Below are positions 1 to 64,000 of a stretch of 64,000 nucleotides of DNA, piece after piece. This DNA comes from Candidatus Aminicenantota bacterium (lineage in GTDB: Bacteria; Acidobacteriota; Aminicenantia; Aminicenantales; Saccharicenantaceae), in contig JAPKZD010000008.1 of assembly GCA_026393975.1 (NCBI GenBank), forward strand, positions 1 to 64,000. The letters run 5' to 3'. How positions within the stretch are numbered: position 1 is the stretch's first letter; the number at the start of each line of letters is the position of its first letter. Made by a program: the position numbers and the translations under genes. The notes beneath the pieces are model-generated. The model did not search any database and was not told the origin of the DNA. It saw only the letters and a program-made list of their open reading frames with translations.

Positions 1-517
1 TGCCTCTCTAAGGGCAGAGGAATGGCCATACACCCAACAGGGAGGGCTGTTCAAATCGATTACAGCGAAAAGACGGTCTTATTATTATTTATTCAACGAC
101 TTAGAATCTGTTTTGAAAAAAACGTCCGGACAGGCCTGGGTTTGACCTGATTTTCGGATTGCATACGCACCGCTTTGATCCAAACATTTTACCTGGAAAA
201 ATGCCTCGGCACAAAGAGTCGGACCTCATCCCTGAAAAATGGTCCAGACATAATGTGAATTTTCTGGCAAAAAACTGCCCTTCCCAATGGACGAGGATAC
301 GGGCGGCAGGTCAATGAAGTGGACCTTCCGCCGCAGGGACTGGGCTATGCTATACTCCCGGCTGACGATTAATTTGGCGACCGTTTGGGTGAGCGAGCTT
401 GAATGCGGAGAAGCGGTTTACACAGGATATCTGAGACTCCCGAGCAACCTTTAATTGAACGAGATCGGCCAATCGGTTGAATGCCGTCGGCTTTGTCCGT
501 TGAAAGGTAGGCGCCCA
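1..517. other. Intergenic region with repeat copy and possible promoter
   Basis: I see no convincing gene here. The stretch is more AT-rich than its surroundings. It contains a 48-bp repeat copy at 221-268 that recurs at 11609-11656, and a short motif ending in GCAGGTCAATGAAG near 305-318 that also occurs near 22311-22328. TATACT at 351-356 could be a -10 box for the M28 peptidase gene, but the upstream TTCCGC is 19 bp away, so the promoter call is weak. Open frames on the minus strand here lack any recognisable protein character. Confidence 0.5.
221..268 (+). repeat. 48-bp dispersed repeat, copy 1
   Basis: The copy begins GGACCTCATCCCTG and matches 11609-11656 with about four mismatches over its length. 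Its first 25 bases start with GGACC and end with GGTCC, so they can form a short 5-bp stem. The second copy abuts a tRNA 3' fragment. The two copies are direct repeats about 11.4 kb apart and bracket the region that includes the IS3 remnant and the radical SAM gene. Confidence 0.75.
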
Positions 518-2758
518 ATGAAGAATCTTGCAAGATGGATTTGGGTGATGGCCCTTGTCCCCTGGTTTCTTTCGAGCACATCGCAGGCTCAAAATGCCCC
601 GATGGGCCGGTCCCTAGAAAAGCAGTTCGATTCCTATCTCTCTCCGGCTGATCTTAGGGCCAGATTGAAGCGGCTCAGCGCGCATCCTCACCATGTCGGT
701 TCCCCTTATGATAAGGAAAACGCCGAGTTCATTCTTTCCCAGTACAAAACGTGGGGATTCGATGCCCGCATCGAAGAGTTCAGCGCCTTGTTTCCAACTC
801 CCAAGACGCGCCTGCTGGAGATGACCGCCCCCGTCAAGTACACGGCGGTCCTGAAAGAGCCGCCCCTGAAGGAAGATAGCACCTCGAACAAGGTTGTCGA
901 ACAGCTGGCGACCTATAACGCCTACTCGATTGACGGTGATGTGACCGGTGACCTCATCTACGTGAATTACGGAATTCCATCCGACTACGATGAGCTAGAG
1001 AGGATGGGGATCGATGTCCAGGGCAAAATCGTTATCACCCGTTACGGAGGATCCTGGAGGGGGATTAAGCCGAAGGTGGCCGCAGAGCACGGGGCGATCG
1101 GCTGTCTGATCTATTCCGATCCGAAAGACGACGGTTTCTACGTCGGCGATGTCTATCCCAAAGGCGCCTGGAGGAACGAATTCGGCGTCCAGCGAGGGTC
1201 GGTCGCAGAAATGCCTGTCTACCCCGGCGATCCGTCGACGCCTTTCATTGGGGCGACACCGGGAGTGAAGCGCCTCCCCCTCAACGAGATCAAGGTCCTG
1301 ACGAAAATACCGGTTCTTCCGATTTCCTATCATGACGCTCTTCCCCTGCTCCAATCCTTGACCGGGCCGGTTGCGCCGGACCATTGGAAAGGGGCTCTGC
1401 CCGTGACCTATCATGTCGGGCCGGGGCCGGCCAAGGTCCATTTGAAACTGGCGTTCAGCTGGGACATCAAGCCCATCTATGATGTCATCGCCATGATCCA
1501 GGGGAGCACCTACCCGGATCAATGGATCATCCGGGGAAATCATCATGACGCGTGGGTGAACGGAGCGGAAGATCCTCTCAGCGGGCAGGTGGCGACGATG
1601 GAGGAGGGCAAGGCCTTGGGCGAACTGGTCAAGAGCGGCTGGAAGCCGAAACGGACCATCGTCTACTGCGCCTGGGATGGAGAAGAGCCGGGATTGATCG
1701 GCTCCACGGAATGGGTGGAAACTCACGCCGACGAATTGCGGCAAAAGGCGGTCGCCTATATCAATTCCGATTCGAACGAGCGAGGGTTTGTCTATATGGA
1801 CGGATCGCAGACGCTCCAGCATTTCATCAACGACGTTGCCCGGGACGTCCTCGACCCCGAAAAAAATATCAGCGTCTGGGAGAGGGCGAGGGCCGTCCGG
1901 CTTCTGGAAAGCTCTCCCGGGGAGAAAAAAGATATCCGGTCCGCGACAGACCTGAAGATCGGCGCCCTGGGATCCGGTTCCGATTTCACCCCTTTTCTCC
2001 AGCACATCGGCATTGCCTCCCTGAACATCGGCTATGGCGGTGAAAGCGAAGGTGGCGGCTACCATTCGATCTACGATTCGTTCGACCATTTCATGCGCTT
2101 CGGCGATCCCACGTTCGCCTACGGGGTGGCTCTGGCCCAGACCGGCGGACACGCCGTCCTGCGGCTGGCGGATGCCGATATCCTTCCCTTCGACTTTTCG
2201 GATTTTGCCGCGGTCGTGGCCGGGTATCTGGGCGAGATCAAGGACCTGACTCAGAACATGAGGGAAGAGACGCTCGAATTGAACCGGGAGCTCGAGGAGA
2301 ACGTGTTCACCGAGGTGGCCAATCCGGCCAAAACCTACCGGGCGCCCAAGGCCAAGGATCCGGTTCCGTACTTGAATTTCGCGCCGCTCGAGAATGCCGT
2401 CAGCACCCTCCGGAAGAGCGCAGAGGAATATCAGAACGCGAAGCGTGAGCTCGAGGAAAGCGGGAGGAAGCTGGCCGGCGACCGGCCGATGCGTCTGAAC
2501 GAGATCGTCTTCAGGACCGAGCGGGCGCTCACGAATCCCGAGGGATTGAAAGGACGTCCCTGGTTCATCCACGAGATCTACGCGCCGGGTTTCTACACGG
2601 GCTACAGCGTGAAGACGCTTCCGAGCGTCCGGGAAGCCATCGAACAAAGACAGTGGGAAGAAGCCGACCAGCAGGTCATCGTGGTTGCGGACACGCTGGA
2701 AGCCTATTCAGGGGAAATCCGCAAAGCAACGGCCATCCTCCGATCCGCGTCGAAATAG
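518..2758 (+). CDS. Exported M28 family metallopeptidase (glutamate carboxypeptidase II-like)
   Basis: This is a 746-residue zinc exopeptidase with a signal peptide (about residues 1-24, ending SQAQ), so it should act in the periplasm or outside the cell. A PA-type insert precedes the M28 catalytic domain, and a C-terminal helical region resembles the dimerisation domain of the PSMA/transferrin-receptor group. Visible M28 motifs are NHHDAW (from N341), the downstream DPLSG, WDGEEPG with the expected catalytic and zinc-binding glutamates E389/E390, NSDSN, and YHSIYDS with H516. Substrate is probably peptides with acidic or unspecified C-termini; this cannot be fixed from sequence. I chose the ATG at 518 because GAAAGGTAG precedes it and it starts directly with the signal peptide; an upstream in-frame ATG at 455 would add a non-hydrophobic leader. 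It converges on the damaged amidohydrolase gene 12 bp downstream. Confidence 0.93.
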   Translation: MKNLARWIWVMALVPWFLSSTSQAQNAPMGRSLEKQFDSYLSPADLRARLKRLSAHPHHVGSPYDKENAEFILSQYKTWGFDARIEEFSALFPTPKTRLLEMTAPVKYTAVLKEPPLKEDSTSNKVVEQLATYNAYSIDGDVTGDLIYVNYGIPSDYDELERMGIDVQGKIVITRYGGSWRGIKPKVAAEHGAIGCLIYSDPKDDGFYVGDVYPKGAWRNEFGVQRGSVAEMPVYPGDPSTPFIGATPGVKRLPLNEIKVLTKIPVLPISYHDALPLLQSLTGPVAPDHWKGALPVTYHVGPGPAKVHLKLAFSWDIKPIYDVIAMIQGSTYPDQWIIRGNHHDAWVNGAEDPLSGQVATMEEGKALGELVKSGWKPKRTIVYCAWDGEEPGLIGSTEWVETHADELRQKAVAYINSDSNERGFVYMDGSQTLQHFINDVARDVLDPEKNISVWERARAVRLLESSPGEKKDIRSATDLKIGALGSGSDFTPFLQHIGIASLNIGYGGESEGGGYHSIYDSFDHFMRFGDPTFAYGVALAQTGGHAVLRLADADILPFDFSDFAAVVAGYLGEIKDLTQNMREETLELNRELEENVFTEVANPAKTYRAPKAKDPVPYLNFAPLENAVSTLRKSAEEYQNAKRELEESGRKLAGDRPMRLNEIVFRTERALTNPEGLKGRPWFIHEIYAPGFYTGYSVKTLPSVREAIEQRQWEEADQQVIVVADTLEAYSGEIRKATAILRSASK

Positions 2759-2769
2759 GGGAGGTTCGT

Positions 2770-4119
2770 CTAGGGCCTCTTATAGATCACGCCGCCTTTC
2801 ATGACGAAGCACACATCGCGGACGGCCTCGATGTTCTGAGTGGGGTCGCCTGTCACGGCCACCAGGTCTGCCAGGAAATTGGCCCGTATCCGGCCGAGTT
2901 GATCCTGCATGCGGATGATCTGGGCGTTGACCGCGGTGGCCGCCAGAAGGGCCTGCGTCGGAGTCATGCCCCCGCGCACCATCCACTCGATCTCGCGGTA
3001 GTTGGTACCGTGAGCGAAAACGCCGACGTCGCTGCCCAGCCCGATCGTGACACCGGCCGCGAGGGCCGTCTTGAAGGCCCTCAACGCTTGCTGCATTCCC
3101 GTCGTCAGGGCTTGCCCCTGTTTGTACCCCTCGAAGTACTCCCCATAGGCTTCCTCGGCTGCCAGCGTCGGCAGATAGGCCACACCGTGCTGGGCCATCA
3201 GGCGGAAGACCTCCTCGGTGCCGCCTTAGCCGTGTTCGATCGTGTCCACTCCGGCCATGGTCGCTCGGCGCATCCCCTCCGCGGTCGTGGCGTGGGCCGA
3301 CACCGGACGGCCGGCGGACTTGGCTTCCGCGACTAGCGTCCTCAACTCATCCTCGCTGAAGGTGGGAACCGTCCCGCTCACCCCGTGCCGGTAGTCCGCG
3401 TATACCTTGACCCAATCGGCGCCGTGCCCGACCTGCTCCCGGACCGCCTTGATGATCTCGGCCTGTCCGCTCGCTTCCTGGCCGCCTTTCGGAAGGACCA
3501 GGTCAGGGGCAAAGCCGGCCGGCCCGGGCCCATAGCTCGCAGTGGCGACGATCGCTAATGTCGCCACGAGCAGGCGCGGCCCCGGGATGAGGCCCTCACG
3601 GATGGCCCGCTGGACGGAGACGTCCGCGTAGCCTGCGCCTTCGGTGCCGAGGTCCCGAAGGAGGGTGAACCCGGCCATCAGCGTGCGCTCGCAGTGGATC
3701 ACCGCCTCGATCGTCCGATAGGCGAGCGGCTCTTTCAAAACCTGGTCGTTCCAGAGCGTCTCGTTATAGGGGTGAAGGAAGATGTGCGAATGAATGTCCA
3801 TGAGGCCCGGCAGCAGGGTCTTTCCGGGCAGCTCGATCGTCTTTGTGCCTGCCGGGACGGCGATCTGCGCCTTCGGCCCGACGGCGGCGATCCTATCTCC
3901 CTTCACAAGGACGACCCAACCCTCGTGCGTCTTGCCGTCCTCCGCATCGAACACCCGCGCCGGCACGATGAGGGTGGCGGCCGGAGCTTGGCCTTCGGCA
4001 GGGGAATGGCCGGTGACGCTTCTTTGGGTGGCCGCTGAAACCAACGAAAGGGCCAGGCCCGTGTCGATGAGAACGAGGAACACCGTTGTCGCGATCCGCC
4101 CGATGGCGGCGTGTTTCAT
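2770..4119 (-). pseudogene. Amidohydrolase (imidazolonepropionase-like) interrupted by an in-frame stop
   Basis: The reading frame encodes an exported metal-dependent amidohydrolase of about 449 codons. It has an N-terminal hydrophobic signal, DIHSH (metal-binding HxH), DWVKVYADY (the lysine position), SAHA, IEHG and GLGSDVG (late aspartate). The frame is complete and collinear except for one TAA at 3226-3228, directly after IEHG. The sequence resumes in the same frame with [14 protein letters not shown], so this is a point nonsense change, not a frameshift. The second half could restart at the ATG at 3198 but would lack four metal ligands, so it is unlikely to be active alone. A sequencing or assembly error, or readthrough, are alternatives. 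The start at 4119 has GGAGTAATCCC upstream and lies 15 bp after the C45-type gene, suggesting one transcript. Confidence 0.85.
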
Positions 4120-4134
4120 GGGATTACTCCGTTC

Positions 4135-5547
4135 CTATTTCGAGCCCGATTTAAAGACCGTCCACGGCTGGGTAGGACGGCTCTTCAAGTAGCCATTGAG
4201 ATAGTCGTATTGCCGGTGTTCCTGAAGGAATTTCGGGGCGTCAAAAGGGATATCGCAAGAGCTGCCCCATTTGGCCCAGAAGGTCATCTGCTCGGCCATC
4301 CGGGCGTCCACGACCTTGCCGTCCAGGGCCCCGGCCGGGTAAAAAGGCTTGGCCCAGGTGTCACTGGAGTTGCCGGCGGGGTCCGGAGCGAGCTCCCAGT
4401 GTCCGCAGATCGTGCGGTCGCCCGGGTTTTCTCTGCCGGCATAGACGTCATAGTGATCGCCCAACATGAGCTTGCCCCGTTCGACGTCGATTTTCCCCAT
4501 CCATTTGTCAAAAAGGTCGAGCCATCGCACCCGCCTGGCGATGTCGCTGTGCTTGATGTTGTCGAAGTCCGAGTCGGTCTCCTGGCGCATCAGAGGGACG
4601 TTCTCCGTGATGTTCGAACCGGAATAAAAGCCGTCCCGGGTCCGTTCGATGGAATGAACCTTGAGACCGAGCTCGAGCCGGGCGATCTCGTTGCTGTGCA
4701 CGTCGCCGAAGAGCCAGGTGTTGGCGTAACCCCCGTTGTTCCCGTCGATCATGATCTTGAGGGCTTCGTCCAGGTCATGAGCGTACTGCATGGCCTTCCG
4801 GATGCGGACGAACTCGGGGATCCCGGCCGGATCGAATCCCTTGAAATAGTCGATCGTCGTTTCGGTTCCCACGAGTCCCGACGAGCAGATGAAGAAATCC
4901 GTGCCGCTGTGGATGGCGGCCGGGAATCCCTGCATCAGGATCCGGGCCCCCTTTTCAGGCAGCAGATCGATGACCACGTTCGTGTCGGCCGGCACGAAGA
5001 AGGACCAGGTGTTGTGGGCCATGACGATGCGGCCGTCGGAAGTGGCTTTCCCGGTGGCGATGAAGGCGCTGCAGCCGCCGGTCTTCTGCTGTGGAGTGTC
5101 GTCCTGGAGCGAGGGGTACCAGTAACCCATGATCTCAGCCGAGGCGTTGAGGAGAAGGATGTCCCCGTAGCTGACGTCGACTCCGGCCTTGCGCGCGCCG
5201 GCGGTGATCCCCTCCATTTCCTCCCGATATTCGGCATCGATCTTCGGGGTGAACATTTTGAGGGTCTGTTCGACGAAATAGGGCCACTCCTTGCCCGTGT
5301 TCCACCAGGTCATGTGCTTTTCGACGCGGAGGCTCTCCGCGATCTCTTTGGCCAGGAGGTAGCCGTGCTGGAAGCCGCGGGCCAAGGGCTTCCCCTCGAT
5401 GTGCAGGTAGACCCAGCCGTTCTTCTCTGCCCGGGAGGCCTTGGCCACCCAGGACTGTTCTTCCTTGGTCAAGTCGGCGGCGAGCAGGACGCCCGCGCTG
5501 ACCATCCCGATGAGCAAAAGGGAAACGATCTTCTTGTTGAAATGCAT
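4135..5547 (-). CDS. Exported C45-type (acyltransferase/phospholipase B-like) Ntn hydrolase
   Basis: The 470-residue protein starts with a signal peptide (about residues 1-23). It has the hallmark GGCSAF segment of C45/phospholipase-B-like Ntn hydrolases, in which the chain is cleaved before the cysteine (here Cys159) to expose the N-terminal nucleophile. The following segment (SDGRIVMAHNTW) and the NGGYANTW region are typical conserved parts of the fold. These enzymes hydrolyse or transfer acyl groups from amides or lipids; the substrate here is unknown. The start at 5547 has GGGAGGCACTC just upstream. It is the first gene of a probable two-gene leftward unit with the interrupted amidohydrolase. 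Confidence 0.85.
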   Translation of the reverse strand: MHFNKKIVSLLLIGMVSAGVLLAADLTKEEQSWVAKASRAEKNGWVYLHIEGKPLARGFQHGYLLAKEIAESLRVEKHMTWWNTGKEWPYFVEQTLKMFTPKIDAEYREEMEGITAGARKAGVDVSYGDILLLNASAEIMGYWYPSLQDDTPQQKTGGCSAFIATGKATSDGRIVMAHNTWSFFVPADTNVVIDLLPEKGARILMQGFPAAIHSGTDFFICSSGLVGTETTIDYFKGFDPAGIPEFVRIRKAMQYAHDLDEALKIMIDGNNGGYANTWLFGDVHSNEIARLELGLKVHSIERTRDGFYSGSNITENVPLMRQETDSDFDNIKHSDIARRVRWLDLFDKWMGKIDVERGKLMLGDHYDVYAGRENPGDRTICGHWELAPDPAGNSSDTWAKPFYPAGALDGKVVDARMAEQMTFWAKWGSSCDIPFDAPKFLQEHRQYDYLNGYLKSRPTQPWTVFKSGSK

Positions 5548-5584
5548 GAGTGCCTCCCGTCGCGAGACGATAATATGCTTTGCC

Positions 5585-6130
5585 TGGAATTGCTGTCAAG
5601 AAAAGCGCCGTCTGGCCGCTTATGAGCTCAACAAATATCTCGATCTCGGCTTCGTCCCTCCGGTCGTGGAGCGGACCATCAATAACTACCCGGGATCCCT
5701 TCAGATCTTCGTCGAAGACGCCTTTCCGGAGACAGCCAGGAAAACCCAGAGCATCAAGCTCAGTGACCCGAAAGCCTTCGACCAGGCCATGGCCGACCTG
5801 AGGGTCTTCATCAACCTCTTCTCCGACTCCTGCGGGGACGAGCGGGACCGCGACATCCTGATCCAGAGGTGGACCGAGAAGATCTCTGCCGTCGGCTTTT
5901 CCCGGGCCTTCGCTCCGAATAACGAAACCATTCCGGGGTGCGAGATCTTGAGGTGTTCCCGGAGCTTCTACGGGAAACTCCTCAACTGGGATCAGGCCAA
6001 GGTCAAAACCCTCCTCGATCCATATCTGAACGCGGAGGAGATGCGGGCCCTCCATGCCCGCGTGGGCTCCATCCTCTGGATGATCAAAAAGCAGATCGAA
6101 ATGCGGGGCGAAAGCGCCGTCCTGATCTGA
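5585..6130 (+). pseudogene. 5'-truncated fragment of a conserved kinase-like protein
   Basis: From about RLAAYELNKYLDLG at 5609 to the stop at 6128-6130 the frame looks like real protein. It contains VPPVVERT, LRVFINLFSD, GDERDRDILIQ, a C-SRSFY region and a GSILWMIKKQIE tail. This pattern resembles the C-terminal half of HipA/FAM20-like or PI kinase-like proteins, where an N-D-R motif supports nucleotide binding. No start codon with a ribosome binding site precedes it, and the upstream in-frame codons read antisense into the C45-type gene, so the N-terminal half with the ATP-binding loop is missing. I read it as a decayed 3' remnant. The family assignment is tentative. Confidence 0.5.
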
Positions 6131-6155
6131 ACGTTCTGTCCGAAGGAGGGGGGAG

Positions 6156-6366
6156 ATGGCCGGCCAGAACATCGACACAAGGACCGACGTTTACGCGTCG
6201 GGTTGACCACCACCCTGGCGATTCTCTTGGTCGCTTTCTCCGTGACGACGGCCATCCAGTTTCGCTGCCTACGCCCGCGCGCGGGACAGGGCGAATCAGG
6301 AAAAGCGGCGGCTCCGCGATCTACGTCCGGCTGAGGGAAAGCCGCGACGAGCTCGAGCGGGGCTAA
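6156..6366 (+). pseudogene. Multiply frameshifted remnant of a membrane signalling protein
   Basis: A good ribosome binding site (AAGGAGGGGGGAG) precedes ATG at 6156, but the frame stops after 16 codons. The three forward frames in succession give a transmembrane segment (LTTTLAILLVAFSVTTAIQF), then an Ala/Arg-rich charged stretch (AAYARARDRANQEKRR), then RLRESRDELERG before the stop. Together they look like the membrane anchor and start of a coiled coil of a sensor kinase or cyclase. At least two frameshifts separate the pieces and nothing follows. It lies directly downstream of the kinase-like fragment. Confidence 0.4.
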
Positions 6367-8438
6367 AGCCTGAACCTGTAACCGGCGTAAAGAGCGAGTC
6401 TCGTCCGGCGTCCGAAATCCTGGTTCGCGTCCGCGGCCGCCTGGAAGGGGAAATAGACCTCGACCCCGACGTTGAGCCTCTCGAGGCGTCCGAACAGGTC
6501 GTAGAAAAGCGGCATCTCCACTCCCGTCGTCAGGAAGGCGCGGCGGAGGTTCGCCCGGCCGTCCCAGAGCTTGAAGCCCAGAAGCTTCAGGCTGGCAAGG
6601 TTGGCTTTGGGAAGATGAAATTCCAGGGTGAACGGGGAGACTTCCAAAGTGCCGGCGTAGGCCTGGGCGTCCGGGCTTATTCCCCGGATGTTGTAGTCGA
6701 TGACTCCGAGACTTAAGGAGGGCCGCCAGTTGACGAACGCCAAGTATCCGTTGCCCTTTTCCCTGCCCCATACGCCCGGGCAGAACTCGAGGGATGCACC
6801 TGTGCTAGACGGGTGCGAGAGATAGGAAGCCGACAGGGTCACTTGAGGCTTGACCTTTGGCTGGCGGAAGTCCTCCGGGTTCACGAAGTGCGGAGAGGCG
6901 TCGACGACCCGGCCGCCGACGACATGGACGAGCAGATAATGATGGCCGACGCCGGTGACGTCGTCCCTGATTTCGACGGATCTTCCGCTCCTGGGGCCGC
7001 CGAGATCCTGGAGTTTCTGATTATAGGCGTTGACCCAGGGTTTGGTCTTTTGGGCCATGAAAACTGTCCTCAGCGGTCCGCCCCCGCCCCCGGAGATGTA
7101 ACATTGAACGGTGTGATCGGCCGACCCCGGCGCCCTCGCGATGAGAGTGAAATGCTCATAGGCATGGACGCACGAACTGAAGACGTCGGAGGCGTCGGAA
7201 AAGAGGATGTCGTCGAAGAAGCTTGGAGCGCCCTTCTCCTGGCCGGGCTGGGGAAGTCCCAGGGCCAGCCAACTGTTGTAGCCGACACCCGGATTGGTGA
7301 CATGCCGGGAGCTATTGAAGATCGGGCTATGCATTGACACGACGAGGGTCAGGCCGCGTTCCCGGGCGTATGCGGCGACCGCCTGGTAAAAATCGGATTG
7401 GCCGTTGAAGGGGCTGACCGTGAAGAGGTTCAGCCGGTGTTGCTCCTTCTTGTCGGGGTAGAGGGCCTGTTTCAGCCGGGCGAAGTCCGGATAATGCCAG
7501 CCCCGGGCCATGGAATCCAGGAGCAGGTAGACCACGTTTCTGGCTTCGAACGCGTAGTGAACCATGTTGTCGGAATTCAGGACTGGGAGTGTGCCGTAGC
7601 CGGCCTTTCGGAAAATCGCCGCGAGCCCGGCGGCCAGGCGCTCCTTGCCGGCCCGATATTCATCTTCCTGAAGGGGCGGATTCTCGTTGAATTTCAGGTG
7701 AAAACGGCCGTCTTTCTTGAGGACGTATTGCTCGGCCAGGTATCGAACGTCGGCAGGATCCCCGAGCTTCGCGGAGAGCTCGCGGAACGTTTTTCCCGGG
7801 AGGTCGGCCGGTACGGGGTAGAGGATATGCGGGTTGTGAATCCAACGGTCCCAGTCGAAGAACGATTTGAGATAGACGGGCCCTTTGGTGGAGTCCATAA
7901 GATCCGTGTAGTGGGTCGGGGCATGAGGTCGGAAGCTCAAGAGCTCATGGTTTCCGGTGACAGGAAAGATCGGCTTCTCCCGGGTGAGGATTTGGAGATA
8001 AGGATAGGAGATCCCGTCGGGTCCCTTTCCGTCGAAGGCTTTCTCCAGCGCGTCCCATTGCCTGGGGCTCGAGCCCTCATAGACGAGGTCGCCGTTAAGG
8101 ATGACGAAGCGGATCCGGTCGTATAGACGCTCGCCGGTCTTCTCGTCAACAACTTGTAGCATGTCCTTGGCGATGGCGTTGAAGACGGCGTGTCCGAAAT
8201 CCTTGGGACTGTTCTGGATATCGCCGATAAGCACGAAATAGTAATCGTCAAGCCTGTTGCCGGAACTCGAGGCTTCCGTTAGGAACCTCCCGACGAGGTC
8301 GATGTTTCGGTCTTTGAACTTCGGGCTTTCGCCCGAAAACGCGACGGGCCGAGGTTCGGTCCCGACGGCCCGACCGGTCATGGATAGGGCCAGGAGCAAC
8401 AACAGGCTGGCCAGGACCGATCTGACCTTGATCTTCAT
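6363..8438 (-). CDS. Exported calcineurin-like phosphoesterase with C-terminal beta-barrel-like domain
   Basis: The 691-residue protein has a signal peptide (about 1-26). Its N-terminal calcineurin-type metallophosphoesterase domain shows successive metal motifs: LIGDIQ, LNGDLVYEG, VTGNHE, then VVSMHSP and a late histidine-rich region CVHAYEH. The last 190 residues or so are different: alternating hydrophobic/polar strands separated by turns (for example LALYAGYRFRL at the very end), as in outer-membrane beta barrels or autotransporter-like porins. The likely picture is an outer-membrane-anchored phosphoesterase with a periplasmic or surface catalytic domain; the substrate is unknown. The start at 8438 has AGGAGAATGAATTT upstream. 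Its last codon overlaps the remnant on the opposite strand. Confidence 0.85.
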   Translation of the reverse strand: MKIKVRSVLASLLLLLALSMTGRAVGTEPRPVAFSGESPKFKDRNIDLVGRFLTEASSSGNRLDDYYFVLIGDIQNSPKDFGHAVFNAIAKDMLQVVDEKTGERLYDRIRFVILNGDLVYEGSSPRQWDALEKAFDGKGPDGISYPYLQILTREKPIFPVTGNHELLSFRPHAPTHYTDLMDSTKGPVYLKSFFDWDRWIHNPHILYPVPADLPGKTFRELSAKLGDPADVRYLAEQYVLKKDGRFHLKFNENPPLQEDEYRAGKERLAAGLAAIFRKAGYGTLPVLNSDNMVHYAFEARNVVYLLLDSMARGWHYPDFARLKQALYPDKKEQHRLNLFTVSPFNGQSDFYQAVAAYARERGLTLVVSMHSPIFNSSRHVTNPGVGYNSWLALGLPQPGQEKGAPSFFDDILFSDASDVFSSCVHAYEHFTLIARAPGSADHTVQCYISGGGGGPLRTVFMAQKTKPWVNAYNQKLQDLGGPRSGRSVEIRDDVTGVGHHYLLVHVVGGRVVDASPHFVNPEDFRQPKVKPQVTLSASYLSHPSSTGASLEFCPGVWGREKGNGYLAFVNWRPSLSLGVIDYNIRGISPDAQAYAGTLEVSPFTLEFHLPKANLASLKLLGFKLWDGRANLRRAFLTTGVEMPLFYDLFGRLERLNVGVEVYFPFQAAADANQDFGRRTRLALYAGYRFRL

Positions 8439-8526
8439 AAATTCATTCTCCTCTGAAATAGAGACATGAATAATTATTATACTCCTCGGTTTTGAAATCC
8501 ATGAGCGCCCTGGTTCGTTTCAAAGC

Positions 8527-8784
8527 TTGATGAATGATAGCCTTCCCCCTTATAATTCAATTCCCGTGATCTTTTTGGACAGTCCGATAATCCGGCTATT
8601 CTCCATTCTGTTTGTTCCGCTGGCGTTTGCTCAACTCCCGCCTCAAAAGGCTCTTCCGAAAATTATCAAGCTTGATTCCCAGGGACAGAATTATCTCCGT
8701 GTTCTTGGAGGTCCCCCGGAAACGTCGACGATGCGGTCTGGCCTTGTGACCCTCGCGCCCGGAAATTCAGTGGGAAAGCACTGA
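8527..8784 (+). pseudogene. 5' fragment of a cupin gene truncated by an insertion sequence
   Basis: The frame reads a hydrophobic exported N-terminus followed by LPKIIKLDSQGQNYLRVLGG and SGLVTLAPGNSVGKH. The latter matches the first half of a cupin motif (glycine turn, then the first histidine). The frame ends exactly where the IS3-type element starts: the TGA stop at 8782-8784 is the first three bases of the insertion sequence. The rest of the cupin is not found beyond the right end of the element, so insertion was probably followed by deletion. The precise original start is uncertain. Confidence 0.6.
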
Positions 8785-9595
8785 GGTGCCCCCCGATGGT
8801 TGGACAGTTTAGTGGCTGGTTGAAGGTGCATAGCGGGCCCGCCGGCCTTGCCAGGACCGGGACTGGGAAGCCCGGCCCCGGCCGTCCATGCTGACCTTGA
8901 TGTCATGCTTTTCCAAAAGTCCCGTGAAGTCGGTGCTCGTAAATTGCGAGCTCTGGTCCGTGTTGAAAATCTTCGGCTTCGAGATTTGAAGCGCTTGCCG
9001 AACGGCGTCCAAACAGAAGCCCTTGTCCAGCGTCGTCGAAAGCTCCCACGACAACACGTACCGGCTGTTCCAATCCATGACGGCCACGAGATAAACGAAC
9101 CCAGGCGCCAGCCGGATACACGTGATATCCGTGCACCAGGCTTGATCTGGAGCGTTAATCGTAAGTCCATTCAACAGATAAGGATAAACCTTGTGATCCG
9201 AACCGTTCCACGACAGCCCCGGCTCCGGATAGATGGCCGCGAGGCCCATCAGCCTCATCAGCCGGCTGACTCGCTTGCGGTTGACCTCGTAACCCTGCGT
9301 CCGCAACCAGCTCATCCTGAGATTTCTCATTCTGAGACTTCTGCTGGGAGAACATTTCCGGAAGCCGTTCCAGAAGCCGGGCTCGCCATTGGCGGATCTG
9401 ATTGGGATGGACGCTATACCCCGAAGCGATCTCGGTGATCGTTTTTTCTCCCTTGACCGCCTCCAGAGCGACCTTGGCCTTGAAAGCCGCATCATGAGTT
9501 TTTCGCATCGTAACCATCTTATGCCATACCTCCTTTGAAGATATGGCGGGTCTTGATGCACCTTAACCCCCTGTCCAGTTTTTTGGGGATCCCCA
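8782..9595 (-). mobile_element. Internally deleted IS3-family insertion sequence (about 814 bp)
   Basis: The ends are imperfect inverted repeats. The right end, read inward, is TGGGGATCCCC followed by CTGGACAG. The left end, read inward, is TGAGGTGCCCCCC followed by TTGGACAG. The element carries orfA and orfB pieces on the minus strand but lacks the middle of the transposase and the final catalytic glutamate region, so it cannot move by itself. A full IS3-family element would be about 1.2-1.5 kb. It interrupts the cupin gene on its left. I did not find a clear target-site duplication, consistent with a rearranged right flank. Confidence 0.8.
8809..9517 (-). pseudogene. IS3-family transposase remnant (orfA and orfB pieces)
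   Basis: The first part, from the start at 9517 to about 9325, is an OrfA helix-turn-helix (RKTHDAAFKAKVALEAVKGE, then IRQWRARLLE). The sequence then jumps in another frame into OrfB at RTQGYEVNRKRVSRLMRLMG, skipping the end of OrfA and the start of OrfB. OrfB continues through the integrase core with the first aspartate in WCTDIT and the second in FNTDQSSQFTS. After KVSMDGRGR it becomes unrelated, so the third acidic residue (E of the DDE triad) is absent. Confidence 0.8.
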
Positions 9596-9903
9596 CAGTT
9601 TGGTCACAATTTGGTCACAAATCCCTAGTTAGCTTCATTAAAAACTAACCTGTGAATATCAGGTTGAACCAGCACTCTGATTTGGACCAAAATCCGGGGA
9701 GCCGATCACCACGACCAGTCACCTTTTCCTGATCACTGCCGCTACTCACAGCCTCGCCACGTGAAGGGGTCAGAAGCTTGGGGTCTCTTCCTCGACGACT
9801 TGGCAGCCATCGAGATCAGTGATTTGACATTCCTACCTTGGCATTCTATTAATAGGTCAATTGCTATTTCGAAGTGATCCGTCGATAAAGAGGATTAATT
9901 CAT
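9596..9903. other. Intergenic region upstream of the radical SAM gene
   Basis: No gene is visible. Immediately after the insertion sequence there are two tandem copies of TTTGGTCACAA (about 9598-9620). A 6-bp hairpin with arms AACCTG and CAGGTT lies at 9647-9665. The composition is lower in GC than the flanking chromosome. A Shine-Dalgarno-like AAAGAGGATTAATTC precedes the radical SAM start. I see no convincing -35/-10 pair. Confidence 0.4.
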
Positions 9904-11598
9904 ATGAACTCGATAAAACTTCTTCTGGTTTCTGTCTTCGGGCCCTTCGGGGTGAGGGACGATTACGCCGAGGGAAATGGAATGCAGATGGAACTCTTAA
10001 ACAACCAGATCACGAGGCAGCAGGGAGTCCACTCGCCCCGGCAGTCCTACTGGAGCTTCCCGTTGTACCTGCTCGCGGAGAATGTCTCGGTGCCTGCAAC
10101 TGTTCTCGATTTTCCCACCTGGGAAGAATTCACGAGGGAACTGGAAAAGGGTTACACTCACGTGGGCATCACCTTCATCGTCCCCAACGTCCTGAAGGCT
10201 CGAAGGATGGCCGAGCACATCAGATCGAAACACCCTGAGATAAAGATAATACTGGGCGGCTTTGGCACCATGGTCCCTGCCCTGGAGACCGTCGTTCCCC
10301 ACGACGGTGTATGCGACGGCGAGGGTGTGGAGTGGCTGAGGCGGTACTTCGGGGAAGACCCATCGGCACCTATCGTACATCCTGCCATCATCGGCCCAGC
10401 CTACGAGTACATCTATGGGGCAAAAACTCCCACGAAGGGGTCGATCCTGCTCACCGGGGTGGGGTGCAACAACGCCTGTGAGTTCTGCGCCACCTCCTTC
10501 AAGTTCGGCAAGGAGTATGTGCCCTTTATGTCGACCGGGGCCCAGGTGTTCGATGCCTGTCTGAAGTCTGAAAAGGAACTGGGTTCAAGGGGATTTACCA
10601 TTATCGATGAGAATTTTCTCAAGAAGCCCCAACGGGCCAGGGAACTTCTGACCCAGTTGGAGGCACAGGAGAAGGCCTACGTCTTCGACATATTCTCCTC
10701 CGCCGAGGTGATCACCGATGTGGGCATCGATTTCCTCGTGCGACTGGGCATACACATGATCTGGATCGGTGTCGAGTCAAGGGCCAACACCCATGCGAAG
10801 CTTAGGGACATAGACATCGGCAAACTGATAGCTCAGCTCCAGGAAAATGGCATCTCGGTGATAACGTCTGGCATCCTTTTCCTTGACCACCACGACCAAG
10901 CGACCATCAGAGAAGACATCGAGTGGATCATCGGCCTCGGTTCCGACATGACCCAGTTCATGAACTACACACCCTTCCCATGTACCGCTTTGTATGCAAG
11001 GCTTGCCGGGGAGGGAAGGCTCAAGGATATCCACTATCGCTTCCACCACGGGGCGGGAGAACTGAACTGGAACCACCCGTACATCGTTGATCCAAAGGAA
11101 CAGGCCAACCTGCTGAAAGAAGCATTCAGGAGGAAGTACGAGGTCAGCGGTCCTGGTATCCTCAATATGGCAATCACCGCCATCCGGGGCTATGCGAAGG
11201 CCGAGGCCAATAGAACACGGAGGGAGGCGGAATCGCTTGTCTGGAACCCCGAGAGTCTGCGATACGAGAAGAGCGACCATGCTGCTGACGACGCGTTCAT
11301 GCGCCAGAGGATCAGACGTCTCCAGAAGATCGCCTTGAACTTGCGCCCCATCCTGCTTCCCGCCCTTTTGTTCGCACCCAACAAGGCTTCCAGGATGAAG
11401 GCCTGGAATGCGATGAGACTGTACGGAAAAGTCCTTGGCAGTGCCGGCCCGGGGGTGATCCTGAAGGGGCTCTTCCTGGTATTCACGGGTTTCATGGAGC
11501 AAGTCAAGCTGTGGTTCAGGAGAGCGAGTGGGTACGAGGATATCGTTCTCCAGCCTCCCAGTCGAAGGGTGGAGTATAGGATTCCTCGGTTGGGATGA
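9904..11598 (+). CDS. B12-binding domain radical SAM protein
   Basis: The 564-residue protein combines an N-terminal cobalamin-binding-like domain (IILGGFGTMVP near residue 115) with a radical SAM core that has the [4Fe-4S] motif CNNACEFC. The conserved GVES-like segment (IWIGVESR) follows. The C-terminal third contains hydrophobic helices and may associate with the membrane. Class-B-type radical SAM enzymes methylate or rearrange unactivated carbons in lipids or natural products; the product here cannot be named. It stands alone, between an insertion sequence and a tRNA fragment, with somewhat lower GC than its neighbours. This context suggests lateral acquisition. Confidence 0.88.
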   Translation: MNSIKLLLVSVFGPFGVRDDYAEGNGMQMELLNNQITRQQGVHSPRQSYWSFPLYLLAENVSVPATVLDFPTWEEFTRELEKGYTHVGITFIVPNVLKARRMAEHIRSKHPEIKIILGGFGTMVPALETVVPHDGVCDGEGVEWLRRYFGEDPSAPIVHPAIIGPAYEYIYGAKTPTKGSILLTGVGCNNACEFCATSFKFGKEYVPFMSTGAQVFDACLKSEKELGSRGFTIIDENFLKKPQRARELLTQLEAQEKAYVFDIFSSAEVITDVGIDFLVRLGIHMIWIGVESRANTHAKLRDIDIGKLIAQLQENGISVITSGILFLDHHDQATIREDIEWIIGLGSDMTQFMNYTPFPCTALYARLAGEGRLKDIHYRFHHGAGELNWNHPYIVDPKEQANLLKEAFRRKYEVSGPGILNMAITAIRGYAKAEANRTRREAESLVWNPESLRYEKSDHAADDAFMRQRIRRLQKIALNLRPILLPALLFAPNKASRMKAWNAMRLYGKVLGSAGPGVILKGLFLVFTGFMEQVKLWFRRASGYEDIVLQPPSRRVEYRIPRLG

Positions 11599-11608
11599 AT
11601 TGCTGGGG

Positions 11609-11656
11609 GGACCTCATCCCTGAAAAATGGTCCAAACACAATGTGAGTTTTATGGT
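11609..11656 (+). repeat. 48-bp dispersed repeat, copy 2
   Basis: This is the partner of the copy at 221-268, with about four mismatches, in the same orientation. It runs directly into the tRNA 3' fragment, so the fragment and repeat may mark one recombination junction. Confidence 0.75.
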
Positions 11657-11660
11657 AATC

Positions 11661-11701
11661 GGATCCAAAGGTCGGAGGTTCGAATCCTCTCAGGCACGCC
11701 A
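11661..11701 (+). pseudogene. 3' half of a tRNA gene (T-arm, acceptor strand, CCA)
   Basis: The segment contains a proper T-arm (GGAGG, TTCGAAT, CCTCT), followed by the acceptor 3' strand CAGGCAC, discriminator G and encoded CCA. The matching 5' acceptor strand (GTGCCTG) and D-arm are absent upstream, where the 48-bp repeat begins instead, so this is only a 3' half. Such fragments are typical footprints of integrases that recombine at tRNA 3' ends. The original amino acid specificity cannot be read because the anticodon loop is not preserved. Confidence 0.75.
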
Positions 11702-12240
11702 TTTATTATCAACAGGTTAAGCCCGCCCATGTCTTCGAGCAGGTCGCCTTGATGGCGGCCGAGGAGAGCGGGGATTATGAATAGCGGGGGATTGAGAGAG
11801 GAGAGGGGTCTGGCCTTGTTTGGGCGTATTCTCCGCCCCCCGGCCCGACCGTCCGCCTGCAGGAGTCCCCGGCCTGGCGAATCTTGAGTTCTTGACTCTT
11901 GCCCGGGGCTGGGATATCCTTGTTTCGTGATGGGGAGGGTAGGTTTCGAGCCTGAGGCCGGCGCTTTCATGCCGCGCGAAAAAAGGAATTTCCTATCAAT
12001 TGCGAAGCCAACTCCGCTGGTACATTCCTTTCTACAACCAGAGGCGAATCCATTCATCGATCGGCTACCGATCGCCTGTCGACTACGAACGTCGTGCGTC
12101 CTAAACTTAGGTGTCTACAAAACCGAGGGAAGATCCCGAAGCCTGGTGAACTTCGGAGCTTATCCCCAGTGTTGGGCAGACGTTAGGAGTGCCGGGTGGG
12201 CGAGTCGAAGACAGAGTCGTGGCGACACGGTAGGTCGGCG

Positions 12241-12663
12241 ATGTTGAGCGTGTGCTTTCGGGTGCTGGGCTCACTGCTGGGCGGAATCATCATGTTCGCC
12301 GTCTGGCTCATTGCCGTGCTCGTCCGCATGCCGCGTCCGCCGGTGCCGCCTTCATTCGCAGTCATGCTCACCGCTCCTGTCGTCACAGCCGCCGGTTTCG
12401 GCCTGGGCATGCTTGTCGCTGAGCGCCTCACGCAGCGTCGCCAAGGTGGGGTTCGCGGGGCGTTCCTGTGGTCTTTGGCGGGCGGCACCGTCGGGACCCT
12501 GGCGATGTTTCCGTTCGGAGGGATGCTGGTCGGATTCGGGCTGCTTGGCCTTGGAACGGCAGCGCTGGTCATTCGGGAAGTGCTCTTGCAGAGGGGCAAG
12601 CGCGCTGCCCAACGAGCGGATGGAGCTGATGAACCTCGGTGCGGCTCCCGTACGGCGAGCTGA
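12241..12663 (+). CDS. Small integral membrane protein, unknown function
   Basis: The 140-residue protein has about four hydrophobic segments (roughly residues 5-28, 38-62, 75-95 and 97-115) and a basic tail. I do not recognise the family. No strong ribosome binding site precedes ATG 12241; an in-frame ATG at 12196 is an alternative. GCCCAAC (12605-12611) overlaps its 3' end and GTTGGGC lies 64 bp upstream of the start. This is the spacing and complementarity expected for an integron cassette's core sites, although a full attC structure is not evident. Confidence 0.55.
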   Translation: MLSVCFRVLGSLLGGIIMFAVWLIAVLVRMPRPPVPPSFAVMLTAPVVTAAGFGLGMLVAERLTQRRQGGVRGAFLWSLAGGTVGTLAMFPFGGMLVGFGLLGLGTAALVIREVLLQRGKRAAQRADGADEPRCGSRTAS

Positions 12664-12785
12664 GGTACCGGCGATTTTCATCCCGGATATCCATTTTCCT
12701 ATCCAGCTTGACAATGCCTAATTCTGGTACCACTTTCAGAGTATGAACAATGTCGCAGAATTCCATCTGGAATCGAAAAACCGGG

Positions 12786-12986
12786 TTATTTGCGGTTGAT
12801 TTCGATGTTTTCCTTAGCGCCGCCGTGGGAGACTGCGATCATGATGCCGAATCCAATCAATATTACGATTCCGATCAATGTCCATATCGCGCCGATGCGG
12901 GCCAAAACTCCCATTTTCCAGAGCGCGGCCAGAACACCAAGGATGAGCACGACATAACCGATAAGATATATGCCGGTCCGTTTCAT
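12786..12986 (-). CDS. Small two-helix membrane protein
   Basis: The 66-residue protein has two transmembrane segments (about residues 5-25 and 30-52) and a polar C-terminus. It resembles the many short hypothetical membrane proteins found near envelope genes; no function can be assigned. It is well supported as a gene by AGGAGGGTCATC directly before ATG 12986 and by a good promoter just upstream. Confidence 0.75.
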   Translation of the reverse strand: MKRTGIYLIGYVVLILGVLAALWKMGVLARIGAIWTLIGIVILIGFGIMIAVSHGGAKENIEINRK

Positions 12987-13009
12987 GATGACCCTCCTGT
13001 GTGTAACAT

Positions 13010-13038
13010 ACTATAGCGGTGAATAGAGATAATAGCAA
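13010..13038 (-). promoter_or_regulatory. Sigma-70-type promoter for the 66-residue membrane protein
   Basis: On the minus strand TTGCTA (13033-13038) and TATAGT (13010-13015) are separated by 17 bp. The start codon is 24 bp further downstream behind a strong ribosome binding site. Confidence 0.6.
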
Positions 13039-13245
13039 GGTTCTATGCGGATCTGATCGACATTAGTCGTCGAGGAAACGCCGGGATACTCACTGCTTGA
13101 CGTCAGCGAAATTCGGACAGGGAAACAGCGAAGCTCATCGGAATCGATTGTCCGGGAGATCAAGCGTCAAACCTGCCGGAAGTCTGCGCAAACCTCTGTT
13201 TTGGGGGAGCAAAGAAAAACCGCTTGTTCATTAACGGGGAGGGGG

Positions 13246-14034
13246 CTAGTTCAGGTAGGCTCTGGCTCCGGAGAAACGCTCCTTGAAATAAAGGCCGTCG
13301 AGAGATTCCTCGCGGACCTTTTTGCCTTTCCCCGGGGCATGAATAAAGACGTTCTCTCCGACGTAGATCCCCACATGGGATGTCGGCCGTCCCGGAGAGC
13401 CAGAGAAGAAGACGAGGTCGCCCTTTTGCAGCCGGTCCCGGGCGACCGTCGTTCCCGCTTGGTATTGATCCGTCATCGACCGAGGCAGGCTGAGGCCGTT
13501 CAGCTGATAGACCGCCCTGACTAGTCCGCTGCAATCGACGCCTTCGGGCCTCGATGTTCCGCCCCACGTGTACTCCACACCGATGAAACTCTCCGCCGTG
13601 GCCACCAGCTTTTCCCGGAGGTCCTCTCCCGACAAGCTCCGCCTATATACGGGCTGATCCTCGGGGCCGACGATGAAGTAGTCCTCGACGAGCACTAGCT
13701 CGAGAAGTCGCTTGGCCTCACGGACGGCGGCGTCCCTGGAAGGGAAGTCCCCGAAACGAACTCTAAAGAGCCCTGACCCCTGTGAAAAATAATAAGCATC
13801 CAGGCCGATGTCGTTCAGGGCCTGGGCCAGCCGTCGAGCATTGTCCAGGATGGAGAAGGCGCCAACCTGCACGGTGTAGCCCGTCCGCGCCACGGCGGCG
13901 CTTGGCGCGGCGGGAGCGGGGATTGTGGGAGGAGCGGAGGGAGGAATGACTCGGACGCCCGCTTGACATCCGGAGAACCAGGCAACAGCGACTCCGAAGA
14001 GGACAAGGCTGGTTCTCGTCAAACACATCTTCAT
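13246..14034 (-). CDS. Lipoprotein with SPOR and NlpC/P60 domains (peptidoglycan endopeptidase)
   Basis: The 262-residue protein has a lipobox ending FSGC (Cys23), a Pro/Ala linker, and a SPOR domain (about 52-125, starting YTVQVGAF) that binds denuded septal glycan. The C-terminal NlpC/P60 cysteine peptidase has the cysteine in VDCSGL, the histidine in TSHVGIY and a further polar residue in FIHAPG. It should cleave peptidoglycan stem peptides at the division site or cell wall while anchored to a membrane. The start has GAGGAAG upstream. The length and domain order are normal for SPOR-NlpC lipoproteins. Immediately upstream lies a tRNA fragment. Confidence 0.9.
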   Translation of the reverse strand: MKMCLTRTSLVLFGVAVAWFSGCQAGVRVIPPSAPPTIPAPAAPSAAVARTGYTVQVGAFSILDNARRLAQALNDIGLDAYYFSQGSGLFRVRFGDFPSRDAAVREAKRLLELVLVEDYFIVGPEDQPVYRRSLSGEDLREKLVATAESFIGVEYTWGGTSRPEGVDCSGLVRAVYQLNGLSLPRSMTDQYQAGTTVARDRLQKGDLVFFSGSPGRPTSHVGIYVGENVFIHAPGKGKKVREESLDGLYFKERFSGARAYLN

Positions 14035-14436
14035 TTTATTCTTCCTCCATTCAATTTTGTCGAACAGAGGATTGGAAGATGGAATTTTTATGGGGTCGCC
14101 CTTCTAGCGCAGTTCGTTCGTAATCAGCAGGTCGGAGGTTCGATCCCTCTCGCTGGCTCCATCCCATATCCCTCGAGAAAATAGGTCGTTTATGCCTCAT
14201 TTCTGTACCGTTTAATCGTCCGTCAGAGTCCCCCGGAATTATGCAGATTTCAATCTTCCAGTGGATATTTTGTGGACACTTAGATTTCATAGTTGACAGC
14301 TAAGGGTCCGACGTATTAAGTAAAGAATAGCTGCAGATAGAAGCGCCAGACGAAGAGAATATGCCCGGACATGGGGAAATCAGAAAAAACTGCTGATAGT
14401 TATGCAGAACCGAGGCTTTCCCGCTCCGTCGGCTAG
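14035..14436. other. Intergenic region with tRNA-Thr fragment
   Basis: The stretch contains a tRNA 3' half (14117-14161) and otherwise no gene. TTGACA at 14293-14298 could be a -35 element for the HEAT-repeat gene, but the -10 (TTAAGT at 14316-14321) is poor. The region is AT-richer than average. Confidence 0.4.
14117..14161 (+). pseudogene. 3' half of tRNA-Thr(CGT), probable attachment-site remnant
   Basis: Reading from the anticodon loop TTCGTAA (anticodon CGT), the segment gives the anticodon-stem 3' strand TCAGC, variable loop AGGTC, T-arm, acceptor strand CGCTGGC, discriminator T and CCA. The 5' strand that should pair with TCAGC is missing; upstream there is only a possible D-arm crumb (TAGCGCAGTT). 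The first 32 bases (14117-14148) recur exactly at 21333-21364. The anticodon loop to T-loop is the usual core used by tyrosine recombinases that integrate in tRNA genes. Confidence 0.75.
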
Positions 14437-15330
14437 ATGGATCGTGATTTTATGAACGAACCAGAAGCTTGTTGTTCCCCTGAAATCAAACGACGGTCAG
14501 TCCGCGCCATTTTACTAAGTGTGTATGCGCTAGGACTTGCCTTGGCCGGGTGTCGAAGTTCGGAGAGTCGTCAGATCGCCGACCTGAAGGATGCAAATCC
14601 TGCTGTGCGACGGAATGCGGCCGAGGCGTTGGGGAAGCGCGGGGACCCGCACTCTGTCGTACCCCTGATCGCCGCCCTAAACGACGCCGATGCGGAAGTC
14701 CGATTCGCCGCGGCCGGGGCGTTGGCGAAACTCGACGACCGCGACGCCATCGGGCCCCTGATAGCCACCCTGAAGGATACGGATTCAAACGTGAGATGGA
14801 GCGCGGCCTTCGCTTTGCGAGATATTGGCATCCCTGCCGTGTCTCCCCTGATCGCCGTGCTGGAGGATACGGATCCCACGGTCCGCGCCATCGCGGCTCG
14901 AATATTGGGAGAGATTAAGAACCCCCTCACCGAAGGTGTAGATCGGCCGGGGCTAGGGATCGCTGTTGATCCCTTGATTGCCGCCCTGGAGGATTCAGAT
15001 TCTGAAGTCCGATCGATTGCAGCCCACGCTTTGGCAGAGATCGGCGCACCGGCCGCCGAGCGCCTGATTCCGGCCCTGCGGGCAGGTGATCTTGCTGTCG
15101 TCGCTAGGGCCCATTCCTTCTTCATCGAATGGGCTGAGCCGGGGTCGGAGGATCCGCTCATCCAGGCGCTGAATGCTCACGGAACTACAGAGATGGCCGA
15201 GGAATATCTGAACTGCGGAAACTCGGCGCTGCGAGAGGCAGCGCAAAAATGGGCCGCCGTGCACGGTCATTCGACAGTATCTCTTCCAAGATCAGGGAGG
15301 GGAGGTGCCGGCTGGGGCGCCCGGCGGTGA
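14437..15330 (+). CDS. HEAT-repeat (PBS lyase-type) lipoprotein
   Basis: The 297-residue protein has a hydrophobic N-terminus ending LALAGC, a good lipobox (Cys39 from this start, or Cys34 from the alternative ATG at 14452). Five or six HEAT repeats of about 31 residues follow, each with the pattern D-x-VR-x-A-A-x-ALG/ALA…PLI-x-L-x-D. HEAT arrays are protein-binding scaffolds; no catalytic residues are expected. It probably sits at the inner or outer membrane facing the periplasm. It precedes a second HEAT protein by 88 bp and both lie between the two tRNA-Thr fragments. Confidence 0.85.
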   Translation: MDRDFMNEPEACCSPEIKRRSVRAILLSVYALGLALAGCRSSESRQIADLKDANPAVRRNAAEALGKRGDPHSVVPLIAALNDADAEVRFAAAGALAKLDDRDAIGPLIATLKDTDSNVRWSAAFALRDIGIPAVSPLIAVLEDTDPTVRAIAARILGEIKNPLTEGVDRPGLGIAVDPLIAALEDSDSEVRSIAAHALAEIGAPAAERLIPALRAGDLAVVARAHSFFIEWAEPGSEDPLIQALNAHGTTEMAEEYLNCGNSALREAAQKWAAVHGHSTVSLPRSGRGGAGWGARR

Positions 15331-15418
15331 CTTTGTCGGAAAAGGATGCATACTATCGATCCTCGGATGCCAAGGGGCTGCTGATCTATTCTGGTGATCA
15401 TATGCGGGGAGGATTGAA

Positions 15419-16675
15419 ATGGGATTGTTTAAGACGGTGTTGGGTGACGTCGATATCCAGAGGCTCATCGAAGCCAAGAATTTTGACGGACTTCTTAAGG
15501 CCTCGGCCAAAAAGGATCCAGAGGTTAAAAAGAAGGCCGTCCAGGCATTCGGCTGCCTTGGGGAGAGCGCCCGCGGCTTTCTTTCTTCCAATCTGGGAAA
15601 ATCCAACGAGCTACAAAATGTCCGGTCAGCTGCGGTTCTGAGGGAACTGGGCTGGGTTCCCGGCACCATCGAGGAAAGAATCCTGTTTCTGATGGGCCTC
15701 AATTCCTGGGAAGATCTAACGGATCTCAGAGAGGAGGCCGCAGCCCCTCTTATGCAGATCGTCAAGTCCAGGGACTTCGGGGACGGCATCAGATCGGCCG
15801 CCCTGATCGCTATCGGCCATTTTCATCAGTCCGAAGTCGCCAAGTTCATCGTCGACGATCTCCAGAAAAGCTGTGCCACGAATACCCCCGATGCTCACAT
15901 CGCGGTGGGCTGCTTGAAGCGCATGGGAAGCGCGGCTGTCGACTCTCTCGCAGCCGTCTTAAATGACGAAAAAAGCTCCCAACAGGCCAGCATATGGGCC
16001 AGTCAAACCCTAGCTATGATCGGACGCCCCGCTGTCGAGGCACTGATCGCAGTCAATAAGAACCCTCCCGGAACAGATTTGAAGGCCCTGGAATCCTGGA
16101 CGTTCTCTCTCCAAGCCCTGGCCGGAACAGCGGACGAAAAAGCCTTGGATCATATCAGAAACGGCGCGCTTCAAGCGCTCCGGAACAATTACGCAAATAA
16201 AGGGACGAAGGGCCTGCCCCCCCCTTCAGAGGCGGCTAAGATCGTCGAGACCGTTCTCGACCTCTTCAAGGATCCGCCTCGCTCGATCGTCAAGTATGTC
16301 AAACTCGGGGGGCCGATGCGGTCCTATCAGATCATCGCCACGCTGGCCTCCGGAAACCGCCGGGAAACGCAATCCGTCAAGGCATTCAATTTGCTGGGAG
16401 GCACGGGGTTCGGTGAGGCTATCTTCGGTTCTACGAATTCCGTCGCAATGGATGCCCTGGACAAGATCGGCGGAGACGAAGCGACAAAGGCCATGGTCGA
16501 TTTCATAAAGAGCAGCATCGGGCCCGAACGAAGGACGAAAGCGATCATGATGATCGACAAGAATGTCCACCCTTCGATGATGGAATATTTAAAAGACTAT
16601 GGTGAAAAGGCAGCCTTTCATTTTCTCGATAGGGCAGCCAGCGCCTTAACCCTAATTCATCTCATAAGAAGATAA
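15419..16675 (+). CDS. Cytoplasmic HEAT-like repeat protein
   Basis: The 418-residue protein is built of helical repeats with recurring A-A-x-AIG and DPEVKKKAVQAFG patterns, consistent with a HEAT/armadillo solenoid. It lacks a signal peptide and membrane segments, so it is probably cytoplasmic. I cannot assign a partner. The start at 15419 has GGGAGGATTGAA upstream. It follows the HEAT lipoprotein and may share its transcript. Confidence 0.8.
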   Translation: MGLFKTVLGDVDIQRLIEAKNFDGLLKASAKKDPEVKKKAVQAFGCLGESARGFLSSNLGKSNELQNVRSAAVLRELGWVPGTIEERILFLMGLNSWEDLTDLREEAAAPLMQIVKSRDFGDGIRSAALIAIGHFHQSEVAKFIVDDLQKSCATNTPDAHIAVGCLKRMGSAAVDSLAAVLNDEKSSQQASIWASQTLAMIGRPAVEALIAVNKNPPGTDLKALESWTFSLQALAGTADEKALDHIRNGALQALRNNYANKGTKGLPPPSEAAKIVETVLDLFKDPPRSIVKYVKLGGPMRSYQIIATLASGNRRETQSVKAFNLLGGTGFGEAIFGSTNSVAMDALDKIGGDEATKAMVDFIKSSIGPERRTKAIMMIDKNVHPSMMEYLKDYGEKAAFHFLDRAASALTLIHLIRR

Positions 16676-16859
16676 TTCGAAAGCAGAGGGGGAAAGTCAG
16701 CAGGCGAATCGACGGCCGACGGAGTTTCTTGATAGTCACCAGCAGCCGAGAGTCGGATCCTTGACATCCGGCTGCAATCGGAAATAGATATATTTCGGGA
16801 CGATAGATTCCAGGGCAGGAAGATAGAGTCCTAAGAAGTTGGTCCGAAGGAGGTTGGGG

Positions 16860-17477
16860 ATGAGAAACAGTGTGCTTGGAATGTTGTCTGTTGCCGCGCT
16901 GGCCCTTGCCTCACTCTCATGTGCGACACAGCCGACGGAGAGCGAGTTCATCATCAAGGCTCGGTCGGTGTCCAATCCTGGAGTCGCTTCTTCGGACGTA
17001 TCGGTGATCGTCCGGCGCGATCCTCGCTCCGGCGAGTCGCGCAAAATCATCGAGTTCCATCCACCCCTTTCTCTCGTGCTGAACAACGACGGAACGTTCG
17101 CTTTGGAGTTGGGTTTCCTTATGGAGGATATCGTCAACCGCGTCCTTCAGAAGCGTATCAGTGGGAGCGATTCGAGGACGATCATGGTGGATTCGAATGT
17201 TTCTTTAAACGACATCGTCACGATGGACCCGCTGAAAGTAACCCATGTCTGGGAGATCTATGAACCGGAAACGGCGCAGGCCGAGAATCCGAGCCCAGCT
17301 ACAACGGTTGGCGAGCCCCCGCCGCAATCCCGTATCCCAGCCGAAGCGCCGAAAAAAAGGCCGGGATTCGTATGCGCGAAACTCTCGGGCAACGCGAAGA
17401 AGAACAGCGTTGAATCGATGGAAATTTGGGTCGCTACCCCGGATTCACCGTATGCCTCAGCATTTCGCGAACGCTGA
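16860..17477 (+). CDS. Lipoprotein of unknown function
   Basis: The 205-residue protein starts with a lipoprotein signal ending LASLSC. The body has no motif that I recognise; a proline-rich linker lies at about 140-165. I chose ATG 16860 because AAGGAGGTTGGGG precedes it and it begins the signal peptide; the in-frame ATG at 16839 would add seven residues. It ends only 2 bp from the convergent ankyrin gene. Confidence 0.7.
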   Translation: MRNSVLGMLSVAALALASLSCATQPTESEFIIKARSVSNPGVASSDVSVIVRRDPRSGESRKIIEFHPPLSLVLNNDGTFALELGFLMEDIVNRVLQKRISGSDSRTIMVDSNVSLNDIVTMDPLKVTHVWEIYEPETAQAENPSPATTVGEPPPQSRIPAEAPKKRPGFVCAKLSGNAKKNSVESMEIWVATPDSPYASAFRER

Positions 17478-17479
17478 AG

Positions 17480-18472
17480 CTAACCTTTCCTGATCTTCTG
17501 CGGGCCCCTTCGCCGGACGGTTAGCCAGATGCCGATTCCCAACATCAGGACACCCTGACCAAGGACGATATAGGGCACTTCCGAGGAAGAAGCCTCCTGC
17601 CTCGGACGAGTCTTCGCTTGTCTGGCCGCGACCGAGCTACTTGAGGACGTTTCATCTATGACCCCGATGCCGCTCGTGACCATCATGATGCCCAGGATGA
17701 TGAGAGCGATCCCGAGAATGCGGGTCCATTTCTTGGGCTGGCGCCTGACCCTTTTCACCGCGGCGAGGGGGGCCGGAGGCATTGTTCGCAGAAGGATGTC
17801 TTCAGCGTCGGCGAACAGCTCCTCTCCACTGAGGGAATGCGAATGAGTTGGGGGTACATGGGAGGGCGCAGATGACCTCATTCTGGTCTCCTCAAACGAC
17901 CTAAGAAGTCCGGCTATCTCTGAATGGTGGTGCGAGACCGCCCATTGGCATGCGGTCTGTCCTTGAAGGTCCGAGATCAGGGGGTCAGCGCCGGCATTCA
18001 GTAGGATCCTGACGGTTTCGATGTCAGCGCTCAACACGGCGTGCATGAGGGGCGTCGAGCCGTGTCGTGATTGGCGGTTGGTTTTGGCGCCGGCCTTCAA
18101 CATCTCTCGCACCACCTCATGGTGCGCCTTGGAGCACGCAGCGAAGAGCGGCGTCTCGCCTGAGGTGTTCTCGGCCTCAGGGTCGGCTCCGGCGCGCAAT
18201 AGGGACCGGACGACCTCGAGATGACCGTTGATTGCAGCTGAGAAGATAGCCGGTGCGCCGACATGGTTCTTGGCTTCTACGTTAGCGCCCCGGGCGAGGA
18301 GTCCGTCAACCGCGCTTACGTCGCCTCGGCTTGCGGCGATCGACAAGGCGGTGAATCCCCAGGATTGTTGGCAGTTGACGTCGGCTCCGGCGTCAATGGC
18401 GGCAAGGCAAGCCGCGATGTCACCAGCATCAATCGCCTTGCGGAGTCGGTCATTTGAGTTTTCGGTCATCAT
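17480..18472 (-). CDS. Ankyrin-repeat protein with two C-terminal membrane helices
   Basis: The 330-residue protein has about six ankyrin repeats (residues 5-195) with clear G-x-TALSIAASRGD and GETPLFAACSKAHHE units. A Ser/His-rich linker follows, then two membrane segments near 250-270 and 305-322. The repeats should face the cytoplasm and bind a partner protein. It starts 21 bp after the SRPBCC-TPR-RDD gene, so the two very likely form an operon and may work together at the inner membrane. Confidence 0.85.
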   Translation of the reverse strand: MMTENSNDRLRKAIDAGDIAACLAAIDAGADVNCQQSWGFTALSIAASRGDVSAVDGLLARGANVEAKNHVGAPAIFSAAINGHLEVVRSLLRAGADPEAENTSGETPLFAACSKAHHEVVREMLKAGAKTNRQSRHGSTPLMHAVLSADIETVRILLNAGADPLISDLQGQTACQWAVSHHHSEIAGLLRSFEETRMRSSAPSHVPPTHSHSLSGEELFADAEDILLRTMPPAPLAAVKRVRRQPKKWTRILGIALIILGIMMVTSGIGVIDETSSSSSVAARQAKTRPRQEASSSEVPYIVLGQGVLMLGIGIWLTVRRRGPQKIRKG

Positions 18473-18493
18473 TCGCCTCCCTCGCGATAGGCT

Positions 18494-19960
18494 TTACGAT
18501 TTCCCTGCCTTGACGACCAGGCACCGCGACAGGAGATCATGCAGCGCCTGCTTCTTGGGCGTGAAGACGGCCAACGCATAACCGATATAGAACGTCAGGA
18601 TCCCCAGAACCTTGACGAAAAAGCGTCCCGTGGCTCGGCCGAACCCTATCCTGCGGCCGTTCATGTCGGTCACCCGTAGGCCAAGAATGCGTTTGCCGAG
18701 GGTAGCTCCTCTGGGCGATGATTCCATCAAAGCAAAATAGAGCCACCAAAGGGCGAGCACGGCAAGCACCCAACCCGGCCTGATAGCCGGATTTCGCGCT
18801 GCCGATCCTCTGGGGGTCGCAATCGCCTGGAGCGGCGCTGATGCGATAATGAGGATGAATCCGTCAATGAGGAATGCCACGAGCCGCACCCATGGAGAGG
18901 CGTAGGATGCCGCCGTGATCGGCTGAGGCCCGGCCGTTGTCGCCCTTTTCGGGATTATGGGGGCCGGCCGTTCCGTTGGCGGCCAGACAAGGTCAAACGC
19001 GGGAATGGCTTCGGGTTTGACTGCATCCGGCAGTCCGCCAGGGAATTCCGTCGCCGTCGAGCCGGCCGCTTGGGCCTTGGCGGCATCGGCCCGAATAGCC
19101 TTGAGATTATTCGAGATCCTTTCGTTGCCTGGATTGACCTCATGCGCTCGAGATAGCCAGGCGACGGCCTCACGGTGATAGCCTGCCCGAGCCAAGGCAA
19201 CTCCGCAACTCATCAGGGCTAGGTCGTTATAAGGGTTAAACCGCGCCGCGACGCTGTACAGCTCCGCCCCCCTGACCAGGGCCTGGGTATCGCCGCCTTT
19301 GGCAACGATAACGGAATCGCTGACATAGCGGCCCCCCCGGGCGACGAGATCGGCTTCCATAACATGAGCCACGGACTCTTTGAGCCGCCTGATGTCCCCG
19401 ACGCTCTGCTTGCGGAGGATCGCCAGTTGCTCTTGTAGGCGCCAGAAGGCGTCCGGCCCCGGCGCCGCAGATACCAGGTTGGCAGCTCCCGAAGTTTTTT
19501 CGCGGATGACGATCTCGTAAACATCAAAGGGAAGGTTTCCGATGGACAGTTTTTCCTCGGCTGTCAGAGGGCCCAGGAAGGCCTCCCGGCTCTCCATCAG
19601 TTGCTTGAGTTTGGCCAGGTTCTTATCGAGCTGTGCGATCCTCCCCGCACCGGCGTCGGAGAACGATGCCCCGCGCAGAGGGACTTCGATGATCTCGACC
19701 TCGGTTGTCCCGGCCATCTTGGGATTGAGGCCGATAGTAGAGAGGAGATACGCGCTCTCGATCCCCAGTACACTCCCTTCCTGATAGGAGGCAAGTTTCG
19801 AGGGTAGGCCAATGGCCCATCTCATTGTCGCGCCGGCCTGCCAACCTGGGATCACCTCCTGCAGGTCTCCGTTGTCCCAAAGCTTCCAGTTGGCCGGCTC
19901 CATCAACCAGCGCCAGATGTTATCTTGCGGACTTGCGATAACCGTCTTCGATCGGATCAT
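18494..19960 (-). CDS. SRPBCC-like/TPR/RDD-family membrane protein
   Basis: The 488-residue protein combines three parts. The N-terminus (about 1-150) begins like an SRPBCC/polyketide-cyclase fold (VIASPQDNIWRWLMEPANWKLW). The middle (about 220-300) has a tetratricopeptide-like unit (AELYSVAARFNPYND, then LSRAHEVNPGNERI). The C-terminus (about 350-485) is an RDD membrane domain with the marker segment TLGKRILGLRVTD. RDD proteins are membrane proteins, some linked to ion or metabolite transport; the fusion's role is unknown. The start has AAGGAGAAGAGCAAC upstream. It is co-directional and tightly spaced with the ankyrin gene. Confidence 0.85.
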   Translation of the reverse strand: MIRSKTVIASPQDNIWRWLMEPANWKLWDNGDLQEVIPGWQAGATMRWAIGLPSKLASYQEGSVLGIESAYLLSTIGLNPKMAGTTEVEIIEVPLRGASFSDAGAGRIAQLDKNLAKLKQLMESREAFLGPLTAEEKLSIGNLPFDVYEIVIREKTSGAANLVSAAPGPDAFWRLQEQLAILRKQSVGDIRRLKESVAHVMEADLVARGGRYVSDSVIVAKGGDTQALVRGAELYSVAARFNPYNDLALMSCGVALARAGYHREAVAWLSRAHEVNPGNERISNNLKAIRADAAKAQAAGSTATEFPGGLPDAVKPEAIPAFDLVWPPTERPAPIIPKRATTAGPQPITAASYASPWVRLVAFLIDGFILIIASAPLQAIATPRGSAARNPAIRPGWVLAVLALWWLYFALMESSPRGATLGKRILGLRVTDMNGRRIGFGRATGRFFVKVLGILTFYIGYALAVFTPKKQALHDLLSRCLVVKAGKS

Positions 19961-20083
19961 GTTGCTCTTCTCCTTCGGCTATCGCCGATCCTCCGCGGGC
20001 CTGGGAAATTTCTTGACAGCGAGGAGGATACTCAGGATGCCCTCGGAAGACAAGCATTCCACGACTCGGAGGAAAGCTCAGTA

Positions 20084-20131
20084 CTTGAAAATCTCACTTC
20101 AGAGGTAGTACATTGAATAAGGGCAGGTCAT
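20084..20131 (+). repeat. 57-bp dispersed repeat family, partial copy R1
   Basis: The copy runs from CTTGAAAATCTCACTTCAGA to the GGGCAGGTCAT end and matches R3 (24091-24147) in the same orientation with a few mismatches. It lacks the first GGTCAAATG part. The core can fold into a short stem with arms ACCTC and GAGGT in the better-preserved copies. Confidence 0.75.
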
Positions 20132-20178
20132 CAGCTTGCCATCACTTCCGTTGGCACCGATGAAACGAGGTCCTTACG

Positions 20179-21306
20179 ATGAACACATTCTTGTCAAGGT
20201 TTCGCCGTCGACTCACTCAATATAAGGAGGAAGTGTCCGCGATCACGGCGCAGACTGCCCGTGACCCCGGTGCGGATGTCTCCATAACCTCGCAACGCGC
20301 GCCAGATATGTCCGCAATTACCACCCTTGAGCCTCTGAAAGGGATATTAGAAGAGATATCGAAAGACGCAGAGCGCATTCTGGCGGTCAGGAAAATGGAT
20401 CAGGAGTACGCCGAAGCATACAAACGCAACGACAACCAGAAGTGCAGAGAGATCAATAGCGCAAGGCCACAATACCATAGGCCTTACCTTGATCACCGCG
20501 CAAGAATGTACAAAACGATCGTGCAGTCTGATTCAGATAGAGCAAGAGACTTCCTGAGGCAGGTGCTCAAAGACCAGCGTTGGTTTGTGCGACAATTTGC
20601 GGCCGAGGCATTGACGTTTCTTTCCGAAGGGAAAGTCGATTTGACGAAGGCCAACTACCCGGTTTTTTGCGAGCGTCTGACGAACATGATCGCTTCGAAT
20701 CGGGATTATACGCTGCTTGCCTACCGAAGTACTTTCTTCTTTCAATATTATAATCTCGCCGACGCCGATAATGAGGCAGCATTTGTATCGGGCTATCGGC
20801 CGTACAACTCAGATGACAGCAGGATGGCCCGTAAAGCACTGACGGTGGCCGGGCCAGAAGCTGTCGATGATATCTTGCGAGTCTATTCTGAGATCACCGA
20901 TGGCTACGCTCGGTCCGATCTGATTGCTGTCTTGATGGAAATCGATGATTCTCGCGCGAAGCCCGTGGTGTTGGGAGATCTCTTGGGCAACAAGATTCCC
21001 GGCAACAAGGAAACCATCAGGAAGTGGTGCATCAGAGATATCAAGAAGGAGGTAGATAGTTTATTTCGCAGCGATATCGCCGAAAAGGATAAGCGACGCA
21101 AACTTACTGAGTTTCTCATTGCTCTGGGCGCGGAGGGAAATGGCAAGACCGCGATATTCTGTGAATGTGGATATCCTGTGCGGGTGCGATACACAGACTG
21201 CTCAGAAGGCCCGATTAACGACCTCTGCATCGTCGAATCGTGCGAATACACGAACACCTTCAAGTGCGGCAACTGCGGCAGATTTGTCTGCCGGATAACC
21301 ATGTGA
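20179..21306 (+). CDS. Unknown protein with HEAT-like body and C-terminal zinc-ribbon-like tail
   Basis: I do not recognise this 375-residue protein. The body is helical, with segments such as FLRQVLKDQRWFVRQFAAEA and ALTVAGPEAVDDILRV that look like degenerate HEAT repeats. The last 50 residues contain CEC, a TDC, VESC and finally CGNC, which could bind zinc. It has no signal peptide. It lies just inside the second tRNA-Thr core repeat and after repeat R1, and its codon usage is less GC-biased than the chromosomal backbone, consistent with an acquired gene. Confidence 0.7.
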   Translation: MNTFLSRFRRRLTQYKEEVSAITAQTARDPGADVSITSQRAPDMSAITTLEPLKGILEEISKDAERILAVRKMDQEYAEAYKRNDNQKCREINSARPQYHRPYLDHRARMYKTIVQSDSDRARDFLRQVLKDQRWFVRQFAAEALTFLSEGKVDLTKANYPVFCERLTNMIASNRDYTLLAYRSTFFFQYYNLADADNEAAFVSGYRPYNSDDSRMARKALTVAGPEAVDDILRVYSEITDGYARSDLIAVLMEIDDSRAKPVVLGDLLGNKIPGNKETIRKWCIRDIKKEVDSLFRSDIAEKDKRRKLTEFLIALGAEGNGKTAIFCECGYPVRVRYTDCSEGPINDLCIVESCEYTNTFKCGNCGRFVCRITM

Positions 21307-21332
21307 GTGTAGCGAAACGCTAGGTCAGTCCC

Positions 21333-21364
21333 TTCGTAATCAGCAGGTCGGAGGTTCGATCCCT
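21333..21364 (+). repeat. tRNA-Thr(CGT) core direct repeat, second copy
   Basis: These 32 bases are identical to 14117-14148 (anticodon loop through T-loop of a tRNA-Thr). The sequence then diverges into GCAGACGG instead of the tRNA acceptor strand. The copies are direct repeats 7.2 kb apart and enclose the HEAT, lipoprotein, ankyrin, RDD and zinc-ribbon genes. Confidence 0.8.
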
Positions 21365-21434
21365 GCAGACGGTAATCGGCGCAATCCCCACAAGCATTTT
21401 CGATTCGTCAATGATGATCTACTATCGTAGCGAT

Positions 21435-22085
21435 TCAGCCCGTCGCTTGCGCCCCGCGAGTTCCACGAAATAAAAAGGTCAACACAAACCCCGCCAGAAA
21501 TCCGCCGATGTGCGCCATGTAAGCGACGCCACCCGTCTGCGCCGTGTTGGCAATGGAACCGATGCCGCTAAAAAACTGCAAAACGATCCACATCCCAATG
21601 ACTATCAGCGCGGGCATTTGAATCACTTGTTGGCCCTGCAATACTCTGACCTTTCCCTTTGGGAACAGCAAAATGTAAGCGCCGAGCACTCCCGCAATCG
21701 CCCCCGATGCTCCCAAATTCGGCACGTTTGATCCGTGGCTAAACGCCAACTGTGCAAAAGTTGCAGCAAGCCCACAGAGCAGGTAGAAGATTATGAACTT
21801 GATATGCCCGAAACGGTCTTCCACATTGTCACCGAAGATCCATAAGTAAAGCATGTTGCCTCCCAGGTGAACCCACCCGGCATGCATGAACAGGGAAGTA
21901 AAGAGCGTCAGAAAATCACCGGAGGGATTGGCAAGGAAGCGGCTAGGAACGAAAGCCCACTTCCCAATAAAGGCGTCACCGCCACTCAGCTCTACAAAGA
22001 AAAACAGGACGTTCAGAGCGATGAAGGCATATGTGACCAGCGGAACAGTTCTGCGAGAGGTATCGTCATCACCGATTGGGATCAT
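21435..22085 (-). CDS. Rhomboid family intramembrane serine protease
   Basis: The 216-residue protein has six or so membrane segments. The diagnostic rhomboid motifs are present: HLGGNMLYLWIFG, the catalytic serine in GASGAIAG, and the histidine in AHIGGF. It should cleave transmembrane substrates in the inner membrane. Length and motif spacing are normal for bacterial rhomboids. It stands alone just outside the tRNA-core repeat, and its composition is less GC-rich than the 30-64 kb backbone. Confidence 0.92.
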   Translation of the reverse strand: MIPIGDDDTSRRTVPLVTYAFIALNVLFFFVELSGGDAFIGKWAFVPSRFLANPSGDFLTLFTSLFMHAGWVHLGGNMLYLWIFGDNVEDRFGHIKFIIFYLLCGLAATFAQLAFSHGSNVPNLGASGAIAGVLGAYILLFPKGKVRVLQGQQVIQMPALIVIGMWIVLQFFSGIGSIANTAQTGGVAYMAHIGGFLAGFVLTFLFRGTRGAQATG

Positions 22086-22172
22086 AAGATCTATCTCCTT
22101 TTACTCTGGTTGGATTTGTCACAGCTTCACGTCAAAATGAGTCTGGCATTTTTCAAAGAAAGTGATTTACTC

Positions 22173-22228
22173 GTGACCTACCCCTCTCAATATACCACCT
22201 CTGAAGTGAGGCTTTCAAGCATTTGACC
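22173..22228 (-). repeat. 57-bp dispersed repeat family, inverted copy R2
   Basis: Read on the minus strand it starts GGTCAAATGCTTGAAAGCC and ends GGTAGGTCAC, matching R3 (24091-24147) with about six mismatches. R2 and R3 face opposite ways and enclose the YkgJ-like and metallophosphoesterase genes. Confidence 0.8.
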
Positions 22229-22382
22229 TGAACCTCTTGATCGAGATCTCGAGGCGATCAAAAATGGACTTGCTTATTCAAAAAGTTGCTGACAGAATGG
22301 ACGAGAAACGGGGTGCAGGTCAATGAAGAAACTGAAAATAGTGAACCCAAAGAGCGACATAAACATTAATTAGGGGTGATCC

Positions 22383-22694
22383 ATGAATATTTCAGCTGTA
22401 ATAAGAACTGCGAAACAAAAAATTAACAGACATATTTACATATATCTGTTTAGCGAAAGAGTAAAAAAACAACTTGAACTGCGGGAGGGGAAATGTTTGC
22501 AGTGTGGAAGATGCTGTAAACTCCTATTCAGGTGCCCGATGCTTGTTGGGGAAATCCCTCACTCGAGATGCAGGATATATAACCGCCGTTCCAAAGTCTG
22601 CATGCAATTTCCTATCAGCGAAGAAGACCTCATGAATGTAAATTACCAGTGTGGACACAGCTTCAGAACTGCCGATAATGTTATTGGCGATTGA
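22383..22694 (+). CDS. YkgJ-type zinc/iron-chelating cysteine cluster protein
   Basis: The 103-residue protein carries the cysteine cluster CLQCGRCCKLLFRC followed by CRIYNRRSKVCMQFP. This is the signature of the YkgJ family (UPF0153), thought to bind zinc or iron-sulfur. An N-terminal basic/aromatic segment precedes it. The DNA is strikingly AT-rich for this window (roughly 40-45% GC), so it is probably imported. GGGGTGATCC precedes the start. It sits just inside inverted repeat R2. Confidence 0.75.
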   Translation: MNISAVIRTAKQKINRHIYIYLFSERVKKQLELREGKCLQCGRCCKLLFRCPMLVGEIPHSRCRIYNRRSKVCMQFPISEEDLMNVNYQCGHSFRTADNVIGD

Positions 22695-22804
22695 CCCGGC
22701 CTGAAATCCGCTTCACATTAACCCTCTGACCGGCCAAGAGGAAAAATGGGATTCATTCAGCGTTGAGAGAGGGCCGCCTTGCCCCGCCCGTTTTTGGCGT
22801 CGGC

Positions 22805-22810
22805 TATAAT
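22805..22810 (+). promoter_or_regulatory. Probable -10 box for the metallophosphoesterase gene
   Basis: A perfect TATAAT lies 25 bp upstream of ATG 22836. The best -35 candidate (TTGCCC at 22779-22784) is 20 bp away, which is long, so only the -10 is called. Confidence 0.4.
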
Positions 22811-22835
22811 AGTAGTGGAGAGTTGGAAAAGACAA

Positions 22836-23942
22836 ATGTTCAGAAAGAGAACAATATATATGCTTTTTGTTATAGCCCTTCTCACGGGCCGATGCAAGTA
22901 CTCGCTCGGAGACGGGGGATATGATCTGTCCCGGTTCAGGGAAAACGCTGAGCTGAGCTCCGTCCCGGACGAGCTCCGGGGCATCGTCCTGACTAACGGC
23001 GAAGCCGCGCGAGCGATCTCGGCCAAAAACAATGGAGGAAATCTGAGGTTTGTCATCATCGGGGACACGATCTCCGACAACAACGAGACCTTCCGGACCT
23101 TTCTCGACGAGATCGCCACTCTCGACCCGCGTCCGTCGTTCATCGTCCATCTGGGAGACCGGGTCGTCTCGCCCGTCGTCGATTACTACGGCACGTACCT
23201 CAAGACCATCAGCGATCCTCCCTGCCCCATCCTCCATGTCGACGGAAACCATGATGTCAGGGAGGAAGGCGAGCGGATTTCGAGGGCCTTCTTCGGCGAT
23301 AAGGATTTCTTCTTCGACAGGGACGACATGCGCTTCGTGTTTATGAGCAACGTCCACGGGGATGGGGATTTCGGTTTCAGCCGGGAGCAGCTGGGCTGGC
23401 TCGAAGACAAACTGAAAGCGCCCTACCCGTCGAGAAAATTCTTTTTCGCCCACGTTCCGCCGAAGGCTCCGTTCAAGAAGATCACTCCGGGCCTGGCCTC
23501 CCTCTTCACCCCGCGGCTCGAAAACGAAGGGGAATTCCTTGACATTCTCGCCCGCCACAACGTCGTCCTGGCCGCCTTCGGCCACAGGCACGTTCACGCG
23601 TCCGTAGTCCACAACGGCGTCCTCATGATCATTACGGGAGGTGGGGGCCAGAGGAATTTCCTGGAGCCCGCCGTGAAAGAGCCCCGGTTCACCAAGAAAA
23701 ACCACTACACGCTCGTGGAAATCCTTGCGTCGGGGCCAAATGAACCATTCGAGGGAGTCCTGTCCTGCATGGGGAAGGGCAACGAAACCCTGTCTATTTC
23801 ATCGTTTTTCCAGGCGAGTCCGTTCACGAACGGCGGGGACCTCTCCGTGGTGCTCCGGCCCTATCCCGCGTCGGCCGGCGGCCCATTTCGGCCGGGGGAT
23901 CCTGCCTCGACGAGGCTCGGGTCATCGAGCCGCACTCCCTGA
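22836..23942 (+). CDS. Exported calcineurin-like metallophosphoesterase
   Basis: The 368-residue protein has a lipoprotein-like or signal N-terminus (ending LLTGRC). Its metal-binding motifs are in canonical order: VIIGDT, HLGDRV, VDGNHDV, FAHVPP and FGHRHVH. It should hydrolyse phosphoesters in the periplasm; the substrate is unknown. I chose ATG 22836 over 22779 because it begins the hydrophobic signal directly and follows a TATAAT box. The last 60 residues are Pro/Gly/Ser-rich and lack family similarity. The gene lies between inverted repeats R2 and R3. Confidence 0.82.
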   Translation: MFRKRTIYMLFVIALLTGRCKYSLGDGGYDLSRFRENAELSSVPDELRGIVLTNGEAARAISAKNNGGNLRFVIIGDTISDNNETFRTFLDEIATLDPRPSFIVHLGDRVVSPVVDYYGTYLKTISDPPCPILHVDGNHDVREEGERISRAFFGDKDFFFDRDDMRFVFMSNVHGDGDFGFSREQLGWLEDKLKAPYPSRKFFFAHVPPKAPFKKITPGLASLFTPRLENEGEFLDILARHNVVLAAFGHRHVHASVVHNGVLMIITGGGGQRNFLEPAVKEPRFTKKNHYTLVEILASGPNEPFEGVLSCMGKGNETLSISSFFQASPFTNGGDLSVVLRPYPASAGGPFRPGDPASTRLGSSSRTP

Positions 23943-24035
23943 GCCGCCACCCCGCTCCCGACTTTAGAAGTCCCGCAACAAAATCCCGCCTTTCCCATTG
24001 ACGATTCGAAGTCCCGCGAAGCGGCTTTGTTCGCC

Positions 24036-24095
24036 TGACCTGCCCCCCAAGAATCGGTCCGGGTACAATGAGAGAAAACCTGGGGGTGCGGGTCA
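24036..24095. repeat. 60-bp MITE-like element with imperfect terminal inverted repeats
   Basis: The left end reads TGACCTGCCCCCCAAG and the right end, reversed, reads TGACCCGCACCCCCAGG, giving about 16-bp inverted repeats around a 25-bp centre. The ends resemble those of IS3-type elements (TGACCTGCCCC). It overlaps the first five bases of R3. Confidence 0.6.
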
Positions 24096-24147
24096 AATGC
24101 TTGAAAACCTCACTTCAGAGGTGGTACATTGAACGGGGGCAGGTCAT
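24091..24147 (+). repeat. 57-bp dispersed repeat family, copy R3
   Basis: This is the fullest copy, starting GGTCAAATGCTTGAAAACC and ending GGGGGCAGGTCAT. Its relatives are R2 (inverted, 22173-22228) and R1 (direct, 20084-20131). Confidence 0.8.
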
Positions 24148-24157
24148 AAGAGGGGAC

Positions 24158-24250
24158 GAGTATAAGAATGAAATCAAATCCGAAATCGTCGTTGATACGT
24201 TGGAACGAGCAGGTATCCAGTATGTTTTTGGATACCCCGAAGGTCGGAGT
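24158..24250 (+). pseudogene. Crumb of an acetolactate synthase-like (ThDP enzyme) N-terminus
   Basis: The frame reads SEIVVDTLERAGIQYVFGYP then EGR, which matches the start of acetolactate synthase and related thiamine-diphosphate enzymes (…VVxxLxxxGVxxVFGxPGG). It then loses similarity within a few residues and runs toward the next gene's start. Only about 25-30 codons survive. Confidence 0.5.
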
Positions 24251-24308
24251 TCAAGGCTTTCCCAGAAGTATTCTCTGAAACGAATTCTAGGCGACAGGAG
24301 GACGGCGT

Positions 24309-25394
24309 ATGAACCAGAATCATCCAGGTGAAGGGATGAGGTCAGTTCCCTGGCAAAGCTCCCTTCTCATCCTTCTCGAATTCTTTGGCGTGACTGCGGG
24401 CTGCTGGGCTCTTTTCTTGCTCATCGGGAAGTCCAAGTTCCCGGCCAATGTCATTTCCATCAAAGGACCCGCTGCCGTCCTTTTCGACGGGGCCCTGTCC
24501 GTGGTGAAGCTGTCCCTGGTCTGCCTGACGGTGGCCGGGTTCGCCTTCCTGGTCAGGAAGACGAAAGACGGCTGGACGCTCAAAGACCTGGGCTTCAGGA
24601 TTCATCGGTCCTGGCCAGGAGATATCTGGCTTGGGATCGTGGCCTTCAGCCTGACCAACTTGATCTCCCTGCCCTGGACGCTCGCGGTCTTCCCTATCAA
24701 GGCCCAGCGGGCCGGGGCGAGCTTTGTGAGCGAATGGAACACGGTCCGATCGCCGGTCTATCTGCTGGTTCTCGCTTGGATCCTCTCGGCTCTGGGGACG
24801 CTCATCAGCGCCTCTTGGGAAGAGATCCATTGGCGGGGCTATGTGCAGAATCTATTCTCGAAAAAGTACGCGCCGATCGTAGGCTTCTACGTCTCGTTCC
24901 TCTACTTCGGCCCGGGACACTATTTCAGTAATCCCAAGTGGACTCAGCTTGATGTTCTCGGGGCCGTGATCGGAGGAATAGCCCTTTGCCTCGCGTTCTA
25001 TGCCACGGGGAGCCTGCTTGTCGTCGCCGTCACCCACATGCTGAGCAATCTATGGTGGGAAGGCCCATTTTATCTTTATCTGACCGGTTCCCGGCGGTCC
25101 GCTTATGGCGTTGTTCTAGTTCTCGGGGCCCTGACCCTGCTTTTGTGCTTTGTCGGAAGGAAACAGGTCGCATTCTTCTGGGGAAAGATCAAAGAGCTCT
25201 TCTCTTCAGCCGGCTGGAGGATGAGCGGGCTCGGGATATTCTTTGGCCTGGTCGCCTTGATCTTCAGTTGGGCCCTGAGCCGGCTCATGAAGGGGGGCCG
25301 GTCGACGACCATCCTCGCCTTGCTCATCTTCTCGATTTTCGCCCTGGGCGTGTCTTTTCTATCAAAAAAACGCGGATTCCTTGAGAGAGAATAG
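24309..25394 (+). CDS. CPBP-family intramembrane metalloprotease
   Basis: The 361-residue protein has eight or more membrane segments. The CPBP (CAAX protease/bacteriocin-processing) motifs are present: EEIHWRGYVQ (motif 1, EExxxR), FGPGHYF (motif 2, FxxxH) and THMLSNL (motif 3). It should cleave or protect against membrane peptides. The C-terminal 110 residues add extra helices beyond the core domain. The start overlaps the tail of the acetolactate-synthase crumb. Confidence 0.85.
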   Translation: MNQNHPGEGMRSVPWQSSLLILLEFFGVTAGCWALFLLIGKSKFPANVISIKGPAAVLFDGALSVVKLSLVCLTVAGFAFLVRKTKDGWTLKDLGFRIHRSWPGDIWLGIVAFSLTNLISLPWTLAVFPIKAQRAGASFVSEWNTVRSPVYLLVLAWILSALGTLISASWEEIHWRGYVQNLFSKKYAPIVGFYVSFLYFGPGHYFSNPKWTQLDVLGAVIGGIALCLAFYATGSLLVVAVTHMLSNLWWEGPFYLYLTGSRRSAYGVVLVLGALTLLLCFVGRKQVAFFWGKIKELFSSAGWRMSGLGIFFGLVALIFSWALSRLMKGGRSTTILALLIFSIFALGVSFLSKKRGFLERE

Positions 25395-25464
25395 CGATTA
25401 GTAAGATATGGCCTTTCCGCTATCCCTGATCTTAATCCCCAAGTTGAACCTTTGACTGACGCTC

Positions 25465-25960
25465 CTAAGAAAGGACAGCCAAAAGGTTGACGAGCTTATC
25501 GACGTATTCGATCTCCTCCCGGCTCATGACGCCCGCGGCTTCGAGCGCTTCGTAGGTGATGAGGGTGTCCGAGGCTCCCTTGGTCCAGGCCTCGACGACG
25601 CGATGGAGGTTTTTTCCCGGCCGCACGAACGGATACCTTCTCCAGAAGCTCCCCGTCGCGTTGTTGCGCCATGTCCATTCGAGGTTCTGCAGGCCTCGTA
25701 TTCGGGCGATTCGGCGGCCATGCTGAGGGGGACGGCGGGCTCGACGATCATGATGTTGTCGCCGACCGTCGCGACGTAATGGGTGGGGATATTGTTCTTT
25801 TTCAGGAGCTCGAAGAAATACGCGGCGAACCTGCAGGCGATCGCCCCCTTGCCCGGGATATCTCCGATGATGTTGTCATAGCCCGGATCGAACACCAGGT
25901 TTCCTTGGATTTGCCCGCGTAAACCAGATTGTCTTTCTTAAGGATTTGAGTGAGATCCAT
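25465..25960 (-). pseudogene. purC: purC-like (SAICAR synthase) pseudogene with two frameshifts
   Basis: Three consecutive frames join into a SAICAR synthase-like sequence. The first is MDLTQILKKDNLVYAGKSKE. The second is FDPGYDNIIGDIPGKGAIAC through to VGDNIMIVEPAVPLSM. The third is NLEWTWRNNATGSFWRRYPF through to EEIEYVDKLVNLLAVLS. The frame changes lie near 25890 and 25690. The total (about 165 codons) is shorter than PurC and lacks the C-terminal metal/ATP-site end. The start ATG 25960 is preceded by AAGGAG 11 bp away. The gene lies 40 bp downstream of the sortilin-like gene, so it may have been its operon partner. Confidence 0.65.
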
Positions 25961-26000
25961 CGGATTTCCCATCTCCTTCTGTGAATTTTTCAATTCGCGC

Positions 26001-29000
26001 CTACTTCCAGTCCGGCAGCCGGCCGGGGGTGTAGGGCGCGCCGACGGCGTCGAGCCGCTTCTCGATGGCCTTGACGTCTTCGGCCAGGATCTTCTTGAGT
26101 TCTTCGTAAACCTGCTTGAACTCCTCTTCGGCGATGGCGTAGGCGTCGCGCTGGGTCTGGGTCGGGGCCGAGGTCGAACAGGATTGCCCGCTGATGATCC
26201 CGTCGATCCGGACGGCGATCGCGGGCCGCGTTTCCTCGGAGAGACGCCAAAGAAAGAGCCGCCGGTCGCCCGTCAAAAGCACATGGAGGTCTTCAAGCCT
26301 TGTTTCGAGGGCCTTGATGGAATCGAGGAGGTCCTGGTGGGGGACGGTGACGCTCTTGAGAGCGGTCCTGCAGTTCCCGGCGAGCGCCAGGAGATCGGCC
26401 ACGGCGTTCGAAGCCCCGTTGACCGAGTTGCCGAGTTTGCGGACATTTTTCTGGAAGGCGGCGAGCTCGGCCCGGTCGGCGGCCGGAAGCGAAACCGAGG
26501 TCAGGGCCTGGACCTTGAACGGCACGGGCCCGGCGAGCTGACGGACCTTGCTGTCGACGCTCAGGGCCATTGAAACCGTGTAGACACCCGGGATGACGAA
26601 CGTGCTTGACCGGCCCTGGGCGGCCCACGCAGGCTGGGCCTGGGGCGCGTCGAGGCCCGGGTACTTGAGGTCCCAGGCGGCCCGGTTGAGGCCTTGGCGC
26701 GCCGGCTCTTGAAGGACACGGACGACCTGGCCGTCCTCGTCGGCGATCGTGAAGAGGAGGACCGCCGGTTCCTCTCTCTCTTCGGCCTTGAGCCGTTCGT
26801 AGGTGGGATAGGACACGGGCTTGCCCGCCTTGCTCAGCTCGGCCTCCGCCTCGAGCCTCCGGGCGCGCAGCGATTTCGGCGCCTCCTTAAGATGATAGGT
26901 GAAGATCGCGGCCACGGGGGGGTTGGGAGTGGCGAAGAAGCTTCCTCCCTGGCCGCCTGGCTGGGACGTCGTCGGGGCGAACATCCAGGCGTCCTTGACC
27001 GGGAAGAGGTGGCCATCGGCGGCCAGGACTTCGGGCTTGAGGTTCCGAAGGGCCGAGTAGTCGTCGAGGATATAGATCCCCCGGCCGAACGTGGCCACGA
27101 CGAGGTCGTTCTCTCGTTTCTGGATGGCCAGGTCGCGGACCGTGGCGGGGGGCAGTCCCGAACTGAGCTTCCTCCAATGCCGGCCTCCGTCCATGGTGAC
27201 GAAGAGCCCGAACTCGGTCCCGGCAAAGAGCAGTTCCTTGCGGCCGTGGTCCTCGGCCAGAGAGTAGACCGAGCCCCGCTCGGGCAGATCCGAAGCGACC
27301 GAGGTCCAGGTCCGGCCGAGGTCGGCGCTCTTGAGGATGTAGGGCTTGAAGTCGCCCCGCTTGTGGTTGTTGAAGGCGGCGTAAACCGTGTTCCGGTCGT
27401 GATGCGAGGCGATGATGTCGTTGACGTAGGTGGTGTCGGGGATGCCTGGGAACTTGTCGATGCGGCGCCAGTTCGCTCCGCCATCCTCGGTCACCTGGAT
27501 GAGGCCGTCGTCGGTCCCGGCGTAGAGAAGGCCCTCGGCGACCGGCGACTCATCCAGGGCGACGATGTTGCCGTAGGGAGAGGTGTTGAGGTTCTTGGCT
27601 ACGGCGCCCAGGGGCCAGACGCGGCCCATGACCTCGAGCGTGTTGCGGTCGATCCTCCGGGTCAGGTCGTCGCTGATGACCGTCCAGGAATCGCCCCGGT
27701 CGTCGCTGCGGAAGACTTTGTTGGCGGCGAGATAGAGGCGGGTGTGCGAATGGGGGCTGACGAAGAGGGGCGAGTCCCAGTTCCACCGGTATTCCGCTTC
27801 GCCCCGGCGCGGCTTGGGCTGGATGCCCGTGGACTCGCCGCTTTTCCTGTCGTACCGGCCCAGGTTGCCGTACTGGGACTGGGCGTAGACGATGTTGGGA
27901 TCCTCGGGATCGGCGGCCGACTCGAAGCCGTCGTCGCCCTGGGTGGAGTACCAATCGGCGTTGACGATGCCGCGGGCGCTCGTCGTGCGCGACGGCCCGC
28001 CGAAGCTGCCGTTGTCCTGGGTCCCGCCGTAGATGTTGTAGAAGGGCAGGTCGTAATCGACGGCGACCTTGTAGAACTGGGTCAGAGGCAAATTGGGCAT
28101 GAACTTCCAGGTCCGGCCTCGGTCGAACGACTCGTAAACGCCGCCGTCGTTGCCGTCCAGGTAATAGTTCGTGTCGTCGGGGTCGACCCAGAAGGCATGG
28201 GAATCGGGGTGCTTGTTCTCGCTGCCGAGGGGTCTCCAGGTCGCTCCGCCGTCGTCGGTGACGCCGAGGACGATGTCCATGGCGTAGACTCGCCCCGGGT
28301 CCTTGGGATCGCAGAAGATCTCCTGGTAGTAGTTCCCGCTCGAGAAGTAGCCGCTTCTCCTCTCCCACGAGGCGCCGCCGTTCACGCTCCGGTAGAAGCC
28401 GCCTTTGTCCTCCTGGGCTTCGACGATGGCATAGATGAGATTCGGAACGACGGGGGAAAGGGCTAGACCGATCCGTCCGACGTCCCCGGCGGGAAATCCC
28501 TTGACGATCTTTTCCCAGGTTCTGCCCGCGTCCGTCGACTTGTAGACGGCCGATCCCGGGCCGCCGCCGATCTGGGAGAAGACATGGCGGCGGCGCTGAT
28601 GGGCTGACGCGTAGAGGACGTCGGGGTTGTGCGGATCGAGGTGGACCTCGCAGACGCCGGTGTCCTGGTCGATGGTCAGGACGGCCGTCCAGGTCTTGCC
28701 GCCGTCCGTCGTCTTGTAGAGGCCGCGCTCCCCGCCGGGTCTCCACAGGGAGCCATAGGCCGCGGCGTAGACGACGTTCGAGTCGTGGGGATCGACGGCG
28801 ATCATGCCGATATGCTCGGAGTCCTTCAGGCCGACATTCGTCCAGGAAGCGCCGGCGTCCACGGACTTGTAGACGCCGTCGCCATAGGTCACGCAGCGCT
28901 GGTTGCCGTTCTCGCCCGTTCCGACCCAAACGTTGTTCGGATCCCGGGGGTCGATGGTCACGCAGCCGATGGAATGCGAGCCTTCGGCGTCGAAAACCGG

Positions 29001-29303
29001 GGTGAACGTCGTCCCGGCATTGACCGTCTTCCAGACGCCGCCCGAAGCCGCGGCGACATAGAATTCATGCCGCTTTCCGGGCCGGACGGCCAGGTCGGAG
29101 ACGCGGCCCGACGTCAGCGCGGGCCCGATGGACCGGAGCTTGAAGGCGCCGAGGGACAGGCCGGCGTAAGGATCGGGCTCCTTCGCGGCCGGCTGCCGGG
29201 CCTTCGACTGCGCCGAGAGGGGAGTGGTGGGGATGACTGCGGCCGTAAGGATCAGGGCGAGGGCCCCAATGGAGATGCTACTCAAGTAGACTCGGTTCGA
29301 CAT
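26001..29303 (-). CDS. Exported sortilin/VPS10-like BNR-repeat protein
   Basis: The 1100-residue protein has a signal peptide (about 1-28, through LSAQSKARQ). Many BNR/Asp-box beta-propeller repeats follow (S/T-x-DxGxTW: KTTDGGKTW, KSTDAGRTW, RSDDRGDSW, KSADLGRTW and others), spanning about 60-780, as in bacterial glycosyl-hydrolase-annotated VPS10-like proteins. The last 300 residues are a coiled/helical C-terminal domain. Catalysis is unproven; it probably binds or processes extracellular polymers. The open frame extends upstream to 29672, but ATG 29303 with GGGAGGTTAAA before it and a TATAAT promoter at 29346-29351 is the real start. Confidence 0.9.
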   Translation of the reverse strand: MSNRVYLSSISIGALALILTAAVIPTTPLSAQSKARQPAAKEPDPYAGLSLGAFKLRSIGPALTSGRVSDLAVRPGKRHEFYVAAASGGVWKTVNAGTTFTPVFDAEGSHSIGCVTIDPRDPNNVWVGTGENGNQRCVTYGDGVYKSVDAGASWTNVGLKDSEHIGMIAVDPHDSNVVYAAAYGSLWRPGGERGLYKTTDGGKTWTAVLTIDQDTGVCEVHLDPHNPDVLYASAHQRRRHVFSQIGGGPGSAVYKSTDAGRTWEKIVKGFPAGDVGRIGLALSPVVPNLIYAIVEAQEDKGGFYRSVNGGASWERRSGYFSSGNYYQEIFCDPKDPGRVYAMDIVLGVTDDGGATWRPLGSENKHPDSHAFWVDPDDTNYYLDGNDGGVYESFDRGRTWKFMPNLPLTQFYKVAVDYDLPFYNIYGGTQDNGSFGGPSRTTSARGIVNADWYSTQGDDGFESAADPEDPNIVYAQSQYGNLGRYDRKSGESTGIQPKPRRGEAEYRWNWDSPLFVSPHSHTRLYLAANKVFRSDDRGDSWTVISDDLTRRIDRNTLEVMGRVWPLGAVAKNLNTSPYGNIVALDESPVAEGLLYAGTDDGLIQVTEDGGANWRRIDKFPGIPDTTYVNDIIASHHDRNTVYAAFNNHKRGDFKPYILKSADLGRTWTSVASDLPERGSVYSLAEDHGRKELLFAGTEFGLFVTMDGGRHWRKLSSGLPPATVRDLAIQKRENDLVVATFGRGIYILDDYSALRNLKPEVLAADGHLFPVKDAWMFAPTTSQPGGQGGSFFATPNPPVAAIFTYHLKEAPKSLRARRLEAEAELSKAGKPVSYPTYERLKAEEREEPAVLLFTIADEDGQVVRVLQEPARQGLNRAAWDLKYPGLDAPQAQPAWAAQGRSSTFVIPGVYTVSMALSVDSKVRQLAGPVPFKVQALTSVSLPAADRAELAAFQKNVRKLGNSVNGASNAVADLLALAGNCRTALKSVTVPHQDLLDSIKALETRLEDLHVLLTGDRRLFLWRLSEETRPAIAVRIDGIISGQSCSTSAPTQTQRDAYAIAEEEFKQVYEELKKILAEDVKAIEKRLDAVGAPYTPGRLPDWK

Positions 29304-29345
29304 TTTAACCTCCCGAGGCGGGCTTTTTGGGACGACGGACAACGT

Positions 29346-29351
29346 ATTATA
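29346..29351 (-). promoter_or_regulatory. -10 box upstream of the sortilin-like gene
   Basis: TATAAT on the minus strand lies 42 bp upstream of ATG 29303. Directly beyond it, toward the -35 position, are two GCCGGC palindromes separated by three bases (29353-29368). They could form a hairpin or bind a regulator. No good -35 is visible. Confidence 0.5.
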
Positions 29352-29371
29352 CCGCCGGCCGCGCCGGCGGG

Positions 29372-29640
29372 TCAATCCTCTGAGGAACCAGAAATGGCGT
29401 TGCGGTCCCTTCCGTAATACTTGTCCGCGGGGGTCACGTTGTCGATGGCCTCGTGATACCGCTGATGATTGTAATATTCCACTCTGAGGTGTTCCCGTTG
29501 AGCTGTCTTTTGCCGGCCTCGCCCCGCAGGCCCTCCAGCACGATCCGGATTTTTTCCTCGGCTGTGAACTTCCGGCGGGTCTGTCGCTTGATCTCCCGGA
29601 CGATCGATTCCGGTGAGCTTCCCTGTTTCCCTTTGGTATT
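29372..29640 (-). mobile_element. Internally deleted IS3-family remnant
   Basis: The minus strand reads the OrfA N-terminus (SIVREIKRQTRRKFTAEEKI, then RIVLEGLRGEAGKRQ). It then, in another frame, reads the OrfB C-terminus (LRVEYYNHQRYHEAIDNVTP, then ADKYYGRDRNA). About 350 residues between them are missing. No clear terminal repeats could be placed. A different IS3 lineage from the element at 8782, it shows the same kind of internal loss. Confidence 0.75.
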
Positions 29641-29805
29641 CCCTCCAGGGCTTGGCGATTTCCACGCACCATTCTACGAGGATTCGCCGGAAACGTTCAA
29701 GGGTTATCATCCGCCCGGCGAGTTGCGAAAAAAAGTCAAATCCGATAATATTGATAGTGTTTCGGCGGCGCCGGCCGCCTGACCGTGGAGAGCCGTGGAG
29801 AGCGT

Positions 29806-31161
29806 ATGAAATCGGCCTGGAAGTTTTTCGGTTCGGTCAAACTGGCCATCGTCCTGTTCATCCTGATAACCCTCGCCTCGATCCTGGGGACGCTCATCCC
29901 CCAGGGCCGGAGCGCCGCCGAATACGCGGCGCGCTACGGCGGCTCGTCCGGGCTCTTCGTTTCGCTCCAGCTGACGCGCCTGTACCAGTCCTTCTGGTAC
30001 CTGGCCCTTCTCCTTCTCTTCGCCCTGAACACGGTCGTCTGCACGGTCTCCCGATTCGGACCGAAGTGGCGAAGGGCGTTCGGGCCTTCCGTCGAGGCGA
30101 ACTCCCAGACCCTCATGACCATGAAGGTCAAGAACCGGTTCCGCCTCGCGCTTCCGATCGCCGCGGCCAAGGACAGGATCGCCGGACTCCTGCGCTCCCG
30201 TCATTACCGCCTGACGGAATCCGCGGCGGCGAACGGCGTCGTCCTTTTGGCGAGAAAGCGGCGCCTGGGCCGGTTCGGGTCCGACGTCGTCCACCTCGGT
30301 CTTCTGGTCATCCTGATCGGCGGTTTCACCAGCGGCCTTGGGGGACACCGGGCGGACGTCCCCCTCCTCGAAGGCCAGACGGCGGATATCCCCCACGCGG
30401 CCTTCCAGGTCCGCCTGGACAAGTTCGAGACGGAATACTATCCCCGGGGCGAGGTCAAGGACTGGAAGAGCACGGTCACCGTCCTCGAGAACGGCACGCC
30501 GGTCCTGACCCAGGTCGTCATGGTCAACCATCCGCTGACCTACCGCGGTTTCTCTTTCTTCCAGACGAGCTACGGCTGGGATTGGGACAACCCGCGGCTC
30601 GAGCTGGAGGTCAGGAAACGTGCCGACGCCGCTTTCTCCAAGACCGTCGCCTTGAAGGTCGGCGAACGGGCCCCGGTCGATGACGCGGACGTCAGCCATG
30701 TCGTCGTCAGGCAGTTCGTCCCCGATTTCGTCATGGGCGAGGGGAACAAGGTCCAGAGCCGTTCCCAGGAGCCCAACAACCCCGCGGCGATGGTCGAAGC
30801 GTGGAAAGGGGAGGAGCGCGTTTTTTCCGGGTGGATCTTCGCCAAGTACCCGGATTTCGGCCAGGGGCATACGGCCGGTCAGTCCGCCCTCGCTTTCGTG
30901 CTGAAAAACTACTCGGCGGCTCAGTACTCCGTCCTCGAAGCGGCCAAGGACCCGGGCGTGAACTTCATCTGGCTCGGCTGTGTCCTCGTCACGGCGGGGT
31001 TCTTTCTGGCTTTCTACTGGCCGCCCCGGGAGATCCGGGTCGTCCTCGAAGAGGTCCAGGGCAAGATCGAAGTGACCGCCGGCGGTCAGGCCGCGAAAAG
31101 CCGGGAGACGTTCCAATCCGAATTCGACCAGATCTTCGATTCAGCCAGGAGGCCGGCATGA
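29806..31161 (+). CDS. resB: ResB-like cytochrome c biogenesis protein
   Basis: The 451-residue protein has the ResB/Ccs1 layout: N-terminal membrane helices starting FFGSVKLAIVLFILITLASI with the SLGTLIPQ-like segment (ILGTLIPQG), a third helix, a large periplasmic domain (about 175-400), and a last helix near 405-425. With CcsA it delivers and ligates heme to apocytochromes c in System II maturation. ATG 29806 follows GTGGAGAGCGT. The stop overlaps the ccsA start (ATGA), implying translational coupling. It opens the cytochrome operon. Confidence 0.92.
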   Translation: MKSAWKFFGSVKLAIVLFILITLASILGTLIPQGRSAAEYAARYGGSSGLFVSLQLTRLYQSFWYLALLLLFALNTVVCTVSRFGPKWRRAFGPSVEANSQTLMTMKVKNRFRLALPIAAAKDRIAGLLRSRHYRLTESAAANGVVLLARKRRLGRFGSDVVHLGLLVILIGGFTSGLGGHRADVPLLEGQTADIPHAAFQVRLDKFETEYYPRGEVKDWKSTVTVLENGTPVLTQVVMVNHPLTYRGFSFFQTSYGWDWDNPRLELEVRKRADAAFSKTVALKVGERAPVDDADVSHVVVRQFVPDFVMGEGNKVQSRSQEPNNPAAMVEAWKGEERVFSGWIFAKYPDFGQGHTAGQSALAFVLKNYSAAQYSVLEAAKDPGVNFIWLGCVLVTAGFFLAFYWPPREIRVVLEEVQGKIEVTAGGQAAKSRETFQSEFDQIFDSARRPA

Positions 31162-31946
31162 CCGAGTCGACGCTTTTCACCATCGCCTTCATCTTTTATG
31201 TCGCGGCCCTGCTCGTCGACTTCGCCTCGCTCTTCGCCAGGAGGGAGAAGTGGGCCAGGACCGGACTCGCCTTGGCGGCGGCCGGACTCGTCTTCCATAC
31301 CGCGGCTCTCATCCTGAGGACCGTGGTCAGCCGTCACGCCCCGTTCACCAACATGTACGAATCCCTGTCCTTTCTCTCCTGGGCCGTCGTTGTCGCCCTG
31401 ATCGTTTTCGGCCGGAAAACGAAGGTCCCCAAACTCGGGCCCTACCTCATGCTGATCGTCGTCGGCCTCGTCGCGCTGGCCTCGTCCCCGCTCATGCCCA
31501 AGGGGGCGACGCCTCTCGTGCCGGCGCTCCAGAGCTACTGGCTCTGGCTCCATGTCTCGGTGACCCTCCTCGGCGAGGCTTTCTTCGCCGTCGCCTTCGT
31601 CTCCAGCCTCCTCTACCTTGCGGCCGACACGGAGGAAAAGAAGGAAAAGCTGGACTCCCTCAGCTACAGGGCCGTGGCCGTGGGCTTTCCCCTCTTCACC
31701 CTGGGAGGGCTCATTTTCGGCATGGTCTGGGCCTACCGGGCCTGGGGAAGCTATTGGACGTGGGATCCCAAGGAAGTCTGGAGCCTGATCACCTGGTTCG
31801 TCTTCGCCCTCTACCTCCACACCAGGGTCGTCATGGGTTGGAAGGGAAAACGCTCGGCGATCGTCGCCATCCTCGGCTTCCTGGCCGCCCTGTTCACCTA
31901 CTTCGGCGTCAATTATCTGCTCGCCGGACTCCACAGCTACGCTTGA
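31158..31946 (+). CDS. ccsA: CcsA/CcmF-type heme exporter/ligation protein
   Basis: The 262-residue protein has seven or eight membrane segments and the tryptophan-rich heme-handling WWD motif WGSYWTWDPKEVWSLITW. Histidines flank it (in SRHAPFTNMYES, WLHVSVTLLGE and LYLHTRV). It pairs with ResB in System II cytochrome c assembly. It overlaps resB by four bases and is followed 14 bp later by a multiheme cytochrome. Confidence 0.93.
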   Translation: MTESTLFTIAFIFYVAALLVDFASLFARREKWARTGLALAAAGLVFHTAALILRTVVSRHAPFTNMYESLSFLSWAVVVALIVFGRKTKVPKLGPYLMLIVVGLVALASSPLMPKGATPLVPALQSYWLWLHVSVTLLGEAFFAVAFVSSLLYLAADTEEKKEKLDSLSYRAVAVGFPLFTLGGLIFGMVWAYRAWGSYWTWDPKEVWSLITWFVFALYLHTRVVMGWKGKRSAIVAILGFLAALFTYFGVNYLLAGLHSYA

Positions 31947-31960
31947 TAAAGGAACACGCG

Positions 31961-32482
31961 ATGAAGAAAACCATCTGGCTTGTCATCGTCCTAAGCGTCG
32001 GCGCCCCCGCGATTTTCCTCGCCGCCAAGGACGTCACCTATGTCGGCGCCTCGAGCTGTAAGCTCTGCCACAAGGCGGAGCTCCAGGGCCGGCAATTCAC
32101 GATTTGGGAGGCCAGCCTTCACGCAAAATCCTTCGCCAGCCTGACGACGCCCAAGGCGCTCGAAGTCGCCAAGTCCATGGGCGCATCGAGCCCCCCTGAA
32201 AATGCCCAATGCTTAGGCTGTCACGCGCCGCTCGCCGCCAAAGCACCGGAGCTGAAAACAGAGGGCGTGACCTGTGAGGTCTGCCACGGGGCGGGGAGCG
32301 GTTACAGGAAACTCGCCATCATGCAGGACAAGGAGAAGGCGGTCCAGAACGGCCTCATCCTTTACCCGGACCCTGGGGCCATCCAGGCTCAATGCATGCA
32401 GTGCCATCAGAATCCGCATGGCAAGGCGTTCGATTTCAAGGCGGCTTGGGAGACGATCAAGCACCCTGTCCCTGCTAAGTAG
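31961..32482 (+). CDS. Tetraheme c-type cytochrome, cytochrome c554-like
   Basis: The 173-residue protein has a signal peptide (about 1-22) and four CxxCH heme sites: CKLCH, CLGCH, CEVCH and CMQCH. Additional histidines (SLHAKS, HPVPAK) could serve as axial ligands. The spacing resembles the cytochrome c554/c'-family fold used as periplasmic electron shuttles. AAAGGAACACGCG precedes ATG 31961. Directly downstream of the resB-ccsA pair that would mature it, it probably passes electrons to or from the pentaheme cytochrome next door. Confidence 0.88.
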   Translation: MKKTIWLVIVLSVGAPAIFLAAKDVTYVGASSCKLCHKAELQGRQFTIWEASLHAKSFASLTTPKALEVAKSMGASSPPENAQCLGCHAPLAAKAPELKTEGVTCEVCHGAGSGYRKLAIMQDKEKAVQNGLILYPDPGAIQAQCMQCHQNPHGKAFDFKAAWETIKHPVPAK

Positions 32483-32486
32483 ATCC

Positions 32487-33164
32487 ATGGCCGTGCGAAA
32501 GATGTCGAGAGCGTGGCTGGGCGTGGTCGTCATCGGCGCCGCGCTCCTGGCCGCCGCCGCCGCGGCCGCCGCGCCCACGTTTCCCGCTCAGGACGATGAC
32601 CGGACCTGCCTTGTCTGCCACGACGATGCCGAACTCAAGTCGTCGGCCGGGATGACGGTTTACGTGAGCCCCAAGCCGCTTGCCGCCTCCGTCCATGGCC
32701 GGGCCGGCGTCCGTTGTGTCGGCTGTCATGCCGACCTCAAGGGATTCAAAGACTTTCCCCACGCCCAAAGCCTCGAGGCCGTCAGATGCGCGGGCTGTCA
32801 CGGCGACTATGCCCGGACATCTTCCGGCGGCGTCCACGGAACTTCGAGCCCCCGCCTGGCGGCCAAGCCGGTTCTCTGCAAGGACTGCCACGGCACCCAC
32901 GACGTCCTCCCTTCCTCCGACCCCGGCTCTTCCGTTCACGCCGCCAACCGGCCCGGGACGTGCGGAAAATGCCATCCGGGGGCGACTGCGAACTTCGCCA
33001 GGGGCCATGTCCATGAGCTCCCTGCATCGTCCGGCCGTTCTCCGGCCGGCGTCGTCAGGCTCCTGTACAAGGTCTTCATCGGAGTCATGGCCGGATTCTT
33101 CCTTCTTTATGTCGGGGTCGACCTCCTTCGCCGGACGAGAGAACGATGGACGAAAAAGCCGTGA
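32487..33164 (+). CDS. Membrane-anchored pentaheme c-type cytochrome
   Basis: The 225-residue protein starts with a long Ala-rich signal segment and has five CxxCH motifs: CLVCH, CVGCH, CAGCH, CKDCH and CGKCH. A C-terminal membrane helix (about 193-213) anchors it. This looks like the periplasmic heme subunit of a quinol:cytochrome oxidoreductase or a formate/tetrathionate-type reductase module. It starts 4 bp after the tetraheme gene and overlaps the cytochrome b gene by 19 bp, so all are one operon. Confidence 0.88.
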   Translation: MAVRKMSRAWLGVVVIGAALLAAAAAAAAPTFPAQDDDRTCLVCHDDAELKSSAGMTVYVSPKPLAASVHGRAGVRCVGCHADLKGFKDFPHAQSLEAVRCAGCHGDYARTSSGGVHGTSSPRLAAKPVLCKDCHGTHDVLPSSDPGSSVHAANRPGTCGKCHPGATANFARGHVHELPASSGRSPAGVVRLLYKVFIGVMAGFFLLYVGVDLLRRTRERWTKKP

Positions 33165-33979
33165 ACCCGGCCGCCCTCATTTCGGATGACGAGATCTTCG
33201 TCCGGATGAATCGGGCCGAGCGCTGGCAGCACGGGCTTCTGGCTGCCTCCTTTATCCTGCTCGTGCTCACCGGTCTGCCCCTCATGTCCGGGGAAGTCGG
33301 CGTCATCCGGTTCGTCGCCGGCCGCGGCGGCGCCCACGCCCTGAGGGGGATCCTCCACCGCACTGGCGCCGTCGTCCTCATTGCCGACCTCGTCTGGCAT
33401 GTCCTCTACACGCTCCTCACTGAAAGGGGCCGGCGGAATTTCAGGGACAGGGCGCCGCGGGTGAACGACATCAAAGACGCCCTGGCCACGGTCGGGCACA
33501 ACGCGGGCCTCTCCGGGTTCCTCCGCGGGCGAGGGCTCTTCCGCCGTTTCTTCGAACGGCATCCGTATTGGCGCTTCGAGCGGATCCCGGAATTCGGCCG
33601 CTACAGCTTCGTCGAGAAATTCGAATACTGGTCCCTGCTCTGGGGCTCGGCCGTCATGATCATGACCGGGTTCTTCATGTGGGGCCCGGGGCTGTCCCTG
33701 CGGCTGTTCCCGCTCTGGCTCCACCAGGTCTTCGTCGTCATCCACGGCTACGAGGCCATCCTGGCCTTCCTGGCTATCCTCATCTGGCACATGTACACCG
33801 TCCACCTCAACCCCGAGATCTTCCCGATGAGCCGCGTCTGGCTCGACGGCGGGATGACCGGCGCGGACCTCCGCCGCTTCCACCCGCTCGAATACCGGAG
33901 GATCATCGAAGAGCGGGAACGCCTCTTCCAGGAGCTCATTGCCCTCGAAACGGGCGACGGGGATCCCGGACCGTCCTGA
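33146..33979 (+). CDS. Cytochrome b561-type membrane subunit (FdhI-like)
   Basis: The 277-residue protein has four membrane helices with histidines placed like those of di-heme b-type subunits (RWQHGLLAAS, ILHRTG, LVWHVLYTL, VIHGYEA, LIWHMYTVH). It should exchange electrons between the quinone pool and the multiheme cytochromes encoded just upstream. The N-terminal 20 residues are hydrophilic. It is the last gene of the resB-ccsA operon. The terminal electron donor or acceptor is not encoded nearby. Confidence 0.88.
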   Translation: MDEKAVNPAALISDDEIFVRMNRAERWQHGLLAASFILLVLTGLPLMSGEVGVIRFVAGRGGAHALRGILHRTGAVVLIADLVWHVLYTLLTERGRRNFRDRAPRVNDIKDALATVGHNAGLSGFLRGRGLFRRFFERHPYWRFERIPEFGRYSFVEKFEYWSLLWGSAVMIMTGFFMWGPGLSLRLFPLWLHQVFVVIHGYEAILAFLAILIWHMYTVHLNPEIFPMSRVWLDGGMTGADLRRFHPLEYRRIIEERERLFQELIALETGDGDPGPS

Positions 33980-34091
33980 GCTCGCACCCGCGTTTCGGGC
34001 CTGGCCGCGGCCGGCTCGAACCCGGGCGACAGGCTCCCCCAAAAGGTGTATCATGAAATTGGAATAATTTCTGCCGCGAGGTGTATGACCT

Positions 34092-34682
34092 ATGGGAGCT
34101 CCGACGAGGCCGCCCGAGCATCCGGAGGATGCCGTCCTCGTCCGGAAAGCCCAGCAGGGAGACATGGACGCTTTCGAGAGCCTGGTCCGGAAGTACCAGC
34201 AGAGGGTCTACGCCCTCTGCCGGCGCCTGACCGGCGCCCACCAGTCGGCCGACGACCTGGCCCAGGAAACCTTCATCAAGGCCTATTTCGCCCTGGCCCG
34301 GTTCGACGCGCAATGGCCCCTTTACCCCTGGCTCCGCAGGATCGCCCTCAACTCCGGGCTCAATTACCTCAAGGCCCGGAAGCGGGAGCGGCCGCTCCTG
34401 GAAGGAACGCTCGGAGCGCGGAGGACGCCTTTCTCCGCGCCGGCCGACAGTCCCGAGGAGCGGCTGGAGCGAGCCGAATTCGAGGCCGGGTTCGAGCGGG
34501 CGGTGGCGTCGCTGCCGGCCGACCAGAGAAGCGTCTTCGTCCTGAGGTTCCACGAGAGCATGAGCTACGAGGAGATCTCCCGGACCCTCGACCTGCCGAT
34601 CGGCACCGTCATGTCCCGGCTCAACCGGGCCCGGCAGAAGCTGAAAGGCCTCCTGACGGATTCCCTGGCGAGGGGAGCTTGA
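34092..34682 (+). CDS. ECF-type RNA polymerase sigma factor
   Basis: The 196-residue protein has sigma region 2 (FESLVRKYQQRVYALCRRLT, DDLAQETFIKAYF, YPWLRRIALN) and region 4 (LPADQRSVFVLRFHESMSYE, then EISRTLDLPIGTVMSRLNRA). It lacks region 3, as expected for ECF sigma factors. The gene ends one base before the next start, and that next gene encodes a zinc-finger anti-sigma domain, so the two form a regulatory pair. The target regulon probably includes its own operon; no typical ECF promoter could be confirmed upstream. Confidence 0.93.
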   Translation: MGAPTRPPEHPEDAVLVRKAQQGDMDAFESLVRKYQQRVYALCRRLTGAHQSADDLAQETFIKAYFALARFDAQWPLYPWLRRIALNSGLNYLKARKRERPLLEGTLGARRTPFSAPADSPEERLERAEFEAGFERAVASLPADQRSVFVLRFHESMSYEEISRTLDLPIGTVMSRLNRARQKLKGLLTDSLARGA

Positions 34683-34683
34683 G

Positions 34684-35682
34684 ATGAGACACCGAAAATT
34701 CCAGGAACTCATCGGGGCCTATGCCGACGGCGAACTCCGGGAAACCGACCGCTTGCGGGTGGAGAAGCATCTCCAGGCCTGTCCGGCGTGCCGGCGCGAC
34801 CTCGATTTCATCCGGGACCTCGACCAACTTCCCAAAACGTCTCCCTCCGTTCCGCGCGAAGCGGAATACTGGGCCTCTTTTTCCGGACGCGTTCGGGCCG
34901 GGATCGACAGGCGGCAGGCCGGAGCCCCCGCATCCCGTGTTGCGGAGGTCGAGATGTTCAAGGATTCCTTCTATCAGCCGGAAAGCCAGGCGAGAGCGAG
35001 GGCGGCGATCTTCCCGCTGTCCCTGGCCGCCCACGCGGCGATCCTCCTCCTGCTCATCGTCCTTCCCTTGATGCGGACGGCGGATTTGCCGACGGTCGAG
35101 GTCTACAGCGCCTTCCTCGCGCCGCCTCCGCCCCCGCCGCCTCCGCCTCCTCCTCCGGCCAAGAAGAAGAGTGCGGCGGTGAGTGCGCGGATCAAGCGTG
35201 TCCAGGCCACGGCCCAGGTCGAACCGGGGCGGCTCGTCGCGCCCGTCGAGATCCCCGAGCAGATCGCCGAGGAAACGCTCTCGGATATCGGCGTCGAAGG
35301 CGGCGTCGAGGGCGGAGTCGAGGGTGGAGTCGTCGGCGGGGTCTTGGGCGGAGTCGTCGGCGGCGTCCTGGGCGGAGTCGTCGGCGAAGTGGAAGCGCCC
35401 GTGAGGGCTATCGGCGACATCAAGCCGCCGAAGCTCGTCAAGGAAGTCGCCCCGGTCTATCCGGAGATCGCCCGCCAGGCCCGGGTGGAAGGCGTCGTCA
35501 TCGTCGAGGCGACGACGGACGTCTACGGGCGCGTCATCGGGGTGAAGGTCCTGCGGTCGATCCCGCTTCTCGACCAGGCGGCCATCGACGCCGTCCGGCA
35601 GTGGGTCTACGAGCCCATGGTCATCAACGGCAGGCCTCGGCCGGTCATCTTCACGGTGACGGTCAGGTTCCAGCTGAAATGA
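34684..35682 (+). CDS. Fusion of zinc-finger anti-sigma domain, membrane helix, GGV repeats and TonB C-terminal domain
   Basis: In this 332-residue protein residues 1-40 form a ZAS-type anti-sigma finger with H29, C33 and C36 (HLQACPAC). A membrane helix lies at about 109-129. Then come a run of 12 prolines (147-158), a basic linker, tandem GGV tetrapeptides (about 202-236), and a TonB C-terminal domain (about 246-332, with VAPVYPEIARQARVEGVVIV and AIDAVRQWVYEP). The cytoplasmic finger should hold the upstream sigma factor, while the periplasmic TonB domain could contact outer-membrane transporters. The frame is unbroken, so the fusion is real in this assembly. A separate anti-sigma gene is not needed. 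Confidence 0.9.
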   Translation: MRHRKFQELIGAYADGELRETDRLRVEKHLQACPACRRDLDFIRDLDQLPKTSPSVPREAEYWASFSGRVRAGIDRRQAGAPASRVAEVEMFKDSFYQPESQARARAAIFPLSLAAHAAILLLLIVLPLMRTADLPTVEVYSAFLAPPPPPPPPPPPPAKKKSAAVSARIKRVQATAQVEPGRLVAPVEIPEQIAEETLSDIGVEGGVEGGVEGGVVGGVLGGVVGGVLGGVVGEVEAPVRAIGDIKPPKLVKEVAPVYPEIARQARVEGVVIVEATTDVYGRVIGVKVLRSIPLLDQAAIDAVRQWVYEPMVINGRPRPVIFTVTVRFQLK

Positions 35683-35733
35683 CCCCCCTCCAGGGGTGAG
35701 GAATATCCCCCTCGATATCATCCCCGGCGGCGA

Positions 35734-35762
35734 TTGATAGCCCCGGCGTCCCATCCGATAAT
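35734..35762 (+). promoter_or_regulatory. Promoter of the SH3-like exported protein gene
   Basis: TTGATA (35734-35739) and GATAAT (35757-35762) are separated by exactly 17 bp, and the start codon lies 25 bp downstream. Transcription would therefore give a very short leader. Confidence 0.6.
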
Positions 35763-35787
35763 ATGCTCTCGGAAAGATGGGAATGCC

Positions 35788-36684
35788 ATGAGAACACCTA
35801 TGAACCGCGGGAAAAGCGGCCGTGCCGGCCATGCGGTCCGGTCCGCGGCTGTCGCCCTCTTGCTCCTTGCCGGGGTCTCGTTCCTTCGAGGTCCGGCCCG
35901 CGCCCAGACCATCGTCCGGCTCGAGGTCACGGCCGACAAGGCCGTCATCCACCTCGAGCCCGACGGCCGCAGTCCGGTCGTCGAGACTCTGTTCCGCGGC
36001 GCGATCGTGAGGCTATCGAGCGCGCTCAAGTTCCGGACCAACTGGTTCTACGTCCTCTTTGTCTCCTCGCGTTCGGGCCGGACGCTCGCCGGCTACGTTC
36101 TGGATGGGTTCGTCCGCAAGCTCGACTCTACCCTCAGGGTCATCAACTTGACCCCCGGGGAGGACGAGATCGTCGACCCGAAGGAGATCGATCTGACGGG
36201 CGAGCCCATGCCCAAGGTGGAGTGGGGGAAGACAAAGGCGGGCATCCTGCGGGCCGAAGGCCGCCCGCTCACCCGCGAAGTTTCCGGGGGCCTCGAGTTC
36301 CTGAGCTATAGCCGCGACCTCCTGGGAAAGAAGTGCCTCCTCGCCTATGTCCTCAACGACGAGAAGCTCGTCGCCATCCGCCTCCATCTCCTCGAAAAGT
36401 ACGCGGACAAGAACCGCTATATCGCCGATTACAATAAGATCAGGGATTTCCTCAACGAGAAAGTCGGCGAGCCGCGCTACGACAACGTCGTCTGGCGGGA
36501 CCTGGCTCACGCCGAAAAGGCCGAGGACTGGGGAAGAGCCCTCTCATCGGGGGGAGTGAGTCTTTCTTCGGAATGGGTGTTCAGCGGCACCGGCCTGCGC
36601 CTCAGCCTGACCGGCGAGAACAACGAAATCCTTTTCGCCGCCGAAGCGAACGATATTAAGGCCAAGAATCCGGCTTCTTTCTAA
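35788..36684 (+). CDS. Exported SH3-like protein of unknown function
   Basis: The 298-residue protein has a signal peptide (about 10-38, ending RAQT). A bacterial SH3-like segment (about 40-115: VEVTADKAVIHLEPDGRSPV-like start, then AGYVLDGFVRKL) suggests cell-wall or ligand binding. The C-terminal 170 residues contain no motif I recognise. ATG 35788 is preferred over the upstream in-frame ATG at 35734 because the latter lies inside the predicted promoter. A strong hairpin follows the gene. Confidence 0.75.
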   Translation: MRTPMNRGKSGRAGHAVRSAAVALLLLAGVSFLRGPARAQTIVRLEVTADKAVIHLEPDGRSPVVETLFRGAIVRLSSALKFRTNWFYVLFVSSRSGRTLAGYVLDGFVRKLDSTLRVINLTPGEDEIVDPKEIDLTGEPMPKVEWGKTKAGILRAEGRPLTREVSGGLEFLSYSRDLLGKKCLLAYVLNDEKLVAIRLHLLEKYADKNRYIADYNKIRDFLNEKVGEPRYDNVVWRDLAHAEKAEDWGRALSSGGVSLSSEWVFSGTGLRLSLTGENNEILFAAEANDIKAKNPASF

Positions 36685-36701
36685 CCCTCCTTTCTGTTTT
36701 C

Positions 36702-36733
36702 GCCCCCTTTTCCGTATCCTCGGAGAAGGGGGC
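36702..36733. terminator. Hairpin between convergent genes, probable terminator
   Basis: Arms GCCCCCTT and AAGGGGGC (8 bp, with further pairing inside) lie between the SH3-like gene and the PAS-GGDEF gene, which converge here. No clear T-run follows on either strand, so termination efficiency is uncertain. Confidence 0.55.
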
Positions 36734-36739
36734 CTCTGT

Positions 36740-37693
36740 TCAGGTCATCTCTTTTTGGACGAAGCTCATGCTGACGCGGTTCTTGCCCAGCCACTTGCTG
36801 TGCATCATGAGCTGTTCGCCGCGCTTGACGAGGGATTCGACCGTGTCGTAGCGGAGTACGATGCTGGCGCCCATGGACACCGTGGCGTTGAGCATCCCCG
36901 TCTCGGTCGTGATGTAGGATTCGGCGATGAGGAGGCGGAGCTTGTTGGCGACGATGTCCAGCCGGCTGTCGTCGATGTTGAGGAGGACGACCAGGAATTC
37001 CTCGGTGCCCCAGCGGCCGACGATGTCGAAAAAGCGGATGTTCTTGTGCAGGGTCCGGGCGACGGTCCGGATGATCTTGCTGGCGTTGAAACGGCCGTAC
37101 TTCTCGAGGATCTTGCCGTAATTGTCGAGGTCGACGTAGATCAGCCCGAACGGCAGGCCGTACTTCTGAAATTCCTCCAGGCGGGTGTTCAGCGTCATGT
37201 CCAGGTACGGCTTGGAGGGGATGCCCGTCTCGGTCTCGACGAGGCCCATTTTCTCGAGCTCCGCCAGGTTGAGGGGAAGTGTGACCTTCGGCGCGGTGCT
37301 GGTGAACGTCTCGACGGCCCCGATGATCTCGCCGTCCTCCTTGAGCACGGGGATAATCCTGAGGGACGCCGGCATGCGGAACCCTTTCTTGTGCTGGAGA
37401 TAGATGTCGAGCTCTCGCGGCGCGCCGTCCTTGAGGGTCATGGCGACGGGACACTTGTCCCGGCAGACGTTGACGCCGCCGAAATCCACGAACAGGGCTG
37501 GTTCCTCGAAGCAGGCCCTCCCCAGGATATGAGTGCCTTCGATCCCCGACATCTGCTCGGCCGCCTTGTTCCAGTAGACGACCTTCCTGTCCTTGGCCAG
37601 CCAGACCACCGCGTCCTGCACCTGGTTGAGGACGATGTTGCAGAGATTCTTAGTGGCTCCCTGGAAGATCTCGAGGACATTTTCTTCGGCCAT
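36740..37693 (-). CDS. PAS-GGDEF protein with altered GGDEF motif
   Basis: The 317-residue protein has an N-terminal PAS domain (about 15-130) containing CFEEPALFVDF and CRDKCP cysteines, then a GGDEF domain (about 165-310). The active-site loop reads GRWGTEEF where functional diguanylate cyclases have GGDEF or GGEEF. With the second glycine replaced by threonine, activity is doubtful; it could act as a c-di-GMP or GTP sensor. Start at 37693 with AAGGAAAAACT upstream. It is monocistronic. Confidence 0.85.
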   Translation of the reverse strand: MAEENVLEIFQGATKNLCNIVLNQVQDAVVWLAKDRKVVYWNKAAEQMSGIEGTHILGRACFEEPALFVDFGGVNVCRDKCPVAMTLKDGAPRELDIYLQHKKGFRMPASLRIIPVLKEDGEIIGAVETFTSTAPKVTLPLNLAELEKMGLVETETGIPSKPYLDMTLNTRLEEFQKYGLPFGLIYVDLDNYGKILEKYGRFNASKIIRTVARTLHKNIRFFDIVGRWGTEEFLVVLLNIDDSRLDIVANKLRLLIAESYITTETGMLNATVSMGASIVLRYDTVESLVKRGEQLMMHSKWLGKNRVSMSFVQKEMT

Positions 37694-37773
37694 AGTTTTT
37701 CCTTGTAAGCATTTTCCATTCTAAAGGCTCCCCGGGATTTGTCAATCGTTTTTTTAGCGTTCCGGCCGGTCAA

Positions 37774-37870
37774 GGGACGAGCCTTCGGCTCGCCACTCGC
37801 CCGTGGTATATATCCACGGGCGAGTACTGCGGAAGTGGATCCCCGGGCAATCCCGGGGCCCCCGGCCGCT
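37774..37870 (+). repeat. Triple-hairpin palindromic element, intergenic copy
   Basis: The element has three perfect hairpins. Arms CGAGCC/GGCTCG lie at 37778-37792. A 12-bp stem with arms ACTCGCCCGTGG and CCACGGGCGAGT around a 7-base loop lies at 37795-37825. Arms CCCCGGG/CCCGGGG lie at 37841-37858. The whole unit matches the minus-strand copy at 54487-54590. In the plus direction it stays open in the frame reading GRAFGSPLARGIYPRASTAE, the same frame used inside proteins at 54 kb. The next gene's promoter starts two bases after it. Confidence 0.85.
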
Positions 37871-37871
37871 G

Positions 37872-37900
37872 TTGACACACCCCTAACCTCGTGTTATCTT
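37872..37900 (+). promoter_or_regulatory. Sigma-70-type promoter of the XRE/ImmA-like operon
   Basis: TTGACA (37872-37877) and TATCTT (37895-37900) are separated by 17 bp; the start codon is 28 bp downstream. The adjoining palindromic element ends at the -35 box and could influence it. Confidence 0.7.
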
Positions 37901-37928
37901 ACCATCACCGCCCAGGGGGTGCGCCGTC

Positions 37929-39020
37929 ATGGACAAGCTTTTCGGGACAAGACTCAAGCGGGCCCGCGAAGAGGTCAACCTTAGCCAAGGCTCGTTCGCC
38001 AAGGCCCTGGGCCTATCGTCGGAATACATCTCCCTCCTCGAGTCCGGCAAGAGGACGCCGAGTTTCGAGACCCTTCTCAAGATCGCCGGGTTTTTGAACA
38101 AGAACGTCGCCTATTTCTTCGAAGAGAAGAGGTCGGCGTTCGAAAGTTTGTTCGCCCCCGGGCTTGCGGACGAGCGGGTCCGGAAGGACCTCCAGAAGTT
38201 CCGGACGACCTGTGAAAAATACCTCTTGCTTGAGGAGTTGACGGGCCGCCGGCTCGACCTCGCCCCCCAGTACTCCCGGATCTCTCCGGAACGCCTGGCC
38301 GAGGAGGAAAGGCGCCGCCTGGGTCTCGGAAACGAACCGATCCGCGACGTCCTGGCCCTCTGCGAGGTCAACGGCTGCCGAATCGTCCGCCAGACGCTTC
38401 CCGAGGAAGCCCGGATCGCCGGGGTCTTCGTGTTCGACGCCGAGAGGAAGGCCGCCTTCGCCCTGGTCAACGCCAACGAGCCGCCCGGGCTCCAGACCTT
38501 CATCGCCGCCCACCTCTACGGCCATTACCTCATGGACAGGGACGATAGCCCGATCATCGACAACCCCGACGTCGTCGTCGACGAGTACGTCTCCCTCTAT
38601 CCGCCGCGGGAGCAGTTCGCCCAGACTTTTGCCTCCCGTTTCCTGGTCCCGCCGGCCAAGCTCCGGGAGCTCATCGAAAAAGACCTCCGCTCGAAGGGCC
38701 TGGGGTTCGACGATGTGCTGTTCCTCAAGAGGTACTTCGGCGTGAGCACGCGGGCCATGCTGCGGACCCTCCGCGGCCGAGGCCATCTCCCGGAGGCGAA
38801 ATTCGAGGAATTCTTCAAACACAATCCTGAGGACCGGGAGCAGGAGGTTTTCGGCAGCCTCTCCGGTCAGGAGGAGCGCCGGGCGCGAACGCTCTTCCGG
38901 AAATCCCGGGCCCTACCGTCCGACCGCTACCGGCTGCTCCTCGCCGAGGCCGCTGCCCTGGAGAAGGCCAGGGGCGGCCACCCGCCCGCGCGGCCGGCAA
39001 CGGGAGGGCCCGATGAGTAA
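37929..39020 (+). CDS. XRE-family regulator fused to an ImmA/IrrE-like domain lacking the catalytic glutamate
   Basis: The 363-residue protein has an N-terminal helix-turn-helix (about 7-60: LKRAREEVNLSQGSFAKALG, then YISLLESGKRTPS) and a C-terminal ImmA/IrrE-type domain. Where active ImmA peptidases have HExxH, this protein has H195-LYG-H199, so the two zinc-ligand histidines remain but the catalytic Glu is Leu. It is more likely a ligand- or metal-sensing transcription factor than a protease. The C-terminal 70 residues are charged. It heads a three-gene operon; the next start overlaps it by 8 bp. Confidence 0.85.
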   Translation: MDKLFGTRLKRAREEVNLSQGSFAKALGLSSEYISLLESGKRTPSFETLLKIAGFLNKNVAYFFEEKRSAFESLFAPGLADERVRKDLQKFRTTCEKYLLLEELTGRRLDLAPQYSRISPERLAEEERRRLGLGNEPIRDVLALCEVNGCRIVRQTLPEEARIAGVFVFDAERKAAFALVNANEPPGLQTFIAAHLYGHYLMDRDDSPIIDNPDVVVDEYVSLYPPREQFAQTFASRFLVPPAKLRELIEKDLRSKGLGFDDVLFLKRYFGVSTRAMLRTLRGRGHLPEAKFEEFFKHNPEDREQEVFGSLSGQEERRARTLFRKSRALPSDRYRLLLAEAAALEKARGGHPPARPATGGPDE

Positions 39021-39456
39021 ACTGTTGCGCCTGCTGTTCATCTTTCTGCTCATCGACGCCGTCGCCGTGGGCGTCTATTTCCTGGCTAAAGGGTCGGGAT
39101 CGGGGCCCGGCGCGGACCCGACCAAGGACTTCGTCTGGACGACGATGGACGCCTATTACCAGCCCGCGACCGAGCTCGAGCAGTCCATCAAGACCGATTA
39201 CGAAGAGAAGGGCCTTCTGCCCTTCCAGTTCCGCAACTACGGCCGGAACGCCGCGGTCCTCAAAAAATTCCGCGGCTCGAAGCTCGTCGGGGCCGGCGTC
39301 CCCGTCCTGGAAATGACGTTCAAGGGCCTCGAGGATTGGGCCGTCGTGGACATCTGGATCAAGGGGGAGAACAACCGCGAGATCCGGCGGACCGTCCTTT
39401 ACGTCCTGCGCGAGAACGTATGGAACGTCGCCGACAGCGGCCGGCTCGTCGAATGA
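39013..39456 (+). CDS. Small membrane-anchored protein, unknown function
   Basis: The 147-residue protein has one N-terminal membrane helix (about 5-25) followed by a Gly/Ser linker and a compact soluble domain (VPVLEMTFKGLEDWAVVDIW, then IRRTVLYVLRENVW) outside the cytoplasm. I do not recognise a family. The start overlaps the regulator gene, and its stop overlaps the reductase gene (ATGA), so co-expression is very likely. Confidence 0.75.
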   Translation: MSKLLRLLFIFLLIDAVAVGVYFLAKGSGSGPGADPTKDFVWTTMDAYYQPATELEQSIKTDYEEKGLLPFQFRNYGRNAAVLKKFRGSKLVGAGVPVLEMTFKGLEDWAVVDIWIKGENNREIRRTVLYVLRENVWNVADSGRLVE

Positions 39457-40361
39457 GCATCAAGACGCTCAAGACGGACATCCTCATCGTCGGTGCCGGG
39501 CCGGCCGGGCTGACGGCGGGGATTTACGCCGCCCGGGCCGGGAAGAAGGCCCTCATCCTCGAGGGGAGCGGACCTTCCCGCCTGCGGATCAACTACAAGC
39601 TCGAGAATTATCCCGGCTTCCCCTCGATCGACAGCGGGGAGCTCCTGGATATCGTCCGCCGCCAGGCCTTGTCCTTCGGGGCCGAGGTCGTCGCCGGCGA
39701 CGCCATCGCCTTCGCCCTCGACGGCGACCGGAAGTACGTCACGACCAAGGACGCCGTCATCGAGTCCGGTGCGGTCATTCTGGCCACGGGGAAACCCATG
39801 CCCAAGGAGCGCCTGATCGGCGGTGAGGACCGGCTCCTCGGGCAGGGCGTCAGCTACTGCGCCACATGCGACGGGCCGCTTTTCCGGGGCGCGACGGTCG
39901 CCGCGGTCGGGCATTCCGAGGCGGCCCTGGAGGAGGTCGGCGCCCTCCAGGCGATGGGCTGCCGGGTCCTCTGGGTGCCGGGAATACCCGGCGGGCTGGA
40001 CTCGCCGGCCGTCCGGGCCCTCGAAGAAAAAGGGGTCTCCATCCGAAGGGACGGGAAGATCAAGGAGATCCGCGGTGCCGAGCGGGTGGAGGCCGTCCTC
40101 GTGGAAAGCGCGTCCGGGGCGGAAATCCTCCCGGTTTCGGCCGTCTTCTTATTCCGCGAGATCCCGGCCGGTCCCATGTTCGAGCGGGCCGGGCTCGTCC
40201 TCGACCACAAACAGTGTGTCGCCGTGGACCGTTTCCAGCGGACCAACATCCCCGGCGTCTTCGCCGCGGGGGACATCACCTGCGGCGGGCTCCAGGTCGT
40301 CGCCGCCGCCGGCGAAGGATGCGTGGCCGCCATGCAGGCCCTCATCCATCTGAGAGCGTAG
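39453..40361 (+). CDS. Thioredoxin reductase-like FAD/NAD(P)-dependent oxidoreductase
   Basis: The 302-residue protein has the FAD-binding GxGxxG motif near the N-terminus (ILIVGAGPAGLTAGIYAARA). The redox-active disulfide C136-ATC-C139 is in the same place as in TrxB, and the final FAD motif (NIPGVFAAGDI) is intact. The middle NAD(P)-binding motif is weaker (VAAVGHSEAALEE), so the cofactor preference is unclear. It probably reduces a thioredoxin-like or other disulfide partner. It is the last gene of the XRE/ImmA-like operon. Confidence 0.88.
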   Translation: MSIKTLKTDILIVGAGPAGLTAGIYAARAGKKALILEGSGPSRLRINYKLENYPGFPSIDSGELLDIVRRQALSFGAEVVAGDAIAFALDGDRKYVTTKDAVIESGAVILATGKPMPKERLIGGEDRLLGQGVSYCATCDGPLFRGATVAAVGHSEAALEEVGALQAMGCRVLWVPGIPGGLDSPAVRALEEKGVSIRRDGKIKEIRGAERVEAVLVESASGAEILPVSAVFLFREIPAGPMFERAGLVLDHKQCVAVDRFQRTNIPGVFAAGDITCGGLQVVAAAGEGCVAAMQALIHLRA

Positions 40362-40381
40362 CGCGCCGCGGACAGGGGGGC

Positions 40382-41350
40382 TCAGGCAACCGAGCCGTTG
40401 CGGGCCGGCCGCTTCTTGAGCCGGAAAGAAATCCTCTTCGATCTCGAGATCGTGACGTGACCGCCGATGGGCACGGCCATGAGATTCCGACGGACGTCGT
40501 GGCCGAAGTTGGACACGGTCAGGATCGGCAGCGGACAGCCCTGCCGCCGCCGCTCCTTGATGACGTCGGCGAGGTAGGAGAGGATGAACCGGACGGCCTC
40601 CCTCCGGGGCTTCTTCGAGGAGGAGTTCTTGCCCGGTGGGCTGACCGAGCCGACGACGATCCCCTTGATCCCGGCGAAGACATTGTGACGCCGGAGGGCT
40701 GCGAGCGAGCGGTGGAGGTCCTCGACGTCGACATGAACATCCTCGAAAAAGAGGATGTGGCGTTTCCAATTGAACTTGGGGGGGACGCCGCGGTTGAGAA
40801 AGTTGACGAACGTCGAGAGGTTGCCGCCGACGGGGATGCCTGAGAGTCTCCGCGGCGGGGGAGGGGTCAGCCAGGTCGCGCTTCGGTACTGGATCTCGTC
40901 CCCGTTGATGAGCGCCAGCAGATTCCGGAAATCGCCCTTGCCGACCTTGAGGGAGGGGAAATAGATGACGGGGACGCGGCAGGCATGGTAGATCTCATTG
41001 AGGAGAAAAGTGAAATCGGAGAAACCGATGAACAGCGGGCGCCTGTCGCGGATGATGCGGAGATCCTTGCCGTCGATTTCACGGACGAGGTCCTCAGCGC
41101 CCGTCCCTCCGGCGACCGAGATGATGAGGTCGAGCTCCCGGATGGCCTTCTTGAAGAGCTCGGCGCGCGCTTCGACGGGGGCGGTGACATGGTCGATCTC
41201 GGCGTCGCTCGAGAACAGGTGGGGGCTGAAATAGGGCTCCTCGACGCCCAGGGCCTGCTTGAGAAAACGGGCCGTCCTGTTCAGGGCCGGCTTCTCCTTG
41301 ACGGATAGGCAGGTGGAGGGGGCGATGAAGCCGATCTTTTCATAGGTCAT
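40382..41350 (-). CDS. S66-family LD-carboxypeptidase-like protein
   Basis: The 322-residue protein has the S66 layout. The serine lies in GFSDFTFLLNEIY, the glutamate in FFEDVH and the histidine in SNFGHDV, giving the Ser-Glu-His triad of LD-carboxypeptidases that trim recycled muropeptides (or act on peptide antibiotics such as microcin C7 homologs). It has no signal peptide, consistent with the cytoplasmic members. It lies 52 bp downstream of rpoD on the same strand. Confidence 0.85.
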   Translation of the reverse strand: MTYEKIGFIAPSTCLSVKEKPALNRTARFLKQALGVEEPYFSPHLFSSDAEIDHVTAPVEARAELFKKAIRELDLIISVAGGTGAEDLVREIDGKDLRIIRDRRPLFIGFSDFTFLLNEIYHACRVPVIYFPSLKVGKGDFRNLLALINGDEIQYRSATWLTPPPPRRLSGIPVGGNLSTFVNFLNRGVPPKFNWKRHILFFEDVHVDVEDLHRSLAALRRHNVFAGIKGIVVGSVSPPGKNSSSKKPRREAVRFILSYLADVIKERRRQGCPLPILTVSNFGHDVRRNLMAVPIGGHVTISRSKRISFRLKKRPARNGSVA

Positions 41351-41402
41351 ATGGCCACCTGAGGCGGAAAAAGAACGTCGTCCCCGCCGGCAGGACGACC
41401 GG

Positions 41403-42848
<1,446 letters not shown>

Positions 42849-43281
42849 CTCCCTTTAACTACCATTATTATAGGAATACTATAATAATAAACTTTTCGTT
42901 TCAAAAATAAAGCCTTTTTTTTCATTTCTTCTAGCCCTAGACTCCATTTCTTCCAACGGAGTTGAGGCCGGAATCGTTTCACCCCCTGAGGGTGGGACCG
43001 TCGCAAATGAAGCGCGGAGGATACAACATCCGGCTGGCCTTGTCAATAAATAACTTTACATTTCCGCCCTTTCCCAGGCCAAGACCGGTCTGTTCAGGCC
43101 TTTCCCGCCTGATAGCGGCCTTGATTTCTACCCTGTTCATCCTGACCTCCTGGTCCTCTGTTCCTCTTCAAGATTCGTGCCAGAAGTTTCAGGCAGGGGA
43201 CCCCGGAGAGGCTGTTCAGTGGGGAGGGCGGACTGTCTCGTAAAGGGGACACCGCTCCATGGCCGGATCTCTTAGCGAGCT
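42849..43281. other. AT-rich leader between rpoD and msrAB
   Basis: No gene is supported in this 430-bp gap. Next to rpoD the sequence is very AT-rich and on the minus strand contains TATAAT (42867-42872), a likely rpoD -10 box. A 10-bp palindrome AGACCGGTCT (43082-43091) lies between two CAGGCC repeats. The forward open frame at 42962-43243 has no protein-like features or ribosome binding site. Confidence 0.5.
42867..42872 (-). promoter_or_regulatory. Probable -10 box of rpoD
   Basis: TATAAT on the minus strand, 18 bp before the rpoD start, inside an AT-rich tract. No clear -35 could be assigned. Confidence 0.45.
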
Positions 43282-44292
43282 TCAATAACAGACGACGCCG
43301 TGTTTTTCGTAATATTTCTGGTGGTACTCTTCCGCTTGGTAAAACGCGGACGCCGGGACGAGCTCCGTGGCCAGGCGTTTCTTGTATTGGCCCGATTTTT
43401 CGACTTCGTCCATCACGCGGCGGGCCGTCTCCCTCTGGGCTTCGCCGTGGAAGAAGATGGCCGACCGGTACTGGGTGCCGTGATCGGGTCCCTGGCGATC
43501 GACCTGCGTCGGGTCGTGGATCCCGAAGAAGCGGCGGACGAGCTCAGCGTAGCTGATGCGTTTCGGGTCGAAGGTCACCTGAACGGCCTCTGCGTGGCCC
43601 GTCCTATCCGCGCAGACTTCCTCGTAGGTCGGATTGACGCTCTTCCCCCCGGTGTAGCCGACGGCAGTGGAGACGACGCCGGGGACCTTTCCCAGCTTGT
43701 GTTCTACACCCCAGAAACAGCCGGCCGCGAAGGTCGCCGTTTCCGTCGCCGCGGTCTTCGCTTGCGCTTCGGGCTTGAAATCCAGGGCCGCGGAGTTGAC
43801 GCAGTAGTGGAGGAACGTCGGCGCCGGACCGTCGTCGAAGAGGTGGCCCAAGTGGGCGCCGCAGACCGCGCAGCGGACCGCGATGCGCTTCGTTAGCAGG
43901 GAATAGTCGTCGCGGTATTCGAAGCTCTCCCCCTCCACGGGAGCCGCGAAGCTCGGCCAGCCCGTGCCGTGCTCGTATTTCGCGTCGGAGAGGAAAAGGG
44001 GCGTTCCGCAGCCGGCGCAGACGTAGACGCCCTTCTCCCAGAAGTCGTTGTACTTCCCGGTGAAGGGCCGCTCCGAGCCGCACTTGCGCATGACGTCGTA
44101 CTGTTCCGGCGTGAGCGTGGCCTTCCATTCCTTATCCGTCTTCTTCATCTTGTCAGGCATGTCCTGCCCTCCCGAAGCGAATGATGCCGGCCTCGGCGCG
44201 TCCCGGCCGAGGAGGGCGTTGAGCCCCCTCCACCCGGACAGGCTCAGGAAAGTCGCCAAGGCGAGGATGGCTATCTTGACGCCGGCGCGCAT
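43282..44292 (-). CDS. msrAB: Exported MsrB-MsrA fusion, methionine sulfoxide reductase
   Basis: The 336-residue protein has an N-terminal signal or anchor. An MsrB domain (about 50-170) follows, with zinc-binding CAGC and CAVC pairs and the catalytic region HYCVNSAAL. The MsrA domain (about 185-336) has the nucleophile in GCFWGVEH and the segment GHAEAVQVTFDP. The fusion reduces both stereoisomers of oxidised methionine in envelope proteins and needs a reductant delivered across the membrane. The order MsrB first, MsrA second is the less common arrangement. It has its own promoter at 44327-44354. Confidence 0.92.
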   Translation of the reverse strand: MRAGVKIAILALATFLSLSGWRGLNALLGRDAPRPASFASGGQDMPDKMKKTDKEWKATLTPEQYDVMRKCGSERPFTGKYNDFWEKGVYVCAGCGTPLFLSDAKYEHGTGWPSFAAPVEGESFEYRDDYSLLTKRIAVRCAVCGAHLGHLFDDGPAPTFLHYCVNSAALDFKPEAQAKTAATETATFAAGCFWGVEHKLGKVPGVVSTAVGYTGGKSVNPTYEEVCADRTGHAEAVQVTFDPKRISYAELVRRFFGIHDPTQVDRQGPDHGTQYRSAIFFHGEAQRETARRVMDEVEKSGQYKKRLATELVPASAFYQAEEYHQKYYEKHGVVCY

Positions 44293-44326
44293 GGTGACAC
44301 CTGTTTTGGATAAATCCTATATAATT

Positions 44327-44354
44327 AGTATACATTGAACCGCCGAAAAATCAA
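44327..44354 (-). promoter_or_regulatory. Promoter of msrAB
   Basis: On the minus strand TTGATT (44349-44354) and TATACT (44327-44332) are separated by 16 bp, with the msrAB start 34 bp further on. Confidence 0.5.
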
Positions 44355-44418
44355 GGAGCTCCCCGTGCGCCCGGCTTCCGCCGCCGAAGAAATATTTCGT
44401 AAACATCGTACTTTGGGA

Positions 44419-44448
44419 TTGACAAGCGAGAAACGCCTCCCATATAAT
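44419..44448 (+). promoter_or_regulatory. Strong sigma-70 promoter without an obvious gene
   Basis: A perfect TTGACA (44419-44424) and perfect TATAAT (44443-44448) are spaced by 18 bp, the best promoter match in the window. Downstream there is no plausible reading frame, only a long hairpin. Confidence 0.75.
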
Positions 44449-44454
44449 GAACAT

Positions 44455-44540
44455 GCTGGCTGGAGAGGGATCCTCCTTAGCCCCGCTTCCTTTTCCTTTG
44501 AAACCTTGGCGCCTCGCCAGCCAGCCTCTTAATTATTGAT
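44455..44540 (+). ncRNA. Candidate small structured RNA
   Basis: Starting 7 bp after the -10 box, arms GCTGGCTGGAGAGG (44455-44468) and CCTCGCCAGCCAGC (44512-44525) form a 14-bp stem with one mismatch, closed by a 43-base loop. An AU-rich tail (TTAATTATT) follows. The element lies in an intergenic gap opposite a convergent gene. It could be a small RNA or an attenuator-like leader; I do not recognise it as a known RNA family. Confidence 0.4.
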
Positions 44541-44644
44541 CCCAAAAAAGGCCGGTCTCGAGGGCCGTTTTCCTGGAAACCGGGGAATCACGGCCAGCCT
44601 CAACTCTGGGTTAGGAGGCCGAAGCTTCCCCTCCCCGTCGACAA

Positions 44645-47544
<2,900 letters not shown>

Positions 47545-47548
<4 letters not shown>

Positions 47549-48478
47549 TGGTGGTTTCCTTGTTTTTCCTTGCTTCGTTTCTGCTGATACATCAGAAAAT
47601 CGGCGTGGGCCAGGAAATCGTCGAGCTGCTGGTATTTCTGGGGGTCGACGTGGACGAGGCCCATGCTTACGGACAGGCGCAGGTTCTTGAACTTTTTCAA
47701 GCGGAACGCCTGGACGCCCTCCTCGATCCTGGCCGGGAGGGCCCGTTCGCCCAGGCCCTTGGAGCGCATGGCCAGGACGGCGAACTCGTCCCCGCCGATC
47801 CGGCCGATGACGTCGGATTCCCGGAGCCTGTTCCTGAGAATGGCGGCGACGCCCTGCAGGAGCAGGTCCCCGACCGCGTGGCCGCAGGTAATTGTCTTTC
47901 TTGAGGCGCTTGGCGATCTTCATCTGCTGGAGACCGAAGGTGAAGAAGCCCCGGCGGTTGTAGAGGCTGGTGAGGTGGTCGGTCAGGGACAGGCTTTCGA
48001 GCTTCTCGTTGGTCATCTGGAGCTTGCGCCGGGCGAGTTCGAGCTTCCTATCCGCCGTTTTCCTATCGGTGATGTCGACGAGGATGCCGTCGAGGTGGTG
48101 GATCGACCCGTCGGGCCCCTTGACGCCGCGGCAATAGTCGCGAACCCAGAATCTCCGGCCGTCGACGCGCCGGAGCTCGAACTCCTGGAACGACGTGGGC
48201 TTCGAAGACAGCTTCTTGAGGAGCCGGGAGCGGTCCTCGCTTCTGACGTAGAAATCCTTGACGTTGCAGTTGAAGAGGGTCTGGGGCCTCTTGTGGCCCA
48301 GCATCCGGGCCAGGACGGCGTTGGCCTCGATGATCATGCCGTCGAGGGTCGTCCGGTAGACGCCGACGGGGAGCTGTTCGACGAGCGCCTTGTAGCGGTC
48401 TTCGCCGACCCGGAAGGCGGACGTGGCAGGCGCGTCCGGCGGCGTCCGCTTCGGTCTTTTGCGCTGTCTCTCGGCCAT
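47545..48478 (-). pseudogene. PAS-GGDEF gene with an internal deletion/frameshift
   Basis: The first frame encodes a PAS domain (VGVYRTTLDGMIIEANAVLA and FWVRDYCRGV, then HHLDGILVDITDRK) and the start of a GGDEF domain (LTSLYNRRGFF, then AKRLKKDNYL). There the frame breaks near 47885. The rest is found in another frame: GHAVGDLLLQGVAAILRNRL, then GRIGGDEFAVL and LSVSMGLVHVDP. About 15 residues that normally carry the metal-binding FxDLDxFKxxND segment are missing at the break. The product would be truncated. It ends by overlapping the S9 peptidase start. A sequencing error cannot explain the missing residues fully. Confidence 0.75.
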
Positions 48479-48624
48479 GCGCGAATGAATTTAACAAAGA
48501 CGCCTCGTATTGTCAAAACGCCATACGCGTTCAGACACATAGGTGACACCCTCGGCGGAAAGGTGTAGGAATAAAAGAGGGCCGTTTCCGCCTAAACGCC
48601 CCTCGGGGGGACGGCGTATTCTCT

Positions 48625-49197
48625 ATGGAAAAGGGAAAGAAGCCCTTCATGAACGAAAAAGAGATCATCGACGGCTGCCTTCGGGGGAGCCCCGTTTCCA
48701 GCCGGGCGATGGTCGATGCTTATGGGAATTTGGTCATGGCCGTGGCCCTCAACGTCGTCGGCAACAGGCAGGACGCCGAGGACGTCTGCCAGGAGACCTT
48801 CCTCCAGGTCTTCCGCCATCTCGCGCGTTACGACCGGTCGAGGAGCTTCAAGACCTGGCTTCTGACCATCGTCTACAGGAGGTCGCTCGACATGATCAGG
48901 AAAAAGCGGCGCTTTTCCGAATTCTCGGTCCGGGCCCGCTTCGAGCCGGCCGTCGCCGAACGGGGCGGAAATCCCCATCCCGCCGACCCCAAACCATTGC
49001 CTTCGGCCCTCCTGGGACGCCTCTCGCCGCGCGAACGGACGGCCCTCTGTCTTTGGGCGAACGAGGGCTATACGGCCCGGGACATCTCCGAGGTCCTCGC
49101 GTGCTCCGCTTCGACGGCCCGCGTCTATCTCTTCACCGCCCGCCGGAAAATAAAAACCTTGCTGGAGAACGACCATGGCCTTCTGCAAAATGGTTGA
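48625..49197 (+). CDS. ECF-type RNA polymerase sigma factor
   Basis: The 190-residue protein has sigma region 2 (VALNVVGNRQDAEDVCQETF, KTWLLTIVYRRSLDMIRKKR) and region 4 (LSPRERTALCLWANEGYTAR, SASTARVYLFTARRKIKTLL). It is the partner of the overlapping anti-sigma gene (23-bp overlap). The start could also be ATG 48649. It heads a cluster of sigma, anti-sigma and TonB-domain genes that parallels the one at 34-35.7 kb. Confidence 0.9.
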   Translation: MEKGKKPFMNEKEIIDGCLRGSPVSSRAMVDAYGNLVMAVALNVVGNRQDAEDVCQETFLQVFRHLARYDRSRSFKTWLLTIVYRRSLDMIRKKRRFSEFSVRARFEPAVAERGGNPHPADPKPLPSALLGRLSPRERTALCLWANEGYTARDISEVLACSASTARVYLFTARRKIKTLLENDHGLLQNG

Positions 49198-49651
49198 TGT
49201 CATCTACGCCGCCCTGCCTATCCGGCCGCTCCGGGCTTTTCTCATCCGGAGCCACATGGAAAGCTGTTCGCGCTGTCAGGCGCGGCTCCTCAGCCGGGCG
49301 GAGGCGGGGAAGCTTTTCGTGGCTTCCGATCAGATCGGGAACACCGAAGGCCTTTGGCAGCGGATATCCGTCCGAACCGGGAGCGGGACGCCAGTCCCGG
49401 AAGCACCGCCGACCCCGGCGGGCGCGGGCTGGCGATGGGCCGCGGCCGTGGGCACCGCGGCCGTCGTCGCCGTGACCGGCTTCTGGCTGCTCCGGGAGGT
49501 CGAGAAACCGGGCTTCGGTCCTGGCTTCGTCGGCGCGGCCGACCGGTTTCAAATCGATTACGTCAATGTGGGCGGCGCGCCCGCCCAAACCTTCGTCTAC
49601 CAGCCCCAGGGGACGGACACCGTCTTCGTCTGGGCGACAAAAAATCCTTGA
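49175..49651 (+). CDS. Zinc-finger anti-sigma factor with one membrane helix
   Basis: In the 158-residue protein H27, C31 and C34 (HMESCSRC) form a ZAS-type finger that should bind the overlapping sigma factor. A membrane helix at about 87-104 anchors it, and the C-terminal 50 residues are periplasmic. In the paralogous cluster at 34.7 kb this role is fused to a TonB domain; here it is a separate gene followed directly by the multi-TonB protein. Confidence 0.85.
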   Translation: MAFCKMVDVIYAALPIRPLRAFLIRSHMESCSRCQARLLSRAEAGKLFVASDQIGNTEGLWQRISVRTGSGTPVPEAPPTPAGAGWRWAAAVGTAAVVAVTGFWLLREVEKPGFGPGFVGAADRFQIDYVNVGGAPAQTFVYQPQGTDTVFVWATKNP

Positions 49652-49664
49652 TTGGAGGGGTGAG

Positions 49665-51383
49665 ATGAAAAGAACGATCCTATTCTTGCTGGCAGGAACC
49701 CTCGTCGGGTTATGGGCGGCCATGCCGCCGGCCGCGGCGGGCGGCGATGAAGCCGTCCAAAGCGCGAAAACGGCCGCTTCCGCCTTCGAGCTGAAGATGC
49801 GGATCCTCGAGGGGGTCCGGGAGAAATCGGTGGAGCCGGCCAAGCCGGTGACCTCGTCCTACCTCAAGTTCATGAACTTCATCAACTTCGACTCCGAGGA
49901 GGACCTGGCCGCCGAACAGCAGATCAAGAAGGTCTATAACCTGAAGGATGTCAGCCTCTTGACCGAAGCCAACCTCGTCTGGGTGAAAGACAAGTCCGAG
50001 AAAGCCTTCCACATGTTCCGGCTGAACGGCCAGGAATACCTGGTCATGGTCACGCCCGGCCGCTTGCCCGAACGAAACCACTTCCGGATCGAAGTTTACG
50101 AACAGAGCCGCGATAAAAAGGCCAACCTGCTGGACTCGGAATTCTCACTTCCGGACAAAAGCGCGGCCGTGTTCGGCTTCGAGGACACGCAGCTCAAACC
50201 CTATTTCATTACTTTGAGAGTCGCGCGCTGGCTCGGCGAGCCGACGGGCGCCGGCGGGGAAAAGATCGATGTTCCCGGCGGTGTCGTCGCCGGCGTGCTG
50301 AGCGGGGGGGGGAAGGTCATGCCGCCCAAGCTCATCAAGACGGTTGACCCAGTTTATCCCGAAGAGGCGAAAAAAGGCGGGGTGGAGGGAGTCGTCATCA
50401 TGGAAGCGACGACGGACCTCTACGGCCGGGTCGCCGGGATCAAGGTCCTCAGGAGCATCCCCGCCCTCGACCAGGCAGCCGTGGACGCCCTCAAGCAATG
50501 GGTTTACGAGCCCGTGGTCATCGACGGGAAACCGCAAGAGGTCACTTTCACGGTGACCGTGAGGTTCACTCTCGACGAGCAGAAGAAGCCGGCAGGCGGG
50601 GGCGTGGTGGGAGGCGTCCAGGGCGGCGTATCCACGGGTGTCGGGGGCGGTGTTGTTGGAGGAGTCGAAGGCGGTGTCACGGGCGGTGTCACGGGCGGTG
50701 TCACGGGCGGCGTCGCCGGGGGAGTTTCGGGGGAGGTCATGACCCCCCAGGAGCTCCAAAAGTACGAAGGGGACGCCGTCCGGGCCGTGGACGACATCAA
50801 GCCCCCTAAGCTCATCAAGCAGGTCAACCCCGTCTATCCGCAGGTGGCCCGCCAAGCCCAGGTCGAAGGGATGGTCATCCTCGAGGCCAAGACCGACGAG
50901 CAGGGCAACGTCATCGGCGCCAGGATCTTGAGATCCATCCCCATCCTCGATCAGGCGGCTATTGACGCGGTCAAACAATGGAAATACGAACCCCTGATCA
51001 TCGCCGGCAAGCCCCGCAAGGTCCTCTTCACCGTCACCGTCCGCTTCATGCTCAAAGAAGGCGACAAGGGGAAGACGCTCGATAAATTCGCCCAGGGCGC
51101 GGTCCGGGCCGAGAACGACATCAAGCCGCCGAAGCTCATCAAAGAAGTCGCCCCTGTCTATCCCGAGGTCGCCCGGGTGGCTGTGATCGAAGGCGTCGTC
51201 ATTCTCGGGGTCAAGACCGACGAGGAAGGCCGGGTCAAGGACGTCATGGTCCTGCGCTCGATCCCGCTTCTCGACCAGGCGGCCATCGACGCCGTCCGGC
51301 AGTGGGTCTACGAGCCGCTGGTCATCGATGGCAAGGCGGTCCCCGTCGTCTTCACCGTGACCGTTCGCTTCACGCTCAAGTGA
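49665..51383 (+). CDS. Exported protein with three TonB C-terminal domains and GGV repeats
   Basis: The 572-residue protein starts with a signal peptide (about 1-25) and has a unique N-terminal domain (about 30-200). Three TonB C-terminal domains follow (about 218-304, 377-463 and 485-572), each with PVYPE/Q…VEGVVI and (V/K)QW(V/K)YEP motifs. Between the first two lies a GGV tetrapeptide tract (about 311-358). There is no membrane helix after the signal peptide, unlike classical TonB, so it should be a free periplasmic protein or be anchored by others. GGAGGGGTGAG precedes ATG 49665. It follows the anti-sigma gene by 13 bp. Confidence 0.88.
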   Translation: MKRTILFLLAGTLVGLWAAMPPAAAGGDEAVQSAKTAASAFELKMRILEGVREKSVEPAKPVTSSYLKFMNFINFDSEEDLAAEQQIKKVYNLKDVSLLTEANLVWVKDKSEKAFHMFRLNGQEYLVMVTPGRLPERNHFRIEVYEQSRDKKANLLDSEFSLPDKSAAVFGFEDTQLKPYFITLRVARWLGEPTGAGGEKIDVPGGVVAGVLSGGGKVMPPKLIKTVDPVYPEEAKKGGVEGVVIMEATTDLYGRVAGIKVLRSIPALDQAAVDALKQWVYEPVVIDGKPQEVTFTVTVRFTLDEQKKPAGGGVVGGVQGGVSTGVGGGVVGGVEGGVTGGVTGGVTGGVAGGVSGEVMTPQELQKYEGDAVRAVDDIKPPKLIKQVNPVYPQVARQAQVEGMVILEAKTDEQGNVIGARILRSIPILDQAAIDAVKQWKYEPLIIAGKPRKVLFTVTVRFMLKEGDKGKTLDKFAQGAVRAENDIKPPKLIKEVAPVYPEVARVAVIEGVVILGVKTDEEGRVKDVMVLRSIPLLDQAAIDAVRQWVYEPLVIDGKAVPVVFTVTVRFTLK

Positions 51384-51395
51384 AGCGGGAGGGCA

Positions 51396-51473
51396 TCAGA
51401 ACGTCCTGAAGACATTGAAGCCGATGTGGAAGTCGAAGTTGCCGAGGCGCAAGTTTCCGCCGGGGACGAACGA
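51396..51473 (-). pseudogene. C-terminal crumb of an outer-membrane beta-barrel protein
   Basis: The minus strand reads SFVPGGNLRLGNFDFHIGF followed by NVFRTF and a stop (TGA at 51396-51398). The alternating pattern and final phenylalanine are typical of the last two strands of an outer-membrane protein. The rest is missing, cut off exactly at the stop codon of the cytochrome gene upstream. Confidence 0.4.
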
Positions 51474-51839
51474 CTACTTGAGCCCGGCGACCCATGTTTC
51501 GACGATTTGAAGTTCCTCAGCCGTCAGGGCCTTGCCTGGAGGCATGGGCTTGCCCTTGATGCCGCTTTCCCGGCGGACTTTCTTGAGGATGTAGCTCGCT
51601 TCCGGGGCTTTCGAGTCGATGATCTTCAGTTCGGGGACTTCCGAACTCGAACGGTCGATGACCGCAGCGACGTTGGCCGGTTCGAAGTTCAAACCCTTGG
51701 GTGGGAACTTGCCCTTATGGCAGACAGCGCACCTTTTTTGAAGTAGGGTCTTGACGCTGTCGGGGACGTCCGCCGCGGCCCATGCGCCGAGGGCCGTGAT
51801 CAATAGCACGATGGCGAAAAGAATGGAAAACCGTTTCAT
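51474..51839 (-). CDS. Exported single-heme c-type cytochrome
   Basis: The 121-residue protein has a signal peptide (about 1-22), one heme site CAVCH (about 35-39) and a likely axial methionine in KPMPPG. It belongs to the small cytochrome c group often seen next to Planctomycetes/Acidobacteria enzymes. AAAGGAAAAAGAG precedes ATG 51839; the upstream in-frame ATG at 51887 is less likely. It may shuttle electrons for an unlinked oxidase or dehydrogenase. Confidence 0.82.
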   Translation of the reverse strand: MKRFSILFAIVLLITALGAWAAADVPDSVKTLLQKRCAVCHKGKFPPKGLNFEPANVAAVIDRSSSEVPELKIIDSKAPEASYILKKVRRESGIKGKPMPPGKALTAEELQIVETWVAGLK

Positions 51840-51938
51840 CTCTTTTTCCTTTAAGAGGATCATCAGCCGCTTTTCCGCTTGCGTCACCGACGCCGCGAAG
51901 GGCAGCCACCCAACGGTGTCCCCGCCGCGGGATGCGGC

Positions 51939-52733
51939 CTATCGCATCTTCGAATAATCGAATTCGGACCCGAACACGCTGTGGGGTATGAGGTAAACGA
52001 GCAGGGTGACGAGAGACGCCGCCAGGACGAACGGTCGGGCAGGCTTGCCCTTACGGCCGGCGATGAGGGCCGCGATCCAGAACAGGAGGGCGACGAGGGT
52101 CTTGTTGTCCGTGAGGTCGGTGCCGACCGGGAACCCGGCCCAAGCGACACCGAAGGCGAACTTCTGAACGAGCGGGCCGAGGATGAAGCCCCCGACGAAG
52201 AGAAGGGCGACCGCCCAGAGGACGAAGCGCCGGGGGTTTCGCTTCTTGTCGAGCGCGGCCAGGCCGGCCGCCGTCGACAGGAGCATCCCCGCGAACATGA
52301 CCAGTACGTGGGGGACGATGATCCAGGCCGGGACGGGGTCCTTGAAACGGATGATGACCGGGTCCTCGCCCGCAACCGGCGTGGTCACGTATCCTCCGGT
52401 CAGGTTGATCGTGTAAAGGAGCTTCCCGGCCGCCGGCTGTTGGGGCAGAAGTCCGACGAGATCGCCGCCCTCGCGGGTGAGCACCACGCGGGTCCACGCG
52501 TCTTCGGTCTTGAACCGCTTGTAGTCGAGATAGCCTTGGAGCGGGGCCGGCGCGGGGATCCGGACCTCGGCGTCGCGGACGGTCTCGGCGCTGCGGGGCA
52601 GCTTGAACTTGACCTCGGTCCCGGCCACGACCGCCTTTCCCCGCAGGGGGTAGGTCGGGCCTGTTATGCGTTGGTAGACGGCCGACCCGAGGGTGATGAC
52701 GACCGCTAGAAACCAGAAAATTGTTTTCTTCAT
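51939..52733 (-). CDS. Membrane protein with periplasmic N-terminal domain, unknown function
   Basis: The 264-residue protein has an N-terminal signal or anchor helix, a beta-rich extracytoplasmic domain (about 25-130: VVAGTEVKFKLPRSAETVRD, then LLYTINLTGGYVTT) and about four membrane helices in the C-terminal half. I do not recognise the family. It lies 8 bp downstream of the LiaF-like gene and is probably co-transcribed with it. Confidence 0.75.
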   Translation of the reverse strand: MKKTIFWFLAVVITLGSAVYQRITGPTYPLRGKAVVAGTEVKFKLPRSAETVRDAEVRIPAPAPLQGYLDYKRFKTEDAWTRVVLTREGGDLVGLLPQQPAAGKLLYTINLTGGYVTTPVAGEDPVIIRFKDPVPAWIIVPHVLVMFAGMLLSTAAGLAALDKKRNPRRFVLWAVALLFVGGFILGPLVQKFAFGVAWAGFPVGTDLTDNKTLVALLFWIAALIAGRKGKPARPFVLAASLVTLLVYLIPHSVFGSEFDYSKMR

Positions 52734-52741
52734 CGGCGGGC

Positions 52742-53434
52742 CTACTCCTTGACTTCGATCGAGCCGAGGACGGCCGATCCCTTGATGAAGAGCGTCCCCG
52801 TTTTCTCGGCGTCGGGGATCGTCTTTTTACGGCTGTCCATCGAGCCGAGGACGGGCGTCCCCTCGAGGACGACCTGCCACTCGTGCGGGACGGTGAGCTC
52901 GATGTTGCCGAGGACGACGGACAGAATCAGCGTCGCCTGGCCGCCGGAGAGGCGCGCCCCGCGGAAGTCGACTTCGGCCGAACCGAGGACGACGTCGGCC
53001 TTGCCGCCCTTGAAGTTCTGGGATTCGACCTTGCGCGACGTCCCCGAAAGGACCTGGCTGATGGCCAGGTCGTCAGCGGTTATTTCAGGGATTTTTTTTT
53101 TGTTCCAGGACAGGGACGGCCGGAGGAGGATCCAGAAACCGACCCCGATGATGGCCAGGGGCCAGACGAAGTGCCAGACCGTCCGGTCGAAGATCCGCAT
53201 CCGGACAAGGAGGAAGAACGCCCCGAAGATGATGAAGAATACCCCCGACCCGACGTTCTTGAAATTGTTGCTGAGGAGGATCGAGATGCCGATGAGGATA
53301 AACACGATGGGCCAGTAGTGTCGGACGAGGTGGCCGAAATCCAGGCGCCCCATCTGGTCGAACAGGAAAAGCACGCCCAGAACGATGAGTAAAAGGCCCC
53401 AGAAAATGCGGCCTTGGATTTTCCGTTCGGTCAT
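52742..53434 (-). CDS. LiaF-like membrane protein (cell-envelope stress family)
   Basis: The 230-residue protein has four membrane helices in the first 110 residues (from WGLLLIVLGVLFLFD) and a C-terminal beta-rich domain with repeated VLGSxEV units (ADVVLGSAEVDF, VVLGNIELTVP, PVLGSMDS, AVLGSIEVKE), as in LiaF/YvqF-type proteins. In Firmicutes LiaF inhibits a two-component system, but none is encoded here, so the role is open. It heads a two-gene leftward unit. Confidence 0.82.
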   Translation of the reverse strand: MTERKIQGRIFWGLLLIVLGVLFLFDQMGRLDFGHLVRHYWPIVFILIGISILLSNNFKNVGSGVFFIIFGAFFLLVRMRIFDRTVWHFVWPLAIIGVGFWILLRPSLSWNKKKIPEITADDLAISQVLSGTSRKVESQNFKGGKADVVLGSAEVDFRGARLSGGQATLILSVVLGNIELTVPHEWQVVLEGTPVLGSMDSRKKTIPDAEKTGTLFIKGSAVLGSIEVKE

Positions 53435-53501
53435 TTTTCCCTCCGTTCCCGTCTAGGATACCACACCGCCCGCGGCTCTACCAAACGCGTCGAGGGCGTG
53501 G

Positions 53502-54473
53502 TCAGAACCGGCGGATGTTCATGCCGCCGCTGACTTCGACGACGGCCCCGGTCGAGAAGGCGAGGTCGCCCCGGGCCAAAGCGGCCACGGCCCGGCCGAC
53601 GTCTTCGGGCAGGCCCCAGCGTCCCTGGGGGACGAGGCCGCCGGCGATCAGCCGGTCGTACTTGTCCTTGACGCCGGCGGTCATGTCCGTGGCGATGATC
53701 CCGGGCCGGACCTCGTAGACGTTGACGCCCTTGGCCGCCAGGGCGTCGGCGAAGAGCGTGGCAATCATGCTCAGGGCGGCCTTGGAAATGCAATATTCGG
53801 CCCGAGAGGTCGAGGTGACGGCGGCTGAAATGGAGGTGATGAAGATGATGGAGGACGGCGCGTCCGGGCGCGCATCTTTCCGTGCGGCCATCCTCCTGGC
53901 CGCGTTCTGGGTCAGGAAGAACGGCCCCCGGGCGTTGACGCCGAGGAGCCGGTCGTAGCTCTCCGGCGCCGTCTCCAGGATGTCGACGCGTTTCGCCGGG
54001 GCGACGCCGGCGTTGTTGACCAGGACGTCGATCGTGCCGAATTCGGCGACGGCCGCGTCGAGCATCCGGTCGTGATCCTCGAGCCGGGCGATGTCGCCCG
54101 CGACCGGCAGGAACCGCCGGCCGAGCTTTTCGACTTTCTCTTTAACTTCGAAAAGCCCTTTCTTCCTGTTCCGGGGATCGAAGACGATGTCGATCCCGGC
54201 GATATCGTAACCCTCCCGTGCCAGCGCCAGGACGATGGCCCGGCCGATGCCCTGCCCGGCGCCCGTGACGACAGCGACGGGGGCCCCGAGCTCTGCTCGG
54301 GGTTCCACTTTCGCCGTACTCGCCCGTGCATATAAATCACGGGCGTGTGCAGCGACGGGGGCCCCGAGCTCTGCTCGGGGTTCCACTTTCGCCGTACTCG
54401 CCCGTGCATATAAATCACGGGCGTGTGCAGCGACGGGGGCCCCGGGCGGCGACTTACGCTCCTTATTTGCCAC
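53502..54473 (-). CDS. Short-chain dehydrogenase with two repeat units inserted in its N-terminus
   Basis: The 323-residue NAD(P)-dependent oxidoreductase has the classical SDR motifs TGAGQGIG, NNAG and the catalytic Y-x3-K (AEYCISKAAL) with a serine in ITSIS. The GTG start at 54473 is preceded by GAGGAGGATT (54479-54486) and lies 2 bp after the flavoprotein stop. The first 15 residues (VANKERKSPPGAPVA) are followed by two exact 26-residue copies of AHARDLYARASTAKVEPRAE then LGAPVA, encoded by tandem palindromic DNA units, before the Rossmann fold resumes at VVTG. Removing both units restores a normal N-terminus. The last gene of the flavoprotein operon. Confidence 0.88.
   Translation of the reverse strand: MANKERKSPPGAPVAAHARDLYARASTAKVEPRAELGAPVAAHARDLYARASTAKVEPRAELGAPVAVVTGAGQGIGRAIVLALAREGYDIAGIDIVFDPRNRKKGLFEVKEKVEKLGRRFLPVAGDIARLEDHDRMLDAAVAEFGTIDVLVNNAGVAPAKRVDILETAPESYDRLLGVNARGPFFLTQNAARRMAARKDARPDAPSSIIFITSISAAVTSTSRAEYCISKAALSMIATLFADALAAKGVNVYEVRPGIIATDMTAGVKDKYDRLIAGGLVPQGRWGLPEDVGRAVAALARGDLAFSTGAVVEVSGGMNIRRF
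54273..54428 (-). repeat. Two tandem 78-bp palindromic units inside the SDR gene
   Basis: Units 54273-54350 and 54351-54428 are identical and 78 bp (26 codons) each. Each contains a hairpin with arms CCCCGAGC/GCTCGGGG and one with arms CGCCCGTG/CACGGGCG. They belong to the same family as 37774-37870 and 54487-54590 but lack the third hairpin. A partial third end (GACGGGGGCCCCGGG) follows at about 54432. Confidence 0.9.
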
Positions 54474-54475
54474 GC

Positions 54476-56596
54476 CTAATCCTCCTCGACAGCGACCGGG
54501 GCCCCGGGCTTTGCCCGGGGGTCCGTTTTCGCCGTACTCGCCCGTGGACATAGGCCACGGGCGAGTGGCGAGCCGAAGGCTCGTCCCTCGACGATGATCG
54601 CGTCCTTCATGAAATCGTTCCAGACCGTCTCGAACCAGCCCTCCGCCGGAGGCACGGGCCGGACGGGGACCCACTCTTTGCGGACCTGCCCTTTTTTGTC
54701 GAGCCAAACCTCGAGGATGTTCCCGCTGACGAAGTCGGAGGGGCTGGTCAGGGAAAACGCCCAGCGGTCTCCGAGAAGCGGGTGGGGTTTGCGGCCGGAC
54801 GGGTCCGGGACGAGGCAGGAGCCCCGGCTTTTCCCGCCCCGGTCGAGATACTCGCCGACGGCCTCGAGATAAACGGCGTGGGTCAAGGCGATGTCCAGGG
54901 CCTTGAACGCCCTCGGAAGTTCACGCGCCGAGCGAACCCGGATTTCCCGCCGGGCCCTCCGCCACAACTCCCGGGCCATGGCCTTCTCCTCCCGGACCTC
55001 CGCCGGGATCCTGACCGCGGCGCCGCAGGCGGACATACGCCGCCGGACCTCGACTAGGCAGGACTCCGGCGAGAGCGCCCGCCCGTCATTTCGGCCGATC
55101 ATGGCCCGGGCCTGTCCGCTTTTCGCCAGGACCTGGGCCTTGGCCGCGCGGACAAACTCGGTGACGGACAGCGGCCGTCCGGCGCGCCGGCGGGCGATGC
55201 AGAGGGCCGCCCGGGCGCTTCCGACCTGGCCGGCGTTGAGGGCCGAGCCTCCCGGACGGGTGACGCCGTGGGTGCCGCAGACCTCGCCGACGGGAAACAG
55301 GCCGCGCACGTGAGATTGCCACCATATTGATCCCCTGAACCCGCCGTTGTTGTGTTGGGCGCAGACGGCGACCTCGAGCGGCTCGCGGAAAAGGTCGATG
55401 CCGTGGGACATATAGAGGTCGACGGCGGGACGGTTCATCTTCAGGAGCCGGGCGATGGGCGTCGCCTGCAAGGCGCCCGACCTTTCGAGATAGGCGTAGG
55501 CCTCCGGGGCGAGCAGGCGCGGCTCGAACGGATCGAGCTTTCCGCCGCCGTCGGGGTTCCGCCTGAAGTCCAGGAAGACCCGCCTCCTTTTGACCACCGT
55601 CTCTTCGTAGACGAGGATGTCGACGAGTGATGACCCGCCGTTGGCGGCCTTCCGCGGGTCGAACGGCCACTGGTAGCCCTTGAGGAAAACGGCCGTGGCC
55701 AGCCGGTCCATGTCCGGGAAAAAGTCGTTGAGGAATTCCCGCTCGTCGCCGCCGCCGGCGTCCGTAGAGATGTACCGCGGCACGGCCTGCTGGTAGGTGC
55801 CGGAGACGTTCCAGCGGAATTTGATGGAGGCGAGGCCGAACTGGGATTCGGTCAGGTTCTGGGCCGCGGCGCCGGCCTCGAAGAGAAGCCCGTGCGAGCC
55901 CGTCTGGCTTTCGGGATAGACCGAGTGCTCGTACATCCCTCCGGGTCCGCCCGTCGCCATGACGATGTTCGTAGCGTTGAAAAGGACGAAGCCGAAGTTC
56001 GCCGAGGACAGCTTCTTCTTGTCCAGGGCCACGGCCCCGATGACCCGTTTCGCCGCGCCCGTGCCTTCCGTCAGCAGGGCGATCACCTCGTGGCGGTCGA
56101 AGACGCGGACCTTCCGCCGCCGGACCTCCGCGGCCAGGGCCCGGAACATGAGGTGGGAGGTCAGCGGCCCGGCCGACGTGGCCCGCTGGCGAGGGTCGTG
56201 GTCGGTCTTGTACCCGACGTAGGCCCCGAAGCGGTCGTGAGGAAAGGGGACGCCGAGACCGACGAGGTGGAAGAAGGCCTCGATCGAGCCCTGGGCCTCG
56301 GCCAGGGCGATATCGCCGTGCATGGAGCCTCCGGCGGCGAGGTCGCGGGCCATGTCGAACGCGGAGTCCGGGCGGTCGCCGGCGAGGGACAGCTTGTAGT
56401 AGGTCTGCTTGTCGGAGCCGGAGTTGGCCGACGTTCCGGCCCCGAAGCGGTCGGTGACGACGGCGACGTCGGTCTGCCCGAACCGGTGGAGGCGGACCGC
56501 GGCGTTGAGCCCCGCCGCTCCGCTGCCGACGACGAGCGTGTTCAGGGAATAAACCGGGTAGGCCGTGCGGCCGACCCGAATGACCGATCTTTTCAT
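54476..56596 (-). CDS. FAD-dependent oxidoreductase (fumarate reductase/succinate dehydrogenase flavoprotein type)
   Basis: The 706-residue protein has an N-terminal FAD-binding motif (TLVVGSGAAGLNAA), a histidine/glycine-rich capping-type region (MATGGPGGMYEHSVYPES) and a late flavin motif (FPVGEVCGTHGVTRPGGSAL). This is the architecture of succinate dehydrogenase/fumarate reductase or aspartate oxidase-like flavoproteins. No iron-sulfur or membrane partner is encoded nearby, so it is probably a stand-alone dehydrogenase of the operon's pathway. Its last 35 residues (from GRAFGSPLARG) are encoded by a palindromic repeat, then VEED and the stop. The neighbouring genes are SDR (downstream) and a HAD phosphatase (upstream). 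Confidence 0.88.
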   Translation of the reverse strand: MKRSVIRVGRTAYPVYSLNTLVVGSGAAGLNAAVRLHRFGQTDVAVVTDRFGAGTSANSGSDKQTYYKLSLAGDRPDSAFDMARDLAAGGSMHGDIALAEAQGSIEAFFHLVGLGVPFPHDRFGAYVGYKTDHDPRQRATSAGPLTSHLMFRALAAEVRRRKVRVFDRHEVIALLTEGTGAAKRVIGAVALDKKKLSSANFGFVLFNATNIVMATGGPGGMYEHSVYPESQTGSHGLLFEAGAAAQNLTESQFGLASIKFRWNVSGTYQQAVPRYISTDAGGGDEREFLNDFFPDMDRLATAVFLKGYQWPFDPRKAANGGSSLVDILVYEETVVKRRRVFLDFRRNPDGGGKLDPFEPRLLAPEAYAYLERSGALQATPIARLLKMNRPAVDLYMSHGIDLFREPLEVAVCAQHNNGGFRGSIWWQSHVRGLFPVGEVCGTHGVTRPGGSALNAGQVGSARAALCIARRRAGRPLSVTEFVRAAKAQVLAKSGQARAMIGRNDGRALSPESCLVEVRRRMSACGAAVRIPAEVREEKAMARELWRRARREIRVRSARELPRAFKALDIALTHAVYLEAVGEYLDRGGKSRGSCLVPDPSGRKPHPLLGDRWAFSLTSPSDFVSGNILEVWLDKKGQVRKEWVPVRPVPPAEGWFETVWNDFMKDAIIVEGRAFGSPLARGLCPRASTAKTDPRAKPGAPVAVEED
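54487..54590 (-). repeat. Triple-hairpin palindromic element encoding a protein C-terminus
   Basis: This copy matches 37774-37870 base by base in all three hairpins. The middle 12-bp stem (54536-54566) has identical arms; only the 7-base loop differs. The others are at 54502-54520 and 54569-54583. Read on the minus strand it gives GRAFGSPLARGLCPRASTAK and continues DPRAKPGAPVAV, the C-terminus of the flavoprotein. Confidence 0.9.
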
Positions 56597-56670
56597 GCCC
56601 GGCGGCCTTTCGTTTCTGCGGTTAAAGTATCCCAACTCGCCGTCCGCCGTCAAACCGTCCGCTGCCGGAG

Positions 56671-57333
56671 CTATGGGGCGAGGAGCGATTCGACGCGGCC
56701 GACGTCGAGGCCTTCGAAATCGCGGATGGCGAGGTGGGCCCGGCCGAGCTCGCGGCGCGTGTGCGTGGTCGTGACGCCGACAACCTTCATGCCCGCGGCC
56801 AGCGCGGATTCGAGGCCGGGGTAGGAGTCCTCGAAGGCGGCACAACGGGCGGCAGGGATGCCGATGGCTTCGGCCGCCTTGAGATAGAGGTCCGGGGCCG
56901 GCTTTCCCCGCAGGACCTGGCCGACGTCGATGAGAGCCCGGAAGTAGGGCCGCAAGCCCGCTTCGTCCAGGGCGAAATCGAGGTTCACGCGCGGCGCGGC
57001 CGTGGCCACGGCGGCCGGAATCCCGCGGTCGGCGAGCCGGCGCAGGAACGCGACGAGGCCGCGGGCCGGTTCGACATGGCCCTTGTAGATGGACCTGTAG
57101 AAAGCTTCCTTTTCATCGGCCCAGGCGATGACCTCGGCCTCGGGCAGGGCGTGGCCGTAAAGGCCCATGAAGATCTCCCGGTTGACCCGGCCGAAAAGGT
57201 GGTCCTTGAAGTGACGCGTGTCGAACGGGACGCCGTGCTTCCGGGCGAACGCCTTCCAGGCCAGGACGTGGTATTTCCTGTTGTCGACGATGACGCCGTC
57301 CATGTCGAAGATGGCCCCGAACGGCGCGCTCAT
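56671..57333 (-). CDS. HAD-superfamily phosphatase/phosphomutase (beta-phosphoglucomutase-like)
   Basis: The 220-residue protein has the HAD nucleophile motif DMDGVIVDN, a cap domain, the second motif (VATAAP), the lysine in GKPAPD and the acidic end motif FEDSYPGLESA. It is typical of the beta-phosphoglucomutase/phosphoglycolate phosphatase group and probably works on a sugar phosphate. The start overlaps the Old Yellow Enzyme stop (ATGA), and the flavoprotein starts 74 bp downstream. Confidence 0.88.
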   Translation of the reverse strand: MSAPFGAIFDMDGVIVDNRKYHVLAWKAFARKHGVPFDTRHFKDHLFGRVNREIFMGLYGHALPEAEVIAWADEKEAFYRSIYKGHVEPARGLVAFLRRLADRGIPAAVATAAPRVNLDFALDEAGLRPYFRALIDVGQVLRGKPAPDLYLKAAEAIGIPAARCAAFEDSYPGLESALAAGMKVVGVTTTHTRRELGRAHLAIRDFEGLDVGRVESLLAP

Positions 57334-58652
57334 GAGATCCCGTAGACCTCGGCGTCGCGGACGGCGCAGCCCGTTCTCCTGCCTTGGCGGAGAAGGTGCG
57401 AGCAGAGCGAACAGGTCGTGCAGACTTTCCGCGGGTCGAGACGCCCCCGCGCGGCCAGGTCGTTGGCGAAATCCGGGTAGGCCAGGGCGCCGCGGCCCAG
57501 GCCGACGACGGCCGTCCGGCCGGACGCGACCATGGCCGCGCCGACTCCCGGGCCGAAGGCGCGGAGCCAGGAGTAGCCGGCGCCGACGAGGGCCGTCCCC
57601 GGCGAGGAGCGCTGGAGCTCGGAGGCGATCCGGAGATGGCGGGCGACCCCTTCGAGCGGGTGCTCCTCGGGGAGGTTTCCGCCCGGGACGGGCTCGTCGA
57701 ACGGCCGGCCGAAGTGCGGCTTCCAGTAGGGGATGCCCAGCGAAACCGAGAGGAAGCCGACGCCGGCCCGGGCGAGGAGCGAAACGAGCGCCTTCGTCTC
57801 CGCCAGGTCGATCCTTTCCGGCGCGTCGGGATCCATCCCGAATCCATAAGGGAAGGGCACGGTGTCGGAGGCGGAGAGACGGCTGGTCACGAGAAGGGCG
57901 GGCGCCTCCTCCCGGATGAGACGGACGGTTTCGAGGAGGAGCCGCGTCCTGTTTTCGAAGAGACCGCCGTAGCGGCTTCCCGGCCGGGTGAAGGCGGCCA
58001 GGGTCTCCGAGACGAGGTAGCCGTGGCAGGCCTTGACGTCGACGCCGTCGAAGCCCGCGGCGGCGGCGAGCTCGGCCGCCGCGACGAAGTCGTCCCGGAC
58101 CTCCTCGAGCTCTCCGTCGGAAACGAGAGGATAGTCGGGCGGCAGACCGTGGAGCGGGTCGAGGTGCGGATTGTGCTGGACGATCATCGGGCAGGGCGTC
58201 CCTTCGGGCTTGGAGAAGCGGCCGGAGTGGGTGAGCTGGAGGACGAGGAGGGGCCGATGGGCGGGTCCCCACTCCTTCTTCGCGGCGGTCCGGACCTCGT
58301 CGGCCAGCTGGCCGAAGCCGCCGAGCGTTTTTTCGGTGAGCATGAGCTGGCCGGGATTGGAGCGGCCGTCCCGCCGGACGGCCGTCGCCTCGCACCAGAT
58401 GAGGCCGCTGCCGCCGGCGGCGTACCTTCTATACCTCCGCAAGGTCCATTCGGACGGCGCTCCATCGGCCTCCGCGTCGGCCCCTTCCATGGGCAGGACG
58501 GCCAGCCGGTTGGGGACTTCCCGGCCGGCGACCAGGGCCTTTTCGAGCAGGACGGAGGTTTTCTCCTCGTACGGGATCTCGAGGCCGAGGCGGCCGGCTT
58601 TGTCGTGAAGCTCTTCGGCCGTCCGGAGCCGGAATTTCGCGTGCGCGGCCAT
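57330..58652 (-). CDS. Old Yellow Enzyme-family NADH:flavin oxidoreductase with iron-sulfur cysteines
   Basis: The 440-residue protein has an FMN-binding TIM barrel (LAVLPMEGADAE at the start, SGLIWCEATAV, QLTHSGRFS, GFDGVDVKACHGYLVSETL). The C-terminal cysteines CTTCSLC with a further Cys 12 residues later suggest a [4Fe-4S] cluster as in the 2,4-dienoyl-CoA reductase and bile-acid/stilbene-type enoate reductases. The C-terminal Rossmann-like domain of the larger family members is absent. It would reduce an activated C=C bond in the pathway of this operon. Confidence 0.88.
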   Translation of the reverse strand: MAAHAKFRLRTAEELHDKAGRLGLEIPYEEKTSVLLEKALVAGREVPNRLAVLPMEGADAEADGAPSEWTLRRYRRYAAGGSGLIWCEATAVRRDGRSNPGQLMLTEKTLGGFGQLADEVRTAAKKEWGPAHRPLLVLQLTHSGRFSKPEGTPCPMIVQHNPHLDPLHGLPPDYPLVSDGELEEVRDDFVAAAELAAAAGFDGVDVKACHGYLVSETLAAFTRPGSRYGGLFENRTRLLLETVRLIREEAPALLVTSRLSASDTVPFPYGFGMDPDAPERIDLAETKALVSLLARAGVGFLSVSLGIPYWKPHFGRPFDEPVPGGNLPEEHPLEGVARHLRIASELQRSSPGTALVGAGYSWLRAFGPGVGAAMVASGRTAVVGLGRGALAYPDFANDLAARGRLDPRKVCTTCSLCSHLLRQGRRTGCAVRDAEVYGIS

Positions 58653-58658
58653 CGGGAC

Positions 58659-59654
58659 TTACCGCGGCCGCCCTTCGACGATGCGGCGGACGGCGAGGAG
58701 GTCGCGCTTGACCCGGCGCTCGCAGGCCCCGGGCCAGTGCTCCCGAGGGAGCACGGCGAGCTTGCCCTCGTCCATGAGCTCGCGCGTCCGGACGGAGAGG
58801 CCGAGCAGGCGCACGAGCTCGGGGACGGCGAGGTCGGGGAAACGGGCCAGGAAATCCGGGTCGTTGACCGGGATGAGGAAGTCCCCGCCGTGGTCCTCGA
58901 CGGTCAGGTTGATCTTCGGGTGGGCGGCGGCCAGCGTTTCGAAGATCGCGGCGAAATCCAGGACGCCCTTGCCCGCCTCGGCCGTGAAGGACACGAACCC
59001 GTCCCCGGTGAGCGCCAGGCCGCCGTCCTTGATATGGGTCGTCACGACCCAGGGGAGGAGGCGGCGCGCGGCAAGAAGCGGGTCTTCGAGCATGGTCAGG
59101 AGGTTCATCGTGTCGAGGCAGACGCCCAGGTATTCGCCCGGCGCGGCGCCGCACATGTCGAACAGCCGGACGAGCTCGAACGAGGTGAACTCGAAGTGCG
59201 TCTCGATGGCCAGGACGACGCCGTGATCCCGCAACATGCTCTTTTGCCTGCGGAGGGCGGCGGCCATCAGCCGGAGGAACTCGTCGGTCGGCGGGGAGTC
59301 CTTTTTCCAGCGCATCAGGCCGCCCGAGCAGGACCGGACCGTCGAAGAGCCCAGGTGAAAGGCCTGCTCGGCCGCCTTGCGGTTCCCGGGCGCGATATCC
59401 TTGGCCTTCCCGGTGGCCAGGTCGAGAGGGATGTGTTCCCCGCCGCCCCACTCGACGTAGAGGCGGTTCTCCTCGGCGTAGCTGCGGATCTCCTGCAGAA
59501 TGGTCTTGTCAAGGGCCTGTCCCGGCGGGACGTTGACCTCGGAGAACTGGACGCCGTCGGCCTCATTTATGACCGCCCATTCGAGGATCTCGAAGGGGGA
59601 GAGGTCGAGGGGCTTCAGGCTGTAGCTGTCGACTCCGACCTTGAGTTTTTTCAT
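58659..59654 (-). CDS. Sugar phosphate isomerase/epimerase-like TIM-barrel protein
   Basis: The 331-residue protein has the AP endonuclease 2/xylose isomerase-type barrel (LKVGVDSYSLKPLDLSPFEI, VLAIETHFEFTSFELVRLFD, YLGVCLDTMNLLTM, THIKDGG, NLTVEDHGG). The conserved acidic residues and histidines that bind a divalent metal are present. It may isomerise or epimerise a sugar derivative, or break a C-C or C-O bond in the pathway. ATG 59654 is preferred over 59678. It is the first gene of the leftward operon, facing the corrinoid gene across a 125-bp gap. Confidence 0.85.
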   Translation of the reverse strand: MKKLKVGVDSYSLKPLDLSPFEILEWAVINEADGVQFSEVNVPPGQALDKTILQEIRSYAEENRLYVEWGGGEHIPLDLATGKAKDIAPGNRKAAEQAFHLGSSTVRSCSGGLMRWKKDSPPTDEFLRLMAAALRRQKSMLRDHGVVLAIETHFEFTSFELVRLFDMCGAAPGEYLGVCLDTMNLLTMLEDPLLAARRLLPWVVTTHIKDGGLALTGDGFVSFTAEAGKGVLDFAAIFETLAAAHPKINLTVEDHGGDFLIPVNDPDFLARFPDLAVPELVRLLGLSVRTRELMDEGKLAVLPREHWPGACERRVKRDLLAVRRIVEGRPR

Positions 59655-59715
59655 GTCCCCGTCCGTCCCCCTCATCATAGCAGAATTGGCGACCGTTTGA
59701 ACAGGTTGCCCGGTC

Positions 59716-59744
59716 TTGAAAAAGAGGATATCTTGGGATATCCT
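59716..59744 (+). promoter_or_regulatory. Promoter with overlapping palindromic operator
   Basis: TTGAAA (59716-59721) and TATCCT (59739-59744) form a 17-bp-spaced promoter for the corrinoid gene. The palindrome AGGATATC-TTGG-GATATCCT (59725-59744) covers the spacer and the -10 box, so a repressor dimer bound there would block transcription. It lies in the divergent gap and could control both operons. Confidence 0.55.
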
Positions 59745-59779
59745 ACCCTCATTATTTAAGATAGACGAGGAGAGGCGAG

Positions 59780-60403
59780 ATGCTCAAAGAGATGCAGGAA
59801 GCCCTAATCGCAGGGAAAAAAGCGGATGTTGAATCCTTGGTCGACCAAGCGCTGGCCGCCGGATTGCCGGCCGCCCGGATCCTGAACGAAGGGCTCATCC
59901 CCGGCATGGAACGGCTCGGCGTCCTGTTCAAAAACAACGAAGTCTTCATCCCCGAGGTCCTCGTCGCCGCCCGGGCCATGAATGCGGGGCTGGGCAAGCT
60001 CGAGCCCCACCTGGCCGCGGCCGGCGTGAAGCCCCGGGGGATCGTCGTTATCGGGACGGTCAAAGGCGACCTCCACGACATCGGCAAGAACCTGGTGGCC
60101 ATGATGCTCCGCGGCAACGGCTATAAGATCGTCGACCTCGGCGTCGACGTCCTGCCCGAGAAATATCTCGAAGCGGCCAAGGCCAACGGGGCCGGGGCCA
60201 TCGCCCTCTCGGCGCTGCTGACGACGACCATGGTCCAGATGAAGAACGTCGTCGACGCCGTCGAGGCGTCGGGACTCGGGATCCCCGTCGTCATCGGCGG
60301 GGCGCCCGTCACCCGGGACTACGCCAACCAGATCCGGGCCCGCGGCTTCGCGCCCGACGCCGCCTCGGCCGTCGAGGAGATCGGCCGGCTCATCGCAGCC
60401 TGA
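59780..60403 (+). CDS. Corrinoid-binding protein (methyltransferase shuttle)
   Basis: The 207-residue protein has an N-terminal helical cap domain (about 1-85) and a cobalamin-binding Rossmann domain with the DxHxxG motif in GDLHDIGKN, a serine in LSALLT and GGAPV. It is the MtaC/MtbC/CmuA-type corrinoid protein that accepts a methyl group from a substrate and hands it on. GAGGAGAGGCGAG precedes ATG 59780. The next gene encodes the matching methyltransferase. Confidence 0.9.
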   Translation: MLKEMQEALIAGKKADVESLVDQALAAGLPAARILNEGLIPGMERLGVLFKNNEVFIPEVLVAARAMNAGLGKLEPHLAAAGVKPRGIVVIGTVKGDLHDIGKNLVAMMLRGNGYKIVDLGVDVLPEKYLEAAKANGAGAIALSALLTTTMVQMKNVVDAVEASGLGIPVVIGGAPVTRDYANQIRARGFAPDAASAVEEIGRLIAA

Positions 60404-60450
60404 CGGACGGCGTCCCGGCACGAACGCCCCGGACGAAGGCCGCCGCGCCC

Positions 60451-61461
60451 ATGGATATGACCTCGCGCGAACTCGTCATCGCCGCTCTCGAATTCCGGTC
60501 GCCGGAAAGGATCCCCCGGCAACTCTGGGTCTTGCCCTGGGCCGAAAGGACCTGGCCGGCCGAACTTTCCGCCATCCGGAAAAAATATCCCGATGATATC
60601 GTTCAGTCCCCGGGCTTCCTGACCGAGCCATTGATGACGTCCGGAGACGAATACGCCCCCGGCGTCTACGTCGACGAGTGGGGCTGCCGTTTCGAGAGCA
60701 GGCAGGCCGGCATCATCGGTGAGGTCAAGGAGCCGCGGATCGCGGCGTGGTCCGACCTCGACGGCTTGCGCCTGCCTCAGGAGCGGCTGAGCGTCGACGT
60801 CCGGAAGGTCGACGACTTTTGCGCCGCCTCCGGCGCGTTCGTCCACGCCCGGACGGTCGTCCGGCCGTTCGAGCTCCTCCAATTCCTCCGCGGGCCGGAA
60901 AACCTCTACGTCGATCTGGCCGAACGCCCCGACGGACTCTTCCGGCTCATCGAGAAGATCCATCGCTTCTTCTTGGAGGAGCTCGAGCTCTGGGCCTCGA
61001 CGGACGTCGACGCGCTCTTCTTCGCCGACGACTGGGGCAGCCAGAATTCTCTGCTCATCTCGCCCGTCCTCTGGCGCGAGCTTTTCAAGCCCCTCTACCG
61101 GGACTACGCGGAGGTCGCCCACCGCCACGGCAAGTATATCTTCATGCATTCCGACGGGCACATCGCCGCGATCTATCCGGACATCATCGAGATCGGCGTC
61201 GACGCCCTCAATTCCCAGCTTTTCTGCATGGACGTCAAGGAGCTCGGTCGCCGCTTCGCCGGCCAGATCACCTTCTGGGGGGAAGTCGACCGGCAGCGCC
61301 TCTTGCCCTACGGCTCGCCGGCCGATGTCGGCGCGGCGGTCAAGATCGCCAAAGAGGCCCTCTTCCGCAACGGCGGCGTCATCGCTCAGTGCGAGTTCGG
61401 GATCGGCGCCCGGCCGGAGAACGTCGCCGCGGTTTTCGAGACGTGGGACGGATTGGCCTGA
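60451..61461 (+). CDS. Uroporphyrinogen decarboxylase-like corrinoid methyltransferase
   Basis: The 336-residue protein has the UroD-fold methyltransferase pattern (PERIPRQLWVLPWAERTW, DALFFADDWGSQNSLLISPV, GKYIFMHSDGHIAAIYPDI, GQITFWGEVDR). Members (MtaA/CmuA/MtbA-like) move methyl groups between corrinoid proteins and substrates or coenzymes. Histidine/cysteine residues near HSDGH and QLFCMD may bind zinc. Together with the corrinoid protein it likely demethylates a methoxylated or methylated substrate related to the opposing operon. Confidence 0.85.
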   Translation: MDMTSRELVIAALEFRSPERIPRQLWVLPWAERTWPAELSAIRKKYPDDIVQSPGFLTEPLMTSGDEYAPGVYVDEWGCRFESRQAGIIGEVKEPRIAAWSDLDGLRLPQERLSVDVRKVDDFCAASGAFVHARTVVRPFELLQFLRGPENLYVDLAERPDGLFRLIEKIHRFFLEELELWASTDVDALFFADDWGSQNSLLISPVLWRELFKPLYRDYAEVAHRHGKYIFMHSDGHIAAIYPDIIEIGVDALNSQLFCMDVKELGRRFAGQITFWGEVDRQRLLPYGSPADVGAAVKIAKEALFRNGGVIAQCEFGIGARPENVAAVFETWDGLA

Positions 61462-61473
61462 CCCGAGATATGC

Positions 61474-61479
61474 TATAAT
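61474..61479 (+). promoter_or_regulatory. -10 box of the CBM9-like gene
   Basis: TATAAT lies 51 bp upstream of ATG 61531. TTGGCC at 61453-61458 is only 15 bp away, so the -35 is uncertain. Confidence 0.4.
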
Positions 61480-61530
61480 TAAAAAATAGTGGATTATTTG
61501 TTAGAGCTCACGAAGCCCGAGGAGGCTGGC

Positions 61531-62385
61531 ATGTTCCGTAAACTTAGCGTATTCATCCTTTCCCTGGCCGCCCTGTTGGCCTTTTCGGCTTCCGCTTTTT
61601 CTATGGAGAAGGTCGTCGAAAGCCAATGGACGCCGCGCCCGATTATGATCGACGGTGCTTCCCAGGATTGGGACGACGCGACGCCCATCCTGGATGCCGG
61701 CTCGAAGGCGAAGTACGCGCTGAAGAACGACGGCCGAAACCTCTACATCATCCTGGTGCTCACAGGCGACCTGTCGAAGACCACTATCGACTATACGGGC
61801 ATCCAAATCTTCCTCACGGCGGGCGAAAAGAAGAGCAAGGACTTCGGCTTCCTCTTCCTCAAGAAGCAGGTCACGGCGGACGAGCTCATCGCCTCGCTCG
61901 AAAAGAAGGGGCAGGCTTTGAGCGAGGAGAGGAAGGCGGAGATCCGCAAGCAGAAAACCTACGCCCAATTCTCGGAAGAGCCCATCCGCCCGAAAAAGGC
62001 CGCCGCGGCGCCGGGCCCTGCCGCCGATGCCGAACAGCCGGTTTTCCGGGCGGCAGCCCAGGGGGCCGCAACGATCTATGAGTTCAAGATCCCCCTCAGC
62101 CGCATCAATCCGCCGGGCGGCGCCGGCGTCGAACCCGGCCAATCGGTCATGGTCGGTTTCGAATGGGGTGGCATGACCAAGGAAACCATGAAGGACGTCA
62201 TGGCCGCCCGGGCCGGTTCGGGCAGCGTGGCCAGGCAGTCGCAGGGGTCCTCGGACTCCGGCTTCTCGGATACCTCCGGTGAAGGCGGTGGAGGCGGCGG
62301 CGACTTCGCCGATTTTAACCGCGACCCGCGTTACAAGAAGCATTCCTTCTGGGTCGCGGCCAAGCTGGCTGCTCAAGGCAGCTAA
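61531..62385 (+). CDS. Exported protein with CBM9/DOMON-like domain
   Basis: The 284-residue protein has a signal peptide (about 1-24). Its N-terminal domain (about 28-115) resembles the carbohydrate-binding module 9 / heme-binding DOMON fold (RPIMIDGASQDWDDATPIL, LKNDGRNLYIILVLTGDL). A Lys/Ala-rich linker follows. The C-terminus has a Gly/Ser-rich stretch (about 235-262). ATG 61531 follows GAGGAGGCTGGC. It could bind carbohydrate or heme at the cell surface; catalysis is not evident. Confidence 0.8.
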   Translation: MFRKLSVFILSLAALLAFSASAFSMEKVVESQWTPRPIMIDGASQDWDDATPILDAGSKAKYALKNDGRNLYIILVLTGDLSKTTIDYTGIQIFLTAGEKKSKDFGFLFLKKQVTADELIASLEKKGQALSEERKAEIRKQKTYAQFSEEPIRPKKAAAAPGPAADAEQPVFRAAAQGAATIYEFKIPLSRINPPGGAGVEPGQSVMVGFEWGGMTKETMKDVMAARAGSGSVARQSQGSSDSGFSDTSGEGGGGGGDFADFNRDPRYKKHSFWVAAKLAAQGS

Positions 62386-62439
62386 GCCCCGGAAGGCGAA
62401 ACGTCTCGTTCCCTTTAATTCCTGATGGGGAGGAGTTTG

Positions 62440-62466
62440 CCCGCGCAAGCATGATTCTTGCGCGGG
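62440..62466. terminator. Bidirectional hairpin between convergent genes
   Basis: A perfect 10-bp stem (CCCGCGCAAG/CTTGCGCGGG) with a 7-base loop lies just after the CBM9-like gene and just before the end of the EamA gene. There is no T-run, so its efficiency as a terminator is uncertain. Confidence 0.55.
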
Positions 62467-62473
62467 GCCGGGC

Positions 62474-63391
62474 CTAGAAGGGCATCAAGGCCAGGTAGGC
62501 CCCGAGGAAGGCCAGGACGACCGCGGCAATCTTCCATCCCGTCAGGCGTTCCTTTAAAAAAATGGCGGCGATGATGACGATGAAGATCGTGTTGAGCTGA
62601 TTGAGAACGGCGGCGACCGAGGCCTTGGCGTATTTCATCCCGCCCATCCACATGATGAGCGAGAGGTAGGAGCCGAAGAACGAGGCCGGAACGAGGGCTT
62701 TCCAGTTGGCGAGGTCGGCCAAGGGCTTCAGGATGGCCTGCCGGTTCCTGAGGAAAGGGACGAGGAGGACGAGCGCCAACGTCCCGCCGGCCAGCCGGAC
62801 CAGGGTCGCCCAGACGACCGACACCGTCCCCAGGATGGGCTTGACCATGACGATCCCGAAGGCGACGAAGAACATGGCCAGGATCCCGTAGAGGATGCCC
62901 ACGGCGAGGTTTTTCCCGTCCAGCTTTTCCGCGCGCTTTTCTTTGGAGATGGTCAGGACGGCGGAGACGACGAGCGCCGCGCCGACGAGCTGCCAGGCCG
63001 AGAGGCGTTCGCCGAGGAGAAGGAAGGACAGGCCGATGACGAACGGGCTGTAGAAGCAGTCGACGATAGCCACGAGGCTCGCCCCGAGCCGGTTGAGGCT
63101 ATAGAAGAAGAGCGTGTCGGAGACGGCGACGCCAAGAGCGCCGCTGATGAGGAGGAGGCCTGTCGTCGAGGCCGGGACGGCCGGGAAGAGCGGTTCGCTT
63201 AGGATGAGCATGGTCGGCGCCATGATGACGAGGGCGAGAACGGTCTTGAACAGGTTGAGGCCGATGGGGTGGACCTTGCGGCCGCTGACCCGGAAGAGGA
63301 TGACGGCCACGGCCCAGACGAGCCCGGAAGACAGGGCGAGGATCTCGCCGAGCGAGCGGGACGCCGCGAGCGAATCGAACATCGTGGACAT
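62474..63391 (-). CDS. EamA/DMT-family transporter
   Basis: The 305-residue protein has ten membrane helices in two five-helix halves with EamA-type segments (LSSGLVWAVAVILFRVSG, LLISGALGVAVSDTLFFYSL, LLLGERLSAWQLVGAALVV; second half LNQLNTIFIVIIAAIFLKER). Members export amino acids or other metabolites. A TATAAA sequence on the minus strand about 46-51 bp upstream of the start may be its -10 box. Confidence 0.9.
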   Translation of the reverse strand: MSTMFDSLAASRSLGEILALSSGLVWAVAVILFRVSGRKVHPIGLNLFKTVLALVIMAPTMLILSEPLFPAVPASTTGLLLISGALGVAVSDTLFFYSLNRLGASLVAIVDCFYSPFVIGLSFLLLGERLSAWQLVGAALVVSAVLTISKEKRAEKLDGKNLAVGILYGILAMFFVAFGIVMVKPILGTVSVVWATLVRLAGGTLALVLLVPFLRNRQAILKPLADLANWKALVPASFFGSYLSLIMWMGGMKYAKASVAAVLNQLNTIFIVIIAAIFLKERLTGWKIAAVVLAFLGAYLALMPF

Positions 63392-63479
63392 CGGCCTGCC
63401 GTCCTTGTCGGGGGATGCGCGAAATGCGAATTCATTTTATAGCAGAGAAGGAAGTTCGCGTCAATCCGTCGCGGCCCAT

Positions 63480-63509
63480 TTGACCCTTAACTCGCGGGCG
63501 TGTTATAAA
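63480..63509 (+). promoter_or_regulatory. Promoter of the C69 dipeptidase gene
   Basis: TTGACC (63480-63485) and TATAAA (63504-63509) are separated by 18 bp, with ATG 63531 behind an AGGAG site. Confidence 0.65.
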
Positions 63510-63530
63510 CGAGCCTTGAGGAGATGCGCG

Positions 63531-64000
63531 ATGAGAAAATCGAGGTCCCTGTCATTCTTGATCGTCGGCCTGGCTGTCCTGGCCCTGTCGTTCCTGCCCG
63601 GTTCTCAAGCCGCGTCCGTCCGGCGTGACGAGCCGCTCGAGTTCGACTCGTGCACGAGCATCCTGGTCGGCCGGCTGGCCTCCGTTGACGGCTCGACCAT
63701 GACTTCTCATTCCTGCGATTCCGGCACGGACAGGACCTGGATGACCATCGTCCCCAACATGAAGCACAAACCCGGCGAGACGGCCAAGGTCTACTACGAG
63801 CCCAAGCGGTCCAAGGGACCGAACGACCCCGACCGGCTGGAGACGGGCGAGATCCCGCAGGTCGCGGAGACATACGCGTACCTCAACACCGCTTATCCCA
63901 TCATGAACGAGCACCAGCTGGCCATCGGCGAGACGACGATCGGCAGCCGCCGCGAACTCGTCAGCGAGGTTGGCATCATCGACGCGCCCGAGCTCTACCG
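63531..64000 (+). CDS. Exported C69-family dipeptidase (5' part, cut by the window)
   Basis: The 156 codons inside the window encode a signal peptide (about 1-27) and the start of a C69 Ntn-hydrolase dipeptidase: FDSCTSILVGRLASVDGSTM, with the cysteine as the N-terminal nucleophile after processing. The next segment (DRTWMTIVPNMKHKPGETAK) fits the family. GAGGAGATGCGCG precedes ATG 63531. The reading frame stays open to the end of the window, so the C-terminal two thirds lie outside it. Confidence 0.88.
   Translation, partial: MRKSRSLSFLIVGLAVLALSFLPGSQAASVRRDEPLEFDSCTSILVGRLASVDGSTMTSHSCDSGTDRTWMTIVPNMKHKPGETAKVYYEPKRSKGPNDPDRLETGEIPQVAETYAYLNTAYPIMNEHQLAIGETTIGSRRELVSEVGIIDAPELY

Follow-up and report, generated by a model that had tools for sequence, protein, structure and literature searches.

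A 3′ fragment of tRNA-Arg(CCG) in a Candidatus Aminicenantota genome, very probably a relic attachment core of a tRNA-targeted integrative-element family

The window, i.e. the whole 64,000-nucleotide stretch of DNA analysed here, comprises bases 1-64000 of contig C21 in a genome of 2.95 Mb and 25 contigs (G000, the source genome; C-numbers denote its contigs and other G-numbers the genomes of relatives). In its left ~29 kb, where the GC content is mostly below that to the right, it carries three tRNA fragments together with IS-derived sequences, dispersed repeats and two blocks of cargo genes that are also found in the relative G004 (Table 1). All three tRNA fragments lie on the plus strand; their common orientation had been observed in the sequence-only reading of this DNA. 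The radical SAM-like gene between the IS3-type transposase and the first fragment scores 25.1 bits against Radical_SAM, below Pfam's cut-off of 29.5. The dispersed ~280-bp repeat that follows the first fragment also has copies in other genomes, and beside two of these, both in G009, no transposase was recognised by eye.

Table 1. Features of the window and a related site on contig C12
Feature	Position	Strand	Remark
Second copy of the IS/MITE end	221..313	+	Similarity to some G040 copies reaches ~313
IS3-type transposase (rve, HTH_21)	8812..9561	-	Left of the radical SAM block
Cargo block: radical SAM-like gene 9904-11598 and first 32 bp of the IS/MITE end	9738..11640	+	93.6% identical to G004
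~50-bp terminal repeat of a dispersed IS/MITE, outer end left	11609..11658	+	Ends one base (11659) before the tRNA fragment
3′ fragment of tRNA-Arg(CCG), tRNA positions 36-77 (anticodon to CCA)	11660..11701	+	Very probable relic att core; exact match to the intact gene
Dispersed ~280-bp repeat	11721..12000	.	19 bp after the tRNA fragment; matches in G004, G006, G009
Relic C-terminus of an IS3-type transposase	12000..12104	+	rve_2, E 9.6e-6, 26.1 bits, cut-off 22
Cargo block: SPOR-NlpC/P60 gene 13249-14034 (minus), ending in the tRNA-Thr(CGT) 3′ fragment	13232..14163	+	97.1% identical to G004
tRNA-Thr(CGT) 3′ fragment	14105..14162	+	Parent C12:3611-3684, minus strand
tRNA-Thr(CGT) fragment, cut in the T-arm	21320..21364	+	
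Beginning of the conserved flank; marks the right end of the island	29817..31600	.	31600 is the query end, not the end of conservation; G004 homology from 29659
tRNA-Asp 3′ fragment with tRNA-Arg-type right arm	G000:C12:3325-3374 (L106)		~240 bp downstream of tRNA-Thr

The first of the three fragments is identical at 42/42 nucleotides to positions 36-77 of tRNA-Arg(CCG), the intact gene of which lies on another contig (G000:C17:8069-8145, minus strand). The identity continues for two bases beyond CCA, to 11703 (44 nt, 100%, E 1.5e-16), and a search for GGTCGGAGGTTCGAATCCTCTCAGGCAC allowing up to three mismatches gave one occurrence in the window and none in 100 shuffled sequences. The sequence-only reading had attributed this fragment to a different tRNA from the other two and had proposed GTGCCTG as the 5′ acceptor strand of its parent. 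Both predictions are borne out, as the other fragments derive from tRNA-Thr(CGT) and the C17 gene begins with GTGCCTG. The identical tRNA end occurs in 14 database stretches, 13 of which come from metagenome-assembled genomes of Candidatus Aminicenantes or Acidobacteria/Acidobacteriota (three of them from one record), the remaining one being titled Thermoplasmatota archaeon.

A 3′ half that is intact to CCA might also be expected of a split or intron-bearing tRNA, or of a functional gene for a tRNA-derived small RNA. The 5′ part of tRNA-Arg(CCG) has no match in the window at up to three mismatches, and ARAGORN and Rfam report no tRNA there. An intron-split gene inside the window is thereby rejected, and the intact intron-bearing tRNA that the earlier reading had considered was not found. 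Given in addition the intact copy on C17, we attach virtually no weight to a split tRNA or a small RNA gene.

The repeat that ends one base before the fragment is real and shared with the left end of the window, as the sequence-only reading had noted: the copies at 221-270 and 11609-11658 are 90% identical over 50 nt, have the same orientation and are separated by 11,388 bp from start to start. The same reading had described the two copies as bracketing 11.4 kb, implying an integrated unit, and had asked whether the repeat accompanies other tRNA fragments. A sequence model built from six copies and searched against 21 genomes (E ≤ 0.01; all counts are lower bounds) had at least one match in 8 of them, the source genome included, with at least five matches in the source genome (one of them weak, E 0.002) and at least 18 in G040. 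The copies have a sharp common outer edge and some reach ~94 bp; in G040 they form two-ended elements of about 154, 92 and 125 bp, with inverted terminal repeats at both ends. One related repeat end matches rve_3 weakly (16.8 bits, cut-off 26.5) in what resembles the C-terminus of an IS3-type transposase, and a search for a transposase found no intact IS, among the output listed, around the first eleven repeat copies or two related ends. Most of the repeat copies listed have no adjoining tRNA sequence.

The 48-bp repeat is the terminal repeat of an IS/MITE and is not specific to tRNA fragments. Since the copies are dispersed IS/MITE ends, they frame 11.4 kb by accident and delimit no element of that size; for the same reason the repeat was rejected as an att site or target duplication. 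A single unit from 221 to 11701, with the repeat and the tRNA fragment as its two ends, would account for the common orientation of the copies and their spacing. It is very improbable in view of the number of copies in both genomes, their mostly tRNA-free surroundings and the short two-ended elements that they form, and also because the radical SAM block of G004 breaks off after the first 32 bp of the repeat and is not followed by a tRNA fragment. The repeat does occur near Arg sites at three loci, namely in the window (1 bp), in G036 (~20 bp upstream of the fragment) and in G008 (16 bp after an intact tRNA), all of which come from a set chosen for holding an Arg site, so that no rate can be derived from them. 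In a separate case, a ~92-bp two-ended IS/MITE abuts tRNA-Arg-like 3′ sequence in G040:C5 (L160:1578-1705).

A junction one base away from a repeat, in a fragmented genome of 25 contigs that is probably metagenome-assembled, could also reflect an assembly chimera, in which unrelated contigs were joined at a short repeat. We consider this improbable, since G004 carries the same sequence up to 11640, and since the 141 terminal bases shared by contigs C17 and C5 suggest, from the behaviour of assemblers, a k-mer overlap of 141, far longer than the 50-bp repeat.

The fragment in the window is one of seven tRNA-Arg(CCG) 3′ fragments in the source genome, the others being located on C17 (two), C1 (three) and C13. 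Among the matches listed, relatives contribute at least 23 further fragments in 12 of 59 genomes, and 21 of these extend at least to tRNA position 75. For 23 of 29 fragments in the fetched loci, the start of the BLAST match lies in the anticodon stem-loop (tRNA positions 28-36), and the start of the window fragment at position 36 falls inside this range; the other six start outside it, which counts against the pattern. Adjacent sites in the same orientation form 17 pairs, each enclosing one unit, on 9 contigs of 8 genomes, with distances of 551-18,323 bp (median 2,921) and with several of the bounding sites being partial (25-35 nt). The count excludes tRNA 5′ halves in G013 and G036 as well as the pair in G041:C192, the one adjacent Arg pair in opposite orientation. 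This pair counts against a uniform orientation, as does a tRNA-Asp fragment in G039 whose direction is the reverse of that of the neighbouring Arg fragments.

On C17 (G000:C17:1-8145, L009), tRNA-Arg(CCG) is followed by two units, each closed by a tRNA 3′ fragment and neither with an integrase match. The first unit holds a MarR/HlyD/MFS/OEP efflux operon between the tRNA gene and the first fragment, and the second holds two HEAT-repeat genes before the next fragment; in relatives, the arrays include small units with a single gene. Multiple att-ended units in one orientation, some of them lacking an integrase, are thus seen for the C17 and C1 arrays of the source genome and for relatives, not for the window copy. 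The serial integration suggested by the sequence-only reading survives in part: series of att-type fragments in the same orientation do follow intact tRNAs, both in this genome and in its relatives, and the 48-bp repeats drop out as unit ends. The array loci show how an uncultured lineage builds cargo islands at tRNA genes, with efflux genes, HEAT-repeat genes and single-gene units as cargo, and the reading of these loci as cassette arrays, in the source genome and in relatives, is the part worth following. As a separate observation at the outer end of the C17 array, positions 1-141 of C17 equal positions 1-141 of C5, so that the two contigs share exactly 141 terminal bases, and an Arg fragment of C17 is cut at this junction, where an unassembled repeat, perhaps an IS, probably sits. 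A 3′ pattern had hinted at further arrays at tRNA-Ser genes, which were discarded when the candidates proved to be intact tRNA-Ser genes.

Conservation at these sites extends beyond the tRNA core. The segment C17:3003-3272, comprising left arm, core and right arm, matches C1 of the same genome, G002 and G041 at 84-93% identity over 184-270 bp, and att matches at E 1e-18 or better are present in at least 9 of 142 genomes of the class, own genome included, the counts from whole-genome searches being lower bounds (e.g. 5-7 candidates were scored per genome in the att search). When the whole C17 array was compared with six loci sharing the att site or the core, the blastn matches shown (E ≤ 1e-5) all fell at the att site or tRNA, with none in the cargo. 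Inverted repeats of 70 and 81 nt form the arms at C1 and in G002, separated by 128 nt in each case. Both sites also have a 12-nt pair, consisting of CCGTGTCACAAA and its near-complement, at a spacing of 233 nt, and on C17 a 25-nt pair overlapping the CCGTGTCACAAA motif has the same spacing of 233 nt. Arms are present at C17:3106, at C1:50242 and in G002, and partly in G041 and G007. The conserved site of ~270 bp can be used to find the cassettes and the integrase that moves them.

The C1 right arm recurs after the tRNA-Asp 3′ fragment on C12 (score 75; best of 300 shuffles 37), and the arm therefore appears with at least two tRNA cores. When 13 sites were compared with this arm, only C17:3106 and the C12 Asp fragment outscored all of the shuffles; scores lay within the shuffles at the window fragment, the Thr sites, C13, C1:32074, both tRNA-Arg(CCT) sites and the Asp fragment of G039. 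A 'pyrimidine right arm' pattern is found in 16 of 29 fragments, compared with 2.0% of random 20-mers, a count that is descriptive only, as the pattern was written after seeing the flanks; it occurs in three of nine intact or near-intact tRNA rows too and is absent from the window fragment. Elsewhere on C17 (G000:C17:128465-142698, L170), tRNA-Arg(CCT) is followed ~14 kb downstream by a 29-nt 3′ fragment with 90% identity (E 1e-4), and a left arm of the tRNA-Arg(CCG) type lies between the two.

Integrases were sought with PF00589 (Phage_integrase) only, a search that could miss serine recombinases or strongly decayed integrases; it gave a match in 2 of the 17 units, the first units of G009 and G003, and none in the other 15. 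In G009, an open frame of 476 amino acids containing HTH_17 and Phage_integrase (E 1.9e-34) ends within 30 bp of the core. The source genome has only three PF00589 matches, on C9, C14 and C13. The first two are possibly chromosomal Xer proteins, and the third, near the C13 site, is weak and partial (28.3 bits) and was not recovered by frame reading. There is no PF00589 match in the arrays of the source genome and no intact integrase beside these sites, nor does contig C21, the window copy included, contain a PF00589 match.

Taken as a whole, the fragment is very probably a relic att core of an integrative-element family of Aminicenantes-type Acidobacteriota that would target tRNA-Arg(CCG). A tyrosine integrase may recombine the att site of the element with the gene at the anticodon stem-loop, the element bringing its own copy of the sequence from the anticodon to CCA. 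With the 3′ copy borne by the element, each integration would restore an intact tRNA and displace the previous 3′ part to the distal end of the insert. After repeated integration the cargo units would stand in arrays, with 3′ fragments of uniform orientation between them. Most units, which have no detectable tyrosine integrase, would need to be moved in trans. The copy in the window would be the remains of such a site within an island that grew at tRNA-Thr(CGT), trapped between the IS/MITE end on the left and the dispersed repeat and IS3 relic on the right.

Neither side of the window fragment has a recognisable arm, with alignment scores that lie within those of shuffles, including the score of an arm-like sequence on the right. 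For this reason we call it a relic rather than a working member of the family; judged from its flanks, the copy appears to have lost both arms. There is also no partner fragment on contig C21. With no arms, no partner fragment and no integrase match on the contig, the window copy could stem from another copying route. We regard it as highly probable that the fragment is an orphaned att core and that the tRNA-targeted mobile element behind it is of a known kind. It is a 42-bp survivor amid a transposon graveyard, by itself ordinary and, as a single copy, a relic. Orphan cores of this sort carry a warning that a tRNA fragment beside a repeat does not delimit an element.

The surroundings of the fragment point to a different tRNA. 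In 5/5 relatives examined, tRNA-Thr(CGT) lies 1-22 kb upstream of the conserved flank of the window, in the same orientation, and in the source genome tRNA-Thr is situated 3.6 kb from the end of contig C12. From the flank synteny and this position, the left ~29 kb of the window probably represents the far portion of a tRNA-Thr(CGT) island, C12 and C21 being joined by synteny only. The left part looks like a repeatedly invaded island. The order of its blocks differs between the two genomes: in G004 the SPOR-NlpC/P60 block with the Thr fragment precedes the radical SAM block, whereas in the window the radical SAM block comes first. Within a tRNA-Thr island the Arg core would be out of place, and because it lies there without arms, between transposon remnants and a dispersed repeat, no order of events can be read from this copy.

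One variant of the att-relic explanation, differing only in the route, is that the Arg core arrived as a passenger: a Thr-specific element or homologous recombination would later have transferred a composite block, once located at tRNA-Arg, to the tRNA-Thr island. Mixed islands are found elsewhere. In G036:C7 a tRNA-Thr-like gene (94.5% over 73 nt) and a Thr fragment flank an Arg 3′ fragment, and on C12 of the source genome the tRNA-Asp fragment follows tRNA-Thr. These islands are consistent with such a transfer, as is the window core without both arms. Against it, no Thr-type unit with an internal, arm-bearing Arg core was noticed in passing among the fetched loci. We consider this route quite possible, if somewhat short of probable.

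The relic att core and the arrays to which it is related belong to a kind already known, that of tandem tDNA islands and cis-mobilisable elements. In CIME/tandem accretion, a concept that is said to go back to Pavlovic et al. 2004, att-ended units without an integrase are reportedly moved in trans by a related integrase. The units described here resemble CIME arrays in having att ends and mostly no detectable integrase, and by analogy would be mobilised in the same way. The text available for Dehalococcoides describes ssrA islands arranged in tandem behind a single RNA gene, with direct repeats of the 3′ end of that gene as the boundaries of each island, and 15 islands without an integration module, called possible cis-mobilisable elements moved by accretion (PMC3146451). 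As far as this text goes, the likeness lies in the tandem arrangement with repeated RNA-gene 3′ ends and in the lack of an integration module in some islands; unlike the tRNA targets, apparent tyrosine integrases and ~45-50-bp core here, the Dehalococcoides system has a tmRNA target, serine recombinases and 20-bp repeats (PMC3146451). The additive flexible genomic island fGI-2 of Methylophilaceae has recurring tRNA-Lys ends and sizes from 330 bp to 42 kb; the portion of the paper available names one tRNA and describes no arm architecture, in contrast to the Arg, Thr and Asp cores in the same islands and the arms found here (PMC10872708). Tycheposons are likewise tRNA-bordered, cargo-carrying elements, described in the available parts of the sources as having a tyrosine recombinase, whereas the units here are mostly small and 15 of 17 have no PF00589 match (PMC10872708, PMC11389934). 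Partial tRNA genes left by mobile-element integration (attR tRNA fragments) are expected to be pervasive, according to the accessible text of PMC9897764; unlike the fragments described there, the window copy appears orphaned in the island of another tRNA. A search by title and abstract, with most subscription papers outside it, found no literature on such arrays in Aminicenantes.

Integron gene cassettes are short cargo units with a shared recombination site between them, mostly without a recombinase of their own. An integron-like cassette system in Aminicenantes would use the tRNA 3′ end as the recombination site, with a conserved att (~48-bp core, inverted arms of 70-81 nt) punctuating short, mostly integrase-less units; an integrase acting in trans would insert, excise and reorder the units, and mixed islands, with the same arms on Arg and Asp cores, would exchange cassettes. 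We put this forward tentatively, as an unlikely extension of the att-relic reading. The likeness to integrons is one of resemblance only, since the site here is a tRNA 3′ end with inverted arms and not attC. If such a system existed, the window fragment would be a fossil of cassette exchange between Arg and Thr islands.

Three further repeats were seen in the window. A repeat of ~60 bp (CTTGAAAATCTCACTTCAGAGGTGGTACATTGA) is located near the starts of several island genes, at 20084-20134, 22187-22219 (minus) and 24100-24150, and also at C1:49073-49126 and C12:1683-1737; by eye only, it appears promoter- and operator-like. A 65-nt inverted repeat with 91% complementarity occupies 13119-13183 and 29568-29632, 16.4 kb apart inside the island. 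Finally, positions 54272-54567 hold two identical 78-bp tandem repeats and a third copy at 83%, with an inverted relative at 37769-37875.

Follow-up and report, generated by a model that had tools for sequence, protein, structure and literature searches.

Partial tRNA-Thr(CGT) repeats as likely junctions in an array of integrase-less modules in a Candidatus Aminicenantes genome

The window analysed here is a stretch of 64,000 nt from contig C21 (100,350 bases) of an Aminicenantes genome, G000 (2.95 Mb, about 95% complete). Its annotated features, with strand in brackets where one applies, are as follows.

1–29,658: window part of a hypervariable island that follows tRNA-Thr(CGT); the whole tRNA gene is on contig C12
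9738–11640 (+): radical-SAM/B12-binding module (gene 9904–11598); Pfam, with homologues in G004 and G030
11660–11701 (+): tRNA-Arg(CCG) 3' half, positions 36–77 including CCA; 42 nt, 100% identical to the genome's tRNA-Arg(CCG)
13232–14163 (−): NlpC/P60-SPOR module (gene 13246–14034), ending with the copy 1 tRNA half; Pfam, with a match in G004
14104–14116 (+): proximal left arm of copy 1, CTAGCGCAGTTCG, non-tRNA
14117–14159 (+): copy 1, tRNA-Thr(CGT) 3' half, positions 32–74 (anticodon loop to acceptor end)
14160–14205 (+): putative right arm (P' side) of the module starting at copy 1
14437–15330 (+): HEAT-repeat protein (Pfam HEAT_2, E 8e-38)
15419–16675 (+): HEAT-like protein (Pfam HEAT_2, E 7e-11)
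16839–17477 (+): putative lipoprotein, no Pfam family
17480–18472 (−): ankyrin-repeat membrane protein (Pfam Ank_2, E 4e-32)
18494–19960 (−): RDD-family protein (Pfam RDD, E 3e-28)
20179–21306 (+): HEAT protein with C-terminal cysteine pairs (Pfam HEAT_2, E 1e-7)
21314–21332 (+): proximal left arm of copy 2, AACGCTAGGTCAGTCCC
21333–21364 (+): copy 2, tRNA-Thr(CGT) positions 32–63 at 100%, stopping abruptly at a module border
21365–22104 (−): rhomboid module (gene 21435–22085); Pfam, with matches in G026
29,659–60,899: conserved core found behind the island in relatives, 91–95% colinear with G004

The initial annotation had placed two HEAT proteins, a lipoprotein, an ankyrin protein, an SRPBCC-TPR-RDD fusion and a zinc-ribbon protein between the two tRNA-Thr copies. 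Pfam searches bear out the HEAT pair, the ankyrin protein and the RDD domain, and the lipoprotein stands without a family. For the RDD protein, Pfam gave no match to the proposed SRPBCC and TPR regions at E ≤ 0.01, and no full-length relative of this protein was found among the 39 relatives searched. The supposed zinc-ribbon protein is assigned by Pfam to HEAT_2 and does carry cysteine pairs at its C-terminus. No Rfam RNA was matched at window positions 8000–31,000, and no conjugation, mobilisation or phage structural genes were detected in 20 proteins scanned against Pfam (18 from window 1–29,658, excluding the large ORFs at 25.5–29.7 kb). An inverted repeat at 20084/22187 was considered as a pair of element ends and rejected, as the repeated motif also occurs elsewhere in G000 and the two do not form a matched end pair.

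The direct repeat TTCGTAATCAGCAGGTCGGAGGTTCGATCCCT occurs exactly, on the plus strand, at 14117–14148 and 21333–21364, and no third copy is present in the window at up to three mismatches. Dinucleotide shuffling (100 replicates) produced no match, and the chance expectation is 0. The 32 nt correspond to tRNA-Thr(CGT), as had been proposed, and run from the anticodon loop to the T stem; the exact core stands, and similarity extends further, to 45 nt at 91% identity (14104–14148 and 21320–21364). Copy 1 matches positions 20–74 of the intact tRNA at 93% and retains its entire 3' end, to nt 14159, while at copy 2 the sequence common to the window and G026 begins at 21365, immediately after the tRNA piece. 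Neither copy is a whole tRNA, as first described, and ARAGORN found no intact tRNA anywhere in the window. The first inventory named both tRNA-Thr copies and missed a third remnant, the tRNA-Arg(CCG) half at 11660–11701. The intact tRNA-Thr(CGT) gene was located on another contig of the same genome (G000:C12:3611–3684, minus strand), 3.6 kb from the contig end, and is syntenic with the window locus via the closest relative, G004.

The tRNA flank of G004 is 96% identical to that of G000, and a single G004 contig carries, after this flank, the intact tRNA-Thr, a largely dissimilar stretch of 22 kb and the core, in that order. Core synteny with G004 begins at window position 29,659, and with five other relatives at about 29,8xx. 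In these the tRNA-to-core spacing is 9.4 kb (G002), 1.0 kb (G003), 3.8 kb (G006), 8.4 kb (G008) and 1.8 kb (G009). Given the order of the G004 contig and the presence of the same core behind the tRNA in relatives, window 1–29,658 is assigned to a variable island behind tRNA-Thr(CGT); for G000 itself we infer the join of C12 to C21 from synteny, the contigs not being joined by sequence. The G+C content of the island is 55–59%, compared with 64% in the core, and that of the C12 end is 52%, again against 64%. The 7.2 kb segment originally delimited as the island does lie within it, but the island takes up at least 29.7 kb of the window and a minimum of 3.6 kb on C12, and the DNA between the repeats may be one module or several fused. 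The original proposal, that remains of integrative elements have accreted at a tRNA-Thr gene, is supported by the synteny in G004 and the five relatives and by the swapped modules described below. A tRNA-Thr gene lying elsewhere out of synteny is contradicted by the G004 contig, which links tRNA, island and core. An ancestral arrangement is likewise contradicted, since the G003 site is nearly empty, with about 1 kb between tRNA and core, and the modules in common are permuted in G004.

In every contig with both an intact and a partial tRNA copy (in G002, G004, G008, G011, G024, G026, G036 and UBA8522), the partial copies lie downstream of the intact gene on the same strand. This is the geometry of Islander-type islands, with the intact tRNA at one end and a displaced 3' fragment in the same orientation at the other (in G000, across the contig gap). 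The locus also has the features of an additive flexible genomic island, namely variable content at a fixed site, extended by successive insertions at a tRNA, with tRNA direct repeats. A search of 84,980 species genomes returned six exact matches to the junction pattern, with metagenome-assembled genomes of Candidatus Aminicenantes (n = 4) and Acidobacteria (n = 1) among them. A core-pattern match in Nocardioidaceae (L124) was taken as chance; that locus has no intact tRNA.

The contents of the island behave as exchangeable modules. The window and the G004 island have only two pieces in common, the NlpC/P60 and radical-SAM modules, and their order is swapped. The NlpC/P60 module is 97.1% identical to the G004 copy, and similarity stops at the end of the copy 1 tRNA half, after which G000 continues into the HEAT/ankyrin/RDD stretch and G004 into the radical-SAM module. 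The latter is 93.6% identical to its differently ordered counterpart in G004 and 94.2% identical, over 1,745 nt, to a copy in G030, which belongs to another family of the order. The rhomboid module matches two sites in G026, also of another family, at 90.8% (G026:C40, where the match starts exactly at 21365) and 93.7% (G026:C12). An ATPase module common to G004 and G008 is 93.7% identical, compared with 83.5% for its flanks (a flank difference of 16.5%), and in G008 it begins 8 bases past the tRNA and stops just short of a tRNA half. In G011, the intact tRNA is followed by three junctions at spacings of 0.9 and 1.7 kb. The intervals hold a nucleotidyltransferase-like gene and a lipoprotein-like gene, and a kinase-TPR gene precedes the first junction (functions read from sequence). 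No recognisable att site coincides with the module borders that are distant from the tRNA halves (window 9738 and 13232).

The tRNA halves are accompanied by conserved non-tRNA sequence. The stretches to the left of the two copies resemble each other (CTAGCGCAGTTCG at copy 1 and CTAGGTCAGTCCC at copy 2), and sequence similar to the copy 1 arm occupies the same position in G001, G004, G011, G026 and UBA8522. Across relatives, a left arm of about 95 nt is conserved in G011 (three instances), G026, G001, G006 and UBA8522, reading ...GTGAGCACAATCTGAGCACAATCRATTTTGC...TATCAGTAAGTTGAAACGCTAGGCCAGTTSG immediately before TTCGTAA. It contains GAGCACAAT-YT-GAGCACA repeats, which, like the repeat GAGCACAATTTGAGCACA, are also found to the right of the intact tRNA-Thr in G000 and G026. 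At copy 2, positions 89–123 of arm model R1 match nt 21312–21346 (E 5e-4), that is, the proximal part. The distal left arm with its GAGCACA repeats was not found beside either window copy and is present beside the intact tRNA on C12. Since copy 2 lacks both this distal arm and most of the acceptor half, the 7.2 kb piece itself may be dead. On the other side, the right arm of copy 1 aligns with the right flanks of tRNA-Thr in G000 (C12) and G026 and with that of one G011 junction (z 5.9–8.1; 0/500 shuffles each). Conserved arms flanking the tRNA halves are as would be expected for tyrosine-recombinase attachment sites. This layout recurs next to integrase genes of relatives: for 15 of 23 such genes, a tRNA piece lies 100–200 bp downstream on the same strand, and these pieces mostly start at tRNA position 27–33.

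A second array of this kind, at tRNA-Arg(CCG), is distributed over three contigs of G000.

C17: intact tRNA-Arg(CCG) at 8069–8145; halves at 140 and 3107
C1: halves at 50243 and 47920
C13: half at 162484

Its cargo, read from sequence, includes a MarR-HlyD-MFS-TolC set, two HEAT proteins and a kinase-TPR protein, among others. The two C17 ends (140 and 3109) are 99.4% identical over 165 nt and carry unrelated cargo. The Arg junctions have a left arm, GTCACAAAANATGCNTAAANNCGCC, that occurs at 18 places in 11 genomes. At 16 of these a tRNA piece is no more than about 180 nt away, and the tRNAs concerned are His, Lys(CTT), Arg(CCT), Met, Arg(CCG) and, for one piece on C12, probably Asp(GTC). At G000:C1:50243 and G002:C7:429286 the arm stands on both sides of the core. 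No integrase was found within up to 1.5 kb on each side of the 18 GTCACAAAANATGCNTAAANNCGCC loci, nor was the arm found in the integrase loci of relatives. A weak integrase relic (E 3.5e-9) was observed at L153:3692–4033, about 4.5 kb from the C13 tRNA-Arg half.

No integrase had been noticed between the two repeats, and the wider search agrees: none was detected with PF00589 and an order-specific model (built from 19 integrases of relatives) in the tRNA-Thr island DNA examined from 15 genomes, a scope in which several relatives' islands end at contig ends and G000 has the C12–C21 gap. Absence of an integrase is the rule at the tRNA-Thr locus and not a local loss. Islander-type islands hold an integrase inside, and here the contig ends and contig gap leave room for one; with the G000 genome about 95% complete, an integrase may lie in a gap. 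The only tyrosine recombinases of G000 are XerC/XerD-like, and large serine recombinases (PF07508) are absent from the genome. The search for a helper integrase covered up to 99 relatives, with the Thr-type arm itself, a model of its sequence and the second arm as queries, and found none. Viral contigs were searched for the arms as well; three matches to the Thr-type arm (L200–L202) were treated as chance or as general arm motifs because these loci have no ARAGORN tRNA and no integrase match with the order-specific model. Clustering of cargo ORFs in search of an arm-adjacent new recombinase returned only a zinc-ribbon/kinase/TPR protein, at eight sites, and no recombinase candidate. A link between arm and integrase could not be based on the motif AATCAGMNNYTTA near one G009 integrase, given its shortness and patchiness.

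Taken as a whole, the two repeats are likely to mark where foreign modules adjoin in a tandem array behind tRNA-Thr(CGT), the modules being non-autonomous, devoid of integrase and moved in trans. That modules have accreted at this tRNA gene can be held with high confidence; their mobilisation in trans is the part that we favour only slightly. Entry of a module would occur by recombination of the tyrosine-recombinase type in the anticodon loop (TTCGTAA), the incoming end bringing a tRNA 3' half and pushing the old one to the far side. Because the module end carries the 3' half, the tRNA would stay intact and the displaced half would mark the far side, giving the layout left arm, anticodon loop, tRNA 3' half, right arm. 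Repeated insertion would stack modules of one to a few cargo genes, and both insertion and shuffling would depend on an integrase that is not encoded in this assembly and might be supplied by a passing element. Such arrays may be active at present.

The principal alternative is decay of the CIME type, in which modules entered with an integrase of their own, as an ICE, IME or prophage, and lost it in place, so that att ends and some cargo remain while later elements accrete alongside. This is a described route to tandem CIMEs (PMC5704250); integrase-bearing elements of the same geometry occupy other tRNAs of relatives, and copy 2 and several junctions are clearly eroded. However, no integrase relic was found in the tRNA-Thr islands of the 15 genomes or within 1.5 kb on either side of the 18 second-arm sites, and full ends are kept by modules as small as 0.9 and 1.7 kb. 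The two C17 modules of G000, integrase-less and unrelated in cargo, also have near-identical ends. Independent clean losses with the ends retained are less economical than mobilisation in trans, and decay is considered a real possibility that is on balance doubtful. A bolder version of mobilisation in trans, which is rather unlikely, would see in these arrays a dedicated non-autonomous cassette system of the Aminicenantes, with families of small integrase-less modules, common arms and interchangeable tRNA 3'-half cores (His, Lys, Arg-CCT, Arg-CCG, Met and probably Asp). With common arms and interchangeable cores, one trans-acting recombinase could stack cargo at many tRNA genes.

Spread of the tRNA halves by homologous recombination or segmental duplication, with no site-specific recombinase, is disfavoured and seems very improbable. 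It would account for modules common to genomes at high identity and for the breakpoints at 9738 and 13232, which are off att sites, but not for the break in G000/G004 identity at the end of the tRNA half, the near-fixed distance of arms from different tRNAs (16 of 18 sites) or the single orientation of all copies, downstream of the gene. Movement by the host XerC/XerD pair, as for IMEX elements at dif, is scarcely credible: these are the only tyrosine recombinases found in G000, yet the sites lie in tRNA anticodon regions, carry arm repeats to left and right and are not dif-like, and dedicated integrases have this same junction layout next to them. Chance similarity, or an unrelated pair of tRNA pseudogenes, could appeal solely to the shortness of copy 2 and is excluded by the zero matches expected, the syntenic intact tRNA and the arrays in relatives.

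Array formation behind one RNA gene has been described for the ssrA locus of Dehalococcoides, where tandem islands have direct repeats of the 3' end and a conserved left motif; an integration module is missing from 15 of these islands, which were described as possible cis-mobilizable elements, while 16 have a serine-recombinase module (PMC3146451). The tRNA-Thr array resembles them in its tandem repeat-bounded islands, integrase-less members and left motif, and differs in that no recombinase was found at the locus in any genome examined and the target would be a tRNA anticodon loop. CIMEs keep att sites, lack integration genes and accrete in tandem at tRNA 3' ends (PMC5704250). The tRNA-Thr modules likewise have att-like sites at both ends, no integrase and no transfer genes among those annotated, and are in tandem at a tRNA; they depart from CIMEs in that several are of single-gene size and, within one genome, unrelated cargoes are bounded by the same ends. 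No cognate ICE or IME was found in this group. According to the available portions of the accounts, fGI1 of Actinomarinales (PMC7771536) and fGI-2 of Methylopumilus (PMC10872708) consist of small cassettes at tRNAs with partial tRNA direct repeats, and genes are exchanged between genera. Those organisms belong to different phyla; in Aminicenantes the module order permutes, and the same portions mention neither conserved arms nor arm reuse at different tRNAs. The tycheposons of Prochlorococcus, as far as the available description goes, have a tRNA at the border, a tyrosine recombinase and cargo (PMC10872708). By that description, the tRNA-bounded cargo is matched here and the recombinase was not found.

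Tandem accretion at tRNA genes is known, and its integrase-less members are usually put down to decay. In the literature searched, integrase-less accretion at tRNAs was already known; one arm family at several tRNAs with no nearby integrase, a pattern seen in a modest sample, was not found described, and no papers on such arrays in Aminicenantes were found. In the present arrays, integrase-less modules from different families of the order have conserved ends and wholly different cargo, and the same arm stands beside different tRNAs with no integrase close by. This opens to testing both what share of the variable genome in uncultured bacteria is moved in the form of helper-dependent, non-autonomous cassettes and what that helper is; the arms provide marker sequences, GTGAGCACAATYTGAGCACAAT and GTCACAAAANATGCNTAAANNNGC, for finding it. 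Integron cassette arrays are also composed of small integrase-less cassettes with common recombination ends, stacked at one site, and in that outline the likeness is evident. The tRNA-Thr array differs in having no IntI beside it (XerC/XerD only) and in its sites, which are tRNA 3' halves with arm repeats and no attC-type site. If the cassette-system reading is true, the system would work like an integron that uses tRNA genes as its capture sites.

The module array behind tRNA-Thr(CGT) is not the only one in this genome (G000), as another lies behind tRNA-Arg(CCG). Its modules carry an efflux operon, HEAT proteins and a kinase-TPR protein as cargo, are without an integrase, and have near-identical ends. 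The array was located at:

G000:C17:140-8145
G000:C1:47920-50303
G000:C13:162484

The left arm of the tRNA-Arg(CCG) junctions, GTCACAAAANATGCNTAAANNCGCC, was found at 18 places in 11 genomes (L235-L252; e.g. G000:C1:50379 and 50166), and stands at a near-fixed distance from the 3' halves of several different tRNAs. No integrase was detected close to this arm (up to 1.5 kb on each side) at any of the 18 places. Downstream of the intact tRNA-Thr, at a distance of about 250 nt, lies a putative tRNA-Asp(GTC) half that carries the same arm family on its 3' side:

G000:C12 ~3330-3390 (= L002:1217-1270), tRNA-Asp(GTC) 3' half by our reading

To the right of the window's tRNA-Arg half, the stretch at 11721-12002 has many relatives (68-83%) in related genomes, several per genome, and returned no match in Rfam.

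The commonest cargo found beside junctions is a zinc-ribbon/Ser-Thr kinase/TPR protein, which adjoins them at eight sites (L073, L080, L123, L152, L153, L215, L240). Immediately behind tRNA-Thr(CGT) in another genus (G013:C12, L087) is a direct tandem duplication of ~2.5 kb (96.7%):

L087 2751-7712, tandem duplication, in the locus orientation used for comparison

The island itself includes an IS3-type transposase with rve and HTH_21 domains (window 8809-9561, minus strand). An inverted repeat of 65-68 nt (window 13116-13183 and 29568-29632, 91% identical) has both window copies near module borders and is present also in two relatives (G004 and G014). The motif TTGAAAATCTCACTTCAGAGGTRGTAYATTGA, often with GGGGGCAGGTCA-like direct repeats at its sides, occurs six times in G000, and its three window copies are upstream of island genes:

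window 20093-20116, 22187-22210 and 24109-24132
elsewhere in G000, C1:49089, C12:1699 and C1:31827
relative G011, C18:1227

This motif is possibly an insertion sequence remnant or a shared promoter.
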